Shown here one piece after another: positions 1 to 56,684 of a stretch of 56,684 nt of DNA. The DNA is from Motilibacter deserti (lineage in GTDB: Bacteria; Actinomycetota; Actinomycetes; Motilibacterales; Motilibacteraceae): NCBI RefSeq assembly GCF_011250635.1, contig NZ_JAANNP010000015.1, forward strand, positions 1 through 56,684, given 5' to 3'. The position numbers and the translations under genes were made by a program. Position 1 is the first letter of the stretch. Each line of letters opens with the position of its first letter. The notes beneath the pieces were generated by a model. The model searched no databases and was not told where the DNA came from. It saw only the letters and a program-made list of their open reading frames with translations.

Positions 1-54
1 GGCTCAGGGAAGTGTCAACGCCCCCACGGGGTCCTCGTCAGAGAGACTCCCTGA

Positions 55-234
55 GTGGACTGGTGGCAGCTGCTCGTAGGCATCGCGTGGATCAGTGTGG
101 GCCTGGGGCTGGTGGACAGCTCTCGCCGGAACAGGCGAGCTTCTCAGCGCCGCCGGCTGCTGGGGCAGTCCTTGGGGTCGTTGCTCGTCGTGATCGGGTC
201 AGTGAGTCTTGTCGTCACGCTCGCGACGAGCTGA
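55..234 (+). CDS. small two-TM membrane protein (hypothetical)
   Basis: A 59-residue frame opens with GTG right after a same-frame TGA at 52-54. It has a hydrophobic segment at about residues 2-20 (WWQLLVGIAWISVG), a basic linker rich in Arg (SSRRNRRASQRRR) and a second hydrophobic segment at about 38-58 (GSLLVVIGSVSLVVTLAT). This is the layout of a two-helix hairpin membrane peptide with a positive loop. No family is recognised. It uses the codon GTA before GGC, unlike the genes further right. The ribosome binding site is weak. The same-frame stretch at 1-54 may be the tail of another gene cut by the window edge, but that cannot be shown. Confidence 0.5.
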   Translation: MDWWQLLVGIAWISVGLGLVDSSRRNRRASQRRRLLGQSLGSLLVVIGSVSLVVTLATS

Positions 235-543
235 GGCCCAGCCTGCGCGCGACCTCAGCGAAATGGGAGGACGATCATCAAAGCATCGGACGCGCGCGTG
301 ACCGGGGTACGGTGCCGGTCGTGAAGATCCTCCGCCAGATGGGACAAGCCCTCGGTCTGCTGTATCGCGACGACGGCCGGTGGCGTCCGTTCTGGGCGCC
401 GAAGCCGCTCCGCGACAGGAACTGATCTCGGCCGATCGCAGGCACACCCCCGTGACGCGTCGCGGAGCGCGGCATGACCGGTCGTACGTGACGGTCCGGT
501 ACTGCGAAAAGGTGCGGACGCCCAGGGCTGGGACACTCGCCCT
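235..543. other. 309-base gap, no supported gene
   Basis: Short frames exist, such as a GTG-started one ending at 425, but none has a convincing start, composition or recognisable motif. I see no tRNA, clear hairpin terminator or repeat. The gap separates the two-TM mini-protein from the 314-aa gene. Confidence 0.4.
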
Positions 544-1488
544 GTGACGGAGATCAGTCCACTGGCGCTTCTCGAGCGCGCCGAGCGAGCGCTGCAGGCG
601 GCGACGCTCTGGACCGCGACAGGGAGAGAGGACGGCGTCGAGGTCGAAGCGGGCCGGCGAGGTCAGACTCAGTGGATGGGGTGGGGGGAGGGCCGCCCGC
701 AGGTTCTGATCCACGACGACGTCGTTCTCGTCCGCGGGGACTGGGCGTGGTCCTCGGCCACCATGCACGCAACTGAGGAGCAGTTCGGGGCGGTGCTTCA
801 GGGGCGGTGGATGCGCTTCCCGCTCAAGCGCACGCTGCGCGAGAACCCTGACCTTCTGCCCGCCGCGAAGATCCTCGCCCGGATGGAGGCGGCGGACCAC
901 GAGCTGGCGGGGCTGTGCGAGGTCGCAGGGCAGGAGTGCGCTCAGGTCGTCACCACCGACACCTTCTGGACCTTCGACGGCGAGGCCACGGCACCGCTGG
1001 AGGTCACCGAGCGCACGACCTGGACAGTGCGACTGGCAGACGTGGCCGTTATGTCGGGAGAGGGCGAGAATGGAGGGTTCCAGATCGCTTTCGACTACCG
1101 ACGTGCCGACGCTCCCCGGATACCAGCGCCCTCAGAGGTGGTCGATGAGGCCGAGGTGACCGCTGCCCTGCAGCCCAAGCGGCGGGCTCGCGGTGCTCGC
1201 CGTGCCGCTACCCGCCTCGAAGTGACAGTTTCGGGGCCGCTCGACCTGGACGACGGAGCAGAGGAGACGCCCTGGACGGTAGAAGTATCCGGCCTGGCCG
1301 AAGCGCTGGGCGCCGCGCACGAACTCGAGGTTCAGAGCGATGTCCTGGCGGCCCTGCAGAAGGCCGACCCCGCGCTTGCGGACCGCGTGGCATTCGACAG
1401 CGAACGTAGCGCGATGGTCGTCCGCTGCGAGACCGAGCAGGACGCCCACGCGGTCGCCGAGCTGCTGCAGCGGCGGACCGGCTCCTGA
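544..1488 (+). CDS. hypothetical protein, 314 aa
   Basis: No family is recognised. The protein is soluble, with no signal peptide or membrane segment. The N-terminal half alternates beta-like strands with Trp-rich stretches (TQWMGWGEG, VRGDWAWSS), a pattern that loosely recalls LolA/LprG-type lipid-binding folds, though this is only an impression. A basic linker (PKRRARGARRAA, about 208-219) leads to an acidic C-terminal domain ending in a helix, VAELLQRR. The start is GTG with no obvious Shine-Dalgarno. Codon use departs from the window norm: GTA GAA GTA TCC occurs near 1278-1289, whereas GTA elsewhere is mostly followed by CGN. That fits acquisition together with the adjacent IS110 element. 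Confidence 0.75.
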   Translation: MTEISPLALLERAERALQAATLWTATGREDGVEVEAGRRGQTQWMGWGEGRPQVLIHDDVVLVRGDWAWSSATMHATEEQFGAVLQGRWMRFPLKRTLRENPDLLPAAKILARMEAADHELAGLCEVAGQECAQVVTTDTFWTFDGEATAPLEVTERTTWTVRLADVAVMSGEGENGGFQIAFDYRRADAPRIPAPSEVVDEAEVTAALQPKRRARGARRAATRLEVTVSGPLDLDDGAEETPWTVEVSGLAEALGAAHELEVQSDVLAALQKADPALADRVAFDSERSAMVVRCETEQDAHAVAELLQRRTGS

Positions 1489-1748
1489 CCGGCGTACACC
1501 GCACGCGCTGACGGCGGCTACTCAGAGACTGGACGTACGGCCTGAGCGTGGCCAGTCTCGGGTCGAGGCGTCCGGTGGGTCGCTCTCTCTAGCGGCTGCC
1601 CACTCGCTTTTGGGTGTGGCTCTCACATGGGCTGCGGTCCCGCCGGGCGCCGGGCAGGGCGTGGCTCGAGAGGGGAATGCCAGGCTCGCAGTAGCAGTGC
1701 CCGCCCTGTCGTTTTCTCCATCGTTCTCGACGCGAGGAGGAAGTGGCG
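1489..1748 (+). promoter_or_regulatory. non-coding left end of IS110-type element; possible bridge RNA region
   Basis: These 260 bases lie directly upstream of the IS110-family recombinase. In IS110-group elements the non-coding end next to the recombinase start encodes a structured guide (bridge/seek) RNA; that is family knowledge, not something shown here. What is visible is an 8-bp perfect inverted repeat, GAGACTGG 1525-1532 with CCAGTCTC 1552-1559, enclosing a 19-base loop, and a GGAGGAAG ribosome binding site at about 1736-1743. The hairpin could equally be a terminator for the gene ending at 1488, although it has no T tract. Exact IS ends were not identified. Confidence 0.35.
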
Positions 1749-3007
1749 ATGGGACGGGTGATTGTGGGTGTCGACCCGCACAAGCTGTCGGCCACGATCG
1801 AGGTGCTCGACGACCGGGCGGTCGTGCGCGCGACGGGCCGGTTCGGGTCGGACAAGGCCGGCTACGGTTGAGGGTGGCGTTCGTGCGGCAGTGGCCGCAC
1901 CGGGTGTGGGCGGTCGAGGGCGCGAACGGCACCGGCCGGCCGCTCGCGCAGCGGCTGCTCGCCGACGGCGAGGACGTGCTCGACGTGCCGGCAAAGCTGG
2001 CGGCCCGGGTGCGGGTGTTCGACACCGGGCAGGGCCGCAAGACCGACGCCACCGACGCGCACTCGATCGCAACGGTGGCGCTGCGCACTCAAGGGCTGCG
2101 CCGGCTGCAGCCGGACGAGCGGATGGTCGCGCTGCGGCTGCTGTGCGACCGGCGCGACGAGCTCGCGCGGCTGCGGGTGCAGACGGTGAACCGGCTGCAC
2201 CGGCTGCTCGCCGAGCTCATCCCGGGCGGCGCGTCGCGGGACCTAAGCGCGGACAAGGCCCGGCGCCTGCTCGCGACCGTGCGCCCGCAGGACCTGGCCG
2301 GCTCCACCCGCCGCCGCATGGCGGTCGAGGAGCTCGCCGACCTCGTGGCGGTGGACGCCAAGCTCAAGGCGCTGAAGAAGGAGCTCGCCGCCGCTGTGGT
2401 GGCCGCCGGGTCGGGGCTGATGCGCATTCACGGGATCGGCCCGGCCGGCGCGGCGCGGATTCTGGCCGACGTCGGCGACGTCGCCCGGTTTCCCGACCGG
2501 AACAGGTTCGCCTCCTGGACCGGGACCGCGCCCTTGGAGGCCTCGAGCGGCGAGCAGGTCCGCCACCGGCTGTCCCGGGCCGGGAACCGGCGGCTGAACC
2601 ACGTGCTGCACATCGCCGCGATCGTGCAGCTGCGGCACGACACCCCCGGGCGGGCGTACTACCGGCGCAAGCGGGCCGAGGGCAAGACCGCGATGGAGGC
2701 GTTGCGCTGCCTGCGCCGACGGATCTCCGACGCGGTCTACCGCCAGCTCGTCGCCGACGCCACGCGCATGTCCGCCGAGCGTCACGAGCTCGAGGTGACG
2801 GGCCCGGGAGGGCAAACGGGGGCGGCTTTGTCATCCAGCGCGGCCGACCTCACCCCGGTTGTCGGCTCTTCGGATCAGCCACAGCCCGGGCCCGCCGATC
2901 CCGACCCTACGCCCGCCCGACGCCCATCAACCAAGCATTCTTCGGCTCGTTCTCGGCGCCCTTCCCGAGCGACGGCCCGCAGCCGCGGTCAAGCGCCTTC
3001 TGCTTGA
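1749..3007 (+). pseudogene. IS110-family transposase, frameshifted
   Basis: DEDD-type recombinase of the IS110/IS116/IS902 family. The N-terminus starts at ATG 1749 after GGAGGAAG and reads MGRVIVGVDPHK (first catalytic Asp) before a TGA at 1869-1871. The rest of the protein continues in another frame from about 1866: WAVEGANG carries the Glu and KTDATDAHS the two Asp residues. A C-terminal transposase_20 region follows (HGIGPAGAARILADVGDVARF, then WTGTAP and NRRLNHVLHIAA), the part holding the catalytic Ser in active members. Some bases appear lost at the junction around 1860-1872. Intact relatives usually show a few extra residues between the GY and the FVRQWP motif. The gene is therefore probably inactive unless the frameshift is programmed or a sequencing error. 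Confidence 0.9.
1749..3007 (+). mobile_element. IS110-family insertion sequence, decayed
   Basis: This interval marks the recombinase reading frames only. The full element should extend left into 1489-1748 and right past 3007. IS110 elements typically lack long terminal inverted repeats, so their ends cannot be placed by eye, and no target duplication is seen. The C-terminal tail after about 2813 is Pro/Ser/Arg-rich and may be read-through beyond the original stop. Confidence 0.7.
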
Positions 3008-3445
3008 CCGCGACGAGGACCGACGCACACTCCCCGAAGAGCCGCGAACGAGAACCCTTGACCTAGAGGGGATCCATGACCGGATACCCGTCGGGCCTCG
3101 TGAACAATTGGCCTTCGACCTCGGGCCCGGGCGCGTTCTAGGGCCGGTGCAGCGGGGTGCCGTGCTGGGACCGTGCCGTTGCGGCCGCTCGCTCCTGCAG
3201 TAGTCGCTCTGCCGGCTGCCACACCGTCGCACCGTCCGCATGATCATCGAGCCGCTGCCACACCAGCTGGCCGGGCTGCTTCATGGCCTCAGCGAAGCCC
3301 CGGTGGGCAGGCTTGAGCTGTCGCGCCCACAACAGAGGGGTGCCATGTCCGCGAAACCCAAACGCCGGCCGCAACCTCGGTCGCCTCCTCGACCCCGCCC
3401 GGCGCCACCGCAACCGCCGCGAGCCCCAGCCCACCTAACCCCGGA
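3008..3445. other. 438-base gap, no supported gene
   Basis: It lies between the IS110 recombinase and the convergent membrane-protein gene. Open frames on both strands (3240-3461 plus, 3138-3434 minus) are low-complexity or have no plausible start. Two copies of CTGCCACACC occur near 3217 and 3254. It probably contains the right end of the IS element plus decayed DNA. Confidence 0.4.
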
Positions 3446-5137
3446 TCACCCTCGCGAGTAGTGCCGCCCCGCCGTCCAGCGCGCCCACCACCCCATGAGC
3501 CACCCGAGCGCCAGGCCGTACGCGATCACCAGCGTCCCGCCGTCGGTCACGGAGCGGATGTCGCCCGCGCCGGCCAGCAGGATCGGCGGTGCGAGCAGCA
3601 CGGTCGCGACGAGCGGGCCACGGGCGTACCAGACGAGGATCTGGACGATGGCCGTGTTCCCCGTCGGGGTGTCCGAGCCGATCATCATCTTCGTCGGCAG
3701 GGTGCCACGGCACGCGCTGACGAGCCCGCCGGCGACGAGGGCGGGGACGCCGGCGAGCAGGACGAGGGACGGGGCGACCGGGCGACCGGTCGCGGCGACG
3801 AAGGCGACGACGCCGGCGTGCGCGAGGAGTAGTAGGGCGAGGGGCGCGGCGCCGTGCGCGAGCACCAGCTGCGGGAAGCGCATGGGCAGGGTGCGGGAGG
3901 GGCGTACGTCATCGGCCTCGATGCGGGCCGCCTCGAGCAGTTGCGCGCCGGCGACGTAGGCCGCGACCAGGGCGACGGCCGCGAGCCCGGCCCGCTCGGC
4001 CCCGGTGACGGTGGTCGTGAGCACGGCGGCCACGTGGGCGCCGGCGAGCAGCAGCAGACACTTGACGACGCGCGCGGGGTCACGCAGCCAGCCGACGGTC
4101 GTACGCCATGGCAAGACGAGCCGGCGGCGGCGCGGGCGCCGGGGCACGGGGAGCCGGGAGGCGGGGCGGGACCCGGCCGCCGACCGTACGACCTGACGGG
4201 CCTGCCGCGGGTCGCCGCTCATCAGCGCCGCGGCCACCCCGCGGGCCGCGGCGCCGCGCGCCCGCAGCGCCCAGCCGGGCACGGTCGCGATGCGCGCGTC
4301 GGCGAGCAGAGCGGCGGCCCCGGCGGCCGCAGTCAGCGCGAGGAGGGCGAGCGGCAGGAGCGGCTGCCCGAGCCCGGCGGCCGCGGCCAGCGCCTGCGCC
4401 GCCCAGCCCCACGGGCCCGACCACAGCGCGACCGTCCCGACCGTCGAAGGGACTGCCTCGGGATGCCAGGCCCGCACCGCGGCGGCGACGAGCAGCAGGA
4501 GCGCGACGCCGCGGGCGGCCGCGACCCACCGCGCGTGGCGTTGGACGGCGTCGCCGTAGCGCTCCACGAGCCCCCCGACTCCGCCCGCGAGGCCGCCGAG
4601 GAGGGCGCCCGCCGCGGCGACCGACGCCAGCCGGCGGTCCACGCCGGCGTGGACCGCGATCTGCACGAGGAAGCCGGCGGCGGTGGCCCCGAGGGCGCCG
4701 GCCGCGGCGTACAGCACGATCGACAGCCGCAGGCGGGGGCGCAGCAGGCGCTCCCAGGCGGCGGGGGCGGGGAGCAGCCAGGAGCCGGTCGCGGCGTCGA
4801 GCGTGACCGGCCCGCGCCAGCGTGCGTCGGAGGCGGCGGCGACCAGGGTGAGCAGGGCGAGCCCCGTGGCCGCGAGCGGCACGGCGTCCGTCAGCCGGTC
4901 GGCGATACCGAGCGCGGGGCCGTGCTCGTCCGCCAGGTGCAGCAGGCCGCCGGTGTACGGCGCGAGGTAGAACCCGGCGAACAGCGCGACGACGTACGCG
5001 TAGAACGCCAGGTCGCGCTGGCGCTGCCGCCGGTGCTCGGCGCGGGCGCGCCGCAGGTGGGCGAGGGCCTCGTCGGCTAGCTCGCGCCAGTAGGGGTCGT
5101 CCCGGGCGGGCAGGGCCTCGGTGGAGGAGGCACTCAC
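3446..5137 (-). CDS. ABC exporter membrane subunit (DUF6297-like)
   Basis: A 563-aa multi-spanning membrane protein, probably the permease partner of the ATPase encoded just upstream. At least ten hydrophobic segments are visible, e.g. FYAYVVALFAGFYLAP near the N-terminus, several Ala/Leu/Val-rich helices in the middle, and LVIAYGLALGWLMGWWARW close to the end, with a basic cytoplasmic loop (RLPVPRRPRRRRLVLPWR) in the centre. The start is the GTG at 5137-5135, which overlaps the ATPase stop in a GTGA arrangement, so the two are translationally coupled. From memory the length and pairing match actinobacterial proteins catalogued as DUF6297; no substrate can be inferred. Confidence 0.8.
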   Translation of the reverse strand: MSASSTEALPARDDPYWRELADEALAHLRRARAEHRRQRQRDLAFYAYVVALFAGFYLAPYTGGLLHLADEHGPALGIADRLTDAVPLAATGLALLTLVAAASDARWRGPVTLDAATGSWLLPAPAAWERLLRPRLRLSIVLYAAAGALGATAAGFLVQIAVHAGVDRRLASVAAAGALLGGLAGGVGGLVERYGDAVQRHARWVAAARGVALLLLVAAAVRAWHPEAVPSTVGTVALWSGPWGWAAQALAAAAGLGQPLLPLALLALTAAAGAAALLADARIATVPGWALRARGAAARGVAAALMSGDPRQARQVVRSAAGSRPASRLPVPRRPRRRRLVLPWRTTVGWLRDPARVVKCLLLLAGAHVAAVLTTTVTGAERAGLAAVALVAAYVAGAQLLEAARIEADDVRPSRTLPMRFPQLVLAHGAAPLALLLLAHAGVVAFVAATGRPVAPSLVLLAGVPALVAGGLVSACRGTLPTKMMIGSDTPTGNTAIVQILVWYARGPLVATVLLAPPILLAGAGDIRSVTDGGTLVIAYGLALGWLMGWWARWTAGRHYSRG

Positions 5138-5796
5138 GCCGGCTTCCCGCGCGAGACCACACGGCCCTCGTCGAGGACGATCACCGAGTCCGCGACCGCG
5201 GACGCGAGGTCGGCGGAGTGCGTGGCGAGCAGCACCGCCACCCCGTCCGCCCGCTCGGCGAGCAGCCGCTCGGCCAGCCGCTCGCGCGCCCCGGGGTCGA
5301 GCCGCTGCTCGGGCTCGTCGAGGACGAGCAGGTCGCGCGGCCGCACGAGCGCGGACGCCAGCAGCATCGCCTGCACCTGGCCGGAGGAGAGCGTGGAGGG
5401 CCGGGCGTCCCGGTGGTCGGTGAGCCGCCGGTCCTCGAGCGCCCAGTCGACCCACGCCTCGGCGTCGTCGCCGACGCCGTGCGAGACCGCCACCAGGAGC
5501 AGGTGCTCCCGCACGGTCAGGTCGGGATAGAACGCGGGCGCGTCGGCCACGACCGCCACCCGCGCCCGGACCGCGGGGTCGTCCTCGCGCACCGGCGCCC
5601 CGTCGAACAGCGCGGTGCCGGTGGTCGGCGCGTCCCGGCCGCAGGCGATCCGCAGCAGCGTGGACTTGCCCGAGCCGTTCTCGCCGACCAGCGCGACGCA
5701 GCCGCCTGCCTTCAGGGCCAGATCGACGGGGCGCAGCGCGAGGCGCTCCTCGAAGCGACGGCTGACCCCCTTCAACTGCACCAAGGGATCGCTCAT
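5134..5796 (-). CDS. ABC transporter ATP-binding protein
   Basis: Cytoplasmic ATPase subunit, 220 aa, a complete single nucleotide-binding domain. It has Walker A GENGSGKST (38-46), signature LSSGQ (136-140), Walker B LLVLDE (156-161) and H-loop His193 (ATHS). The signature reads LSSGQ rather than LSGGQ, which is tolerated in this superfamily. It is the first gene of a two-gene operon with the membrane protein whose start overlaps its stop by four bases. It is divergent from hrpB, with about 78 bases between the starts. The lack of a substrate-binding protein suggests export rather than uptake. Confidence 0.93.
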   Translation of the reverse strand: MSDPLVQLKGVSRRFEERLALRPVDLALKAGGCVALVGENGSGKSTLLRIACGRDAPTTGTALFDGAPVREDDPAVRARVAVVADAPAFYPDLTVREHLLLVAVSHGVGDDAEAWVDWALEDRRLTDHRDARPSTLSSGQVQAMLLASALVRPRDLLVLDEPEQRLDPGARERLAERLLAERADGVAVLLATHSADLASAVADSVIVLDEGRVVSRGKPA

Positions 5797-5874
5797 CGAC
5801 GACCAGGCTAGGTACCCCAGGCATCATGGCCCTGTCCGGGAGCAGCTCCGGCGACGTACGGCAGAAGGAGACGC

Positions 5875-8361
5875 GTGCTGCCCGACCCGGCCGCGGTGCC
5901 CGCGTCGGCGCTGCCTGTCCGGTCCGCCCTCCCGTCGCTGGGCGAGGCGCTGACGTCCGGCGCCGCCGTGCTCGTCGCGCCTCCCGGCACCGGCAAGACG
6001 ACGCTCGTGCCTCTCTGGCTGGCCGACCGCTGCGCCGAGCGGGTCGTGGTGGCCGAGCCGCGTCGTGTCGCCGCGCGCGCTGCGGCGCGCCGGATGGCGT
6101 CGCTGCTGGGCGAGCAGGTGGGCGAGCGCGTCGGCTACACCGTGCGCGGGGACAGCCGGACCAGCCCGCGCACCCGGGTCGAGGTGGTGACGACCGGCGT
6201 CCTGGTGCAGCGGCTGCAGCGCGACCCGGAGCTGCCTGCCACCGACGCGGTCCTGCTCGACGAGTGCCACGAGCGCCACCTCGACACCGACCTCGCCCTG
6301 GCGTTCTGCGTGGACGTGCGCGCCGCCCTCCGGCCCGACCTCACCCTGCTGGCGACGTCGGCCACGGCGGAGGCCGAGCGGCTGGCGGACGTGCTCGGGA
6401 CGGCGCAGGTCGTGACCGCTACCGGAGCGCTGCACCCGGTCGACGTCGTGTGGTGCCCGCCGCCGGCCCCGGTCGATCCGCCGTACGGCCTGCGGGTCGA
6501 CCCGCGCCTGCTCGACCAGGTGGCCGCCACCGTCCGCCGCGCGCTCGCCGAGGCCCCCGGTGACGTGCTCGTGTTCCTGCCCGGCGTCGGTGAGATCCGC
6601 GGCGTCGAGCGCCGGCTGGAGGCGCTGCCGGTGCAGGTGCTCGCGCTGCACGGGCGGCTCGACGCGGCAGCGCAGGACGCCGTGCTGCGGCCGGGCGCGG
6701 GCCGCCGCGTCGTGCTCGCGACGTCGGTCGCCGAGAGCAGCCTGACCGTCCCGGGCGTCCGGGCGGTCGTGGACGCGGGGCTGGCCCGGGTGCCGCGGCT
6801 GGACCCCGCGCGCGGGCTGGGGTCCCTGGTGACCGTACGCGCCTCCCGCGCCGCCGCCACCCAGCGCGCGGGGCGCGCCGGCCGCGAGGCGCCGGGGCGG
6901 GCGTACCGCTGCTGGAGCGAGGCCGACCACGCCCGACTGCCGGCCCAGCCCGAGCCCGAGGTGGCCGCCGCCGACCTCACCGGGTTCGCCCTCGAGCTGG
7001 CGCGGTGGGGCGCTCCCCGCGGACGCGGGCTCGCGCTGCTCGACCCTCCTCCGGCGGGCCGGTTCGAGGCGGCGGAGCAGGTGCTCCGCGCGCTGGGCGC
7101 GGTCGAGGCCGACGGCAGGGTCACCGCCGCCGGCCGGCGGCTGGCCTCCGTCGGGGCCGACCCGCGTCTCGCGCACGCGCTGCTCGAGGGCGCCGCCCTC
7201 GTGGGGCGCCGCCGGGCGGCCGAGACGGTGGCCCTGCTCACCGAGGACGCGGCCGGCGGCGACGACGACCTGGCCCGGGTGCTCGCGGCCCACCGCCGTG
7301 CGCCGGGTGGCCCGGCGGCCCGCGGGTGGCGCGAGGAGGCCCGCCGGCTCGAGGCCGCCGTCCCGCTGTCCGTCCCCGACCCGTCGCGCCCTGTCGCGGC
7401 CGACCTCGCGGCGGGCCTGGTGGCGGGGCTGGCCTTCCCCGAGCGGCTGGCGCGCGTACGCACCCCGGGCGGGACCGCGTACCTCATGGCCGGCGGCACC
7501 GCCGTGGAGCTCCCCTCGGGGTCGCCGCTGCGGGGCAGCGAGTGGCTGGCGGTCGCCGTCGCCGACCGGGCGCCCGGGGCGACGACGGCCCGGGCCCGGC
7601 TCGCGGCGGCGGTGGACGAGGACACCGTGCGGGAAGCCGGGGCCGCGCTGCTCGCCGTCGAGGAGCGCGTGGTGTGGACGGCGGGGGACGTCGAGGCCGT
7701 ACGCGTCGAGCGGCTCGGCGCGGTCGTGCTCTGCGAGCGCCGGCTGGACGACCCGCCGCGCGAGCAGGTGCGCGCCGCGCTGGAGGACGGGCTGCGCCGC
7801 GAGGGGCTGGAGCTGCTCGAGTGGGGCGCCGCCGCGACGGTGCTGCGCCAGCGGCTCGCCTTCTGCCACGAGGCGCTGGGCGAGCCGTGGCCCGACGTCG
7901 CCGACGACGCGCTCCTCGGGCGGGTGGAGGAGTGGCTCGGCCCCGAGCTGGCGTCCGCCCGCCGCCGGGCGGACCTACGGCGGGTCGACGTGACGCGCGC
8001 GCTGCGCCGGCTGTTGCCGTGGCCCCACGCGTCCCGGCTCGACGAGCTGGCACCCGAGCGGCTCGAGGTGCCGAGCGGCGCGCACCGACGTGTCGACTAC
8101 ACGGACCCGGCGGCCCCCGTCCTCGCCGTCCCCGTGCAGGAGGCCTTCGGCTGGCTCGACGGCCCGGTCCTCGGCGACGGCCGCCGCCCCGTGGTGCTGC
8201 ACCTGGTGTCGCCGGCGGGCCGGCCGGTCGCCGTGACGCGCGACCTCGCGTCCTTCTGGCGGCAGGGCTACCCGCAGGTCCGCGCCGAGCTGCGCGGCCG
8301 CTATCCCAAGCACGCGTGGCCGGAGGACCCGCTCACCGCACCGCCCCGACGGCGGCGCTGA
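5875..8361 (+). CDS. hrpB: ATP-dependent helicase HrpB
   Basis: DExH-box superfamily 2 helicase of the HrpB type, 828 aa, the usual length for the family. Walker A PPGTGKTT is at 36-43, the DExH box reads DECH at 129-132 followed by ERHLDTDLAL, motif III is SATAEAERL, and motif VI QRAGRAGRE starts near residue 330. The C-terminal third carries the helicase-associated and HrpB-specific domains and ends with the typical ASFWRQGYPQVRAELRGRYPKH-like block. The GTG start is preceded by AAGGAGA. HrpB proteins are RNA-helicase-like, but their physiological substrate is poorly defined. GTA codons seen in this gene all precede CGC. Confidence 0.95.
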   Translation: MLPDPAAVPASALPVRSALPSLGEALTSGAAVLVAPPGTGKTTLVPLWLADRCAERVVVAEPRRVAARAAARRMASLLGEQVGERVGYTVRGDSRTSPRTRVEVVTTGVLVQRLQRDPELPATDAVLLDECHERHLDTDLALAFCVDVRAALRPDLTLLATSATAEAERLADVLGTAQVVTATGALHPVDVVWCPPPAPVDPPYGLRVDPRLLDQVAATVRRALAEAPGDVLVFLPGVGEIRGVERRLEALPVQVLALHGRLDAAAQDAVLRPGAGRRVVLATSVAESSLTVPGVRAVVDAGLARVPRLDPARGLGSLVTVRASRAAATQRAGRAGREAPGRAYRCWSEADHARLPAQPEPEVAAADLTGFALELARWGAPRGRGLALLDPPPAGRFEAAEQVLRALGAVEADGRVTAAGRRLASVGADPRLAHALLEGAALVGRRRAAETVALLTEDAAGGDDDLARVLAAHRRAPGGPAARGWREEARRLEAAVPLSVPDPSRPVAADLAAGLVAGLAFPERLARVRTPGGTAYLMAGGTAVELPSGSPLRGSEWLAVAVADRAPGATTARARLAAAVDEDTVREAGAALLAVEERVVWTAGDVEAVRVERLGAVVLCERRLDDPPREQVRAALEDGLRREGLELLEWGAAATVLRQRLAFCHEALGEPWPDVADDALLGRVEEWLGPELASARRRADLRRVDVTRALRRLLPWPHASRLDELAPERLEVPSGAHRRVDYTDPAAPVLAVPVQEAFGWLDGPVLGDGRRPVVLHLVSPAGRPVAVTRDLASFWRQGYPQVRAELRGRYPKHAWPEDPLTAPPRRRR

Positions 8362-8420
8362 CTCCCGGGCCCGCGGTGGGGCAACCGGCGATCGTGCGGG
8401 CTTGCCGCTACGGTGACGCC

Positions 8421-8816
8421 GTGCGCCGGTCGAAGTCCGTCACCCTCGGGGTCACCGCCCTGCTCGCCGCCGGGCTCACTAGCTGCAGCAGCTCCGACGG
8501 CGACGACGTCAACGCCGTCTGCGTCGACGCCCAGACCCAGCAGCGGGTCGACGACGACGAGTGCGACGACGACGCCTACAACGGCTCGATCGCGGGCTCG
8601 CCGTTCCTCTGGTACTTCCTTGGCCGGGCCACGGCGGTGCCGGCCTTCGGGGTGCCGATCGTCGGCTACGCCGGGAGCTTCAGCCCGCCGGCCAACCTGC
8701 GCGGCGTCCGGACCGGCATGCCGCGCGCGGGCGCGGCGAAGGGCTACACCGGCGGCAAGGTCACGAAGGTCTCCCGGGGCGGCTTCGGCTCCTCGGGCGG
8801 CAAGAGCGGCGGCTGA
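8421..8816 (+). CDS. YgiB/DUF1190-like lipoprotein
   Basis: A 131-aa exported lipoprotein. The N-terminus RRSKSVTLGVTALLAAGLTSC has a basic n-region, a hydrophobic core and the lipobox LTSC with Cys at about residue 22. The mature part begins acidic (SDGDDV, DDDECDDD), has a hydrophobic patch SPFLWYFLGRA, and ends in the glycine-rich tail KVSRGGFGSSGGKSGG. E. coli YgiB (DUF1190) ends with a very similar TVTRGGFG block and is followed by ygiC, exactly as here, which supports the assignment although the protein is shorter than YgiB. The start is GTG. The next gene begins three bases after the stop. Confidence 0.8.
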   Translation: MRRSKSVTLGVTALLAAGLTSCSSSDGDDVNAVCVDAQTQQRVDDDECDDDAYNGSIAGSPFLWYFLGRATAVPAFGVPIVGYAGSFSPPANLRGVRTGMPRAGAAKGYTGGKVTKVSRGGFGSSGGKSGG

Positions 8817-8818
8817 CC

Positions 8819-10024
8819 GTGTGGCGGCACTCCTCGCCTCCCCGCAAGGACTGGCGGCGCAAGGTCGAGGCCCAGGGGCTGGTCTACCCGACGACCAAGC
8901 ACCCCGACGGCAGCGAGACGGCCTACTGGAACGAGTCCGCGTTCTACGAGCTCTCCGAGGCCGAGGTCGAGCACCTCGAGGAGGCCACCGAGGAGCTGCA
9001 CCGGATGAGCGTGGAGGCCGCGCGCTTCCTCGCGTCCGGGGAGCTGGGCGACCTCGGGCTCGTGCCGGGGGCCCTCGAGCTCGCTCGGGCGAGCCTCGAG
9101 CGCGGGGACGTCAGCGTCTACGGCCGCTTCGACCTGCGCTACGACGGCACCGAGCCGGCGAAGCTGCTGGAGTACAACGCAGACACCCCGACCGGGCTGC
9201 TCGAGGCCAGCGTCGCGCAGTGGTATTGGCTCGAGGACGTCATGCCGTCGACGGACCAGTGGAACTCGCTGCACGAGCGGCTGGTGCAGGCCTGGCGGTC
9301 GGCGCGGCCGAAGCTGCGTTCTCCTGTTGTCCACTTCGCTCATCACCCGGACGACGAGACCAACGAGGAGTGGATGACCGTCGCCTACATGCGCGACGTC
9401 GCCACCGAGGCCGGGCTCGAGACCGTGGGGCTGACGGTCACGGACATCGGGTGGGACCACGACCGGCGGCGGTTCGTCGACCTCGACGACGCCCCGATCG
9501 ACACGGCGTTCGTCCTCTACCCGTGGGAGGACATGCTGCGCGACGAGTTCGGCCGCCGCATCCTCGAGGACCCGCTGGGCACGACGTGGGTCGAGCCGGC
9601 GTGGAAGGTGCTCGCCAGCAACAAGGCGCTACTGGCTGCGTTGTGGCACTGCTTCCCTGATTCGGAATACCTGCTTCCGGCGTACCTCGACGAGCCGGGC
9701 TCGCTCACCGACTGGGTGGCGAAGCCGCTGCACGGCCGCGAGGGCGATGGCATCCGCATCCGCACCGCGGACGTCTCGCACGACCAGGGCAGCGAGCGCT
9801 ACGGCGCCGAGGGGTTCGTCTACCAGCAGTACGCCGCGCTCCCGGCCTTCGACGGCAACTACGCCGTGATCGGGTCCTGGGTGGTCGACGGCAAGGCGGC
9901 CGGCGCCGGGATCCGGGAGTCCGACGGCCTCGTCACCGACAGCCGCGCGCGTTTTGTGCCCCACGTCCTGTCGGCCCCTCGGCCGGACGAGGCGACGTCG
10001 GCCGCCTGGCTCCGCGAAGCCTGA
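8819..10024 (+). CDS. glutathionylspermidine synthase-like ATP-grasp ligase (YgiC/YjfC family)
   Basis: A 401-aa ATP-grasp carboxylate-amine ligase homologous to the synthetase domain of Gsp synthase and close in size to E. coli YgiC (386 aa). Hallmarks are DLRYDGTEPAKLLEYNADTPT (roughly 106-125), YPWEDMLRDEFGRR, EPAWKVLASNKALL, the glycine-rich REGDGI loop, and the C-terminal GSWVVDGKAAGAGIRE block. The family joins an amine to a carboxylate via an acyl phosphate using ATP; YgiC-type proteins lack the amidase half and their substrate is not established. The GTG start at 8819 lies immediately after the lipoprotein gene. Next is the DUF350 gene, 25 bases downstream. Confidence 0.92.
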   Translation: MWRHSSPPRKDWRRKVEAQGLVYPTTKHPDGSETAYWNESAFYELSEAEVEHLEEATEELHRMSVEAARFLASGELGDLGLVPGALELARASLERGDVSVYGRFDLRYDGTEPAKLLEYNADTPTGLLEASVAQWYWLEDVMPSTDQWNSLHERLVQAWRSARPKLRSPVVHFAHHPDDETNEEWMTVAYMRDVATEAGLETVGLTVTDIGWDHDRRRFVDLDDAPIDTAFVLYPWEDMLRDEFGRRILEDPLGTTWVEPAWKVLASNKALLAALWHCFPDSEYLLPAYLDEPGSLTDWVAKPLHGREGDGIRIRTADVSHDQGSERYGAEGFVYQQYAALPAFDGNYAVIGSWVVDGKAAGAGIRESDGLVTDSRARFVPHVLSAPRPDEATSAAWLREA

Positions 10025-10049
10025 ACCACACATCAGCGAAAGGGAGCAC

Positions 10050-10466
10050 ATGCTCGAGAGCCTCGGCTACGCCCTCGCCTACACCGGTGTCGGCCTGGTG
10101 ATGCTGTACGCCGGGTTCCTCGCCCTGGACCTGCTCACGCCCGGCAAGCTGTCGCACCGCATCTGGCGGGACCACAGCATGAACGCGGCCGTCGTCCTCT
10201 CGGCCGGAACGCTCGGGCTGGGCGGGATCGTGTTCACGGCGATCTGGACGAACGCCGAGTCCGGCTTCGGTGATGCGCTGTGGTGGACGATCGTCTTCGG
10301 GCTCGTGGGCGTCGCGCTGCAGGCCGTCGCGTTCGTGCTGCTCGACCTCGTCACGCCGGGCAAGCTCGGCGACATGGTGACCGAGCGCGCCTTCGCCCCC
10401 GGGACGCTGGTCGTGGCCGCGTCGCAGCTGGCGGTCTCGCTCATCGTCATCGCCTCCATCGCCTGA
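10050..10466 (+). CDS. DUF350 (YjfL-like) inner-membrane protein
   Basis: A 138-aa membrane protein with four hydrophobic segments in two related halves. Each half contains LDL(L/V)TPGKL (LALDLLTPGKLSHR and LLDLVTPGKLGDM), the internal duplication typical of DUF350. The ATG at 10050 has AAAGGGA upstream. In E. coli the DUF350 protein YjfL is encoded with YjfM (DUF1190) and YjfC (Gsp-synthase-like), so the neighbours here reproduce that partnership in an actinobacterium. DUF350 proteins have no proven biochemical role; a membrane partner for the ligase and lipoprotein is an inference from linkage. Confidence 0.9.
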   Translation: MLESLGYALAYTGVGLVMLYAGFLALDLLTPGKLSHRIWRDHSMNAAVVLSAGTLGLGGIVFTAIWTNAESGFGDALWWTIVFGLVGVALQAVAFVLLDLVTPGKLGDMVTERAFAPGTLVVAASQLAVSLIVIASIA

Positions 10467-10473
10467 GGCCGTC

Positions 10474-10866
10474 GTGCTGGCGCGCGGGCGCGACCTGGTC
10501 CTGCGGCTCGTCCTGAGCCTGGCCAACAACGGGCGCGTGCTGATCTGGGCGATCCTCGCCGACTACGTCGTCTGCGCGGGGGCGTACGCCCTGCTCGAGG
10601 ACAAGGGCCCCATCTCGGCGATGTGGTGGGCGATCGTCACCGGCTTCACGGTCGGCTACGGGGACCTCTACCCCGAGTCCACCGCGGGCCGGGGCATCGG
10701 GGCGTTCCTCATCGTCACCACGTGGTTCCTGTCGCTGCTCGCCGGCGCCTTCATCACGGCGCGGGCCGTGATCGACGCCGACGAGTTCAGCCACGAGGAG
10801 CAGGAGGAGATCAAGGCGTCGCTGCGCCGGATCGAGGAGCGGCTGGGGACGCTGCCGCCGCAGTAG
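10474..10866 (+). CDS. two-TM potassium channel protein
   Basis: A 130-aa ion channel subunit of the Ion_trans_2 type. A first membrane helix (LIWAILADYVVCAGAYALLE, about 23-42) is followed by a pore helix (SAMWWAIVTGF), the selectivity filter TVGYGD at 59-64, and a second helix (AFLIVTTWFLSLLAGAFITA). The C-terminus is a charged helix, EEQEEIKASLRRIEERL, likely a cytoplasmic coiled coil for tetramer assembly. It has no RCK/TrkA domain. The GTG start lies eight bases after the DUF350 stop, so it is probably cotranscribed with the ligase cassette. The filter predicts K+ selectivity. Confidence 0.93.
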   Translation: MLARGRDLVLRLVLSLANNGRVLIWAILADYVVCAGAYALLEDKGPISAMWWAIVTGFTVGYGDLYPESTAGRGIGAFLIVTTWFLSLLAGAFITARAVIDADEFSHEEQEEIKASLRRIEERLGTLPPQ

Positions 10867-10934
10867 GCCTCCGAGTGCGCGTTGGGTCCCCAGGTCCGCG
10901 TCGCACCTCCGACCGCGCCGCACTCCTCGGATTG

Positions 10935-11106
10935 CGCCGCACCTCTAGACCCTGGGCGCCCTCGGCCCGGGCCACGTCCTGCCTGCGTCGCCCCCTCGAC
11001 CCTGGGTCGCGCCCCGGCCCCGGCCACGTCCTGACTGCCTCGCACCCCTCGACCCCGCCTTGCTCCCCGGGCCGCAGGTGCGAGGCGGGGTGGAGGGGAG
11101 CAAGGC
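10935..11106. repeat. imperfect ~51-bp tandem repeats merging into nested inverted repeats
   Basis: Two clear copies of about 51 bases start at 10935 and 10986 and share GACCCTGGG, CGGCC and GCCACGTCCTG, followed by a degenerate third copy from about 11038. The third copy overlaps two perfect inverted repeats that cannot form together: CCTCGCACC 11038-11046 with GGTGCGAGG 11077-11085, and GCCTTGCTCCCC 11057-11068 with GGGGAGCAAGGC 11095-11106. The 353-base spacer holds no convincing gene. It may act as a terminator for the channel operon or as a switch before the secreted-protein gene; neither is demonstrated. Confidence 0.65.
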
Positions 11107-11219
11107 CTTCCTGCGCCACCCGGACGAGTGACTGCCCGGTCGGGCAAAGGGCGGGACAGCCTCTCCGCGCCGTGCTTGGATGTCGCCGCAATCGAAGGAC
11201 CTGCAACGGGGGGACACCC

Positions 11220-11690
11220 ATGAAGGCACGGACCCTGGCGCGCGCCGGCGCGGCCGTGGCCGCCGTCGCCGTGACGGCCATGCTGCCCGAGGCGGCGTAC
11301 GCCCAGTCGGGCCGCGTCGTCGTCAACACGGCTGGCGTCAAGATCGGTGGCATCAACGAGGCGATCTCCGACGACGGCTTCCTCAACGTCTGGGTGCGCT
11401 ACCGCTGCGCGCCGGGCCAGACGCCGAAGCCCGGCGGCCGCGCGAGCATGCCCGCGACGGGCGGCCCCGACGTCGGCCTGCACTTCCGGTCCGTGTCGCG
11501 CGGCATCACCTGTGACGGCAAGAACCACGAGGCCGTCTGGAACTTCCAGCAGGACGGCTGGTGCGGCAACGACTGGTGCACCGAGGAGCCGCCTCCGGTC
11601 ACGGGCCTGCCCAACGCGAAGCGCGCGTACATCAAGATCACGCTCGGCGGCGCGAGCCTGGAGCAGTTGCAGCACCGCGGCGCCCGCTAG
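11220..11690 (+). CDS. secreted protein, four cysteines (hypothetical)
   Basis: A 156-aa protein with a clear Sec signal peptide: MKARTLARAGAAVAAVAVTAMLPEAAYA, probable cleavage after AYA near residue 28. The mature domain of about 128 residues carries four Cys (YRCAP, GITCDG, WCGNDWC), enough for two disulfides, plus Trp/Asp-rich stretches, and ends with a basic RGAR. No family is recognised; the strand-rich pattern (LNVWVRYRC, AYIKITLGG) suggests a small beta-sandwich. The ATG is preceded by AACGGGGGGACACCC. A good hairpin follows the stop, so it is probably a monocistronic unit. Confidence 0.8.
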   Translation: MKARTLARAGAAVAAVAVTAMLPEAAYAQSGRVVVNTAGVKIGGINEAISDDGFLNVWVRYRCAPGQTPKPGGRASMPATGGPDVGLHFRSVSRGITCDGKNHEAVWNFQQDGWCGNDWCTEEPPPVTGLPNAKRAYIKITLGGASLEQLQHRGAR

Positions 11691-11700
11691 GCCAGAGATA

Positions 11701-11734
11701 ACGGGCGGGACGGGCTCCGGCCCGCTCCGCCCGT
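11701..11734 (+). terminator. hairpin terminator after secreted-protein gene
   Basis: ACGGGCGG (11701-11708) pairs with CCGCCCGT (11727-11734), with an inner CGGGC/GCCCG stem and a short loop. It starts ten bases after the stop at 11690. There is no T tract, as is common for actinobacterial hairpins. It may also serve the convergent ThDP-enzyme gene ending at 11848. Confidence 0.65.
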
Positions 11735-11847
11735 GGCGCGGCTCAGCCCGGCGAGCTCCTACCGGGGTCGCCCGCAAACAGCCCACTCGTGCTCCGGCCC
11801 GTCGGCGACGCCGCTGAGCCCACCGCGCTCCTTCCCTGCCGCCGCGG

Positions 11848-13641
11848 TCAGCCCAGCTCGCGCTCCTGCCGGGCCTGCTCGTCGAGCAGGCGCAGCGCAC
11901 GCTCGCCGGCGGCGCCCTCCTGCGCCAGCCCCTTCTTCATCTGGTCGAGCTTCTGCTCGCCCGCCGGGAAGGGGGGCAGCAGCGGCACCTCCGGATCCAC
12001 GACCGCCTCCAGCACCACGGGGCGGTCGGCGGCCAGCGCGGCGTCCCAGGCGGGCCCGACCTGCGCGGGGGAGTCGACCCGGATGCCGCGCAGCCCGAGC
12101 AGCTCGGCGTACCCCGCGAAGGGGAAGGACGGGAGGCGCTGGCTCGCCGCGAAGCGCGGGTCGCCCTCCATCTCGCGCTGCTCCCAGGTGACCTCGGCGA
12201 GGTCGCCGTTGTGCAGCACGCAGACGACGAACCGCGGGTCGCTCCACTCGCGCCACCGCGCGGCGACGGTCACCAGCTCGTTCAGGCCGTTCATCTGCAT
12301 GGCCCCGTCGCCCGCGAGCGCGACCAGCGGCCGGTGCGGGGCGTCGAGCTTGGCCGCGATCCCGTAGGGCAGCGCCGACCCCATGGTGGCCAGTGTCGAG
12401 GACAGGTGTGCGGGCACGCCCGGCGGCAGCGTGAGGTGGCGGGCGTACCAGTAGACGACCGACCCGACGTCGACGCTGACCCGCGCATCCGCCGGCAGCC
12501 GCGGCGTGAGCTCGCGGACGACCAGCTCCGGGTTGAGCGGCTCCGCCGGCAGCGCGGCCCGCTGCTCGGCCAGCGACCGCCAGCTGCGCACGGCCTGCTC
12601 GACTTCGTCGCGCCACGAGGAGTCCCTGCGCGGCTCGAGCAGGGGCAGCAGCGCCGACAGAGTCTCGGCGGCGTCGCCCGGCAGGCCGACCTCGACGGGG
12701 TAGCGGTTGCCGAGGTTGCGGGTGTCCAGGTCGATCTGGACGGCGCGGGCCTGCCCCGGCGGCGGGTAGAACTCCGTCCACGGGTCGTTGCTGCCGACGA
12801 TGAGCAGCGTGTCGCACGAGCCCAGGACCGACGCGCTGGCGCTGGTGCCGAGGTGGCCCATGACGCCGGCGCTGGAGGGGAGCCGCTCGTCGACGTACGG
12901 CTTGCCGAGCAGGCTGGTCGTGACGCCGGCTCCGAGCCGGTCGGCGACCGCCTGGACCTCGTCGCTCGCGTGCCGCGCACCCTGGCCGACGAGCAGGGCG
13001 ACCTTGTGCCCGGCGTTGAGCACCGCGGCGGCTTCGCGCAGGTCCGCGTCGTGGGGCCGCACGCGCGGCCGGCGCCACTCCGCGGAGCTGACGATGACCG
13101 CGTGCTCCTGGGGCATCGGGTCGGGCGCGGGCAGCATCTGCACGTCGTGGGGGAGGACCACGGCGCACGGGCCGCGGGTGGCCAGGGCCGTGCGGAAGGC
13201 GCGGTCGAGCACCATCTGCGCCTGCTCCGCGGCGGTCACGGTCTGCACGTAGCTCGTGGCGTCGCCGAACAGCGTCTGCAGGTCGACGCCCTGCTGGTAC
13301 GCCGAGCCCAGCACGCTGCGCTGCTGCTGGCCGACGATCGCGACGACCGGCACGGAGTCGAGCTTGGCGTCGTAGAGCCCGTTGAGCAGGTGGATCGCTC
13401 CCGGCCCCTGCGTCGACAGCACCACGCCGACGCCGCCGGCGTACTTGGCATGGCCGACCGCCATCAGCGCGGCGTTCTCCTCGTGCCGGGCCTGCACGAA
13501 CTCCGGCTGCCCGTCCGCCCGGCGCATCGCGCCGAGCACGGTGTTGATGCCGTCGCCGGAGTAGCCGAAGACGCGCCCTACGCCCCAGGCGCGCAGCCGC
13601 TCGACGACCAGGTCGGCGACCAGGCGTTCCCCGTCACCCAC
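11848..13641 (-). CDS. ThDP-dependent enzyme, pyruvate oxidase/dehydrogenase-like
   Basis: A 597-aa member of the thiamine-diphosphate enzyme family, with the full three-domain layout: N-terminal PYR domain with ARHEENAALMA (catalytic Glu near 54), a central FAD/FMN-type domain (LLVGQGARHA to about 330), and a C-terminal PP domain with the GDG...N motif (GDGAMQM 444-450, Asn 478). The closest familiar type is PoxB, ubiquinone-linked pyruvate decarboxylation to acetate and CO2, but acetolactate synthase-like or other 2-oxoacid enzymes cannot be excluded. It has no TM segment. Its GTG start overlaps the stop of the small acidic gene upstream by eight bases, implying translational coupling. Confidence 0.88.
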   Translation of the reverse strand: MGDGERLVADLVVERLRAWGVGRVFGYSGDGINTVLGAMRRADGQPEFVQARHEENAALMAVGHAKYAGGVGVVLSTQGPGAIHLLNGLYDAKLDSVPVVAIVGQQQRSVLGSAYQQGVDLQTLFGDATSYVQTVTAAEQAQMVLDRAFRTALATRGPCAVVLPHDVQMLPAPDPMPQEHAVIVSSAEWRRPRVRPHDADLREAAAVLNAGHKVALLVGQGARHASDEVQAVADRLGAGVTTSLLGKPYVDERLPSSAGVMGHLGTSASASVLGSCDTLLIVGSNDPWTEFYPPPGQARAVQIDLDTRNLGNRYPVEVGLPGDAAETLSALLPLLEPRRDSSWRDEVEQAVRSWRSLAEQRAALPAEPLNPELVVRELTPRLPADARVSVDVGSVVYWYARHLTLPPGVPAHLSSTLATMGSALPYGIAAKLDAPHRPLVALAGDGAMQMNGLNELVTVAARWREWSDPRFVVCVLHNGDLAEVTWEQREMEGDPRFAASQRLPSFPFAGYAELLGLRGIRVDSPAQVGPAWDAALAADRPVVLEAVVDPEVPLLPPFPAGEQKLDQMKKGLAQEGAAGERALRLLDEQARQERELG

Positions 13642-13891
13642 CCGATCCCCGCTCGACGTCGGAGGCCGCCGGGGTGCCGGCCTCGGTCGCCTCGGCGGCG
13701 ATGCCGTGGGCGGGGTCGAGGCTCACGTCGCTGATCGGATGGCCCTCGGCGGTGCCCGGCACGTCCGCGGAGGGGTCGACCGTGCGCCCGGACCCGCTCG
13801 CCGCGGGGATCCCGCGGTCCAGCGCCTGCTCGCCGTACCTGCTGCCGCCGCTGTCGGAGCCCTCGGGGCCGGATGTCGTCTCGCTCGTCAT
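13634..13891 (-). CDS. small acidic, disordered protein (hypothetical)
   Basis: An 85-aa hydrophilic protein starting MTSETTSGPEGSDSGGSRYG and rich in Ser, Gly, Asp, Glu and Pro, with no hydrophobic core and no Cys. No family is recognised. Its reality is supported mainly by position: its TGA overlaps the GTG start of the ThDP enzyme by eight bases. An upstream in-frame ATG would give 96 residues, but the internal ATG at 13891 gives the more usual N-terminus. It could be a stress-type hydrophilin or simply a leader for the enzyme. Confidence 0.6.
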   Translation of the reverse strand: MTSETTSGPEGSDSGGSRYGEQALDRGIPAASGSGRTVDPSADVPGTAEGHPISDVSLDPAHGIAAEATEAGTPAASDVERGSGG

Positions 13892-13920
13892 GCCCGGCCT
13901 TGTAGCCGTTCCTGGCGCGT

Positions 13921-16900
13921 TCAACCGCCGCCCGAGTCCCGGCTGCCCACTGCCGGCACGTCGTACGCCAGGGCGAAGGCGGCGGCGTCGTGCGGCCCCA
14001 GCGCCCGGCCGGCGCGGACGGTGTCCTCGTAGCGCTCGTCCCCGAGCTCGGCCCGCGCGCGGTCCGCCGTCGCCTGCCGGAGCGCCTCGTCGGGCAGGTA
14101 GTAGCCGTAGACCGCCGACCCCACGCTCTCGCGCAGCGCCTCGGCGGCCCCGACCAGCACGGCCACCCGGTGGGCCTGCCCGATGCCGCCCTCGACGACC
14201 GCCAGCTCCTCGAGAAAATAGGCGAGGTTCGCCAGGTCCCCGGTCTGCAGTGACAGCCGGATGCCGCGGAGCAGGTGGTCACGGGCCGCGGCCGGGTCTC
14301 CGGTGACGATCGCGGCCTGGGAGAGGTTGAACAGCGCGATGTACGCCGCCAGCCGGTCCCCGCGGCGCTCGGCCTCCTCGAGCCCGGAGCGCATCCGCGC
14401 CAGTGCCGCCGTGGTCTCGCCCCTGGCGAGCAGGACGGTCCCGAGCCAGATGAGCGTCAGGGTGCGCAGCCACGCCCCGACCGGTCCGGCGGCGGTGGCC
14501 AGCGGCAGTGCATGGAGGAACCTCGCTTCTGCTGTGGCTAGGTCACGGCGAGCGAGAGCGACTAGACCGATTCCGGCAATGGAGTTCGCCAACATCAGCG
14601 AGTCGCCCTCGCGTGCGGCCAGCTCGGCGGCCTCGGACCAGCGCTTCTCGGCGTGCGGGAGGTCGGCTTGCGCGAAGCCCATGCACGCGGAGGCGATCAG
14701 GGCGCCCACCCTTGCCGCGGTCGGTAGGTCGTGCCGCAGCACGTGCTCCATGGACCGCCTGCCGAGGAGGAGCCGCCCGCGAAGCCACCAATAGAGCCAG
14801 AGCGCCCAGCCCATGCGCGCGGCCGTCAGCGGGTCGGACTCCAAGCACCAGGCCATGGCCGCGCGCAGGTTCGCGTCATCGCGCTCGATCCGGCACAGCC
14901 ACTCGACCTGGTGCTCGCCCTCGTACTCCGGCGCCGCCCGCCGGGCGAGGTCGAGGAAGTACGCGGCGTGGGCCGCCGCCACCCGCTCGCGCTCCTCGCC
15001 CACGAGCAGGCTCGCGGCGTACTCCACCACCGGCTCGAGCAGGAGGAACCGCGGCTCGTCGAACCCCGGTGTGCCGCTGCCCCACGTGTCGACGACGACG
15101 AGCGAGTGCTCCACCAGCGACTCCAGCAGCGCGAGCACCTCGGTGCGGGCGAGGCCGGCGCCCTCCGCGACCACCTCGACCGCAGCCAGGCTGAAGCCGC
15201 CGGAGAAGACCGAAAGGCTTCTCAGGAGTTGTTGTTCGGGCTGCGGCAGCAGGCCGTAGCTCCAGTCGAGGGTCGCGCGCATCGTCCGCTGCCGCGCGGG
15301 CAGGTCGCGCGACCCGTCGCGCGCCATCGCCTCGGCGAGGCGGTCGAGCAGTGCCTCCGGCGGGAGCAGCCGCACCCGTGCGGCCGCGAGCTCCAGTGCC
15401 AGCGGGATGCCCGCGAGCCGGTGGCACAGCGCCGCGACCGCGGGCGCGTTGGCGGGCGTCAGCCGGAAGGACGGCACGACGGCGGCCGCCCGGTCGGCGA
15501 AGAGGGCGCCCGCCCCCGAGGCGGCGACCTCCTCCACGGTGGCCGCGTGCTCGGAAGGCAGCACGAGCGGGACGACGGGGTGCTCCACCTCGCCGCGGAC
15601 GCGCAGCGGCGCCCGGCTCGTCGCCAGCACGGTGAGCCGCGGGCACTGCGCCACCAGCTCGGCGACCTGCGGGGCGATTCCGAGCAGCTGCTCGAGGTTG
15701 TCCAGCACGAGCAGCGCGGGGGCCGCCTGCAGGCTCTCGACGACGGCCTCGAACGCCCGGGCCTCCTCGACGTGGTCGAGGCCGAGGGCGTGCGCGACCG
15801 TCGGGAAGACGAAGGCGGGGTCGGTGAGCGCGGCCAGCGGGACGACCGTGACGCCCCCGTCGAGCTCGGCCTCCACCGCGGACGCCGCGGCGAGCGCGAG
15901 CCGGGTCTTGCCGACGCCGCCGATGCCGGTGAGCGTGACGATGCGCGCGTCGGCCCGCCGGAGCAGGGCGCCGACGGCGGCGACGTCGCGCTCGCGCCCC
16001 CACAACGGGGTGCCGGGCGACGCGAGCCCGCCGGTGGCGCGGGGGCGGGCTGCGGCGGGCGGGCGCGGCGCCTGGCCGGCGGTCGGTGACGTCGGCGGAG
16101 TCGGGGCAGTGCCTGGTGCCGTGCCTGGTGCCGCGGCTTCTGCGGGTGGCGGCGCGGGTTGCTGGGCTGGCTCGGGGGCCTGCGCCGGTTCCAGGGCCGG
16201 GTCCTGATCGAGCACCGCGGCCTCCAGCCGGCGCAGCGCCGGACCGGGGTCCAACCCATGCTCCTCGAGCAGGACCCGGCGCGCGTCACGCAGCGCAGCC
16301 AGCGCGTCGGCCTGCCGCCCGCTGCGGTAGAGCGCCAGCGCGAGCAGCTCCCAGCCGCGCTCCAGCTGCGGGGACGACGTGACGAACGCCTGCAGGCCCG
16401 CCACCGCATCGCCGTGCGCGCCGAGAGCGAGCAGCACGTCGAACCGCTCGAGCTCGGCGGCGCGGCGCAGCTCGTCCAGCCGGCGGCGCTCGGCGAGGAC
16501 CGCGGGCACTGCGGGCGCCCACGCGTACGCCTCGCCGCGCCACCGCTCCAGGGCCGCGTCCAGCACAGGCAGGGCCGCCGCCGCCTGGCCGTCGCGGGCC
16601 AGCCGGGCCGCCCGCGCTGTCTCCTGCTCGAACAGCTCCGCGTCCGTGGCGACCGTGCCGCCGGCGATGCGGTAGCCGCCGGCCTCGCGCACGACGACCA
16701 CCTCGTCCCGGTCGGCCGCGGCGGTCAGCGCGCCGCGCAGCCGGGAGACGTGGGCGCGCAGGCTGCCCAGCGCGGTCGTCGGCGGGTCCTCGGGCCACAG
16801 GGCGTCGACCAGCGCGTCGTCGGACACGGTCCGCCCGTGCGCAGCGAGCAGCACGGCCAGCAGGGCGGCCCGCTGCGGGCCGCCCAGGTCGACCGCCCGG

Positions 16901-16953
16901 CCGTCGACGACCACGCCGACCGGCCCCAGGACGCGGCACAGCCTCGTCGTCAA
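13921..16953 (-). CDS. SARP/AfsR-type regulator with NB-ARC ATPase and TPR-like C-terminus
   Basis: A 1010-aa transcriptional regulator. An OmpR-type winged helix (about 5-97, VDLGGPQRAALLAVLLAAHG) is followed by a bacterial transcriptional activation domain (about 100-250) and a Pro/Ala linker (about 252-310). Next comes an NB-ARC/STAND NTPase with P-loop GIGGVGKT (343-350), Walker B LLVLDNLEQLL and the ATSRAPLR sensor. The C-terminal half consists of helical repeats. I chose the TTG at 16953 because GGGGAGGA lies five bases upstream; an upstream ATG at 17019 would add 22 unlike residues. STAND proteins of this kind act as ligand-gated activators. No biosynthetic gene cluster is adjacent, so its target is unknown. 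Confidence 0.9.
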   Translation of the reverse strand: MTTRLCRVLGPVGVVVDGRAVDLGGPQRAALLAVLLAAHGRTVSDDALVDALWPEDPPTTALGSLRAHVSRLRGALTAAADRDEVVVVREAGGYRIAGGTVATDAELFEQETARAARLARDGQAAAALPVLDAALERWRGEAYAWAPAVPAVLAERRRLDELRRAAELERFDVLLALGAHGDAVAGLQAFVTSSPQLERGWELLALALYRSGRQADALAALRDARRVLLEEHGLDPGPALRRLEAAVLDQDPALEPAQAPEPAQQPAPPPAEAAAPGTAPGTAPTPPTSPTAGQAPRPPAAARPRATGGLASPGTPLWGRERDVAAVGALLRRADARIVTLTGIGGVGKTRLALAAASAVEAELDGGVTVVPLAALTDPAFVFPTVAHALGLDHVEEARAFEAVVESLQAAPALLVLDNLEQLLGIAPQVAELVAQCPRLTVLATSRAPLRVRGEVEHPVVPLVLPSEHAATVEEVAASGAGALFADRAAAVVPSFRLTPANAPAVAALCHRLAGIPLALELAAARVRLLPPEALLDRLAEAMARDGSRDLPARQRTMRATLDWSYGLLPQPEQQLLRSLSVFSGGFSLAAVEVVAEGAGLARTEVLALLESLVEHSLVVVDTWGSGTPGFDEPRFLLLEPVVEYAASLLVGEERERVAAAHAAYFLDLARRAAPEYEGEHQVEWLCRIERDDANLRAAMAWCLESDPLTAARMGWALWLYWWLRGRLLLGRRSMEHVLRHDLPTAARVGALIASACMGFAQADLPHAEKRWSEAAELAAREGDSLMLANSIAGIGLVALARRDLATAEARFLHALPLATAAGPVGAWLRTLTLIWLGTVLLARGETTAALARMRSGLEEAERRGDRLAAYIALFNLSQAAIVTGDPAAARDHLLRGIRLSLQTGDLANLAYFLEELAVVEGGIGQAHRVAVLVGAAEALRESVGSAVYGYYLPDEALRQATADRARAELGDERYEDTVRAGRALGPHDAAAFALAYDVPAVGSRDSGGG

Positions 16954-17073
16954 GAGTTCCTCCCCGCTGCACGCTAACCGTTGTGGAGCGGGTTCAACCG
17001 CCGCCTCGGCCGGCGTCACCCGTGCCAGGGCGGGGCGAGGTCCGGTTCGCCCACCAATCCACCCCTTCCCCGG

Positions 17074-17144
17074 TGATCATGCACATGTGGCGAGTTGTCC
17101 ACAGCTCGCAAGCCTGGGGACAACTCGCCACATGTGCATGATCA
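17074..17144. repeat. perfect 27-bp inverted repeat with DnaA-box sequences
   Basis: Positions 17074-17100 are the exact reverse complement of 17118-17144, separated by 17 bases. The left arm plus spacer contains TTGTCCACA (17095-17103), identical to the actinobacterial DnaA-box consensus; the right arm reads TTGTCCCCA on the opposite strand. The outer arms contain TGATCATGCACATGTGG. The element lies between the DedA-like gene (stop 17168, minus) and the SARP gene (start 16953, minus), so it could terminate one transcript, regulate the other, titrate DnaA, or be a dispersed REP-like palindrome. Confidence 0.85.
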
Positions 17145-17167
17145 GCGCGGGGATGGGGGCGCGGGAG

Positions 17168-17851
17168 TCAGCGGGCGGGGGGGGGCGGGGTGGCGGTGCG
17201 GCGGCGGGCGACGAGCCACAGCGCGAGCGACAGCAGCAGCACGAGCACGAGCACGACGGCCTGCTCGGCGATGCTGCGGGCCTGCGCGCCGACGACGGCG
17301 TAGACGAGGGCGGGGACGATGTTGCCGAGCACGCCGCCGAGGAGCGCCCTGCGCCAGGGCATCGTCGTCGTCCCGGCCAGCAGGGCCACGGTCTCGGCGA
17401 CGATCGGCACGGGCCGGGTCACCACGAGCGCGAGGACGCCGTAGCGGTCGAGCAGGGCGGCGACCCGCGCGCGCTCCGCGGGGCGTACGCGGCGCTCGAC
17501 CGCCCCGCGTCCGCGGCGGCCCAGCGCGAAGGCCGCGAGGGTGGCGCCGGTGCCTCCGAGCAGCGAGAGCGCCGCGCCGAGCGGGATGCCGAAGAGCGCG
17601 CCGTGCGCGGTCATGACCACGCTCGACGGCGCGGGCACGAGGACGTCCACCACGAGCAGCGTCACGCCGACGACCGCGGCGACCGGGCCTGCCTCGTCCA
17701 TCCATGGCGAGGGGTCGGTGAGGATCTCGGGCCGGACGAGCTCGACGGCCACGAAGAGCACGAGCAGCACCGCCACGGCGACCAGGCCCGCGAGCGCGTA
17801 GCCGCGGGGGACGCCCGACCGGCGCGTCCGCTGCCCACGGCCGTCGATCAT
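17168..17851 (-). CDS. DedA/TVP38-family membrane protein
   Basis: A 227-aa integral membrane protein of the SNARE-associated (VTT/DedA) superfamily. A basic N-terminus (DGRGQRTRRSG) is followed by a first helix (GYALAGLVAVAVLLVLFVAV), a core with VLVPAPSSVVMTAHGALFG and LGGTGATLAAFALGRRGRG, a second half containing RPVPIVAETVALLAGTT (the family's F/R-x-P-x re-entrant motif), and a final helix ending in a basic Pro tail. Members are thought to move lipids across the membrane or maintain membrane homeostasis. The ATG at 17851 follows GGGAGGACGGCG; an ATG at 17986 would add an unlikely basic extension. Confidence 0.85.
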   Translation of the reverse strand: MIDGRGQRTRRSGVPRGYALAGLVAVAVLLVLFVAVELVRPEILTDPSPWMDEAGPVAAVVGVTLLVVDVLVPAPSSVVMTAHGALFGIPLGAALSLLGGTGATLAAFALGRRGRGAVERRVRPAERARVAALLDRYGVLALVVTRPVPIVAETVALLAGTTTMPWRRALLGGVLGNIVPALVYAVVGAQARSIAEQAVVLVLVLLLSLALWLVARRRTATPPPPAR

Positions 17852-18020
17852 CGCCGTCCTCCCGTCACCACGCGCGAAAACGCGCGTGCGGCGCGGTCGG
17901 CAGGTCCCTATTGTGCGTTGCATGCCGTTCCTTTGACGCCCGGCCCTCGCCCTCGACGCCGACACCGACGCCGACCCAGCCGGCACGCGCCGGCTCGCCC
18001 GGCGGGCCCTCGCCTGGGCG

Positions 18021-19112
18021 GTGCTCTCCGACGTCCTGCCGATCTACCCGCTCTACGCGCTGCTCTTCGCCGACAGCGGGCTCGACGGCGCGCAGATCTC
18101 GGTCCTGCTCGCGGTCTGGTCCGCGGTCGGGATCGTTGCGGAGGTACCGACCGGCGCGCTGGCCGACCGTTTCTCGCGGCGCACGGCCCTGGCGGTCGCG
18201 GGGGTGCTGCAGGCGCTCGGCTACGTGCTCTGGATCGCCCTCCCCGGCTTTGCCGGGTTCGCCGCCGGCTTCGTGCTGTGGGGCCTCGGCGGCGCGCTCG
18301 CCTCGGGGGCCTTCGAGGCGCTGGTCTACGACGGGCTGGCCGCCCGCGGGGAGGCGGCGGCGTACCCGCGGCTCCTCGGGCACGTGCGGGCGGCCGGGCT
18401 GCTCGCCCAGCTACCTGCCGCGGGCGGCGCGACGGTGCTCTTCGCGGTCGGTGGCTACGCGCTCGCCGGCTGGGTGAGCGTCGCGCTGTGCCTCGCGTCG
18501 TCGGCCGTGGCGCTGCGGCTCCCCGAGGCGCCGACCGCTGAGGACGACGAGCCGGAGCCCGGGTACGTCGATCTGCTGCGGGCGGGCGTCGCCGAGGCCG
18601 CGTCGTCCCCGCCGCTGCGGTCGGCGGTGCTCGTCGTCGCGCTGCTCGAGGGGCTCGACGCGTTCGAGGAGTACTTCCCGCTGCTCGCCCGCGCGTGGGG
18701 GGTGCCGACCGCGGCCGTCCCGCTGGCGATGGTCGCGATCCCGCTGGCGGGCGCCCTGGGGGCGCTCGTCGCGGGGCGCCGGCGCCCGCCGGGCGCGCGG
18801 CGGCTGGGTGGTGTCCTCGGCACCGCCGCCGTCGTGCTGCTGGCCGCCGCCCTGGCCCACCGCGCGGGTGGGATGGCCGCCGTCGCCGTGTTCTACGGGC
18901 TCTACCGCTACGTGCTCGTGTTCGCCGAGGCGCGGCTGCAGGACGAGGTACGCGGCCCCGCCCGCGCGACCGTCACGTCCGTCGCCGGGCTGGGCAGCGA
19001 GCTGTCGGCGTTCGCGGTCTACGCCGCGTGGGCGCTCGGCGAGGCCTGGGCCGTGGGCGCGCTCGTCCTCGTCGCAGCGGGCTTCCTCACGCGCTCGGGG
19101 CGCCGTCAGTGA
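18021..19112 (+). CDS. MFS transporter, N-terminus uncertain
   Basis: A 363-aa multi-spanning permease of the major facilitator superfamily, with the characteristic loop EVPTGALADRFSRR (about residues 41-54). Eleven to twelve hydrophobic segments are visible. The first usable start, GTG 18021, falls inside TM1. The same frame extends upstream through a plausible N-terminus (RRLARRALAW) without any start codon back to TGA at 17934-17936, just beyond ATG 17922 (MPFL-stop). Either the protein truly starts inside TM1, a rare start codon is used, or a mutation broke the 5' end. It is convergent with the epimerase gene, overlapping it by seven bases. The substrate is unknown. Confidence 0.75.
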   Translation: MLSDVLPIYPLYALLFADSGLDGAQISVLLAVWSAVGIVAEVPTGALADRFSRRTALAVAGVLQALGYVLWIALPGFAGFAAGFVLWGLGGALASGAFEALVYDGLAARGEAAAYPRLLGHVRAAGLLAQLPAAGGATVLFAVGGYALAGWVSVALCLASSAVALRLPEAPTAEDDEPEPGYVDLLRAGVAEAASSPPLRSAVLVVALLEGLDAFEEYFPLLARAWGVPTAAVPLAMVAIPLAGALGALVAGRRRPPGARRLGGVLGTAAVVLLAAALAHRAGGMAAVAVFYGLYRYVLVFAEARLQDEVRGPARATVTSVAGLGSELSAFAVYAAWALGEAWAVGALVLVAAGFLTRSGRRQ

Positions 19113-20041
19113 GCGGGGACGGGCTGTCGCGCGTACCACTCGACCGTCTCCTGCAGCGCCGTGCGCAACGGGGTGGGGGAGACGCCGAAGGCGGCCTCGA
19201 ACGCCGACGAGTCCATGATCTGCGGCTCGAGGTACTGGTAGAAGAGCTCCTCGTACTCCCGCACGAACACCTCGTCGAGCGCGCCCCACGGGCGCAGCGG
19301 GTCGAGCGCCTCCACGTCGAAGGCGCGGCCGGTCAGCTCGCGGACCAGGCCGTGCACCTCGCGGGTGGACAGCGCCGGTGCGGTGGGCAGGTGCCAGACG
19401 CGGCCCGCGTGCTCGGGGTGCGCGCCGAGGAGGACGAGCCCCCGGGCCACGTCCTTGATGTAGCTGTAGCTGTGCGGCAGGTCGAGGTCTCCGAAGGCCA
19501 GCGCCGTCCCGCCCGAGAGGGCGGCGGGGAAGAAGAAGCCGCCGAGGCTCGACACGAGGACGCCGGGCCCGAAGAAGTCCGCCGCCCGCCCGAGCGACAC
19601 CTGGGCCCGCCCGGCCGCGTGGGCTTCGAGGTATGCCGCGTCGAGCTCGGCACGCATCCGTCCCTTGCGCGAGGTCGCGTTCCACGGCGTGCTCTCCGTC
19701 ATCGGGGCCCCGCCGGTGGGGCCGTAGGGGTAGAGCGTGTCCATGACGACGAGCCGCGCGCCCGCGGCCGCGACGCCGGCCAGCACCGCGCGCTGCACCT
19801 GCGGCATCACCTCGACCTGGAGCTCGTACGCCACATTGACGGCGTGGTAGACGACGTCCGCGCCGGAGACGGCCCTGGCAGCGGCGTCAGGGTCGCGCAG
19901 GTCGGCGGCGCACGGCTCCGCGCCGGGGACGGCCTCCTCGCCGCGCCGGTCGACGATGCGCACGTCTGCGCCGGCTCGCAGGAGCTCTGCCGCGACGGTC
20001 CGCCCGACCGGCCCCGATCCCAGCACCACGTGGAGTGTCAT
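19106..20041 (-). CDS. NAD(P)-binding epimerase/dehydratase-like protein
   Basis: A 311-aa short-chain dehydrogenase of the extended (epimerase) type. The N-terminal Rossmann motif is MTLHVVLGSGPVGRTVA (G-x-G-x-x-G variant), and an acidic residue ends beta-2 (RIVDRRG). The usual catalytic YxxxK is not evident: the region after MDTLYPYGPTGG has no clear Tyr-x3-Lys, so it may be an atypical reductase or a binding protein. It is divergent from the TetR gene at 20123, with an operator-like palindrome between them, so it is probably that regulator's target. Confidence 0.85.
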   Translation of the reverse strand: MTLHVVLGSGPVGRTVAAELLRAGADVRIVDRRGEEAVPGAEPCAADLRDPDAAARAVSGADVVYHAVNVAYELQVEVMPQVQRAVLAGVAAAGARLVVMDTLYPYGPTGGAPMTESTPWNATSRKGRMRAELDAAYLEAHAAGRAQVSLGRAADFFGPGVLVSSLGGFFFPAALSGGTALAFGDLDLPHSYSYIKDVARGLVLLGAHPEHAGRVWHLPTAPALSTREVHGLVRELTGRAFDVEALDPLRPWGALDEVFVREYEELFYQYLEPQIMDSSAFEAAFGVSPTPLRTALQETVEWYARQPVPAH

Positions 20042-20061
20042 CTGCTTCTCCCGTCCAGGTC

Positions 20062-20078
20062 AGTTATAGGCTCTAACT
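20062..20078. promoter_or_regulatory. probable TetR operator
   Basis: The 17-base near-palindrome AGTTATAGGCTCTAACT sits in the 81-base divergent spacer between the epimerase and TetR genes. Its arms AGTTA/TAACT are perfect. Placement and length fit autoregulation by the adjacent TetR protein. The site is AT-rich against a very G+C-rich background. Confidence 0.7.
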
Positions 20079-20122
20079 CAACGGTGCGCCCAGGAGAGGG
20101 TGGCTGTCAAACGGAGGCCGCG

Positions 20123-20788
20123 ATGCAGGAGACGGCGGGCGGACGTGCCGAGCAGAAGGCGCGGACGCGGGAGGAGATCAAGCGCGCCGCGTTGCGGCGG
20201 CTGCGAGAGGGCGGCCCCGGAGCGGTCTCGGTCAACGCGCTCGGCAAGGAAATCGGACTGACGGGACCCGCGGTCTACCGGCATTTCGCGAGCCGCGACG
20301 AGCTGCTGACCGAGCTCATCGTCGACGCCTACGGTGATCTCGCGGCAGAGCTGCGCGCCGCGGTCGAAGCGGCCCGACGCCGTTCACGGCCGGGCCGGGT
20401 GGCGGCGCTGGCCGCCGCGTACCGGGCGTGGGCGCTGCGCGAGCCGCACCGCTACCGGCTGCTGTTCAGCGCGCCGCTGCCCGGCTACGACGCCCAGTCC
20501 GAGCCGCTCGTCGCGGCGTCCCAGGCGGCGATGGACGTGCTAGTCGAGCTGCTGGCGGCCCCCGGGCCTCCCGCGCCCGCCCCACCGCGGGCGCTCGGTA
20601 CGCAGCTCGGCGGCTGGGCGCGGCGGCGGGGGGTCGGTCACGTCGAGCCGGCGACGGCGCTGCAGGCGGTCCGGCTCTGGTCGCGGCTGCACGGGCTGGT
20701 CAGCCTCGAGATCGAGGGCAACTTCGCCTCGATGGGGCTCGACGTGGAGGCTCTGCTGCGGCTGGAGGCCGACGACGTCGTCGGGTGA
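20123..20788 (+). CDS. TetR-family transcriptional regulator
   Basis: A 221-aa repressor. The N-terminal helix-turn-helix covers about residues 13-60 (KARTREEIKRAALRRL, then LTGPAVYRHFASRDELL). The ligand domain contains AAYRAWALREPHRYRLLFSAPLPGY, characteristic of the WHG/TetR_C_33 subgroup. The ATG is preceded by ACGGAGG. It is divergent from the epimerase gene and should bind the palindrome at 20062-20078. The inducer is unknown. Confidence 0.92.
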   Translation: MQETAGGRAEQKARTREEIKRAALRRLREGGPGAVSVNALGKEIGLTGPAVYRHFASRDELLTELIVDAYGDLAAELRAAVEAARRRSRPGRVAALAAAYRAWALREPHRYRLLFSAPLPGYDAQSEPLVAASQAAMDVLVELLAAPGPPAPAPPRALGTQLGGWARRRGVGHVEPATALQAVRLWSRLHGLVSLEIEGNFASMGLDVEALLRLEADDVVG

Positions 20789-20803
20789 CGCGTGCGGCCG
20801 CGC

Positions 20804-20863
20804 ACTTCGGCCCCCGCCTCGGCCCCGCTGCCCCCGGTCCGAGGTGGGGCCGCGGGCCGAAGT
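20804..20863 (+). terminator. nested hairpin after TetR gene
   Basis: ACTTCGGCCC (20804-20813) pairs with GGGCCGAAGT (20854-20863), enclosing an inner CCTCGG/CCGAGG stem (20817-20822 with 20839-20844). It starts 16 bases after the TetR stop and lies upstream of the helicase gene. Confidence 0.6.
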
Positions 20864-20923
20864 CGACGGGCGACCCGCTCGGTCCGGGCCGTGCCCGCGT
20901 GGCGGAGCGCCGCGTACGCGAGG

Positions 20924-23515
20924 ATGGGGAGGGTGAGCCTCACCGACCGCATCCCGCCCGCGCCCGACCCGGACGTCCTGTTCGAGACGTTCGAGGCGTG
21001 GGCCGCCGACGCGGGGCTCGCGCTCTACCCCGCGCAGGAGGAGGCGCTCCTCGAGGTCGTGACGGGCGCGAACGTCATCCTGGCCACGCCCACCGGGTCG
21101 GGCAAGAGCCTCGTGGCGACGGGCGCGCACTTCGCCGCGATGGCCGAAGGACGACGCACGTTCTACACAGCGCCCATCAAGGCGCTGGTGTCGGAGAAGT
21201 TCTTCGCCCTCTGCTCGACGTTCGGCGCCTCGAACGTCGGCATGATGACCGGCGACGCAAGCGTGAACCCGGGTGCGCCCATCATCTGCGCGACGGCGGA
21301 GATCCTGGCCAACATCGCGCTGCGCGAAGGTGCCACGGCCGACGTGGGCCAGGTCGTGATGGACGAATTCCACTTCTACTCCGACCCGGACCGAGGCTGG
21401 GCCTGGCAGGTGCCTCTCATCGAGCTGCCGCAGGCCCAGTTCCTGCTCATGTCCGCGACCCTCGGCGACGTGACGCGGTTCGAGGAGGACCTGACCCGGC
21501 GTACGGGCCGGCCGACCGCCGTCGTCAGCTCGGTCGAGCGCCCCGTCCCGCTGCACCACTACTACGTGACGAAGCCGTTGCACGAGACGATCGAGGAGCT
21601 GCTCAGCACCAAGCAGGCTCCCGTCTACGTCGTGCACTTCACGCAGGCGAGCGCGATCGAGCGGGCGCAGTCGCTGATGAGCGTCAACATGTGCACCAAG
21701 CAGGAGAAGGAGGAGATCGCCGCGCTCATCGGCGGCTTCCGCTTCACCACGGGCTTCGGCCGCACCCTCTCGCGGCTGGTCCGGCACGGCGTCGGCGTGC
21801 ACCACGCCGGGATGCTGCCGAAGTACCGCCGGCTGGTCGAGCTGCTCGCCCAGGCCGGCCTGCTCAAGGTCATCTGCGGCACCGACACCCTCGGCGTCGG
21901 CATCAACGTCCCGATCCGCACGGTCCTGCTCACCGCGCTGGCGAAGTACGACGGCACCCGCATGCGCCACCTGAAGGCGCGCGAGTTCCACCAGATCGCG
22001 GGCCGCGCCGGGCGGGCGGGCTACGACACCGCCGGCACCGTCATCGTCGAGGCGCCCGACCACGACATCGAGAACGCGCGCCTGCTCGCGCGCGCCGGCG
22101 ACGACGAGAAGAAGAAGAAGCGCATCGTGCGCAAGAAGCCGCCGGAGGGCTTCGTCTCCTGGAGCGACCGCACCTTCGAGAAGCTCGTCGCGGCGGACCC
22201 GGAGCCGCTGACGTCGAGCTTCAAGGTCACCCACTCCATGCTGCTCAACGTCATCGCCCGGCCCGGCGACCCGTACGAAGCCATGCGCCACCTGCTCACC
22301 GACAACCACGAGACGCCGGCCAAGCAGCGCGAGCACATCCGGCGGGCGATCTCGATCTACCGTGAGCTGCTGGCGGCGGGCGTCGTCGAGCGCTTGCCGG
22401 AGCCGCTGCCCGACGGGCGCACCGTCCGGCTCACCGTCGAGCTGCAGGCCAACTTCGCGCTCAACCAGCCGCTGTCGCCCTTCGCCCTCGCCTCGCTGGA
22501 GCTGCTGGACCGCGAGTCGCCGACGTACCCGCTGGACGTGCTCTCGATCGTCGAGAGCGTGCTGGACGACCCACGGCAGGTGCTGGCGGCCCAGCTGTCC
22601 AAAGCCAAGGGCGAGGCCGTCGCGCAGATGAAGGCCGACGGCATCGAGTACGACCAGCGCATGGAGCTGCTCGAGGACGTGACCTATCCGAAGCCGCTGG
22701 AGGAGCTGCTCGGCGCCGCGTTCGACATCTACCGGCGCGGCCACCCCTGGGTCGCCGACTACGAGCTCTCGCCGAAGTCGGTCGTCCGCGACCTCTACGA
22801 GCGGGCCATGACGTTCACCGAGTACGTCAACCTCTACAGCCTCGCCCGCTCCGAGGGGCTGGTGCTGCGCTACCTCGCCGACGCGTACAAGACGCTGGCG
22901 CAGACCGTCCCGGACGAGGCGAAGACCGAGCAGCTCGAGGACCTCATCGTCTGGCTCGGCGAGCTGGTCCGGCAGGTCGACTCCAGCCTGCTCGACGAGT
23001 GGGAGGAGCTGACCAACCCCACGGAGGTGGAGGCCGCCGCGGCGGCCTCCTTCCGCGACCGCGTCACGGGGGTGACCGCGAACGTCCGGGCCTTCCGCGT
23101 CATGGTCCGCAACGAGCTCTTCCGCCGGGTCGAGCTCGCCGCCCTGCGCCGCTACGACCTGCTCGGCGAGCTCGACGGCGCGGCGGGGTGGGGGTTCGAG
23201 CGCTGGCGCGACGCGGTCGAGGCCTACTTCGCCGAGTACCCCTCGCTCGGCACCGGGCCGGACGCCCGCGGACCGGCGCTGCTGCACGTCGCCGAGCGCC
23301 CCGGCACCTGGTCCGTCCGGCAGGTCTTCGACGACCCGGAGGGCGACCGCGACTGGGGCATCCGGGCCGAGGTCGACCTCGCCGCCTCCGACGAGGAGGG
23401 CACGGCGGTCGTCCGCGTCCTCGACGTCGGGCCGCTGAGCGCCGCGGGCGCGGGCAGCGACCTGGAGGACCGCGACGACCGGGACGACGCCGACGATCTC
23501 GACGACGCCGGCTGA
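20924..23515 (+). CDS. SKI2/Mtr4-like DExH helicase with DUF3516 C-terminus
   Basis: A superfamily 2 helicase of about 863 aa. It shows Walker A ATPTGSGKS, motif II in the form DEFH (MDEFHFYSDPDRGW), motif III SATLGD, GTDTLGVGINVPIRTV and motif VI QIAGRAGRAGYDT. The roughly 400-residue C-terminal region is that of actinobacterial DUF3516 helicases, and the protein ends in an Asp-rich tail (EDRDDRDDADDLDD). It probably remodels RNA, but partners are unknown. ATG 20924 and GTG 20933 are both plausible starts (three-residue difference); AGGA at 20920 would suit the GTG. No exonuclease is linked. Confidence 0.92.
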   Translation: MGRVSLTDRIPPAPDPDVLFETFEAWAADAGLALYPAQEEALLEVVTGANVILATPTGSGKSLVATGAHFAAMAEGRRTFYTAPIKALVSEKFFALCSTFGASNVGMMTGDASVNPGAPIICATAEILANIALREGATADVGQVVMDEFHFYSDPDRGWAWQVPLIELPQAQFLLMSATLGDVTRFEEDLTRRTGRPTAVVSSVERPVPLHHYYVTKPLHETIEELLSTKQAPVYVVHFTQASAIERAQSLMSVNMCTKQEKEEIAALIGGFRFTTGFGRTLSRLVRHGVGVHHAGMLPKYRRLVELLAQAGLLKVICGTDTLGVGINVPIRTVLLTALAKYDGTRMRHLKAREFHQIAGRAGRAGYDTAGTVIVEAPDHDIENARLLARAGDDEKKKKRIVRKKPPEGFVSWSDRTFEKLVAADPEPLTSSFKVTHSMLLNVIARPGDPYEAMRHLLTDNHETPAKQREHIRRAISIYRELLAAGVVERLPEPLPDGRTVRLTVELQANFALNQPLSPFALASLELLDRESPTYPLDVLSIVESVLDDPRQVLAAQLSKAKGEAVAQMKADGIEYDQRMELLEDVTYPKPLEELLGAAFDIYRRGHPWVADYELSPKSVVRDLYERAMTFTEYVNLYSLARSEGLVLRYLADAYKTLAQTVPDEAKTEQLEDLIVWLGELVRQVDSSLLDEWEELTNPTEVEAAAAASFRDRVTGVTANVRAFRVMVRNELFRRVELAALRRYDLLGELDGAAGWGFERWRDAVEAYFAEYPSLGTGPDARGPALLHVAERPGTWSVRQVFDDPEGDRDWGIRAEVDLAASDEEGTAVVRVLDVGPLSAAGAGSDLEDRDDRDDADDLDDAG

Positions 23516-23553
23516 CGCGGTAGACCCGGCGCGGTTCGGGGAACGACCCGGAC

Positions 23554-23838
23554 GTGTCGAGACTCGACGAGCGCATGACGACCCCGGTGTCCATCGACGA
23601 CGACGGGCGGGGGCGGGTGAAGGTCGCCTCGGACGTCGCGCTGGAGGCGTACGCCCAGGCGATGCAGAGGTACGCCTCGAGCTACCTGGCCTTCCGGGTC
23701 GGGGAGCTCGAGGCGCAGCCGGACCCGGCCTCCGTCGGCTGCGACACGGCGGCGGCGGCGGTGGTCCGCAGCATCGTGGAGCAGGAGCTGCACGCCGAGG
23801 TGGCCGGGCAGCCCACCGCGGCCGCGGCGGTGGAATAG
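23554..23838 (+). CDS. hypothetical protein, 94 aa
   Basis: A small soluble protein, mildly acidic, with one Cys (VGCDT) and a probable helical centre (LEAYAQAMQRYASSYLAFRVGEL) and C-terminus (AAAVVRSIVEQELHAEVAG). No family is recognised. The GTG at 23554 has GGGAACGACC upstream; an internal ATG at 23575 (MTTPVSID) is an alternative start. It is on the same strand as, and between, the DUF3516 helicase and DUF4230 genes. Confidence 0.6.
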   Translation: MSRLDERMTTPVSIDDDGRGRVKVASDVALEAYAQAMQRYASSYLAFRVGELEAQPDPASVGCDTAAAAVVRSIVEQELHAEVAGQPTAAAAVE

Positions 23839-23906
23839 CCACCGAGCGTCCCGGGCTGTAGAGAGGGAATCGCGACCGCCCCTTCCCGCTCTGACAGGGA
23901 GCCGCA

Positions 23907-24608
23907 TTGGCCGCCGTTGTGTTCTCCTCCTCCGCCCGTCGCGCCCGCAGCGGCTTCCGCCTCGGGGCCTTCGCCGTGCTCGCGCTCGTCGTCGCCGCCG
24001 TGCTGCTGGCCGCCCTGCGTGGCATCGGGCTCTGGGGCGGGCTGAGCAACCCGTTCGCCTCCACGACCGTGGACCGGAGCGGGCCGGCGATCGTGAAGGC
24101 GCTGGAGGACCTGAACCAGTACACCGGCGCGCGCGCGAACTACGAGCAGATCGTCGAGATCGAGAAGGACTACAAGTACGTCCCGTCCTTCGTCGCCGGG
24201 CAGCGGACCCTCTTCACCGCCGCCGGCAGCGTCGACGGCATCGTCGACTTCGACAAGATCGGCGGCGATGCGGTCTCGGTGTCCGAGGACGGCAAGTCCG
24301 TGACCGTGACCCTGCCCCACGCCCACCGGGGCGAGGCGCGCCTCGACGCCGAGCGCAGCCACGTCGTCTCCCGCGAGCGCGGCGTCGTCGACCGGTCGCT
24401 GAGCGCCCTGAGTGACGGCGGCAACGACAGCGAGTTCTACAGCCTGGGCCAGCAGAAGCTCGCGGCCGCGGCCGCCGCCGACCAGGACCTGCTGCCGCGC
24501 ACGGAGGAGAACACCCGGCAGATGCTGACCCAGCTCATCAAGGCGCTGGGCTACGAGCAGGTCACGGTCAACTTCACCGACAGCGCGTCGCCCGCGCCCT
24601 CGCTCTGA
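23907..24608 (+). CDS. DUF4230 membrane-anchored protein
   Basis: A 233-aa protein with one N-terminal membrane anchor (LGAFAVLALVVAAVLLAALRGIGLWGG, about 20-45) and an extracytoplasmic DUF4230 domain that begins after FASTTVDRSGPAIVKAL and includes QIVEIEKDYKYVPSFVAGQ. The family is widespread but has no assigned function. The start is the TTG at 23907, placed by AGGGAG six bases upstream. A 10-bp hairpin follows 42 bases after the stop. Confidence 0.85.
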   Translation: MAAVVFSSSARRARSGFRLGAFAVLALVVAAVLLAALRGIGLWGGLSNPFASTTVDRSGPAIVKALEDLNQYTGARANYEQIVEIEKDYKYVPSFVAGQRTLFTAAGSVDGIVDFDKIGGDAVSVSEDGKSVTVTLPHAHRGEARLDAERSHVVSRERGVVDRSLSALSDGGNDSEFYSLGQQKLAAAAAADQDLLPRTEENTRQMLTQLIKALGYEQVTVNFTDSASPAPSL

Positions 24609-24649
24609 CGCCGCGGCTCCGACCCGCGAGTCCCCAGCAGGACCGGACT

Positions 24650-24679
24650 AGCCGCCGGGGCCGTACGCGCCCGGCGGCT
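24650..24679 (+). terminator. hairpin terminator after DUF4230 gene
   Basis: AGCCGCCGGG (24650-24659) is the exact complement of CCCGGCGGCT (24670-24679) around a 10-base loop. No long T tract follows (GAACCCGTTT). It separates the DUF4230 gene from the ABC operon starting at 24753. Confidence 0.65.
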
Positions 24680-24752
24680 GAACCCGTTTGGGCTCCCGGC
24701 CGTCCACTCCCTAGGGTGGATCAGCGGCGGACGGTGACGAGGGGAGTCCCGC

Positions 24753-25694
24753 ATGATCGAGGCCCGTGGCCTCACGAAGGTCTACGGCTCGAAGAAGGCC
24801 GTCGACGACCTGTCCTTCACGGTCTCACCGGGGATCGTCACCGGCTTCCTCGGCCCGAACGGCGCCGGCAAGTCGACGACGATGCGCATGATCCTGGGGC
24901 TGGACCGGCCGACGTCCGGTCAGGCGCTCGTGAACGGGCAGCCCTACACGGCGGCCAAGGTGCCATTGCGGGAGGTCGGCGCGCTGCTGGACGCCAAGGA
25001 CGTCCACGGCGGCCGCACCGCGCGCGCACACCTGACCGTGCTGGCGCTCTCGAACGGGCTGCCCAAGCGCCGCGTCGACGAGGTGCTGGAGCTGACCGGC
25101 CTGACGGGCGTGGCCAAGAAGCGGATCCGCGGCTTCAGCCTCGGCATGTCCCAGCGGCTCGGCATCGCCGCCGCCATGCTCGGCGACCCGGATGTCCTCA
25201 TGTTCGACGAGCCGGTCAACGGCCTCGACCCCGAGGGCATCCTCTGGATCCGCAACTTCATGCGGTCCCTCGCGGCCGGTGGCCGGACCGTCTTCGTCTC
25301 GAGCCACCTCATGAGCGAGATGGCGCTCACGGCCGACCATCTGATCGTGATCGGCCGCGGCAAGCTCCTCGCCGACATGGGCACCAAGGACTTCATCGCG
25401 CAGAACTCCGCGACGACCGTGCGCGTGCGGTCCCCGCAGGCCGATCAGCTCGCCCGGGCGCTGGCCGAGCGTGGCACGCAGACGCGGCAGGTCGACGGCT
25501 ACCTCGAGCTGTCCGGGGTGGCCACCGACCAGGTCGGCGACCTGGCCGCGAGCCGCGGCATCACCATCCACGAGCTGTTCCAGCAACGCTCGTCCCTTGA
25601 GGAGGCGTTCATGGAGCTCACCCGAGACAGCGTCGAGTACCACGCCGAGGTGCCGACGGCGGCCTCCGGCTCCGTCCCCGGCGGTGCCGCGTGA
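24753..25694 (+). CDS. ABC-2 type transporter ATP-binding protein
   Basis: A 313-aa ATPase subunit with Walker A GPNGAGKST (38-46), signature FSLGMSQR (the variant common in drug/antibiotic ABC-2 exporters), Walker B VLMFDEP with NGLDPEG, and the H-loop SSH. A C-terminal extension of about 80 residues follows the catalytic domain and ends SSLEEAFMELTRDSVEYH, typical of the DrrA/CcmA-like export group. The ATG is preceded by GAGGGGAG. The permease gene overlaps its stop (GTGA). Confidence 0.95.
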   Translation: MIEARGLTKVYGSKKAVDDLSFTVSPGIVTGFLGPNGAGKSTTMRMILGLDRPTSGQALVNGQPYTAAKVPLREVGALLDAKDVHGGRTARAHLTVLALSNGLPKRRVDEVLELTGLTGVAKKRIRGFSLGMSQRLGIAAAMLGDPDVLMFDEPVNGLDPEGILWIRNFMRSLAAGGRTVFVSSHLMSEMALTADHLIVIGRGKLLADMGTKDFIAQNSATTVRVRSPQADQLARALAERGTQTRQVDGYLELSGVATDQVGDLAASRGITIHELFQQRSSLEEAFMELTRDSVEYHAEVPTAASGSVPGGAA

Positions 25695-26515
25695 GCGCCC
25701 CGGTGGCCCAGCGCCCCCAGCAGCAGCAGGCCGGCGGCGTGACCTTCGTCAACGTCCTGCGCGCTGAGTGGGTGAAGTTCTGGTCCGTGCGCTCGACGGC
25801 CTGGGCGGTCCTCGCCCTCGTGGTCGTGACGATCGGCATCACGACGCTGTTCTCGTGGGGGATCTCCGAGAGCTACGACCAGCTCGACGCGTCCGAGCGG
25901 TCCGACCTCGACCCGGCCAACGCGTCCTTGTCGGGCCTGTTCTTCGGCCAGCTCGTCATCGCCGTCCTCGGCGCGCTCGTCGTCACGGCGGAGTACTCCA
26001 CCCGCGGGGTGCGCTCCACGTTCACGGCGGTCCCGCGCCGCCTCAACGTGCTGGCGGCCAAGGCGCTCGTCCTGGCCGTGGTCGCCTTCGTCGTCGGCCT
26101 CGTGACCTGCTTCGTCGCGTTCTTCATCGGCCAGCTCTTCTTCGCCTCGGTCGACATCGACGTCTCCCTCGGCGATCCCGGGGTCCCGCGCGTGATCATC
26201 GGCGGCGCGCTCTATGTCGTCGGCTGCGGGATGTTCGGCTTTGCCCTCGGGACCCTGCTCCGGCACAGCGCGGGCGCGATCACCACGGCCGTGGCGCTGC
26301 TGCTCGTCGTGCCGCCGCTGATCGGCCTCATCCCCGACGCCCTGGGTGGCGAGCAGATCAGCAAGTGGTTCACGTCCAACGCGGGGACCCACATCATGGA
26401 GACGGTCTCCTCCACCGAGGGCATCGGGCCGTGGAGCGGCTACGCCGCCTTCACCCTCCAGTGGCTGGTCCTGCTCGTGATCGGCGCTTGGCTGGTCAAG
26501 CGCCGCGACGCCTGA
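25691..26515 (+). CDS. ABC-2 type permease
   Basis: A 274-aa membrane subunit with six hydrophobic segments. After a hydrophilic N-terminus and VLRAEWVKFWSVRSTAWAV (typical of ABC-2 permeases), TM1 is followed by an extracellular loop (SYDQLDASERSDLD). The helices LFFGQLVIAVLGALVV, VVAFVVGLVTCFVAFFIGQL, VVGCGMFGFALGTLL, AVALLLVVPPLIGLIP and LQWLVLLVIGAWLV come after it. Its start overlaps the ATPase stop by four bases, so the pair forms one exporter. The substrate is unknown. Confidence 0.92.
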   Translation: MSAPVAQRPQQQQAGGVTFVNVLRAEWVKFWSVRSTAWAVLALVVVTIGITTLFSWGISESYDQLDASERSDLDPANASLSGLFFGQLVIAVLGALVVTAEYSTRGVRSTFTAVPRRLNVLAAKALVLAVVAFVVGLVTCFVAFFIGQLFFASVDIDVSLGDPGVPRVIIGGALYVVGCGMFGFALGTLLRHSAGAITTAVALLLVVPPLIGLIPDALGGEQISKWFTSNAGTHIMETVSSTEGIGPWSGYAAFTLQWLVLLVIGAWLVKRRDA

Positions 26516-26623
26516 CGGGTGGGCCGCCGCCCGTCGCTTGGGCGGGCGGCGCCCCGACCGCGTACGCTCCTGCGCCGGTGCGCCCGGGCAACGGGCGCGT
26601 CTCATCACGACGGGGGAGCCTCG

Positions 26624-27313
26624 ATGACGTACGCCCTGCCGCGCCCGGCGCGCGCGCTCGCCGCCACCGCGGTGCTGGTGTCGGCGGCCACGGTGGCCGC
26701 GGCCACGCCGGCGCAGGCCGCGCAGCTCAAGCCCGCTCAGCTCGAGACCGTGCTGTTGACGGCCAAGGAGCTGCCGAAGGGCTTCTCGAAGGCGTCCGGG
26801 GCGGTCAGTGGCGGTGGGACGGGTGGCGTCGCCGACGGGCTGCGCCCCGTCGACGACTGCTCCAAGCAGTGGCTCGACGCCGAGACCGGGGCCACGCACG
26901 TGACCGGCAACGCGCTCGCGACGTTCGTGCGCGGCGGTGGTGCTGCCACGATCGTGAACGGCGCCACCCAGTTCGCGTCGCCTGCGGGGGCCAAGGCCTT
27001 CCTCGCCGTCGAGCGGGCGCTCGCGAAGAAGTGCACCACCGTGAGCTACGAGGTCGGCGACGGCGTCACGATGACCGTGCGCTACAAGCCGCTGTCGATG
27101 CCGCGCCAGGGTGAGGAGTCCCTGGCGCTGACGACGTCCACCGTCGTGGACGACAACGGCGAGAAGGTGCCCGCCAGAGGCGCCACCGTGCTGATCCGGC
27201 GGGGGCCCGTCGTGACCTCGATCAACACCACGGTCTTCGCCGGACCGGTGCCGTCGGCCCAGGCCCTTGCGGTCAAGGCGGCGGCGCGGCTGCAGAAGGC
27301 GCTCAAGCGCTGA
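26624..27313 (+). CDS. secreted protein, PknH-like sensor-domain type (hypothetical)
   Basis: A 229-aa exported protein. The signal peptide runs MTYALPRPARALAATAVLVSAATVAAATPAQAAQ, with cleavage likely after AQA near residue 32. The mature region begins LKPAQLETVLLTAKELPKGF, a pattern like that of extracellular PknH/lipoprotein sensor domains, and holds two Cys (DDCSKQW, KKCTTVSY) that could pair. There is no lipobox. GGGGGAG precedes the ATG. The function is unknown; a cell-surface ligand-binding role is inferred only from the pattern. Confidence 0.75.
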   Translation: MTYALPRPARALAATAVLVSAATVAAATPAQAAQLKPAQLETVLLTAKELPKGFSKASGAVSGGGTGGVADGLRPVDDCSKQWLDAETGATHVTGNALATFVRGGGAATIVNGATQFASPAGAKAFLAVERALAKKCTTVSYEVGDGVTMTVRYKPLSMPRQGEESLALTTSTVVDDNGEKVPARGATVLIRRGPVVTSINTTVFAGPVPSAQALAVKAAARLQKALKR

Positions 27314-27318
27314 GCCGG

Positions 27319-27348
27319 TGCGCGGGCGGAATTGCCGCCGCCCGCGCA
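27319..27348 (+). terminator. hairpin terminator after secreted-protein gene
   Basis: TGCGCGGGCGG (27319-27329) pairs perfectly with CCGCCCGCGCA (27338-27348) around an 8-base loop, six bases after the stop at 27313. Confidence 0.75.
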
Positions 27349-27419
27349 TCGTTGCCCGACAACAGCACGTCACACCGCGGTGGCGTAGTACGCACGCCAT
27401 CGACGCGAAGGACCCGACT

Positions 27420-28703
27420 GTGCAGGACCTCGACCATTCCTCGCGGGCACCGGCACAGCGGCGGCCCCGCCTCGCGCTCAGCCTGCTCGCGCTCGCGCTC
27501 GGTGGCTTCGGCATCGGCACGACCGAGTTCGTGACGATGGGCCTGCTGCCCGACATCGCCCGCGGCGTCGACGCCTCGATCCCGAGCGGCGGCCACCTCG
27601 TTTCGGGCTACGCCCTCGGTGTGGTGGTCGGCGCCCCGCTGCTCGCGGTGCTCGGCGCCAAGCTGCCACGCAAGACGATGCTGCTCGCGCTGATGGCGGC
27701 GTTCACGGTCGGCAACCTGGCGTCCGCCCTCGCTCCGACGTTCGACACGCTGCTGGCGGCGCGCTTCCTCAGCGGCCTGCCGCACGGCGCGTTCTTCGGC
27801 ATCGGCTCCGTCGTCGCGGCGTCGCTCGTCGCGCCGGAGCGCCGCGGCTGGGCCGTGTCGATGATGATGCTCGGCCTGACGGTCGCGAACGTCGTCGGCG
27901 TGCCGGTCTCCACGGCGGTCGGCCAGACGATGGGCTGGCGCAGCACCTTCCTGGTCGTGACGGCGATCGGCGTGGCAACCCTGTTCGCGATCACGCGCTG
28001 GGTGCCGGACGTGCCGGTGCTCGCCGGCGCGAGCGCGCGCCAGGAGCTGGGGGCGCTCAAGCGGCTGCAGGTCTGGCTGGCGCTGCTGACGGGAGCCGTC
28101 GGCTTCGGTGGCTTCTTCGCGGTCTACAGCTACATCACGCCCACGATGACGGAGCTGTCCGGCATCGCCGAGAGCTCGATGCCCATCGTGCTCGCACTGT
28201 TCGGCATCGGCATGACCCTCGGCAACCTGCTCGGCGGCCGGCTCGCCGACTGGTCCGTCATGCGCACCGTCTACCTCGGGCTCACGTCGGTCGTGCTCAC
28301 GCTCGTGCTGTTCACCTGGACGGTGCACCACCCCGTTCCCGCCGCGCTCACCGTGCTGCTGCTCGGCGGCACGGGATCGGCCATGATCCCGGCGCTGCAG
28401 ACGCGGCTCATGGACGTCGCCGACGACGCGCAGTCACTCGCGGCGGCGCTCAACCACTCGGCCCTCAACGTGGCGAATGCCCTCGGCGCTTGGCTCGGCG
28501 GCCTCGTGATCGCTGCGGGCTACGGCTACACCGCGCCCGCATGGGTGGGCGCCGGGCTCGCGGTCGCGGGCCTCGTCGTGCTGACCGTCTCCGCCCTCGT
28601 CGGCCGCGGAACGCGGGGCGCACGCGTGACCGAGCCACTGACCGGGCAGGTGCACGGCGAAGAGCACGGTTTGCGCGTAGCCACCGGAGGTGGGCCTGCA
28701 TGA
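27420..28703 (+). CDS. MFS exporter of the AraJ/Cmr (DHA1) type
   Basis: A 427-aa permease with twelve predicted membrane helices. Diagnostic DHA1 sequences are GGFGIGTTEFVTMGLLPDIA in TM1, LPRKTMLLALMA after TM2, LSGLPHGAFFGIGSVVAASLV in TM4 and GVPVSTAVGQTMGWRSTF in TM5, which match AraJ/YdhP/chloramphenicol-resistance-like exporters. GTG 27420 follows GAAGGACCC. The stop overlaps the next small gene by four bases (ATGA). The substrate is not predictable from sequence. Confidence 0.92.
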   Translation: MQDLDHSSRAPAQRRPRLALSLLALALGGFGIGTTEFVTMGLLPDIARGVDASIPSGGHLVSGYALGVVVGAPLLAVLGAKLPRKTMLLALMAAFTVGNLASALAPTFDTLLAARFLSGLPHGAFFGIGSVVAASLVAPERRGWAVSMMMLGLTVANVVGVPVSTAVGQTMGWRSTFLVVTAIGVATLFAITRWVPDVPVLAGASARQELGALKRLQVWLALLTGAVGFGGFFAVYSYITPTMTELSGIAESSMPIVLALFGIGMTLGNLLGGRLADWSVMRTVYLGLTSVVLTLVLFTWTVHHPVPAALTVLLLGGTGSAMIPALQTRLMDVADDAQSLAAALNHSALNVANALGAWLGGLVIAAGYGYTAPAWVGAGLAVAGLVVLTVSALVGRGTRGARVTEPLTGQVHGEEHGLRVATGGGPA

Positions 28704-28879
28704 CCAGCAGCAGCGAAGAGCCCCAGCAGTTCGTCGACGGGGACCTCGAGGCGGGCGCCGACCCGCAGCCGGAGGCCCCGCTCGGGGACTCCGGGATCGC
28801 CCTCGGGCTCGACCCGTCGAACGCGTCGAGCTTCGAGCCGGAGGAGGATGCTGCGGCCGCCGAGACGCCCGCCGACTGA
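28700..28879 (+). CDS. tiny acidic protein coupled to MFS exporter (hypothetical)
   Basis: A 59-aa protein starting MTSSSEEPQQFVDGDLEAG and ending in an acidic tail (FEPEEDAAAAETPAD). It has no Cys, no hydrophobic helix and almost no basic residues. The ATGA overlap with the exporter stop, a clean in-frame run and a hairpin just after the stop support translation. No family is recognised. It could be a cytoplasmic accessory of the exporter, but nothing shows this directly. Confidence 0.6.
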   Translation: MTSSSEEPQQFVDGDLEAGADPQPEAPLGDSGIALGLDPSNASSFEPEEDAAAAETPAD

Positions 28880-28892
28880 CGCGTACGCCCGG

Positions 28893-28914
28893 GCCTCCCT
28901 CGCGAGGGGGAGGC
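28893..28914 (+). terminator. short hairpin terminator
   Basis: GCCTCCC (28893-28899) pairs with GGGAGGC (28908-28914) around an 8-base loop, 14 bases after the tiny acidic gene and ahead of the histidine-kinase gene. Confidence 0.6.
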
Positions 28915-28945
28915 ACCGGCGCGCGGAAGCTGCCACGATCACGGC

Positions 28946-30124
28946 GTGAACCGCCAGGCCCTCCGACGTGACCGGCTCGTCGACGTGGGCATCGCCGTCG
29001 TCGCCCTCGTCCTGCTGCTCCAGCCGGCCCTGCGCAACCCCGACTGCGACTGCCGCTCCTACCCCTGGTGGGGCTACCTGCTGGCCGTCGGCAGCGCGCT
29101 GCCGCTCGTGTGGCGCCGCCGCCTCCCGTTCCTCACGTCCGGCGTCACCGGCGCCTTCTCCGTCGCCACCGGCCTCTCCACGCTGCCCGACCCGCCGGTG
29201 CAGGCGGCGGGCCTCGTCGGGCTCTACACCGCCGCCGCGTACGCCGCCCGGCCGTTGGCGCTCGCGGCCGCGGGCATCGCAACGGCCGCGCTGGCCGTCG
29301 CGCTCGCGGTCGACGCCCGGGCCGACGCCCAGGACGTCGTCGTCAACGTCCTGCTCTTCGCCAGCGCCTGGCTGCTCGGCGACAGCACCCGCGGTCGCCG
29401 GGAGCGCGCCGCCCGGCTCGAGGAGCGCGCCGCGCAGCTGGAGCGCACGCGGGCGGCCGAGGCCGCGGCGGCCGTCGTCGCCGAGCGCAACCGCATCGCC
29501 CGTGAGCTGCACGACGTCGTGGCCCATCACGTCTCGCTCATGGTGGTGCAGGCCGAGGCAGGCCCCGTGGTCGTCGAGCGCGACCCGGCCCGGGCCGTCG
29601 CCGCCTTCGACTCCATCAGCGCGACGGGGAAGGCGGCGCTCGTCGAGATGCGCCGTCTGCTCGGCGTGCTGCGCAGCGACGTCGGCCCGGACGCGCCCGC
29701 CGCCCCGCTGGCGCCGCAGCCGGGGGCCGACCGCATCGACGAGCTCGTCGCCGGTGCGCGCGCCGCGGGGTTGGACGCCCGGCTCGAGGTTGCGGGGGAC
29801 GTACGACCGCTGCCGCCCGCGGTGGACGTGTCGGCGTACCGGCTGGTGCAGGAGTCGCTGACGAACGCCGTCCGGCACGCCGGGCCGGCGCGCGCGGTGG
29901 TCCGGCTCGCGTACGAGCCGGAGTGCCTTGCGGTCGAGATCCTCGACGACGGCCCTGGCGCGGACTCGCCGACGCCGGGCAGCGGCCTCGGGCTGGTGGC
30001 GATGCGCGAGCGGGTGGCCGTCGTCGGCGGGTCGCTCCACGCCGGCCCGCGAGACGGTGACGGGTGGGCCGTGCGCGCCAGGCTGCCCCTGCAGCCGGCC
30101 GGGCTCGCCGAGGCGTACTCGTGA
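28946..30124 (+). CDS. NarL-type sensor histidine kinase
   Basis: A 392-aa membrane kinase. The N-terminal half has five or so hydrophobic segments (residues about 12-145) and no large extracellular domain, so it may sense the membrane or a small ligand. A coiled stretch (RAARLEERAAQLERTRAAEA) leads to the HisKA_3 dimerisation motif RNRIARELHDVVAHHVS with phospho-acceptor His189. The HATPase domain shows N-box LVQESLTNAVRHAG and G-box DDGPGAD plus GSGLGLVAMRERV. Its stop overlaps the response-regulator start (GTGA). Confidence 0.94.
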   Translation: MNRQALRRDRLVDVGIAVVALVLLLQPALRNPDCDCRSYPWWGYLLAVGSALPLVWRRRLPFLTSGVTGAFSVATGLSTLPDPPVQAAGLVGLYTAAAYAARPLALAAAGIATAALAVALAVDARADAQDVVVNVLLFASAWLLGDSTRGRRERAARLEERAAQLERTRAAEAAAAVVAERNRIARELHDVVAHHVSLMVVQAEAGPVVVERDPARAVAAFDSISATGKAALVEMRRLLGVLRSDVGPDAPAAPLAPQPGADRIDELVAGARAAGLDARLEVAGDVRPLPPAVDVSAYRLVQESLTNAVRHAGPARAVVRLAYEPECLAVEILDDGPGADSPTPGSGLGLVAMRERVAVVGGSLHAGPRDGDGWAVRARLPLQPAGLAEAYS

Positions 30125-30777
30125 CCCGGGTGCTGCTCGCCGACGACCAGGGCCTGGTGCGGGCCGGGTTCCGCATGATCCTGGAGGCTCAGGACGACCT
30201 CGAGGTCGTGGGCGAGGCCGGCGACGGCGCCGTGGCCGTGGCGCTCGCGCGCGAGACGGCGCCCGACGTCGTGCTCATGGACATCCGGATGCCGCGCATG
30301 GACGGGATCGCCGCGACGCGCGAGCTGGCGTCGGTGCTGCCCGCGACGAAGGTCCTGGTGCTGACGACGTTCGACCTCGACGAGTACGTCTACGACGCGC
30401 TCGCGGCGGGGGCGAGCGGGTTCCTGCTCAAGGACGTCGGCCGGGACGACCTCGTGGCAGCCGTGCGCGTCGTCGCCGCCGGTGAGGCGCTGCTCGCCCC
30501 GACCGTGACGCGCCGGCTGCTGGCCGACTTCGTGCGCAGCCGGCCCGTGCCGCGCACGACAGCGCCCGGAGTCGACGTGCTGACCGGCCGGGAGCGGGAC
30601 ACGCTCGAGCTGCTGGCGCGCGGGCTGTCCAACGCCGAGGCCGCCCGCGAGCTGTACGTCACCGAGCACACGGTGAAGACCCACGTGAGCAACGTGTTCC
30701 TCAAGCTCGGGCTGCGCGACCGGGTGCACGCGGTGATCTACGCCTACGAACACGGAATCGTGAAACCGAGTACGTGA
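30121..30777 (+). CDS. NarL/LuxR-family response regulator
   Basis: A 218-aa two-domain regulator. The receiver domain (1-120) has the acidic pair DD at 8-9, phospho-acceptor Asp54 in LMDIRMP, and the conserved Lys in LLKDVG. The C-terminal LuxR-type helix-turn-helix reads LTGRERDTLELLARGLSNAEAARELYVTEHTVKTHVSNVFLKL. Its GTG start overlaps the kinase stop, so the two are coupled partners. Possible targets include neighbouring transport genes, but no binding site is visible. Confidence 0.95.
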   Translation: MTRVLLADDQGLVRAGFRMILEAQDDLEVVGEAGDGAVAVALARETAPDVVLMDIRMPRMDGIAATRELASVLPATKVLVLTTFDLDEYVYDALAAGASGFLLKDVGRDDLVAAVRVVAAGEALLAPTVTRRLLADFVRSRPVPRTTAPGVDVLTGRERDTLELLARGLSNAEAARELYVTEHTVKTHVSNVFLKLGLRDRVHAVIYAYEHGIVKPST

Positions 30778-30785
30778 TCGGACCT

Positions 30786-31388
30786 TCAGCTGCTGAGCGC
30801 CGTTGACAGCTCGTCGAGGTGGTGCTCGAGCACCCGGCGCAAGTGGGCCGGGGGATAGCGCTCCGGCCACAGCGTGCCGTGCACGGCGAGGCCGTCCACG
30901 AGCGGGTACGTCCGGTCCGCCTCCGCCGCTGCGCTGCGGCCCGCGCCGAGCTCGCCGGCCCGTTCGAGCAGCTGCAGGGCGTACGCCACCGCTGCGCGCG
31001 TCGCCTCGTCCACGTCGTCGCGCACGGCGCGCAGGGCGGGGTCCGTGGTGGACCGGGCGACGAAGGCGAGGTAGACCTCGACCTCGGCGCGCCGCTCCTC
31101 GTCCATCGGGAGGACCTCGCCGAGGATGCGCAGGGCGCCGTCGCGGCCTTCGAGGCCGGGCAGCTCGGGGGCGAGGCGGGACGCGACCCGCTCGATGAGC
31201 GTCCGGAGGGCGAAGCCGAGCAGCTCGTCCTGGGTGGTGAAGTAGTGGCGCAGCGCGCTCGGCGACGTCCCGGCCTCCGCCGCCACGCCGCGCACCGACG
31301 TCGCGGTGATGCCGTCGCGGCGCACGACCCGCCACAGGGCTTCGGCGATCTCGGCCCGGCGGCGCGCGTGATCGACGACCCGGGGCAC
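30786..31388 (-). CDS. TetR-family regulator, BetI-like
   Basis: A 200-aa repressor. The helix-turn-helix lies at about residues 10-56 (ITATSVRGVAAEAGTSPSALRHYFTTQDELL), and the C-terminal domain with EVEVYLAFVARSTTDPALR is typical of the BetI-like TetR_C_6 subgroup. It is convergent with the two-component genes and divergent from the membrane gene at 31457. The spacer contains a perfect palindrome that probably serves as its operator. The ligand is unknown. Confidence 0.92.
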   Translation of the reverse strand: MPRVVDHARRRAEIAEALWRVVRRDGITATSVRGVAAEAGTSPSALRHYFTTQDELLGFALRTLIERVASRLAPELPGLEGRDGALRILGEVLPMDEERRAEVEVYLAFVARSTTDPALRAVRDDVDEATRAAVAYALQLLERAGELGAGRSAAAEADRTYPLVDGLAVHGTLWPERYPPAHLRRVLEHHLDELSTALSS

Positions 31389-31400
31389 TCGCTTGTTGTA

Positions 31401-31441
31401 GCACAGCTGTGCGGCTAAGCTCTTTTTCGCACAGTCGTACT
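31401..31441. promoter_or_regulatory. probable TetR operator with second half-site
   Basis: GCACAGCTGTGC (31401-31412) is a perfect 12-bp palindrome, and a related sequence CGCACAGTCGTAC occurs at 31429-31441. Between them lies a T-rich stretch (GCTCTTTTTCG). All of it falls in the 68-base divergent spacer between the TetR gene and the membrane-protein gene. Confidence 0.65.
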
Positions 31442-31456
31442 ACCAAAGGGGGCGCC

Positions 31457-32011
31457 GTGCTCGTGGCCGCGATCGTCGCGTGCGAGGTCGGGTTCTGGGT
31501 CGTGCTCGCCGCCGGCCTGCTGCTGCGCTACGCCCTGCGGCTGCGGACCGCCGGCGCAGCCGTGCTCGCCGCGGTCCCGCTGGTCGACCTGGCCCTGCTC
31601 GCCTTCACCGTCGCGGACCTGCGCCGCGGGGCGGAGCCCGAGGAGGCCCACGGGCTGGCCGCCGTCTATCTCGGGGTGTCCGTCGCCTTCGGCCACGCGA
31701 TGGTCCGCTGGGCGGACGTGCGGGTCGCGCACCGATTCGCCGGTGGGCCGGCTCCGGTGCCGCGGCCGGCGAGCGGGACGCCGGAGCGGGTGCGCAAGGA
31801 GTGGCGCGACTTCGGCCTCGCCTGCGTCGCCGCGGGGGTCAGCGCCGTCCTGCTCCTCGGTGCCGCCGCTCTCGCCGAGAGTGGTGGCGGGTCGTTGCTG
31901 GAGTGGCTGCCGCGGCTCGGCCTCGTGCTCACCGTGTGGCTGGTCGGCTGGCCCGTGTGGGAGACGCTGAAGCTGGTGACGACGGACGAGGCCCGCGCCG
32001 CGCGCCGGTGA
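31457..32011 (+). CDS. four-TM membrane protein (hypothetical)
   Basis: A 184-aa integral membrane protein with hydrophobic segments at about 2-25, 32-52, 67-85 and two in the C-terminal third (ACVAAGVSAVLLLGAAALAE, LGLVLTVWLVGWPVWE). A basic cytoplasmic linker, RVRKEWRDFG, lies between the third and fourth. Similar proteins are common in actinobacteria without a known role. GTG 31457 follows AAAGGGGGCGCC. Divergence from the TetR gene with a shared operator suggests that it is the regulator's target. Confidence 0.8.
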   Translation: MLVAAIVACEVGFWVVLAAGLLLRYALRLRTAGAAVLAAVPLVDLALLAFTVADLRRGAEPEEAHGLAAVYLGVSVAFGHAMVRWADVRVAHRFAGGPAPVPRPASGTPERVRKEWRDFGLACVAAGVSAVLLLGAAALAESGGGSLLEWLPRLGLVLTVWLVGWPVWETLKLVTTDEARAARR

Positions 32012-32101
32012 GCGGCGCGGCGCGATGCCTTCCCTGGGCCTCAGGGCCCCGCACCGAGCGACGCCTGAGGCCGCTCGAGCTCCGGACCGGGCGGACCGGC
32101 G

Positions 32102-32665
32102 TCAGACGTTGCGGCCGCTCAGCTTGTCCCGCAGCCGGTCCACGAGCCCCACGCCGGGGCCCACGAGCTTGTGGAAGAGCTCGGCGTTCGGCGCGGCCGG
32201 GTGCGGGCGCGTCGGGGCGAGCTTCTTCGCCGTCTCCACCTTGCCGCCGAGCTCGACCAGCTGGTCCGGCGGGATGTGCGCGCGCAGCTGCGGGAACTGG
32301 TCGGCCTCCTCGTCCTCGACGTGGTCGCGCAGCGTCGTCTCGAGCTCGGTGAGCAGCTCGAGGAAGCGCGCGTCGGCCGCGTCGGCCGCCTCCATCGCCT
32401 TCATCGTCACCTCGAGCTCCTTGTGCTCCCGGGTGTCGTGCTCGACCTTCTCCGCGCCGTCGGGGAGGTGGTCCCGCATGGCCGGGTAGACGTACATCTC
32501 CTCGGCCACGGCGTGCCGGACCAGCTCGGCGATCAGGGTGTCGGCCAGGTCGCGCCGCTCGGCGGGCTCGGCGCTCGCGCGGATGGTGGTGATCAAGGCG
32601 AGGAACTCGGTGTGGTCGCTGCTGAGGATGTCGACGACGTCGCGTCGCGTGCCGGTGTCGGTCAT
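32102..32665 (-). CDS. hemerythrin HHE-domain protein
   Basis: A 187-aa protein with a four-helix hemerythrin-type domain at about residues 10-130. Likely di-iron ligands are His in SSDHTEF (about 18), HAVAEE (about 50-55), HDTREHKE (about 75-85) and the late motif LRDHVEDEEADQFP (about 111-123). A C-terminal region of about 55 residues ends KLSGRNV. Such proteins bind O2 or respond to iron, NO or redox stress. The gene is divergent from the MMPL transporter gene. Confidence 0.88.
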   Translation of the reverse strand: MTDTGTRRDVVDILSSDHTEFLALITTIRASAEPAERRDLADTLIAELVRHAVAEEMYVYPAMRDHLPDGAEKVEHDTREHKELEVTMKAMEAADAADARFLELLTELETTLRDHVEDEEADQFPQLRAHIPPDQLVELGGKVETAKKLAPTRPHPAAPNAELFHKLVGPGVGLVDRLRDKLSGRNV

Positions 32666-32749
32666 GGTCGCCGGGTACCCCGCCAACCCGGGTCCAACCG
32701 GGTCACTACGGTCGTGCGCGACAAGCCGCGGACCAGGTCGGAGTGCTGC

Positions 32750-34882
32750 ATGGAGTCGTTCGTCAGGGTGCTGCTCCGGCACCGGCGCTGGGTGGCGCTC
32801 GGCTGGCTGCTGGTGTTCCTCGCCGGGGCGCTCACGGCGGCCCGGCTGACCGACCGCCTCTCCTACGACTTCTCGCTGCCGGGGCAGCCGGGCTACGAGA
32901 CCGAGCAGGCCCTGATCGCGGCGTACGGCACGGCGGCGCCCGCGGCGTTCGTGCCCGTCGTGACCGTGCCCGAGGGGACCACGGTCGAGGAGCAGCTGGG
33001 CCTGGTCTCCTCGATCTTCGAGAACGTGCGGCAGACGGTGCCCGGCGTCCGCGTCGTCGACTTCGCCAGCACCGGCGACCGCGGGTTCCTCACCGAGGAC
33101 GGTCGGTCGACGTTCGGGCTGGTCTACGCCCCGCCGCCGCAAGGGCTCGACAGCCCGCTGCAGGGCGCGGTCGAGGAGGCGGTCGTGGACCGCGCGGCCA
33201 GCACCGGCTTCCAGGGCTACGTCACGGGATACGAGCAGCTCTCCTCGGGCAGCGAGTCGGCCGGGCCGAGCGTGCTCGTGGAGACCCTGCTCGGCGGCCT
33301 CGGTGCGCTCGCCGTGCTCGCGTTCGTGTTCGCCTCGTTCCTCGCCGTCGTGCCGCTGCTCGTCGCGGCGGTCGCGATCCTGACGACCTTCCTGGCCGTG
33401 CTCGGCCTGACCGTCGTCGCCGACGTCAGCTTCGTCGTGCAGTACCTCATCGCCCTCGTCGGCCTCGGCGTCGCGATCGACTACTCGCTCCTGGTCGTGT
33501 CCCGCTGGCGGGAGGAACGGGCGCGCGGCGCCGCCAACGACGACGCGGTCGTGACCGCGGTGCGCACGGCCGGGGCCGCGGTCCTCGCCAGCGGCGTCAC
33601 CGTCGCGGTCAGCCTGCTGGCGCTCGTCGTCTTCCCCGTGCCGTTGCTGCGCAGCATGGGCTACGGCGGCATGCTGATCCCGCTGGTGAGCGTCGCGGTG
33701 GTGCTGACGCTCCTGCCGGTGCTGCTCTCGGCAGTGGGCCCGCGGGTCGACGTGCCGCGCATCCGCAAGGAGAGCAGCGCCTCGCGCGGGTGGACCGCCT
33801 GGGCCCGGGGGGTCGTACGCCTGCGCTGGGCCGCCGCGATCGGGGCCCTCGCCTTCCTGGCCGTGCTCATCCTGCCCGTGGGCGGCCTGCAGTTCGGCCA
33901 GGCCCGGTCGGCCTCGCTCGCGCAGAACGGGCCGGCGTACGACGCGGTCGAGGTCCTGCGCGACGGCGGCGTCGGCACCGGCGTCCTCACCCCGATGAGC
34001 GTGCTGTTCCGGCCGGAGGCGGGCGCGTCCGACACGCTGGCGGGGGTGATCGCGGGGGTGCCGGGCGTACGCGTCGCCGTGGCCGCGCCGCCCGCCGCGG
34101 ACGGCTCCTTCGCCGTCGACGTCGTGCCGGAGGAGGAGACGGTCGACAACGCGAGCACCGGGATCGTCGACGACGTCAGGCGAAGTGTGAAGGACGTAGC
34201 AGGCTTCGTCGGTGTTGCGGGGTCGGGCGCGCAGGTCGAGGACTACGGCACCGCGGTCTACGACAACTTCCCCTATGTGCTGGCGGCCATCTCGGTCATC
34301 ACGTTCCTCCTGCTCGTACGCACCTTCCGGTCGGTGCTGCTCCCGCTCAAAGCCGTGCTGCTGAACCTGGTGTCCGTGGCGGCGGTGTTCGGCCTGGCCA
34401 CGTGGTTCTGGCAGGAGGGGCACGGCTCGGACGCGTTGTTCGGGGTGAGCGGGACGGGCGCGATGACGTTCTGGCTGCCCGTGCTGATCTTCGCCTTCCT
34501 CTTCGGCCTGTCGATGGACTACGAGGTGTTCATCCTGGCGAGGATGCGCGAGGAGTACGACGCCACCGGCTCGACGGACGGCGCGATCGTCGCGGGCCTC
34601 GGCCGCACCGGCCGGCTGGTCACGTCGGCGGCGCTGATCCTGTTCTTCTCGTTCGCGGCGCTCGCGTCGGCGCCCATGACCGACATCAAGGTCTTCGCCA
34701 CCGCGCTCGGCGTGGGGATCCTGCTCGACGCCACGGTCGTCCGTGCCCTGCTGGTGCCGGCCCTGGTGTCGCTGTTCGGCACGTGGAACTGGTGGCTGCC
34801 GGCCTGGCTCGCGCGCGTGCTGCGCGTGCCGCCGGCCCCGGCCGCTCCCGCCCCTGCGCGAGCACCCGTCCGGAGTCGCTGA
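32750..34882 (+). CDS. MMPL-family RND transporter
   Basis: A 710-aa membrane protein with twelve predicted helices in two RND halves. After TM1 (VALGWLLVFLAGALTAARL) there is a large extracytoplasmic loop. The first core contains GLGVAIDYSLLVVSRWREE and the second FGLSMDYEVFILARMREEYD, the Asp-Tyr pairs that relay protons in MMPL proteins. Actinobacterial relatives export lipids or peptides to the envelope. ATG 32750 follows GGAGTGCTGC. The C-terminus is a short Pro/Ala/Arg tail. Mycolate biosynthesis genes are absent here, so the cargo cannot be named. Confidence 0.93.
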   Translation: MESFVRVLLRHRRWVALGWLLVFLAGALTAARLTDRLSYDFSLPGQPGYETEQALIAAYGTAAPAAFVPVVTVPEGTTVEEQLGLVSSIFENVRQTVPGVRVVDFASTGDRGFLTEDGRSTFGLVYAPPPQGLDSPLQGAVEEAVVDRAASTGFQGYVTGYEQLSSGSESAGPSVLVETLLGGLGALAVLAFVFASFLAVVPLLVAAVAILTTFLAVLGLTVVADVSFVVQYLIALVGLGVAIDYSLLVVSRWREERARGAANDDAVVTAVRTAGAAVLASGVTVAVSLLALVVFPVPLLRSMGYGGMLIPLVSVAVVLTLLPVLLSAVGPRVDVPRIRKESSASRGWTAWARGVVRLRWAAAIGALAFLAVLILPVGGLQFGQARSASLAQNGPAYDAVEVLRDGGVGTGVLTPMSVLFRPEAGASDTLAGVIAGVPGVRVAVAAPPAADGSFAVDVVPEEETVDNASTGIVDDVRRSVKDVAGFVGVAGSGAQVEDYGTAVYDNFPYVLAAISVITFLLLVRTFRSVLLPLKAVLLNLVSVAAVFGLATWFWQEGHGSDALFGVSGTGAMTFWLPVLIFAFLFGLSMDYEVFILARMREEYDATGSTDGAIVAGLGRTGRLVTSAALILFFSFAALASAPMTDIKVFATALGVGILLDATVVRALLVPALVSLFGTWNWWLPAWLARVLRVPPAPAAPAPARAPVRSR

Positions 34883-34952
34883 CCGGGTGCCGCTGCGGGC
34901 GCCTCCGACAGCTATCGGGGAGGCGCCGGCAGCGGCCCGGACGTGGCGCGCG

Positions 34953-36173
34953 TCAGCTCGACAGCGCGAGGGCCCGGGGACGCGCCGCCCGCGGGAGGGC
35001 GGCGACCAGGGCCAGCAGGATCACGACGACGCCGTACGCGGTGGCGGTCGTCCGCAGGCCGGCCGAGGGGACGACGACGCCCGCGACGACCGCCGGGATG
35101 CTGAACGCCAGGTAGCTCACGACGAAGACCGCGGAGAACAGCTCGGCGCGCTCGTGCGGCGCGGCCAGGGCGACCAGCGACTTGAACGCGCCGAGGAACG
35201 CCGAGCCGAAGCCGAGCCCCGCGACCGCCGTGCCGACGAAGAAGAGGGGCGTCAGGCCCAGGTCGAGCGCGACGAGGGTGACCGCCGTCCCGGCGACCAG
35301 GACGCCGGCGCCGCCACGCATGACCGCCCGCGGCGCGACGTCGCGCACGACGACCGAGGCGACGGCGCCGGGCGCCATCAGCGTCGCCACGACGATCCCG
35401 CCGACGAGGTGGCTCTCGAGGCCGAGGACGCCGACGGCCAGCGATGGGCCGAGCGAGAGGTAGAGCCCGCCCATCGCCCAGGTCGCGACGACGACGGGAG
35501 CGGCGACGAGGAAGGCGCGACGGGCCGCCGGCGGCACGGCCACCCGGGGCCGCAGCGCGGCGAGCGCTCCCGGCGCGCGGCTCACGGTCTCCGGCAGGGC
35601 CAGCGCGACGGGGACCAGCAGGAGCAGCGCCGCGCCGAGCACGGCATAGACCAGGTGCATGGGGGCGGGGGCGTACTCCACGAGGACGCCGGCCAGCAGC
35701 GCTCCGGCCGCGAGCCCGACGGTGGAGCCGGCGCTGTTGACCAGTGCGCCGAGCTTCGGGTTGTGCGCGGGCTGCAGGTCGATGAGGTACGCGCTCAGCA
35801 CCCCGAGCGCGGCGCCGATGGCGACGCCCTGCACGATCCGCGCGGCGACGAGCCACCCGACGCCGTCGGCGGCCCAGAACACGCCCATCGCGGCCGCGTC
35901 CAGCACGAGGCCGACGACGAGCATGGGCTTGCGGCCGACGAAGTCCGACAGGCCGCCGACGGTCAGCAGCGCGGCGAGCAGTGCGACGGCGTACACGGCG
36001 AAGACCGCGGTCAACGTCAACGAGGAGAAGCCCCAGCGCTGCTGGTAGACGACGTAGAGCGGCGAGGGGGCGCCGGCGGCCGAGGTCAGGACGAGCAGCG
36101 AGAGCGCCACCAGCCAGAACGCGGGGGTACGCGGGAGGTGCCGCGTGCGCGCGGCGGGTCGCGGGGTGTCCAT
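34953..36173 (-). CDS. MFS transporter
   Basis: A 406-aa permease with twelve helices. TM1 is preceded by RHLPRTPAFWLVALSLLVL; the cytoplasmic loop 2-3 motif is GGLSDFVGRKPMLVVG, followed by RIVQGVAIGAALG in TM4. ATG 36173 with AGGAG upstream is chosen; an earlier ATG at 36236 would run through the operator region. It is divergent from the ArsR-type gene at 36257, and two palindromes lie between them, so it is very likely repressed by that protein. The substrate is unknown. Confidence 0.92.
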   Translation of the reverse strand: MDTPRPAARTRHLPRTPAFWLVALSLLVLTSAAGAPSPLYVVYQQRWGFSSLTLTAVFAVYAVALLAALLTVGGLSDFVGRKPMLVVGLVLDAAAMGVFWAADGVGWLVAARIVQGVAIGAALGVLSAYLIDLQPAHNPKLGALVNSAGSTVGLAAGALLAGVLVEYAPAPMHLVYAVLGAALLLLVPVALALPETVSRAPGALAALRPRVAVPPAARRAFLVAAPVVVATWAMGGLYLSLGPSLAVGVLGLESHLVGGIVVATLMAPGAVASVVVRDVAPRAVMRGGAGVLVAGTAVTLVALDLGLTPLFFVGTAVAGLGFGSAFLGAFKSLVALAAPHERAELFSAVFVVSYLAFSIPAVVAGVVVPSAGLRTTATAYGVVVILLALVAALPRAARPRALALSS

Positions 36174-36180
36174 GCCGGCT

Positions 36181-36212
36181 CCTGACTGTTCTACGGATCT
36201 CGAACAGTCAGG
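36181..36212. promoter_or_regulatory. 11-bp inverted repeat, probable operator for the MFS gene
   Basis: CCTGACTGTTC (36181-36191) is the exact complement of GAACAGTCAGG (36202-36212). The arms are centred 21 bases apart, about two helical turns, as expected for a dimeric regulator. The repeat overlaps the MFS leader, ending eight bases before its start codon. Confidence 0.7.
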
Positions 36213-36234
36213 GACAGTACTCGCCCCGAGCGTC

Positions 36235-36247
36235 ATAGTTCAACTAT
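36235..36247. promoter_or_regulatory. ArsR-type palindrome ATAGTTCAACTAT
   Basis: A perfect 6-1-6 palindrome located nine bases before the ArsR-family start codon and upstream of the MFS gene. The AT-rich ATA-n-TAT form resembles operators of ArsR/SmtB proteins, suggesting autoregulation. Confidence 0.7.
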
Positions 36248-36256
36248 TATCGAACC

Positions 36257-36583
36257 ATGCCCGCGACGACGCGCGACCTCGAGCACCCCGACCCGGCCGA
36301 CCTCGTGCTGACGGACGTGCTGTTCGCGCTGAGCGACCCGGTCCGGCTGCAGATCGTGCGCCAGCTCGCCGAGGGGCCGCTGGTCGCGATGAGCTGCCAG
36401 GCCGTGCTGCCGGACATGGCGAAGTCGACCCGGTCGCACCACCTGAAGACGCTGCGCGAGGCGGGCGTGGTGAGCAACGTGCCGCACGGGCGCGAGCGGA
36501 TGGTCAGCCTGCGCCGGGACGCGCTCGACGCGCGGTTCCCGGGGCTGCTGGACTCGGTGCTCGCGGCCGCGCCGGCGGAGTAG
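36257..36583 (+). CDS. ArsR-family winged-helix regulator
   Basis: A 108-aa single-domain repressor. LTDVLFALSDPVRLQIVRQL opens the domain, and the recognition region is MAKSTRSHHLKTLREAGVV, followed by a wing containing HGRERMVSLRR. There is one Cys (MSCQAVLP) in the helix where metal-sensing members have CxC, but no CxC or His cluster, so it probably does not sense metals. It is divergent from the MFS gene and overlies two palindromes, consistent with drug-responsive control of that exporter. Confidence 0.9.
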   Translation: MPATTRDLEHPDPADLVLTDVLFALSDPVRLQIVRQLAEGPLVAMSCQAVLPDMAKSTRSHHLKTLREAGVVSNVPHGRERMVSLRRDALDARFPGLLDSVLAAAPAE

Positions 36584-36601
36584 GAACCGCCGGGGGAGGC
36601 T

Positions 36602-36736
36602 TCAGCTCGTCGCAGCCTTGCGCATGACGGTGTAGGCCTCGCCGTGCTCGACGCCCTCGCCGACCTTGACCCAGCCCAGCGTGGCCAAGGTGGCGGCGGC
36701 AGCGGGGCTGAAGCAGCGGCGGTCGGACGTGGTCAT
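36602..36736 (-). CDS. small hypothetical protein, 44 aa
   Basis: A short frame starting MTTSDRRCFSPAAAATLATL and ending EAYTVMRKAATS. It has an excellent ribosome binding site (AGGAGGAACGCCG before the ATG at 36736). It contains no membrane segment and one Cys. No family is recognised, though the pattern TLGWVKVGEGVEHGEAYTVMRK looks like a compact beta-rich domain. It lies between the convergent ArsR gene and the YqeY-like gene. Confidence 0.55.
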   Translation of the reverse strand: MTTSDRRCFSPAAAATLATLGWVKVGEGVEHGEAYTVMRKAATS

Positions 36737-36821
36737 CGGCGTTCCTCCTGTGCGGAGCCCTGGCGGGCCGGTCGTATCGACCTGGCAGATGTCGGAGGCC
36801 CAGCGCGCCGACTTGAGCACC

Positions 36822-37277
36822 TCAGCCCAGCTGCTTGCGGACCTCCGCCGCCACCCGGCCACCCTCGGCGCGGCCCGCGATCCGCGGGTTCAGGACCTTC
36901 ATGACCGCCCCCATGCCCTTGGGCCCCTGCGCGCCGCTCTCGGCCACCGCGGCGGCCACCAGCTCGGCGAGCTCGGCGTCGGACAGCTGAGCCGGCAGGT
37001 AGCGGGCGAGGACCTCGCCCTCGGCCTGCTCGCGCGCCGCGAGCTCGGGCCGGCCGGCGGAGGTGAAGGCGTCGGCCGCCTCGCGCCGCTTCTTGGCCTC
37101 CCGGGTGACGACGGCCAGCGCCTCCTTGTCGTCGAGCTCGCGTGCGCTCTTGCCGGACACGGCCTCCGTCGCGAGGGCCGCGAGCGTCATGCGCAGCGTC
37201 GCGGTCGTCACCTCGTCACGCCCGCGCATCGCCGTCGTGAGGTCGCTGCGCAGGCGCTGCTCCAGCTCGCTGGCCAT
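36822..37277 (-). CDS. GatB/YqeY domain protein
   Basis: A 151-aa protein of the YqeY family. It begins LEQRLRSDLTTAMRGRDEVTTATLRM, contains KKRREAADAFTSAGRPELAAREQAEGEVLARYLP, and ends with GKGMGAVMKVLNPRIAGRAEGG-type sequence (here PKGMGAVMKVLNPRIAGRA). The C-terminal domain is homologous to the tail of the GatB amidotransferase subunit, which binds tRNA; free YqeY proteins have no settled role. GGAAAGGAG precedes the ATG. It is 38 bases downstream of the gamma-glutamyltransferase gene on the same strand. Confidence 0.95.
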   Translation of the reverse strand: MASELEQRLRSDLTTAMRGRDEVTTATLRMTLAALATEAVSGKSARELDDKEALAVVTREAKKRREAADAFTSAGRPELAAREQAEGEVLARYLPAQLSDAELAELVAAAVAESGAQGPKGMGAVMKVLNPRIAGRAEGGRVAAEVRKQLG

Positions 37278-37315
37278 GGACGTGCTCCTTTCCCGGCGCC
37301 CGGCGGCGCACGACC

Positions 37316-38773
37316 TCACCGTAGGTCCACCACGACCCCGGCCCCGCCCCGGCGGTCGTCGCCCACCGCTGACACCTCGCCGTCGGCGTCGACCGCGACC
37401 GAGTGCACGCCTCCGAAGTACAGGTCGCGCGCCGACCAGACGTTGGCCGGCCACCGCTCCGCAAGCGCCCGCGCGACCTCGACCGGCAGACCGGGCTCCA
37501 CCTGCAACTGCGCGCGGTCCCAGTGCAGCCGCGGCGCGCGGACGGCGTCCTCGAGGCCGAGGCCGCGGTCGAGCAGGCCGGAGAGCACGCAGGTGAGGGC
37601 GCTGCGGATGCGCTCGCTGCCGCCGCTGCCCAGGCCGACTGCGCTGCCGTCGCCACGGCGTACGACCGACGGGGCCATCATGGAGCCGATGCGGGTGCCG
37701 GGCGGCGTGACGTGGAACCCCTCCGGGTGCAGGTCCGCCTCGCCCATCACGTTGTTGAGCTGGATGCCGGTCCCGGGGGCGAACGTCCCCGAGCAGCTGC
37801 CGTTGGACGTCGTCATGGCCGCGACGTTGCCCTCGGCGTCGACGACGCTCACGTGCGTGGTCCCGCGCACCGATGCCGGCCCCTGCACGTGGCGCTCGGA
37901 CATGGCGACGAGCACCTGGCAGAGGCGGGAGTACGCCGCCGGCGAGGCGTCCACCGGCTCGTCGCCGAGCTCGCGCAGGCCGCGGGTGACGAGCCCGCCG
38001 CCGAAGGAGGGCGCGGGGTTGGTGGCGATCGTGGCGCCGCGATAGGCCAGCACGAGCGGCTCCCGCTCGACGACCTCGTACGCCACGAGGTCCTTGGCGG
38101 TCACGAGGCCGCCGTTCGCCTGCATCGCGGCGACGAGCGGTTCGCCGATCTGCGGATCGCTGAAGCTGGCTACACGTCCGGACGCCACGTCCGCGAGGAG
38201 CGCTGCCAGTGCCTCGTTGTGCAGCCGCTCGCCGGCCTCGAGCAGGCGCCCGCGCGGGGCGAAGACCTCCCGCCCGTCGGGCGTCAGCGTGAGGATCTCG
38301 CCGAGCAGGGCGATCACCTCGGCCTGGGCGGCGTCGAGCACCGCGCCCTCCGCGGCCAGCCGGCGGGCCGGCTCGACCACGTCGGCCAGCGGGAGGCGGC
38401 CCAGCCGCCGGTGGGCGTTCAGGTAGCCGTCCAGGCAGCCGGGCACGGCCACCGAGCCCCAGCCGGCATGGAAGACCTGCTGCGCCCCGGTCCAGTGCAC
38501 CTTGACGGGCAGGAAGTGCGGCTCCAGGTCCGCCGGCGGCCGCCCCCGGCCGGGGGCGTCGACGAAGAAGTCGAGGACGACGGGCTTCCCCGCGGCCGGG
38601 GAGGCGAGCAGGAACCCGCCACCGCCGAGGCTGGACAGGGTGGGCTCGGCCACCGCGGCCGCGAAGCCTGCGGCGACCACCGCGTCGAAGGCGTTGCCAC
38701 CGCTGCGCAGGGCGAGGGCCGCCGCGGCAGCGGTCTCGCTGTGCCCGGCGGCCACCGCTGCGCGTGCTGCCAC
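37316..38773 (-). CDS. gamma-glutamyltransferase family protein
   Basis: A 485-aa Ntn-hydrolase precursor. The N-terminal large-subunit region has GGNAFDAVVAAGFAAAVAEPTLSSLGGGGFLL. The autoprocessing site is GTTHVSVVDAEGNVAAMTTSNG, where the Thr of THVSVVD would become the N-terminal nucleophile of the small subunit. Later GGSERIRSALTCVLSGLLD and the LHWD block complete the family pattern. Members cleave or transfer the gamma-glutamyl group of glutathione-like compounds. There is no signal peptide, so it is predicted cytoplasmic, and it is somewhat shorter than classical Ggt. Confidence 0.9.
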   Translation of the reverse strand: MAARAAVAAGHSETAAAAALALRSGGNAFDAVVAAGFAAAVAEPTLSSLGGGGFLLASPAAGKPVVLDFFVDAPGRGRPPADLEPHFLPVKVHWTGAQQVFHAGWGSVAVPGCLDGYLNAHRRLGRLPLADVVEPARRLAAEGAVLDAAQAEVIALLGEILTLTPDGREVFAPRGRLLEAGERLHNEALAALLADVASGRVASFSDPQIGEPLVAAMQANGGLVTAKDLVAYEVVEREPLVLAYRGATIATNPAPSFGGGLVTRGLRELGDEPVDASPAAYSRLCQVLVAMSERHVQGPASVRGTTHVSVVDAEGNVAAMTTSNGSCSGTFAPGTGIQLNNVMGEADLHPEGFHVTPPGTRIGSMMAPSVVRRGDGSAVGLGSGGSERIRSALTCVLSGLLDRGLGLEDAVRAPRLHWDRAQLQVEPGLPVEVARALAERWPANVWSARDLYFGGVHSVAVDADGEVSAVGDDRRGGAGVVVDLR

Positions 38774-38871
38774 GCGCGCACTCTAGAGGCCGGCCGGCCG
38801 GGGCGGCCGGTCGGACCAGGCCCGTCGCAATGCGGTCGCGATCTGACCGCTAGCGGCGGCAGGCTGGCCGC

Positions 38872-39450
38872 ATGAGCGATCTGGCGTGGAACCCGCTGCT
38901 CCGCGAGCAGATCACCTGGCACTGGGACAACCAGCTGCGCGCCCGGCTCGACGGGCTGCGCGACGAGGAGTACTTCTGGGAGCCGGCCCCGGGCTGGAAC
39001 GTCCGGCCGCGCGGCACCGGGACCGCGCCCGTGCAGGGCGGCTCGGGCACGATGACGATCGACTTCGCCTTCCCCGAGCCCGACCCGCCGCCCTTCACGA
39101 CCATCGCCTGGCGGCTCGGCCACGTGATCGTCGGGGTGCTCGCGGTGCGCAACGCCACGCACTTCGGCGGCCCGCCCGCGAGCTACCAGTCCTTCGACTA
39201 CGCCGCCACCGCCGACGACGCGCTGGCCCAGCTCGACGCGGCCTACTCGGCCTGGATCGCCGGGGTCGAGTCGCTCGGCGAGAGCGGGCTGCGCCGCCCG
39301 TCGGGGCCGGAGGAGGGGGAGTACGCCGAGCTGCCGCTCGCGACGCTCGTGCTGCACATCTCCCGCGAGCTGATCCACCACCTGTCCGAGGTCTGCCTGC
39401 TGCGCGACCTCTACGGGCACCTGCACCGCGAAACCGAGACCGAGATCTAG
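38872..39450 (+). CDS. DinB-superfamily protein
   Basis: A 192-aa four-helix-bundle protein. Features are WNPLLREQITWHWDNQLRARLDGLRDEEYFWEPAPGWNVRPR at the N-terminus, a conserved WRLGHVIVGVLAVRN helix (His likely a metal ligand), and LVLHISRELIHHLSEVCLLRDLY (His-x3 and HH likely ligands) near the end. Actinobacterial DinB proteins include mycothiol-dependent transferases; that role is possible but not shown. The gene is 28 bases upstream of the VOC gene on the same strand. Confidence 0.88.
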   Translation: MSDLAWNPLLREQITWHWDNQLRARLDGLRDEEYFWEPAPGWNVRPRGTGTAPVQGGSGTMTIDFAFPEPDPPPFTTIAWRLGHVIVGVLAVRNATHFGGPPASYQSFDYAATADDALAQLDAAYSAWIAGVESLGESGLRRPSGPEEGEYAELPLATLVLHISRELIHHLSEVCLLRDLYGHLHRETETEI

Positions 39451-39478
39451 ACCGAGACCGAGCGGAAGGCGGGCTGAG

Positions 39479-39916
39479 ATGGCGCGCGACGTGCAGATCA
39501 CCTTCGACTGCGCCGACCCGGAGGCGCTGGCGACGTTCTGGGCCGACGCCCTGGGCTACGAGCTGCAGGGGCCGCCGCCGGGGTTCGCGTCCTGGGAGCA
39601 GGCGCTCGACGCCTTCGGCGTGCCCCGCGAGCGGCACAACGACGCGCACGCCGTGGTCGACCCGGCCGGGAACAGGCCGCGGCTGTTCTTCCAGCGCGTG
39701 CCCGAGGGCAAGACCGTGAAGAACCGCGTCCACCTCGACGTACGCGCCGCACCGGGGCTGGCGGGCGAGGAGCGGATGGCGGCGCTGGAGAAGGAGGCCG
39801 AGCGGCTGGTCGGCCGCGGCGCGACCCGGCTGGAGCGGCATGAGCCCGCGCCTCCGATGGCGGGCGGGCACATCGTCATGGCCGACCCGGAGGGCAACGA
39901 GTTCTGCCTCGACTGA
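39479..39916 (+). CDS. VOC-family (glyoxalase-like) protein
   Basis: A 145-aa protein with two paired beta-alpha-beta-beta-beta modules. It starts VQITFDCADPEALATFWADALGYELQG, has NRVHLDVRA as the second-module strand with a metal-ligand His, and ends IVMADPEGNEFCLD, the typical Glu-containing terminus. The family covers dioxygenases, glyoxalases and antibiotic-binding proteins, so the substrate cannot be assigned. It probably forms an operon with the DinB gene. Confidence 0.88.
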   Translation: MARDVQITFDCADPEALATFWADALGYELQGPPPGFASWEQALDAFGVPRERHNDAHAVVDPAGNRPRLFFQRVPEGKTVKNRVHLDVRAAPGLAGEERMAALEKEAERLVGRGATRLERHEPAPPMAGGHIVMADPEGNEFCLD

Positions 39917-39950
39917 ACTGGTCGCGGGAAGGTTTGGCGAGCCCGCGAAG

Positions 39951-39977
39951 TTGGCACTCTCGTACCGTGAGTGCTAG
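39951..39977. promoter_or_regulatory. CIRCE element (HrcA operator)
   Basis: TTGGCACTC (39951-39959), nine bases, then GAGTGCTAG (39969-39977). This matches the CIRCE consensus TTAGCACTC-N9-GAGTGCTAA in all but the third and last positions. It lies 45 bases before the hsp20 start codon. Confidence 0.92.
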
Positions 39978-40021
39978 CCCTCCCGGGAGGACCGGGAGGC
40001 GGTTTTCAGGAGGAGTCAGCC

Positions 40022-40549
40022 ATGGCTGTCACCCGTTGGGATCCGTTCACCGCGCTCGCCCGCCTCGACCGCGAGCTGGACTCGTCCTTCGACGAGCTGG
40101 TCCGCCGCGCGTGGGGCTCCGGCCAGCGTGGGACCGCCGGCTACGTCCCGGCCGTCGACATCCGCAAGGACGGCGGTGACGTCGTCATCTCCGTCGAGCT
40201 GCCCGGCGTCGACATCGACAACGACGTGTCCATCGAGGTCGCGAACGGCCGCCTCGCGATCTTCGGCGAGCGCCGCGACGAGCGGACCGCGAGCAGCGAG
40301 CAGGCCGAGCAGGGCAAGGGCGTGCTCGTCCGCGAGCTGCGCTACGGGGCGTTCCGCCGCGAGTTCGCGCTCCCCGAGCACGTCGGGGCCGACGACGTGG
40401 ACGCGACGTACGACCGCGGCATGCTCCGCGTCGTCGTGCACAACGTGGCCAAGCCCGTCCCGGAGCCGCGCCGCATCCAGGTGCGCAGCGCCGAGACGCC
40501 GCGCGAGGTCGGAACGGACCGCACCGTGCAGGGCCAGGTCGAGGCCTGA
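40022..40549 (+). CDS. Hsp20/alpha-crystallin small heat-shock protein
   Basis: A 175-aa ATP-independent chaperone. The N-terminus AVTRWDPFTALARLDRELDSSFDEL is followed by the alpha-crystallin domain (about 45-140) with VDIRKDGGDVVISVELPGVD, GRLAIFGERRDE, FRREFALPEHV and VDATYDRGMLRVVV. A conserved I-x-I/V-like tail (RIQV) and a further 20 residues follow. ATG 40022 has AGGAGGAG upstream. The CIRCE element ahead of the gene predicts HrcA repression and heat induction; hrcA itself is not in the window. Confidence 0.96.
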   Translation: MAVTRWDPFTALARLDRELDSSFDELVRRAWGSGQRGTAGYVPAVDIRKDGGDVVISVELPGVDIDNDVSIEVANGRLAIFGERRDERTASSEQAEQGKGVLVRELRYGAFRREFALPEHVGADDVDATYDRGMLRVVVHNVAKPVPEPRRIQVRSAETPREVGTDRTVQGQVEA

Positions 40550-40568
40550 GCCTCGCGCGCCGCATGAG

Positions 40569-40596
40569 GAAGGGCCGGCCCGCGGGCCGGCCCTTC
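40569..40596 (+). terminator. strong hairpin terminator after hsp20
   Basis: A perfect 28-base palindrome: GAAGGGCCGGCCCG followed by its exact complement. It starts 20 bases after the hsp20 stop and also faces the convergent phosphoribosyltransferase gene ending at 40650. Confidence 0.85.
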
Positions 40597-40649
40597 GTGC
40601 GTTCGCGGACTGCGCGGCCTGTGCGGCCGGGACGCCGGTCGCTCGGTGC

Positions 40650-41303
40650 TCACGCGGCCGGCCCGGCGGCGAGCGCTTGCCTGACCTCGGCGTCGGTGGT
40701 CTGGCGGAAGTCCGCGTAGTGGGCGCCCACGGCCAGGAAGCGCCGCGGCACGTGCAGGCACACGGCGCGGTCGGCCTCCCGCTCGAGGAGGCGGCAGCTC
40801 TCGGCCGCGCCCACCGGGACGGCGACGACGACCGCCAGCGGGCGGAGCCGGCGTACGGCCTGCACCGCGGCCCGCATCGTCGACCCGGTCGCTAGCCCGT
40901 CGTCGACGAGCACCACGTGCTTGCCGGACGGGTCGAGCGGCGGCCGGCCGGCGCGGTACGCCGCCTCCCGCCGCTCCAGCTCGGCCGTCTCCTGCCGCGC
41001 GACCCGCTCGAGCGCCTCGGCCGGCACCTGCAGCCGCCGGACCACGTCGTCGTTGAGGACGCGCACGCCCCCGCCGGCGATCGCGCCCACGGCCAGCTCC
41101 GGCCGGCCCGGGGCGCCCAGCTTGCGGACGACGAACACGTCGAGCGCAGCCCCGAGCGCGGCGGCGACCCCGGCCGCGACCGGCACCCCGCCTCGCGCGA
41201 GCCCGAGCACGACGACGTCCCGGGCCGGAACGACGTCCGCGAGCCGCGCCCCGAGCTCGCGGCCGGCGGCGACGCGGTCGGAGAAGGCCGGCGGAGCCGT
41301 CAG
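40650..41303 (-). CDS. phosphoribosyltransferase-domain protein
   Basis: A PRT-fold protein of about 217 aa. The N-terminus FSDRVAAGRELGARL leads to VVVLGLARGGVPVAAGVAAALG, a flexible loop region, and the PRPP-binding motif HVVLVDDGLATGSTMRAAV. Similar free-standing PRT proteins are often encoded near stress or dormancy genes, and their reaction is unknown. No ATG, GTG or TTG is available at the expected N-terminus. A CTG at 41303 gives MTAPPAFSDR and overlaps the stop of the upstream small gene in a CTGA arrangement, so I take it as the likely start. The true start is uncertain. Confidence 0.85.
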   Translation of the reverse strand: MTAPPAFSDRVAAGRELGARLADVVPARDVVVLGLARGGVPVAAGVAAALGAALDVFVVRKLGAPGRPELAVGAIAGGGVRVLNDDVVRRLQVPAEALERVARQETAELERREAAYRAGRPPLDPSGKHVVLVDDGLATGSTMRAAVQAVRRLRPLAVVVAVPVGAAESCRLLEREADRAVCLHVPRRFLAVGAHYADFRQTTDAEVRQALAAGPAA

Positions 41304-41476
41304 CGCACCGCGCCCGACACCGAGAAGTAGCGGTCGGCAATCGTCTCCGCCTCCTCGAAGCGACGTTCCGCCACCGCTACGGCGAAGCGCCGGGTGGCCC
41401 GCCCGTGCAGGCGGCGTCTGACGAGCACCGGCGTCGACGTCAGAGCCACGAGCAGCAACGCGATCAACAGGAACAC
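41300..41476 (-). CDS. small single-TM protein upstream of the phosphoribosyltransferase
   Basis: A 58-aa protein: MFLLIALLLVALTSTPVLV forms one membrane helix, followed by a basic segment (RRRLHGRATRR) and an amphipathic helix (FAVAVAERRFEEAETIADRYF). GGGGAAGG precedes the GTG at 41476. The stop overlaps the CTG taken as the phosphoribosyltransferase start, which suggests coupling. No family is recognised. Confidence 0.6.
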   Translation of the reverse strand: MFLLIALLLVALTSTPVLVRRRLHGRATRRFAVAVAERRFEEAETIADRYFSVSGAVR

Positions 41477-41692
41477 GGCCTTCCCCTCTGCTGCGCTCGC
41501 CGCGTCCGAGCCCGACGCCCCACCGGTCCCGGCTCGGCACACGCTTCCCGGCAGCCCTCGCCCGGCGGCTGCCCTCGGCCGCAGCTTTCCCGCGCCGAGT
41601 CGCTGCAAGCGCCGGCTCGGCCGCCGAAGCGGGTGGGTGACCGGCGCCTGCGTGGGCAGAGGGGCGGCAGCGGCACCTACCGGAGGACGGAC

Positions 41693-42106
41693 ATGGCGCA
41701 GACCAGCAACGGCCCCGAACTGCTCCCGACGACGGTCGAGCTCGCCCGGGGCGCGAACTACGCGGCGATGAGCACGCTGCTGCCCAGTGGCGCGATCCAG
41801 ACGCAGTACGTGTGGGTCGGCACGGACGGGAAGCGGCTCCTCGTGAACACCGAGGTGCACCGCGCGAAGTTCAAGAACGTGGAACAGGATCCACGGGTCA
41901 CGCTCTGCATCCGGGACGAGGCCGACCCTTACCACTACGCGGAGGTGCGCGGCACGGTGGTGGAGCGGGTGACCGGTCCGGCCGCGAGGCAGAACATCGA
42001 CGAGCTGTCGCAGAAGTACACCGGCAAGCCCTATGACGAGGCCGCGATCTCCAGCGAGCGGGTCATGGTGTGGATCGTTCCCGAGCGGCAGACGATCGCG
42101 GGCTGA
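41693..42106 (+). CDS. PPOX-class (F420-dependent type) oxidoreductase
   Basis: A 137-aa split beta-barrel flavin/deazaflavin-binding protein. Features are YAAMSTLLPSGAIQTQYVWVGTDGKRLLVNTEVHRAKFKNVEQDPRVTLCI, the standard core of the PPOX F420 family, then HYAEVRGTVVERV and a C-terminal strand MVWIVPERQTIAG. CGGAGGA precedes the ATG. Members reduce or oxidise small substrates with F420 (or FMN). The next gene begins six bases after the stop. Confidence 0.92.
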   Translation: MAQTSNGPELLPTTVELARGANYAAMSTLLPSGAIQTQYVWVGTDGKRLLVNTEVHRAKFKNVEQDPRVTLCIRDEADPYHYAEVRGTVVERVTGPAARQNIDELSQKYTGKPYDEAAISSERVMVWIVPERQTIAG

Positions 42107-42111
42107 CCGGC

Positions 42112-42645
42112 ATGGCGACGGACACGCAGACGACGGACGCGCGGTCCCAGAGCATCCGGCTCCCGGGCGTGGTCCTCGGGGTCGGGCTCGGCGGCTTCGT
42201 CGACGGGATCCTGCTGCACCAGATCCTGCAGTGGCACCACCTGCTGACGAGCACGGACACCGACAACATCGGTGTCGCCTACTACCCCCGCGACACCGTG
42301 CACGGCCTGGAGATCAACACCCTCTGGGACGGCATCTTCCACGCCTTCACCTGGCTGAGCGTGCTCGTGGGGCTGGCGTTGCTCTACTCCCGCGTCACGG
42401 CCGGGCGCGGACGGGTCTGGGGCTCGCGCGCGCTGTGGGGGTGGGTCCTCGTCGGGTGGGGCCTGTTCAACCTCGTCGAGGGAGTGCTCGACCACCACAT
42501 CCTCGGCATCCACCACGTCCGCTCCGGTGAGCACCAGACCCTGTGGGACCTCGGGTTCCTCGCCTTCGGGGTTCTCCTCGTCCTCGCCGGCTGGCTCCTG
42601 CAACGGGGCGCGCGGCCGCGCGACGCCCGGCAGGGCACTCCGTGA
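42112..42645 (+). CDS. DUF2243 membrane protein
   Basis: A 177-aa protein with four hydrophobic segments. The first carries the hallmark LGGFVDGILLHQILQWHH; the second is LSVLVGLALLYSRVT, and the third (WVLVGWGLFNLVEGVLDHHILGIHHV) also holds several His. Both His clusters could bind metal or heme. The family is usually encoded beside CtaG-like genes, as here: its stop overlaps the next start in a GTGA arrangement. The function is unknown; a link to cytochrome oxidase biogenesis is inferred from context. Confidence 0.9.
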   Translation: MATDTQTTDARSQSIRLPGVVLGVGLGGFVDGILLHQILQWHHLLTSTDTDNIGVAYYPRDTVHGLEINTLWDGIFHAFTWLSVLVGLALLYSRVTAGRGRVWGSRALWGWVLVGWGLFNLVEGVLDHHILGIHHVRSGEHQTLWDLGFLAFGVLLVLAGWLLQRGARPRDARQGTP

Positions 42646-43445
42646 CGCTGGCCCACAGCGGGCACGCGGACGCCGCCCTGCTCGACGCCACCTCCGCCCT
42701 GGCCCTGGTTGCCGCCGCGGCGCTCGCCGTCGCGTACGCCGTGGCCGCCCGGGCGCGCAGTCGCGAGCCGCGCGGGTGGAGCGCGTGGCGGACCGCGAGC
42801 TTCCTCGCCGGCTGCGCGGTCCTCGGGCTCGTCCTGCTGCCGGGGCTGTCGCCCTATCCGGCCGGGGACTTCCGCTGGCACATGGCCCAGCACCTGCTGA
42901 TCGGGATGGTCGCGCCGCTGCTGCTCGTCCTCGGGGCGCCGATGACGCTGCTGCTGCGCACCCTGCCGCGCCGGCACGGGCGCCTGGTCGGGCGGGCGCT
43001 GCGCTCGTGGCCGGTGCGGCTGGTGGCGAACCCGCTCTCGGCGCTGGCGCTGAACGTGGGCGGGCTCGCGGTCCTCTACTTCACCCCGTTCTACGGCGTG
43101 GTCGAGGCGCACGAGAGCGTGCATGCCCTGGTGCACCTGCACTTCGTGGCGGCGGGATACCTCTTCGCCTGGGTCATCGCGGGGCCGGACCCGGCGCCGC
43201 ACCGGCCCTCGGTGCCCGTGCGGCTCGTGGTCCTGGGGGCGGCCGTCGCTTTCCACGCCTTGATCTCACAGTTGCTCTATGCAGGAATCGGAGTGCAGGT
43301 GCCGGTGGGGGAGGCGGAGCGGCGCGGGGCCGGTGAGCTCATGTACTACGGCGGCGACATCGCCGAGCTGCTGATCGCGCTCGCACTGGTGACGAGCTGG
43401 CGGCCCCGGGCGCGGGCGCGTGCCGTCGCGGCGGCGCAGGCATGA
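42642..43445 (+). CDS. CtaG-like (caa3-type) cytochrome oxidase assembly protein
   Basis: A 267-aa integral membrane protein with about seven helices. WHMAQHLLIGMVAPLLLVLGAP is the family's signature, and HESVHALVHLHFVAAGYLFAWV and FHALISQLLYAG also contain conserved His. It belongs to the caa3_CtaG family, implicated in copper delivery to the oxidase. The GTG at 42642 overlaps the DUF2243 stop, and the TGA overlaps the ATG of the P450 gene. No oxidase subunits are in the window. Confidence 0.92.
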   Translation: MTLAHSGHADAALLDATSALALVAAAALAVAYAVAARARSREPRGWSAWRTASFLAGCAVLGLVLLPGLSPYPAGDFRWHMAQHLLIGMVAPLLLVLGAPMTLLLRTLPRRHGRLVGRALRSWPVRLVANPLSALALNVGGLAVLYFTPFYGVVEAHESVHALVHLHFVAAGYLFAWVIAGPDPAPHRPSVPVRLVVLGAAVAFHALISQLLYAGIGVQVPVGEAERRGAGELMYYGGDIAELLIALALVTSWRPRARARAVAAAQA

Positions 43446-44695
43446 GCAACACACCGCGCGACCGGCTGCCCGACAGCACGCCGGCGCTGCTCGCGCAGGG
43501 CTACGGCTTCCTGGAGCGGCGGCTCCTGCGCCGTGGCCGCGAGGTCGCGGAGGCGCGGCTGCTCCTGCAGCGGACGACGCTGCTGTCGGGCGCCGAGGCG
43601 GCCCGGCTGGTCTACGACCCGGGCAAGTTCGTGCGAGCCGGCGCCATGCCGCGTGTGGTGCAGAAGACGCTGATCGGCGTCGGGGGAGTGCAGTCGCTCG
43701 ACGGGGACGAGTTCCGCGCCCGCAAGGCGATGTTCCTGTCCCTGCTCGGGCCCGAGCGCGCCCCCGAGGTCGCGGGCGAGTTCACCACGGCCTGGCGCGC
43801 CGCCGTGCCGCGGTGGGAGGCCGCAGGGCAGGTCGTCCTGCTCGACGTCGCCGCGGAGGTGCTGTGCCGCGCGGTGTGCCGGTGGGCCGGCGTGGCGCTG
43901 CCCGAGCAGGACGTCCGCCGCCGCACCCTCGGCCTGCGGGCGCTCATCGAGTGCGAGGGGGACCCTCGGCTGGGCTACGTGCGGTCCCGGCTCGCCCGGC
44001 GCCGCTGCGAGGCGTGGGCCGCGGGGCTCGTCGAGCAGGTGCGCGGTCGCGGGGCGTACCCCGACGAGGGAACGGTGCTGCGCACGATCGCGGAGTTCCG
44101 CGGGGCGGACGGGAAGCTGCTGGACGCGCGCACCGCCGCGGTCGAGCTGCTCAACGTCCTCCGGCCGACCGTCGCCATCGCCCGCTACATCGCCCTCGTC
44201 GCGCTGGCGCTGCACGGCCACCCGCGCTGGCTCGCGGCGCTGCGCGCGAGCGACGCCGACGTCGTGCCCTTCGTGCAGGAGGTACGCCGCTACTACCCGT
44301 TCTTCCCGGCGATCCCGGCCCGCGCCCGTGAGCACCTGCGCTGGCGCGGCGTCGAGGTGCCGGCGGGGAGGCGGGTGATGCTCGACGTGCACGGGACCAA
44401 CCTCGACCCGCGCTCCTGGGACCGCCCCGACGAGTTTCGCCCGGAGCGCTTCCGTGCATGGGCCGACGACGCGTACGCCTTCATCCCGCAGGGCGGCGGG
44501 GACCATGCCACGGGGCACCGCTGCCCCGGCGAGTGGGTCACCGTCGAGGTCCTCGCCGCCACCGTGCGGCTGCTCACCCGGGAGATGGAGTACGCCGTCC
44601 CGCCGCAGGATCTGCGCGTCAGCATGCGACGGCTCCCGACCGGGCCGCGCAGCGGGTTCGTGCTCTCGGGGGTGCGTCCCGTCGTGAGCGCCTGA
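43442..44695 (+). CDS. CYP152-like cytochrome P450 (fatty-acid peroxygenase type)
   Basis: A 417-aa P450, the same length as the CYP152 peroxygenases. The heme loop reads FIPQGGGDHATGHRCPGEW, with Cys361 as the axial ligand. The ExxR pair is E280/R283 in EVRRYYPFFP. In helix I, where normal P450s have the acid-alcohol pair, it has LLNVLRPTVAIARYIA; the Arg241-Pro242 pair matches the position used in P450-BSbeta to bind the fatty-acid carboxylate. This predicts H2O2-driven hydroxylation or decarboxylation of fatty acids without a redox partner. The ATG overlaps the CtaG stop by four bases. Confidence 0.93.
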   Translation: MSNTPRDRLPDSTPALLAQGYGFLERRLLRRGREVAEARLLLQRTTLLSGAEAARLVYDPGKFVRAGAMPRVVQKTLIGVGGVQSLDGDEFRARKAMFLSLLGPERAPEVAGEFTTAWRAAVPRWEAAGQVVLLDVAAEVLCRAVCRWAGVALPEQDVRRRTLGLRALIECEGDPRLGYVRSRLARRRCEAWAAGLVEQVRGRGAYPDEGTVLRTIAEFRGADGKLLDARTAAVELLNVLRPTVAIARYIALVALALHGHPRWLAALRASDADVVPFVQEVRRYYPFFPAIPARAREHLRWRGVEVPAGRRVMLDVHGTNLDPRSWDRPDEFRPERFRAWADDAYAFIPQGGGDHATGHRCPGEWVTVEVLAATVRLLTREMEYAVPPQDLRVSMRRLPTGPRSGFVLSGVRPVVSA

Positions 44696-44723
44696 CCTCG
44701 TGCGGGACGGCGCCGAGCGCCGC

Positions 44724-45155
44724 TCAGCCACGGTCCGGCACGTACGCCATCACCTGCGTGAGGCGGATGTTGTTGCCCGACGGGTCGCGGAACGACGTGT
44801 CGATGCCGTACGCCTGCCGCGTCGGCGGGTCGTTGAACACCACCCCGCGCGCCGACAGCTCGTCGTAGGCGGCCTGGCAGTCGTCGGTCTCGAGGAACAG
44901 GGTGCCGGCCGCGCCTTTCGCGACGAGCTCGGCGAGCTGGGTGCTCGTCGTGGCGTCGAGCATCGGCGGGCGTGGGACGGGCATGAGGACGAGCCCGACG
45001 TCGTCCTGGCCAACGGGCCCGACGACCAGCCAGCGGAAGCTCCACTCCTGCATCGTGACGTCGGAGCGGACCTCCCAGCCGAGAACGCCGGTGTAGAACG
45101 CGAGGGCCTCGTCCTGGTCGTGGACCCAGAACTGCGAGTTGGCGATTCGATGCAT
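44724..45155 (-). CDS. VOC-family protein
   Basis: A 143-aa glyoxalase-fold protein. It begins HRIANSQFWVHDQDEALAFYTGVLGWEVRSD, has the module junction TLFLETDDCQAAYDELSARGVVF, and ends TSFRDPSGNNIRLTQ, with the Asp/Asn where dioxygenase relatives have the metal Glu. It is ten bases downstream of the AraC-type gene on the same strand, so it is probably cotranscribed. The substrate is unknown. Confidence 0.9.
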   Translation of the reverse strand: MHRIANSQFWVHDQDEALAFYTGVLGWEVRSDVTMQEWSFRWLVVGPVGQDDVGLVLMPVPRPPMLDATTSTQLAELVAKGAAGTLFLETDDCQAAYDELSARGVVFNDPPTRQAYGIDTSFRDPSGNNIRLTQVMAYVPDRG

Positions 45156-45165
45156 GCCGAGGACG

Positions 45166-45597
45166 CTACGGGCCCGGTCGCACGTCGTCTTCTCGAAACG
45201 TGCGGTTCGGGCGCCGCCCGTAGGCGCGCACGACGCACGGCGGGATGCGCAGCATCGCCTCGGGCGGGTGCTCCTGCCGGTAGCGCTCGGGGCTGAGCCC
45301 GTAGATGCGGCGGAAGCTGGTGGTGAACGACCCGAGGCTGGACAGGCCGACGCGTACGCAGATCTCGCTCACCCGCCAGTCGGTCGTGCGCAGCAGCGTG
45401 GCCGCGCGCTCCAGCCGGCGGGTCAGGAGGTACTGGTGCGGGGACTCGCCGAACGCGGCGCTGAACGCCCGGCTGAAGTGCGCCGGTGACAGGTGCGCGG
45501 CTCGGGCGAGGTCGGCGACGGTGAGCGGGTCGGCGTAGCGCGCGTCGGCGAGGTCCTTGGCCCGGACGAGGTCGCGGATGCGCGTCGCCGGTGGCAC
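45166..45597 (-). CDS. AraC-family transcriptional regulator (short)
   Basis: A 143-aa protein consisting almost only of the double helix-turn-helix DNA-binding domain. It shows LTVADLARAAHLSPAHFSRAFSAAFGESPHQYLLTRRLERAATLL and VSEICVRVGLSSLGSFTTSFRRIYGLSPERYR. About 25 further residues follow. With no sensor domain it may act constitutively, or it may rely on the VOC partner for ligand binding; the second idea is inference. The preceding spacer contains no obvious operator. Confidence 0.92.
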   Translation of the reverse strand: MPPATRIRDLVRAKDLADARYADPLTVADLARAAHLSPAHFSRAFSAAFGESPHQYLLTRRLERAATLLRTTDWRVSEICVRVGLSSLGSFTTSFRRIYGLSPERYRQEHPPEAMLRIPPCVVRAYGRRPNRTFREDDVRPGP

Positions 45598-45758
45598 CCG
45601 CCGAGTATGGCGGCACGAGGGCCGGGCCGGCGGGAATGCCGGCGCAGGAGGGGGAGTTCTCCTTCACGGTCGGTCCGCACGTCCCCGGGCCTCACCTTCT
45701 GCCGCTACGAGCGGTCACTCGCCGAGAGGCGACTGTCGGATCGGCCAGCGACCTCAGC

Positions 45759-45788
45759 GGCCGCCGGGCACACTCGCCCGGCGGCCGT
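45759..45788 (-). terminator. strong hairpin terminator of the Jet/Mks operon
   Basis: CGGCCGCCGGGC (45759-45770) is the exact complement of GCCCGGCGGCCG (45777-45788), with a 6-base loop. It starts eight bases after the stop of the SMC-like ATPase gene and so closes that operon; no further operon gene follows. Confidence 0.8.
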
Positions 45789-45796
45789 TCGCACGT

Positions 45797-48700
45797 TCAG
45801 GCCTCGTCGACGGCGCGCAGCCGCGTGACGTGGGAGTAGCCCTTCGGCGACTTGGTCACGGTGAGGATCAGCCGCATGGCCGGCTCGAGCGCCGTCACCT
45901 TGTCCAGCGGGGCCCCGACGATCAGCTGGAAGCCCAGCTTCTTCCAGGCCTGCACCGACCGGCCGGCGAACTCCGAGTCGGACTTGATGAAGCCCTCGTC
46001 GAGGAACACCGGGGCGAAGCGCGGCAGCCGGTCCTCGTCGCCCAGCTGGTAGCGCAGCGCCGAGCCGACGATGAACGCCATCAGCTCCTGCGTCTCGCCA
46101 CCGCTCTTGCCACCGAGGTGCGCGTAGGTCGCGAGCTCGCGGCCCTGCCGGTCCACCCGGACGGCAGTGATCTCGACGTGGCGGCGCACGTCGAGGTAGA
46201 CGTCGCGGCTGACGGCCGTAGGGCGGCTGCCCGGGTCGGGCTTGCGGATCAGGCCGATGAACGAACGCAGTTCCAGGAATCGGCGTTCTGCCTCGTCGTC
46301 CGTCGCCTCGGTGGCCAGGCCGGCCGCGAGCGCGGCCAGCTGCTTGCGGAAGCGGGCGACGTCCTCGGAGTGGATAAGCCGCAGCGAGATCCGCAGCCGG
46401 TCGCTCTGGGGGCCGAACGGCAACGTGGAGAGGATGTCGTTGACCGGGTCGAGCCGGGCGCGGATCTCGTCGAGCGCGGCGCCGAAGGCACCGGACAGCG
46501 GCACGAGGTCCTGCCCGCTCCACTCCGACAGGCGTCGCCGCCACTCCTGCCGCCGGTCCGCAAGGCCGGTCGCGACGATCTTGTCGAGGATCTCGCGGTA
46601 GTCGGCGTAGGAGTCGATGCCGACGCCGCGGTTCGGGTCCGGCCAGCGCGACTGGAACTGCTCGAAGATCCCGACCAGGGTCGCGGTCGCCGCGGCGCCG
46701 CGCTCGCGGGCGTGGGCGGTGCGCTCGGACAGCCGGCCGCGCAGCTTGGGCAGGCCCTTCTCGAACTCCCCGATCGTGTCGAGGCTGCCGACCTCAAGGA
46801 GCAGCGCGTCGAGATAGCCCTGCTGCTCCTCGGTCAGCGTCACGACGCCGTCGGCCGCGACGCGGTCCACCTCGCGGGTGGTGGCGTCCTGCTCCTCGCA
46901 GAGCCGCTCGTACTCCGCATCCGCGGCGTGCAGGAGGTCCTTGGCGCGTACGGCCTCGGCCTCCGCGTCGGACAGCCGGGCCTCGATGCGGGCGTGCTGG
47001 GCCGCGAGGGCCGCCAGCACGTCGTCGGCGGCCAGGATGCGCCCCAGCTCGTCCTGCTTGGCCGCGAGCTGGGCCTGCACACCCGCGACGTCGATGTCGG
47101 GCCACTCGGTCGCGAGCAGCCAGCGGTGGGCGCTCTCGAGCCGCCGCAGCCGCTTGGACGCCTCCTCCAGGCCGCGCTCCTGGGCGAGCAGGGTCCCGAG
47201 CTGCTCGTCCAGCTCAGCGATCTCGGCGTCGATCTCGCTGAGCCGGTCGACGGAGGAGAAGCCGATGATCGAGGCGTCGCCGAGCTCGCCGTGCGAGCCG
47301 CGGCGCCCGTTGCGGGTCTGCCCGTTGCGCGTCACGCGCGGGCCGCCGCCGTCGAGCTCGCCCGGCGTCTCGACGCAGAGGTGGTCGGTGCCGCGCCGGG
47401 TGACGCGCTCGCGGATCCACCAGCTGAACGGGCTGTCCTTGTAGAGCAGCTTGCCCGAGACGTAGCGCGCGTCCGCCGGCTCGTCGACGTGCGGCTGCAG
47501 CGCGACGCCCTCGAACTGGATGCGCACGGGCAGCCGGATCGGGTCGATGGCCCGCGAGAGGTGCTGCAGCCGGCGCTCGTCGACGAGCAGGACCCGGGCG
47601 ACCGAGAAGAGCGTGACCTCGGCCGCCTTGCGCCAGCTCGACTCCTCGGGCGCGACGTCGATCAGCTCGGCGACGAACGGCAGCTCCGACGGGTCGATCC
47701 CGGCGGCAGCGGCGATCGCGAGCCGGGCCTCGTGCAGGCGCCGCGGCACGCGTCCGGTGCGCCCGGCGAGCGAGTCGCGCTCGGCCAGCAGCTCGCCGCG
47801 ACGTGCCTGCGTCGGCCAGCCCGCCTCGCGCAGTTGCTGCTGCTGCGCGCTGAGCCCCTCGAGCCGGTCGGGCAGCTCGGTCAGGAACTGCTCGGCCGCG
47901 ACCTGCGCACCCGCGAAGTCCGCTGCGGTGGTCAGGTCGAGCTCGAGGTCGACCGTGCTCGCCGCGAAGCGGGTGTAGCGGCTGTCCGCGGCGTCCTTGG
48001 CGGCCCGGGCGGCCTCGATCTCGGCCTCGAGGCGCTTGATGCTGTCGCCGCCCGCGGCGCGCTGGGACTCCTCGACGTTGGCGAGCTCGCCCTTGAGCCG
48101 GGTCTGCTCCTCGCGCGCGGCGCGGTAGCGCTCGCTGAGCGCCTTCTTCGACTCGAGCGCGTCGCGGGACGCGGCCTCGAGCAGGCGCTCGCGGGTGTGC
48201 AGCTGCCAGACGGAGAACGCCGAGCCCCCGGCGCGCTGGGCGCCGAACGTGTCGATGAGCTGCTCGTCGGCGAGCGCCTTCTCCCGCTCCTCCCACAGCT
48301 GGGGGAGCCGGGCCAGCGCGTGCTGCTTCTCCGCCGCGGTCTGCATCTCCTGGTACGCCGCGTCGAGGTCGTCGAAGTGGCGCGCCGCGCTGTCGGCCGC
48401 GGCGTAGGTCGCGGGCTGCTCGAGCACCATCGACTTGTAGAGGCCGTCGACCGTGCGCACCTGCTGCCCGGCCTGGATGCGCGCCAGCAGCCGGAGCGCC
48501 TTGGCGCCGTTGCCGCCGGCGCCGATGCCGAGCCGGTCGAAGAGCCGCTGGGCGAACTCGGCGTACGTCCCGGCGACGAACATCGCCGGCCAGCGCGCCG
48601 TGAGCGACCGCTTGTCGAACCGCTGCGAGGCGAGCGGCTCGAGCTCGCGCAGGTCGAGCCGACCCTCGATGGTCGCCATCTTCATCGTGACGTCCTTGAA

Positions 48701-49159
48701 CGACGTCGCGGCGCGCGGCACGGAGTAGGCGCGCAGCGCCGTGAACCGGCGGCCGTCGCGGTCGGTGAACGTCATCGCGAGCGCGCCCCACGTCGGGCCG
48801 TCGGCGCCGCGCAGCACCTTGTCGGTGAGCGCCCCGGTCTCGGCCTCGCGGCTGTCGTCGGTCTTGCCGCGCAGGTAGGACAGCAGGTTGCGCTGGTCGG
48901 GGTTGCGGGCCCGGCCGGTCGCCGCGTCGTTGGAGGCGCCGTTGAACGGCGTGTCCGACGGCATCATCAGCGCGAGGTAGGCGTCGAGGATCGTCGACTT
49001 GCCCGTGCCCGAGGCGCCGGACAGCAGCGTGGCCTCGGGGTCGAGCTCGATCGAGGTGTGGCCGTGGAAGCCGCCCCAGTTGACCAGCTGCATGGACTCG
49101 GCGACCCACTGGGCGTCGCCGAGCTCGGCGAAGTCGGGCAGCAGCGCGGGCTGGCTCAT
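45797..49159 (-). CDS. SMC-like ATPase, JetC/MksB type
   Basis: A 1120-aa SbcC/SMC-related ATPase. The N-terminal half-domain has [16 protein letters not shown] and Walker [10 protein letters not shown] (48-56). A long coiled-coil middle contains an LRGKTDD insertion and many Glu/Lys/Arg heptads, plus a probable hinge near 540-620. The C-terminal half-domain has the ABC signature SGGETQ (1019-1024) and Walker B FLDEGF (1052-1057). This is the motor of Wadjet (JetABCD)/MksBEFG/EptABCD complexes, which extrude DNA loops. Its ATG overlaps the KITE-subunit stop. The ATPase appears intact. Confidence 0.93.
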
Positions 49160-50124
49160 GCGCGCTCGTCCTCCGTGTCGTCCTCGGACGCCGTTCCATG
49201 GGTGCCGGAGCCGGCGTCGGCGTCGCTGTCGGCGAGCTCGGGCGCGTCCAGCCACCCGAGGTCCTCGCCCGTGCGGTTGCCGCGGGCGGGGGCCGGCATG
49301 TCCAGCCCGAGCTCCTCGGCGTGCGCCTCGACGGGGGCGGCCGGAGCGCCCTTGCCGTTGAGGTTCTCGAGGGTGTGCAGCAGCTCCTGCAGGCGCGACA
49401 CCGGCAGCAGGACCTCGATGACCGGGGAGACCCGCAGCCGCTGCTCGTCGGCCGTCTTGAGCAGGATGCCGGAGCGCTGCAGCGACTGGACCGCGTTCTC
49501 GACCTTGCGGGCGTCGCCGGCGTGGTCATTGGCGTCGGCCGGGCGGAAGTGCGCGACGGCGGCCTGCAGCTGGTCGCGGTCGACGAGCACCGCGTCGACG
49601 CCGTCGGCCCGGTCGGAGCGGTAGCGCTGGCGCAGGAACACCAGCAGGATCGTCTCCTCGCGGGTGTGCGCGACGTCGTGCAGCAGGGTGGGGAACCGGC
49701 CGTCGCCCTCGGGGCTCGCCTGCCGCTTGAGCGCGACCTGCGCGCGCAGGTCGACGTGCAGCTCGAGGAAGAGGTCGTTGAGCCGCGAGCGCAGCTGCAG
49801 CTGCGAGTCCAGCAGCGTGTGCCACTCGGCCGGGTTCTGCTCCGCGCTGATGTAGCGGTTCTTGAGCAGGTGCACGAGGGTCCGGCGCTGCTCGTAGGTC
49901 AGCGAGCCCTCGTCGCCCTCGAACAGCGACAGGCTGCGCCCCTCGACCTCGGCGTCCTCGACCACGCCGGGGCCGTCGATGAACGCGCTGTCGGCGGAGG
50001 TGGCGTCGTCGGGGGTGCCGGCGGAGGTGGCGTCGTCGGGGGTGCCGTCGACGACCGTGCCGCCGAGCCCGTCCTCGCCGTCGACGGCGTCGGGGCGCGG
50101 GGCTGCCTGGGAGGGCACAGTCAT
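49156..50124 (-). CDS. DUF4194 KITE-type subunit, JetB/MksE type
   Basis: A 322-aa subunit of an SMC-like complex. An unusual acidic N-terminal extension of about 75 residues contains GTPDDATSA twice in tandem. The DUF4194 core begins [31 protein letters not shown] and continues with [27 protein letters not shown] and [29 protein letters not shown], a winged-helix pattern. It ends in another acidic tail, EDDTEDERA. Its start overlaps the kleisin stop (ATGA), and its stop overlaps the ATPase start, so stoichiometric coupled translation is likely. Confidence 0.92.
49994..50047 (-). repeat. perfect 27-bp tandem duplication within the DUF4194 gene
   Basis: Positions 49994-50020 and 50021-50047 are identical. 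They encode GTPDDATSA twice in the acidic N-terminal extension. Exact identity implies a recent slippage event. Confidence 0.9.
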
Positions 50125-51647
50125 GGGCGGGCTCCTTCGACGAGAGCGTCCGCGTCGGACGCGCGCAGCGGGAGGACGGGGACGGTGAAGGCGCGGCGGG
50201 TGCCGTCGGGGCGTACGGCCTCGACCAGCTCCTCGCCGTCGAGCGCAGCCAGCAGTGCCTCGGCCTCGGGGAACCCGTCGCCGTCGTCGGGACGCGCCCC
50301 GAGCAGCAGGTGGACCATGCCGAGCAGCTCGACCGGCCGGCGCAGCCGCTCGGGCAGCGCCGAGAAGACGTCGGCGACGCTCGATCCGTCGGGGGTCATC
50401 GCGGCGATCACGAGCGCCTGGCGCAGCTCGACGAGGCTGGGCCCGCCCTGTCGGCGGATGGCCTCGAGGTCGGGCGCCGCCGGCGCGTTGTCGGACACGT
50501 CCTCGAGCGGGGGCGGGGGCGCGGCGTCGGCCGGGTCCCAGAACCGCTCGCGCAGGTGCTCGACGTCGATGCGCGGCGGCACGAGCTCCACCTCGACGGT
50601 CGCGCGCGGACCGGCGGTCTGCATCCAGGCCTCGAGCTCCTGGTTGATCTGGCGCAGCACGGCGTCGAGCTCGCGGTCCTTGGCGACGTCGTAGCCGACG
50701 ATGTGCGCGCGCAGCGTCGCGGACAGGCGCTGCCGCTCGCCGAGCACGTCGCGGATGCCGTCCTGGATCGTCTTGACCGTACGCCGGAACTCGCGCTGCT
50801 CGCCCGGGGCCAGCGTCTGGGCGAAGGGGTGGGTCAGGATGACGTCGAGGTCCCGGCGCAGGTCGACGAGGAGCGGCTCGTCCCGCAGCAGGGCGAAGGC
50901 GCCCTCGAAGGCGCGGCCCTCCGGTGTCAGCTTCATCAGCGAGTCGGACTTCGCCAGGTATTCGTCGAGCACCTCGACGACCGGGCGCTCCTCGTTGCGG
51001 AAGTCGCTGATGATCTGCCGGTGCATGCCGGCGACGGCTTCCTCGACCCGCTTGAAGTCACTGGGCAGCTGCCCGATGAGCGAGTGCAGGTTGGTGTAGG
51101 AGTCGAGCATGTGGTCGTCGGTGGCCGGCTCGATGTCCCCGCCCTCGGCCAGCCGGTCGCGCTCGGCCGTGAGCTCGGCAATGTGCGCCTCCAGGCGCGC
51201 GATGCGCGTGTCGCGGTCCGGGTCCGCCTCGTTGGCGAAACGGCGCACGACGTCGAGGATCGTGTGGATCCGGGACTCGCTGATCAGAGTCCGGTCCCGG
51301 GTGAGCGACTGGACCAGGTCGAGCGCCTCGAGCGCGTGCGAGGTCAGGCTGTAGAACTCCGCGCCGTCCTCGTCGCGCGAGCGGACCAGCCACTTGTGCG
51401 CCAGCCACTGCATGCACAGCGCGCGGCCCGGCCCCTCGGGGCTCGGCTCACCGGCGAGCTTGAGCTCGTCGAGGTAGTTGTCGACCTGCTGGTGGAGGCG
51501 CTCGGCGGGCACGGTCTTCTGATCACGGGTGAACGTGGTGCGGAACACGGCCAGCACCAGCGGCGCCCACTTGCGGTCGAGCAGCCGCAGCGTCGGCTTG
51601 TCGAACGCGTCGCGGACACGGGTCAGCTCCGCGAGGATGTCGCTCAC
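50121..51647 (-). CDS. DUF3375 kleisin-type subunit, JetA/MksF type
   Basis: A 508-aa protein. It starts [39 protein letters not shown], the conserved DUF3375 opening, then shows [16 protein letters not shown] and a helical central region ([23 protein letters not shown]). A core with [30 protein letters not shown] follows, and a C-terminal winged-helix-like part. In Wadjet/Mks this is the kleisin that bridges the ATPase heads. The GTG at 51647 follows GAGAGGCGGGGG. It is the first gene of the three-gene operon. Confidence 0.93.
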
Positions 51648-51979
51648 GTACCCCCGCCTCTCGTTCCAAGTGTGCCTGACGACGTTAAGCGGTGGGTGCA
51701 AGTCCGTCAGTCCCCGTGTCGCCCGGACGTGGCCCACGTCACGAGGGGGGCGGGCGGGGCCGTGGCCGTCAGCGGAGCGGCCGGGGAGCAGCCCCCGCCG
51801 GGGAGGGCGCCGGCGCCGCGCCGCCGGGGCGGCGGCCATCGTCCCGGGCCGCTCGCCCCGGCGCGGAGCGAGCGCCGGGCCCACGTCCCCCGTGTCGCCC
51901 GCCGCCCCGCGTCCCCGTCCCCGTCCCAGGTCACGCGCCCAGGTCACGGCCCAGGTCACGGCCCAGGTCACGTCCCAGG
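51648..51979. other. 332-base spacer upstream of the Jet/Mks operon
   Basis: No gene is supported. The part next to the kleisin gene (51648-51720) should hold its promoter; a TTGCAC-like -35 is visible on the minus strand near 51697, but no clear -10. The far end contains the 12-bp tandem repeats described separately. The middle is extremely G+C-rich, with short C/G homopolymer runs. Confidence 0.4.
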
Positions 51980-51983
51980 TCAC
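51925..51983 (-). repeat. five 12/13-bp tandem repeats spanning a stop codon
   Basis: CCCAGGTCACG recurs five times with spacings of 13, 12, 12 and 12 bases. On the minus strand each unit supplies TGA: the debranching gene's own stop (51982-51980) is the first, and the next three TGAs are in the same frame. Confidence 0.9.
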
Positions 51984-54109
51984 GTCCCGGCCGCGCGGAG
52001 CACCTCCGGGTCGTGCGTGTCGAGGTCCATGCGCCCTCGACCGATCGGCAGCCCGGAGAGCCGCACGTGGCCCCAGCGGCGGGGCGGCACGGGAGCCACG
52101 CGGAGGTCGCCGTGCGGGAGGCACGGGTCGAGCCGGAGCATGGACGTCAGCAGCGAGAGGGGGGCAGCGGCCGACCACGCCTGCGGGGAGCACGACGTGG
52201 GGTAGGGCACGGGGACGCCGGTGGCCGCTCGCTCGAAGCCGCAGAAGAGCTCGGGCAGCCGGCCGCCGAAGGCGCCGGCGGCCTCGACGACCGCCTCGGC
52301 GATGCGCTGGGCGTGCCCGACGTAGCCGTAGCGCACGAGCCCGGCCACCACGATCGCGTTGTCGTGCGGCCAGACCGAGCCGTTGTGGTAGCTCACCGGG
52401 TTGTACGCGGCGGCCGTGGTCGCGAGCGTGCGGACCCCCCACCCGGAGAACATCGCCGGGGAGAGCAGCGCCTCGGCCACCGCTCCGGCCTTGTCGTCGT
52501 CCGCGACGCCGGACCACAGGCAGTGCCCCTGGTTCGAGGCGAGCGCGTCGACAGGCTTCTTGTCCCGGTCAAGGGCGAGCGCGAAGTAGCCCCGCTCCGG
52601 GAGCCAGAAGCGCTCGTTGAAGCGGCGCTTGAGGTCCGTCGCCCGCGCCTGCCAGTCGGCCCCCGCATCGGTCCCCCCGACGAGTCGGGCGAGGTGCGCG
52701 CGGGCGATGTAGGCCGCGTAGACGTAGCCCTGCACCTCCGCGAGCGCGATGGGGGGATCGGCGAGCCGTCCGTCGGCGAAGGAGATGGAGTCCAGCGAGT
52801 CCTTCCACCCCTGGTTGAGCAGGCCGCGGTCGGTCTTGCGCTGGTACTCCACGAAGCCGTCGCCGTCGGCGTCGCCGAAGCGCTCCACCCAGTCGAGCGC
52901 CCGGTCCGCGGCCGGAAGCAGCGCCGCGACCTCCTCGAGCGGCGCGCCCCACCGCGCCACGCGGTCGAGCAGCATCACGAACAGCGGCGTGGCGTCCACG
53001 CTCCCGTAGTAGACCGAGCTGCCGCCCAGCGCCCGGCTCTCGTCCATGCCGAGCCGGACCTCGTGCAGGATCTTTCCCGGCTCCTCCTCGCTCATCGGGT
53101 CGACGGCCCTTCCCTGGTGCCGGGCCAGGGTCTGCAGGGTCGACAGTGCGAGCCCGGGGTCGAAAGGCAGCGCCATCCAGCTCGCAAGCAACGCGTCCCG
53201 TCCGAACAGCGCCATGAACCAGGGGGCGCCGGCCGCCACGACGTTCGCACCGGGTCGTTCCGGGTCCTGGATGCGCAGCGCGCCCAGGTCGAGGACGCTC
53301 CGCTCGACGGCAGCCTGCAGATCCGGGTCGCCGCAGCGGAATTCGGGAGTTGCCGATCGCCAGTCCTGCATCCGCCGGGTCGGTTCTGCCTGCTCCAACG
53401 GGCGATCGAGTGGGAACGCCGTCGCCACCTCGTGACCAGCCGACGAGGCGAGCACCTCCACGCTCGTCCGCCACTCACCCTGCGGAGCGATGGTTGCGCG
53501 CCACACGAGCGCGCCGGGCAACGCCGTTGCCCCCTGGCCGCGTACGCGGACACCCCGCCGCCGACCGCCGTGGCCCGCGGCGAGGGCGAGCTCCTCGCCG
53601 GCCCACCTGCGCTCCACCTCGGGGGTGGTGCCCCGGCGCCCGTCCTTGACGTCGAAGAGGTCCGCGAAGTCCGCGTCGACGAGCAGCTGCACGGTGACAC
53701 CGGCGGGCTCGCGCCCGTGGTTGCGGACGACGAGGTCTTCGCGGAGCCCGTCGGCCACCATGCGTCGTCGCTCCACCACGAGTGTCGCGTCGTGCACGCC
53801 GGGCCGGGGAGCGGCGCGCGTGAGAAAGGTGGCCTCGAACGGCTCGCCGAGGACGACGGCGAGCGGCTCCACCGGCTCGTCGTCCACGAGCAGTCGCCAC
53901 GTCGAGACGATGCGGTTGTCGAGGAAGAACACGCCGTGCGGGCGGTGGGCGGAGATGTCGCCGGCCCGGTTGCTCACGCAGAAGGAGGAGCCTTCGACGA
54001 CCGTGACGTCGTCGGCGGGGGCCGGCGGGGGCGTTGCGGTGGAGGCGCTGCCGAGCTCGGCGGGGTCGAACGCTGCGTCGGTGGGCCGGGTGGCAAGGGT
54101 GTCGGTCAT
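51980..54109 (-). CDS. amylo-alpha-1,6-glucosidase (glycogen-debranching-like) protein
   Basis: A 709-aa protein with two domains. The N-terminal GDE_N-type beta domain (about 45-260) opens VVEGSSFCVSNRAGDISAHRPHGVFFLDNRIVSTWRL. The (alpha/alpha)6 catalytic domain of the GH15/GH63-like clan shows GAPWFMALFGRDALLASW, RTLQTLARHQG-like sequence, GKILHEVRLG, DATPLFVMLL, YQRKTDRGLLNQGWKDS and NPVSYHNGSVWPHDNA. Substrates in this group include glycogen side chains and small glucosides. There is no signal peptide. Its ATG overlaps the stop of the small membrane gene upstream. Confidence 0.92.
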   Translation of the reverse strand: MTDTLATRPTDAAFDPAELGSASTATPPPAPADDVTVVEGSSFCVSNRAGDISAHRPHGVFFLDNRIVSTWRLLVDDEPVEPLAVVLGEPFEATFLTRAAPRPGVHDATLVVERRRMVADGLREDLVVRNHGREPAGVTVQLLVDADFADLFDVKDGRRGTTPEVERRWAGEELALAAGHGGRRRGVRVRGQGATALPGALVWRATIAPQGEWRTSVEVLASSAGHEVATAFPLDRPLEQAEPTRRMQDWRSATPEFRCGDPDLQAAVERSVLDLGALRIQDPERPGANVVAAGAPWFMALFGRDALLASWMALPFDPGLALSTLQTLARHQGRAVDPMSEEEPGKILHEVRLGMDESRALGGSSVYYGSVDATPLFVMLLDRVARWGAPLEEVAALLPAADRALDWVERFGDADGDGFVEYQRKTDRGLLNQGWKDSLDSISFADGRLADPPIALAEVQGYVYAAYIARAHLARLVGGTDAGADWQARATDLKRRFNERFWLPERGYFALALDRDKKPVDALASNQGHCLWSGVADDDKAGAVAEALLSPAMFSGWGVRTLATTAAAYNPVSYHNGSVWPHDNAIVVAGLVRYGYVGHAQRIAEAVVEAAGAFGGRLPELFCGFERAATGVPVPYPTSCSPQAWSAAAPLSLLTSMLRLDPCLPHGDLRVAPVPPRRWGHVRLSGLPIGRGRMDLDTHDPEVLRAAGT

Positions 54110-54408
54110 GGCGTCGGGCAGAGGTCTGTCGGGTCGGGCTGGTCGGTCGCGTCGGGCTGGTCGGACGGGTCGGATCGGCCGGATGGGGCGGGTGGGCCGG
54201 AGGGGTCGCATCGGCCGGGAGGCGCAGCGGTGCCGGTCGTGGGGCGCCGCGCCCCGGTGGGCGCGGCCGCGGCCAGCTGGGCGAGCGCGGCGAGCGCCCG
54301 CTGGGCCTTGCGGTCCTCGCGAGGGCGCTCGGCCGCCCACGACGTCACCAGTTGCAGCATCCAGCCCACGAGGACGAGGTACGCGGCGGTGAGGGTGAGC
54401 CCGGCCAT
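54106..54408 (-). CDS. small membrane protein with Asp/Pro repeat tail (hypothetical)
   Basis: A 100-aa protein. One N-terminal helix (MAGLTLTAAYLVLVGWMLQLV) is followed by a basic stretch and a low-complexity tail with repeated DPSG, SDPSD, ATDQPDPTD units. The TGA overlaps the ATG of the debranching-enzyme gene (ATGA), which supports translation. It begins three bases after the GT4 gene stop on the same strand. It may tether or regulate the enzyme at the membrane, which is only inference. Confidence 0.65.
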   Translation of the reverse strand: MAGLTLTAAYLVLVGWMLQLVTSWAAERPREDRKAQRALAALAQLAAAAPTGARRPTTGTAAPPGRCDPSGPPAPSGRSDPSDQPDATDQPDPTDLCPTP

Positions 54409-54411
54409 GGC

Positions 54412-55557
54412 TCAGCCCGCCCGGCCGGCCGACCGGCGCTGCCCCGGCGTGTCAGCGGTGATCTCCTGCAGGTCCCGGCTGCCCTCGACCAGGGCGCGGT
54501 AGACGCGCTCGTACCCCGCCGCCATTACGGGTAGGTCGAACCGGCGCTGCGCCTGCTGCCGGCAGCGCAACGGGTCGAGCCCGTCGGCCGTCCGCAGCGC
54601 GTCGGCGAAGCCGGCGTAGTCGTCGACGATCAGACCGCTGACCCCGTGGTCGACGACCTCGGGGACGCTGCCCCGGCGCAGTGCGACGACAGGTGTGCCG
54701 CACGCCATGGCCTCGATCATCACCATGCCGAACGGCTCCTCCCACTGCACGGGGAAAGCGAGCGCCGCGGCCCCGGCGAGGAGTTGGCGCTTGAACGACG
54801 CGTCCGCCTCGCCGACGTACTCCACGTCCTCCCCGAGGCGGGGGGCGATCTCGGACTCGAAGTACGCCTTCTCCGCGGGCTCGCTGCACTTGCCGGCGAG
54901 GACGATCCACCGCCCGGCCTTGCGCGCGGCGTCGATGGCGAGATGCGCGCCCTTGTCGGGGCTGAACCGGCCGAGCCACAGCAGGTAGTCGTCCTTGTCG
55001 GGCTGGAACGGGAAGGATGAGACGTCGATGGCGTTGTGCACCCGGCCCACCCAGTTGATGCCCGGGTTCAGCCTGCGCTGGGCGTCGGAGATGGCGACGA
55101 CGTCGACCGTCTCACCGAGACGTGCGAAGTACTCGCCCTGTTCGCCGTCGACCGGCCCGTGCATGGTCACAACGGTCGGAACGTCGCGCCCACGGGCGAG
55201 CAACGGGCCGGCCAGCGTGTGGTCGTGGACGATGTCGACGTCGAGGCCGTCGAGGGCTGCGGCGGCACCGGCGGCGTGGATGACCTCGGGAGCGGGCGTG
55301 CCCAACCGCGCCGAGGGTGGATCGTCGAAGACCGGTACGAAGCGGGTTGCCGCGGTGCGGTGACGCCCGGCTCCGACGAGTGTCACCTCGTGCCCGCGGG
55401 CGGCAAGCTGGTCGACGAGGTCAGCGACGACGGACTCGATCCCGCCGTAGCCGCGGGGCGGCAGCTCGAACCACGGCGGCGCGATCATGGCGATGCGCAG
55501 CGGCGGCGCGGCGGGAGTGACGGGGGACTGGACAGGGGGCTGCAACTGCACGGTCAT
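54412..55557 (-). CDS. GT4-family glycosyltransferase
   Basis: A 381-aa GT-B-fold retaining glycosyltransferase. The N-terminal nucleotide-fold domain has RIAMIAPPWFELPPRGYGGIESVVADLVDQLAARGHEVTLVGAG and VDIVHDHT. The C-terminal donor domain has YLLWLGRFSPDKGAHLAI, LAGKC and the EX7E motif region EEPFGMVMIEAMACGTPVVALRRGSVPEVV. It is cytoplasmic, with no TM segment. Linkage to the debranching-type enzyme suggests shared metabolism of a glucose-containing polymer or compatible solute; the acceptor is unknown. Confidence 0.93.
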   Translation of the reverse strand: MTVQLQPPVQSPVTPAAPPLRIAMIAPPWFELPPRGYGGIESVVADLVDQLAARGHEVTLVGAGRHRTAATRFVPVFDDPPSARLGTPAPEVIHAAGAAAALDGLDVDIVHDHTLAGPLLARGRDVPTVVTMHGPVDGEQGEYFARLGETVDVVAISDAQRRLNPGINWVGRVHNAIDVSSFPFQPDKDDYLLWLGRFSPDKGAHLAIDAARKAGRWIVLAGKCSEPAEKAYFESEIAPRLGEDVEYVGEADASFKRQLLAGAAALAFPVQWEEPFGMVMIEAMACGTPVVALRRGSVPEVVDHGVSGLIVDDYAGFADALRTADGLDPLRCRQQAQRRFDLPVMAAGYERVYRALVEGSRDLQEITADTPGQRRSAGRAG

Positions 55558-55658
55558 CGAAGGTCCTCCGGACGACGGGTCGTACGGGGGGCCAGCGCTT
55601 TCGCTGGGCCGCAGGAGCGGTGCGGCGGGCGAGCGGCACCGCGGGGGACGGAGCGGGC

Positions 55659-55973
55659 TCAGCTGCCGGGCGGCCGGTCGGCACGGCGACGGGCAGCCAG
55701 CTCGTCCTCGAGCTCGGCGATCCGCGACTGCAGCAGGAAGACGCGGCGCACGCCTGCGAGGGTGAGCCCCTCGCCCACGAGCTCCTGCACCTGCTGGACC
55801 TGCTCGACCTGGCGCCGGCTGTAGCGCCGCTGCCCGCCCCCGGACCGGGCCGGGGTCACCACCTCGTGGTCGTCCAGCCGGCGTAGGAACGCCTGCTGCA
55901 CGTCGAGCATGTCGGCGACCTGGCCGATGGTGAACAGGGGCGCGTGGACGTCCTCGAACGGAAGACGTGCCAC
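55659..55973 (-). CDS. MerR-family transcriptional regulator
   Basis: A 104-aa regulator. The winged-helix domain APLFTIGQVADMLDVQQAFLRRLDDHEVVTPARSGGGQRRYSRRQVEQV is followed by a dimerisation helix (LLQSRIAELEDELAARRRAD). The spacing resembles HspR-like short MerR proteins. GTG 55973 follows GGGAGGCCGG; longer starts would add an unlike N-terminus. It has no Cys for metal sensing. It lies between the GT4 gene and the divergent STAS gene and may control either. Confidence 0.88.
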   Translation of the reverse strand: MARLPFEDVHAPLFTIGQVADMLDVQQAFLRRLDDHEVVTPARSGGGQRRYSRRQVEQVQQVQELVGEGLTLAGVRRVFLLQSRIAELEDELAARRRADRPPGS

Positions 55974-56046
55974 CCGGCCTCCCGAATACTGCGCGCTGCT
56001 CTCGCTCGGGTGGCAGCGTACCACCACCCCCGATGGCAGCAAACCT

Positions 56047-56055
56047 TCAACTTGA
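56047..56055. promoter_or_regulatory. short palindrome TCAACTTGA in the divergent MerR/STAS spacer
   Basis: A 4-1-4 palindrome in an AT-richer patch of the 167-base divergent region, a reasonable place for a MerR-type operator. It is too short to be sure. Confidence 0.3.
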
Positions 56056-56140
56056 TGTCTAACTTCGTCGCAGCCTCGGGACCAGCAAAGTGTCCTCACG
56101 GCGTGCAGCTGTTCATCTCTTGGATCCGGAGGGGGAGAAG

Positions 56141-56662
56141 ATGACTGTTCCGGACGTCGGCCTGTCGGTGGTCGCCTCTGAGCAGGACGGGGTCCCGGTC
56201 CTCGTGGCGACCGGGGAGCTCGAGTCGGTCGGAGCGCCCGTGCTCCGCAGCGCGGTGATCGACGCGCTCGCCGCGGGCGCGGACGGCCTCGTCATCGATC
56301 TGACCGACGTGACGTTCGTCGACTCGGCGGGGCTGGGTGTGCTGGCCGGTGCGTTGAAGCGGTGCAGAGAACGCGGTGGCGAGCTCGCCCTGGTCGCCAC
56401 GCGGCCGGTGTTCCTGCGCACGCTGCGCGTGACGGGGCTGGCCCGCGTCCTGCCGGTGTTCCCCGCCCTCTCGGCGGCGGTCGCGCACGTGACCGACGTG
56501 ACGGCCCGTGCGACCGCCCCCGCCGGCGCAGAGAGCGCTTCCCCGGGCGGGGGCCGCCCCGGGGCCACGACGCTGCCGCGTCCCCGCTGGGCTTCCCGCC
56601 GCCCCGTGCTGCGCAGGAGACCGTCGCGTGTCGGGCAGTCGGAGATGGCCCGCGCCTCCTGA
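56141..56662 (+). CDS. STAS-domain anti-sigma-factor antagonist with basic tail
   Basis: A 173-aa protein. Residues about 5-105 form the STAS fold (VPVLVATGELESVGAPVLRSAVIDALA, then LVIDLTDVTFVDSAGLGVLAGALKRCRERGG), with Ser in VDSAGL as the usual site phosphorylated by an anti-sigma kinase. When unphosphorylated, such proteins bind the anti-sigma factor and free a stress sigma factor. The remaining 60 residues are Pro/Arg-rich and basic (RPRWASRRPVLRRRPSR), absent from typical SpoIIAA/Rsb[11 protein letters not shown] precedes the ATG. No partner kinase or sigma gene is in the window. Confidence 0.9.
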   Translation: MTVPDVGLSVVASEQDGVPVLVATGELESVGAPVLRSAVIDALAAGADGLVIDLTDVTFVDSAGLGVLAGALKRCRERGGELALVATRPVFLRTLRVTGLARVLPVFPALSAAVAHVTDVTARATAPAGAESASPGGGRPGATTLPRPRWASRRPVLRRRPSRVGQSEMARAS

Positions 56663-56684
56663 TCGGCGAGGAGCGGACGAAGGG

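Follow-up and report, generated by a model that had tools for sequence, protein, structure and literature searches.

The closest described relatives of the operon considered here are the type I Wadjet systems (JetABCD, also MksBEFG) and the condensins MksBEF and MukBEF. In a review that treats these complexes together, it is speculated that MukBEF and MksBEF-type condensins derive from a Wadjet-like defence complex, and MukBEF is described as having taken the place of Smc-ScpAB in its hosts (PMC10586767). A role of Pseudomonas aeruginosa MksBEF in chromosome organisation is assumed in the account of PMC7083940; the same account gives chromosome folding as unaffected by the nuclease-bearing relative of Corynebacterium glutamicum, a point that counts against the reading preferred below. 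According to PMC10406323, Borrelia MksB promotes long-range chromosome contacts, MksE and MksF being described there as absent, while a three-gene set of Paenarthrobacter lasiusi S21 is listed as a defence system in PMC11719660.

In the actinomycete Motilibacter deserti, jetA, jetB and jetC form a minus-strand operon (51647-45797) within the window, that is, the whole 56,684-nucleotide stretch of contig NZ_JAANNP010000015.1 that was analysed. The first gene, jetA or mksF (50121..51647, minus strand), has a GTG start and encodes a DUF3375 kleisin-like subunit of 508 aa that matches PF11855 at 358 bits over residues 13-492, the PADLOC JetA1 model at 600 bits and the PDB JetA 8q72 at E 6.6e-18. 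It is followed by jetB or mksE (49156..50124, minus strand), which encodes a DUF4194 KITE-like subunit of 322 aa (PF13835, 126 bits); the single JetB sequence found no JetB in the PDB, and a profile of 25 JetBs matched JetB 8dk1 at E 2.2e-19. The third gene, jetC or mksB (45797..49159, minus strand), encodes an SMC-like ATPase of 1120 aa, which matches the PADLOC JetC1 model at 1328 bits over residues 14-1118 and, within the PDB, JetC 8dk2 at E 4.2e-52 and MukB at merely 3.8e-05. The two gene junctions are 4-base ATGA overlaps, and the ATPase motifs of JetC are intact (Walker A GASGTGKS, signature KSGGE, Walker B VFLDEGF), so that the gene order, overlaps and motifs given in a preliminary description of this DNA are confirmed. 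Judged by its sequence, the operon supplies the three core parts of a type I Wadjet/MksBEF complex, namely the kleisin, the KITE subunit and the SMC ATPase. JetB also carries a conserved LFEGDEG motif at about residues 67-73, N-terminal to the DUF4194 domain, and the general form LFxGDxG is common to relatives with JetD and relatives without it. Its identification as a retained JetD-docking motif, the IFDR of the review, was set aside, as alignment with the PDB entry leaves the equivalence undecided.

Directly 3' of jetC on the minus strand lies a hairpin with a 12-bp perfect stem (45787-45776 / 45769-45758; fold z-score -2.8), which begins nine bases past the jetC stop rather than the eight first described. 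It is kept in the congener G001 (fold z -3.9), where nucleotide homology extends through it, and it is probably the terminator of the operon, with no T-run following it in the window sequence. Homology to the congener (blastn, window 45759-51701 versus G001:C14 20160-26040, 87.3%) also covers the 54 bases 5' of jetA (51648..51701, minus strand), a probable leader/promoter region. The next gene downstream of jetC encodes an AraC-type regulator (45166..45597, minus strand; PF12833, 86 bits) which, having no ortholog found on contig G001:C14, is placed outside the system, in keeping with its earlier description as unrelated. The ORF upstream of jetA, for a glycogen-debranching-like enzyme (51980..54340, minus strand; PF14742, 141 bits), is likewise excluded because it sits at the opposite side of jetABC in the congener. 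A defence island around the operon was considered and rejected, there being no PADLOC match among 10 other window ORFs, several of which are mechanical calls that may not be genes.

What the operon lacks is the nuclease. Across the whole M. deserti genome (98.7% complete), neither JetD_C nor DUF3322 has a match, and the JetD of the nearest relative outside the genus (G073), used as a protein query, likewise found none; the congener has one DUF3322 match, below the cut-off at 12.6 bits. DUF2399 (PF09664), which we take to mark the JetD of Wadjet type III, is without a match in this genome (G000) and in G001, so that the nuclease expected of a type III system is not found here either. The absence of a JetD-type nuclease from an otherwise complete JetABC, first seen at the locus, thus extends to the whole genome, including the search of its remainder that had been proposed as a check. 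A decayed jetD was also looked for in the window and in G001, where tblastn with the JetD of G073 gave chance-level matches only (E 4.6 or worse). Since JetD/MksG was found in neither operon nor genome, JetD-mediated plasmid cleavage as described cannot occur.

The relatives indicate how this situation may have arisen. G001, the only congener compared, has the same operon with the hairpin conserved and jetD absent. In G073, whose JetC is 72% identical, jetD lies directly downstream and overlaps jetC by four bases, giving a four-gene version of the operon in which jetA is frame-split. In a tree within the class, JetC of the window groups with G001 and the JetD-bearing G073, and its immediate nine-row clade comprises five rows with jetD and four without; the large nuclease-less group of genus g41, where 113 of the 120 operons in a related score class (340-390 bits) have no adjacent jetD, is the sister group of this clade and not the window's own. 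The JetD tree follows the JetC tree to a large extent, and from this congruence and from parsimony jetD was probably ancestral and lost repeatedly. Counting against this history, losses alone would have to number 17-24, whereas parsimony with regains allowed requires at least 10 changes. A possible regain is that of locus L155 (G434), whose JetD groups apart from the JetDs of its JetC neighbours. Loss at a single locus is seen in a trio of g41 species, where L166 lacks about 1.15 kb carrying jetD relative to L150 and L152, with jetABC about 90% identical and flanks mostly conserved, and a second locus (L151 versus L168/L183) also differs by presence or absence of jetD. The preliminary description would have been contradicted by close relatives with an adjacent jetD that had been lost only in this strain; such a relative exists in G073, but the absence is no single-strain defect, since it is shared with the congener and with many other lineages. 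The surveys did not take weak or fragmentary DUF3375 matches as operons (those of G004, G062, G076, G207 and G265, an additional weak one in each of G188 and G281, and the second of the two sites in G326); L061, with no JetC match, stands outside the 72-row tree, and the g41 tree is without six loci that are divergent, broken or truncated (L159, L160, L161, L162, L175 and L207) and without L082, which runs off its contig.

All three subunits of the three-gene operons remain under purifying selection. Between the window and G001, dN/dS is 0.11, 0.26 and 0.16 for JetA, JetB and JetC, and the medians are 0.148, 0.248 and 0.143 over 15 pairs without jetD and 0.184, 0.185 and 0.247 over 11 pairs with it. 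JetC is thus under tighter constraint in pairs lacking the nuclease gene (about 0.14 versus about 0.25), whereas JetB shows the reverse; two jetD-less g41 pairs have raised JetC ratios (0.33 and 0.38), and the ratio of L166 jetA is somewhat up after the loss (0.143-0.162 versus 0.083). Relaxation of surfaces following loss of jetD was sought by comparing 64 rows without it with 15 rows that have it, and hardly any was found: at 288 of the 299 positions common to all but at most one of the JetD-bearing rows, 90% or more of the jetD-less rows carry the identical residue (JetA 63/63, JetB 33/38, JetC 192/198), and just four positions fall below 70%, with similar residues. Walker A is present in 42/42 jetD-less rows, and those missing the strict Walker B pattern have it intact as DEAL, except L082, the only such row in which neither signature nor Walker B is visible and one that runs off its contig.

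The operon is patchily distributed. Within the class, DUF3375 has a match in 70 of 393 genomes; the three further genomes of the family, G002-G004, have none that passes the cut-off (one match in G004 falls below it), and 86 of 215 g41 genomes have no match, while 120 carry one operon of the 340-390-bit class each, never two. The locus is mostly kept in close pairs (19 of 24 whose JetCs are 90% or more identical), and at longer distances the flanks turn over. JetC of the window is closer to that of G073 than Smc is, the identity of Smc, of which the G073 sequence is partial, being 55% over part of its length; the difference points to horizontal transfer. As a test of vertical inheritance, which drew on 25 Smc proteins, with a JetC partner for 18, JetC and Smc identities among eight g41 genomes correlate only moderately (Spearman 0.42 over 28 pairs that are not independent). 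When genome contigs were scanned with JetC, one relative came up, from a Mycobacterium and JetD-bearing, and another relative lies on a 220-kb circular plasmid of Mycolicibacterium fortuitum with no annotated JetD. Patchiness, flank turnover and the plasmid-borne relative together suggest an accessory, defence-like gene set. Canonical Smc was present in all 60 JetABC genomes tested, namely 30/30 that include M. deserti (950 bits, at G000:C234) and 30/30 further genomes of g41.

With moderate confidence, the operon is best read as a type I Wadjet lineage that has shed JetD and kept JetABC as a cleavage-independent, MksBEF-like accessory loop extruder. An operon of the JetABCD/MksBEFG lineage would have lost its nuclease; the remaining JetABC would still work as an SMC complex, driven by ATP and binding DNA; by analogy with known JetABC/MksBEF biochemistry, we infer that it extrudes loops, now without cutting; and it would act as an accessory condensin alongside canonical Smc. 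The apparent repeated loss of jetD with the motor kept intact suggests a benefit of the motor that does not depend on cutting. The chromosome, rather than plasmids, may weakly be favoured as the main substrate, the weakness reflecting that the genes behave like accessory ones that are partly mobile. The five-to-four composition of the window's clade and the ratios of JetB, of g41 JetC and of L166 jetA slightly weaken this reading and slightly strengthen that of decay. More speculatively, and on balance somewhat doubtfully, a nuclease-independent function of the Wadjet motor might outvalue plasmid cutting in many actinomycete species, such that JetD is dispensable and repeatedly deleted, JetABC, kept by selection, silences or mis-segregates circles by extrusion alone or organises the chromosome as an accessory, and operons of this kind are present-day intermediates on the proposed path from Wadjet to MksBEF and MukBEF.

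The strongest rival, itself unlikely, is nuclease-free plasmid control, in which small circles would be recognised by complete extrusion and then compacted, silenced or mis-segregated, not cut. Eukaryotic Smc5/6, which acts on circular viral DNA, offers a rough parallel. What is retained is the core of the circular-DNA sensor, hardly any of whose positions are relaxed, and both the patchy, partly mobile distribution and the relative on the M. fortuitum plasmid would fit; however, the DUF3375 gene of that plasmid-borne copy is annotated in two pieces. Moreover, in C. glutamicum, mksG or mksF null alleles change plasmid copy number like mksB deletion, as reported in PMC10123090, which implies that the core alone had no measurable control of that plasmid in that system.

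Less probable still is that cutting is done in trans by a nuclease from a different family, whose gene lies at another site in the genome. Positions conserved in JetD-bearing operons stay so when JetD is gone, as if something still docks there, and the searches covered JetD-type families. Some genomes do hold a candidate: among the 42 nuclease-less operons in the class survey, 7 have a JetD_C elsewhere in the same genome, and the nuclease-less G325 encodes an unambiguous DUF2399 protein (133 bits) some 300 kb from its operon on one contig. Against this, M. deserti itself is empty for all three families, for the other 35 of the 42 operons, among them that of the window, no JetD_C in the genome passes the cut-off, and DUF2399 exceeds it in just 2 of 22 genomes tested, one being the JetD-bearing G073. 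The earlier suggestion that the complex borrows a nuclease encoded elsewhere is therefore unlikely as far as a JetD homologue is concerned. Nor did an all-against-all comparison of flanking ORFs at the first 72 loci yield a replacement effector gene: among the 45 largest clusters listed, each of at least three loci and with 60 later g41 loci left out, no family turns up repeatedly as the immediate neighbour of jetD-less operons from different lineages, the biggest cluster being JetD itself (21 loci) and the remainder common transporter or oxidoreductase families, scattered in distance, or within-genus synteny. Separately, the unrelaxed JetABC surfaces are also compatible with some other partner in JetD's place.

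That the operon is a decaying remnant, from which the nuclease went first with the rest following, is already disfavoured and very improbable. JetC is in pieces in the nuclease-less G453 and G596, and JetA and JetC are broken in G552 (a 61% complete genome), but JetA is broken also in the JetD-bearing G073 and G425, and the low dN/dS between congeners, the constraint across the 15 jetD-less pairs, the conserved hairpin, the intact ATPase motifs and the persistence of so many g41 operons without adjacent JetD all speak against decay. A housekeeping condensin, one of the two interpretations offered at the outset, which as an essential chromosome organiser would stand in for Smc-ScpAB or back it up, is a poor fit and the least credible of all, for although the single operon per g41 genome and its retention in close pairs would suit it, patchiness already disfavours it, and the finding of Smc in every JetABC genome tested, the turnover of flanks at longer distances and the hint of horizontal transfer do so too.

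The sister species that differ in jetD at one locus, with JetABC conserved, make the speculated transition from Wadjet to condensin directly testable, and let the function of a Wadjet motor minus its nuclease be addressed directly. For annotation, as the g41 operons illustrate, JetABC should be counted as plasmid defence only where a JetD has been identified.

Among known systems, MukBEF shares the Muk-type SMC/kleisin/KITE architecture, with a weak MukB N-terminal match (28.5 bits), but the MukB similarity is marginal and, with Smc present, the operon is not the sole condensin that MukBEF is in place of Smc-ScpAB. Type I Wadjet/MksBEFG/EptABCD, as in C. glutamicum, P. aeruginosa PA14 and Escherichia coli GF4-3, has the same JetA-JetB-JetC order and overlapping genes, and its solved JetA, JetB and JetC are detectably homologous to those of M. 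deserti; unlike it, this operon and genome have no JetD/MksG match. The P. lasiusi S21 set, as set out in PMC11719660, is likewise actinobacterial, has the three genes JetA-JetB-JetC under the name 'Wadjet' and no JetD, with a separate full type I system in the same genome; it differs in being entered there among defence systems, the listing passing over the missing nuclease. The P. aeruginosa PAO1 MksBEF, in the accounts of PMC4255302 and PMC7083940, is a three-subunit Muk-like complex without nuclease beside Smc, and here too MksF, MksE and MksB occur without MksG. The two are likened by subunit make-up; sister members of the actinomycete clade in which the present operon falls keep JetD, so that the nuclease was probably lost within that clade.

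In the window, the three jet genes lie on the minus strand as jetA (51647-50121; DUF3375 at 358 bits with Pfam and JetA1 at 600 bits with PADLOC), jetB (50124-49156; DUF4194 at 126 bits and JetB1 at 301 bits) and jetC (49159-45797; SbcC_Walker_B/AAA_29, and JetC1 at 1328 bits over nearly its full length). As the preliminary description claimed, the set is real and its junctions are 4-base overlaps, both of them ATGA, and JetC retains an intact Walker A, signature and Walker B. A hairpin with a 12-bp stem does follow the ATPase gene (45787-45758; z -2.8, better than shuffles), but it lies nine bases past the jetC stop rather than the eight first given; the next gene encodes, according to Pfam, the AraC-type regulator expected there. 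When single sequences were compared with solved structures, JetC recovered JetC 8dk2 (E 4e-52) and JetA recovered JetA 8q72 (E 7e-18), while the window's JetB found no JetB, and the solved JetB 8dk1 was recognized only with a JetB profile (E 2e-19). Ahead of the DUF4194 domain, jetB residues about 67-73 read LFEGDEG; the pattern LFxGDxG is conserved with little variation among JetBs in the larger clade around the window, whether or not JetD is present, and clades outside it, mostly nuclease-less ones, show a related RFDGD form.

The reported lack of JetD, for which a genome-wide search had been proposed, extends to the whole assembly (4.99 Mb, 269 contigs, 98.7% complete), where JetD_C (PF09983), DUF2399, DUF3322 and, as a query, the JetD protein of G073, the closest JetD-bearing relative, all gave no match. 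The sensitivity of the JetD_C search is adequate, since it found matches in Corynebacterium glutamicum and gave 105-130 bits for JetDs from the larger clade around the window. The genome may still encode a nuclease of an unrelated family, or have one in the 1-2% that the assembly lacks. DUF2399 proteins are encoded in G073 (C14:101618-102049; 153 bits) and in a further genome, G325 (C30:64067-64516; 133 bits), in the latter on a contig that also carries, about 300 kb away, a JetABC lacking the nuclease.

Across the class, DUF3375 matched in 70 of 393 genomes drawn, and 71 operons were fetched, from which JetA, JetB, JetC and JetD profiles were built. A quick JetC tree with SH-aLRT support (72 rows: 70 of the 71 fetched loci, the window and one Mycobacterium) contains 30 rows with an adjacent JetD and 42 with none, and the two states are interleaved, requiring eight changes, the same number that supported branches alone force. 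The nearest partner of the window's JetC is that of its congener, G001 (90% identity, no JetD), followed by that of G073, from another family (72%), whose JetD overlaps jetC by four bases; beyond these, with weaker support, two nuclease-less operons and one JetD-bearing operon join the group. For 35 of the 42 operons lacking the nuclease, the host genome gave no JetD_C match above the cut-off; the genomes of the other seven have JetD_C elsewhere. Four JetD_C matches have no DUF3375 match just upstream (G145:C11:189415-189816, G494:C1:2033303, G493:C28:339 and G576:C381:2599) and could be stand-alone nucleases, operons cut off at a contig end or Wadjet systems of other types. Within the window's larger clade, jetA is broken by a frame split or internal stop in two JetD-bearing loci, L110 of G073 (5935-7496) and L154 of G425 (5878-7464; both in operon-oriented coordinates), through either real inactivation or sequencing error. 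At one locus alone, L083 of G092, a frame judged by eye to resemble SbcD opens directly past jetC (after 11764), followed by a large ORF (12917-15922) with a weak JetC-profile match, perhaps SbcC.

Since the JetD and JetC trees agree in their major groups, one of which comprises the larger-clade JetDs, JetD has probably moved together with its own JetABC and then been lost, rather than being gained repeatedly at the same spot. Two rows depart from this: the Mycobacterium one changes position, with weak support, and at L155 (G434) JetC falls with the group of genus g41 and JetD with the JetDs of closer relatives of the window, which may reflect regain or replacement. The decisive same-locus comparison for loss is that of L150 and L152, with jetD, and L166, without it, whose jetABC genes are about 90% identical and whose DNA is largely conserved on both sides. 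The L150 stretch at 11639-12785, which takes in nearly all of jetD, has no counterpart in L166: there the match passes straight from 11605 to 11610. More distant insertions and deletions occur on either side. Because L150 is sister to L166 on the JetC tree and L152, L075 and L154, all with jetD, surround the two, the difference is most simply read as a deletion. At another locus with conserved flanks, a 1.24-kb stretch with jetD in L151 is missing in L168 and L183, a presence/absence difference that the tree allows to be read as either gain or loss.

Genus g41 was surveyed (215 genomes; DUF3375 matches in 129, JetD_C matches in 34), and its 144 operons were sorted by DUF3375 score. JetD lies about 4.6 kb downstream in 16 of 16 operons above 390 bits, and is found in 7 of the 120 at 340-390 bits (one per genome) and 6 of the 8 below 340 bits; of the 113 middle-class operons lacking the nuclease, 99 come from genomes without JetD_C among the matches listed. 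No genome has two middle-class operons, where a random (Poisson) spread over the 215 genomes predicts about 23 by hand arithmetic; this single-copy pattern could arise if the operon is inherited vertically and sometimes lost, or if copies exclude one another. With 60 g41 loci fetched, a combined FastTree tree of 79 rows includes 62 of the 120 middle-class operons, 59 of them forming the sister group to a nine-row clade with the window and three belonging to a ten-row clade further away. Within the window's nine rows, five operons have JetD (four from g41, and G073) and four do not (the window, G001, G188 and G325). On this tree the two states require 10 changes; disallowing regain raises this to 17-24 losses.

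Between the window and G001, dN/dS is 0.11 for jetA, 0.26 for jetB and 0.16 for jetC. Median values for jetA, jetB and jetC were 0.148, 0.248 and 0.143 in 15 nuclease-less pairs from several clades, and 0.184, 0.185 and 0.247 (jetD, 0.246) in 11 JetD-bearing pairs, all descriptive figures as pairs share rows and differ in saturation; in these terms, JetB is less constrained without JetD than with it. JetC dN/dS is raised to 0.33 and 0.38 in two g41 pairs without JetD. In L166, where the loss is probably recent, comparison with its sisters leaves jetC unchanged (0.131-0.135 vs 0.129 between two with jetD), places jetB on both sides of the reference (0.157 and 0.303 vs 0.243) and gives higher values for jetA (0.143-0.162 vs 0.083). 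Positions at which no more than one of 15 JetD-bearing rows deviates were retained by 90% or more of 64 rows without the nuclease, mostly from g41 and not independent, at 63/63 sites in JetA, 33/38 in JetB and 192/198 in JetC; four fell below 70%, with similar residues as replacements.

The window at 30608-44676 is collinear with G001:C14, and jetABC lies on opposite sides of a debranching-enzyme/glycosyltransferase/MerR/STAS block in the two genomes, which likely reflects a local move and may instead represent a collapsed duplicate or draft misassembly. The window's contig ends (56684) just past the STAS gene, where G001:C14 (19975-20160) has jetABC; near the other end is an IS110-family transposase (PF02371, PF01548; 1340-3007). 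Synonymous divergence from G001 is 0.36-0.42 for jetABC, 0.55-0.82 for most clear-ortholog neighbours, 0.24 for Hsp20 and 0.54 for Smc; three further ORFs (0.13-0.36) have partial or poor alignments and are uninformative. Identities for JetC and Smc are 72 and 55% (the latter over a partial stretch) with G073, 49 and 62% with G178, and 53 and 48% with G325. This pattern suggests that jetABC was transferred horizontally between the window and G073 lineages and possibly also exchanged among congeners. In a set of 58 g41 loci, same-side flanking DNA is common to 19 of 24 pairs at JetC identity of at least 90%, 29 of 131 at 80-90% and 30 of 1024 at 70-80%. Plasmid-borne relatives comprise L210 (CP089609.1, 5770-11339; 44% identity), a JetABC on a circular Mycolicibacterium fortuitum plasmid of 220 kb with no JetD annotated, one with JetD on a linear Rhodococcus plasmid (36.5%) and another from Rhodococcus jostii whose plasmid record is unannotated; the L210 DUF3375 gene is annotated as two overlapping pieces. 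Canonical Smc is present in 60 of 60 different JetABC genomes (30/30 in a first set and 30/30 further g41 genomes).

The analysis supports retention of a Wadjet motor after loss of its cutting subunit, and the favoured reading is that JetABC would act as a cleavage-independent accessory loop extruder. Plasmid control by JetABC without cutting is an unlikely rival. Nuclease-less MksBEF complexes are already known; repeated loss of jetD with JetABC kept was undescribed in the titles and abstract openings searched. Published work indicates that in Borrelia, which is without MksE and MksF, an MksB protein influences chromosome contacts (PMC10406323), that chromosome action of Pseudomonas aeruginosa MksBEF is assumed (PMC7083940), and that the four-subunit complex of C. 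glutamicum affects plasmids and not chromosome folding (PMC7083940; PMC10123090). A JetABC set without JetD is already listed for Paenarthrobacter lasiusi (PMC11719660).
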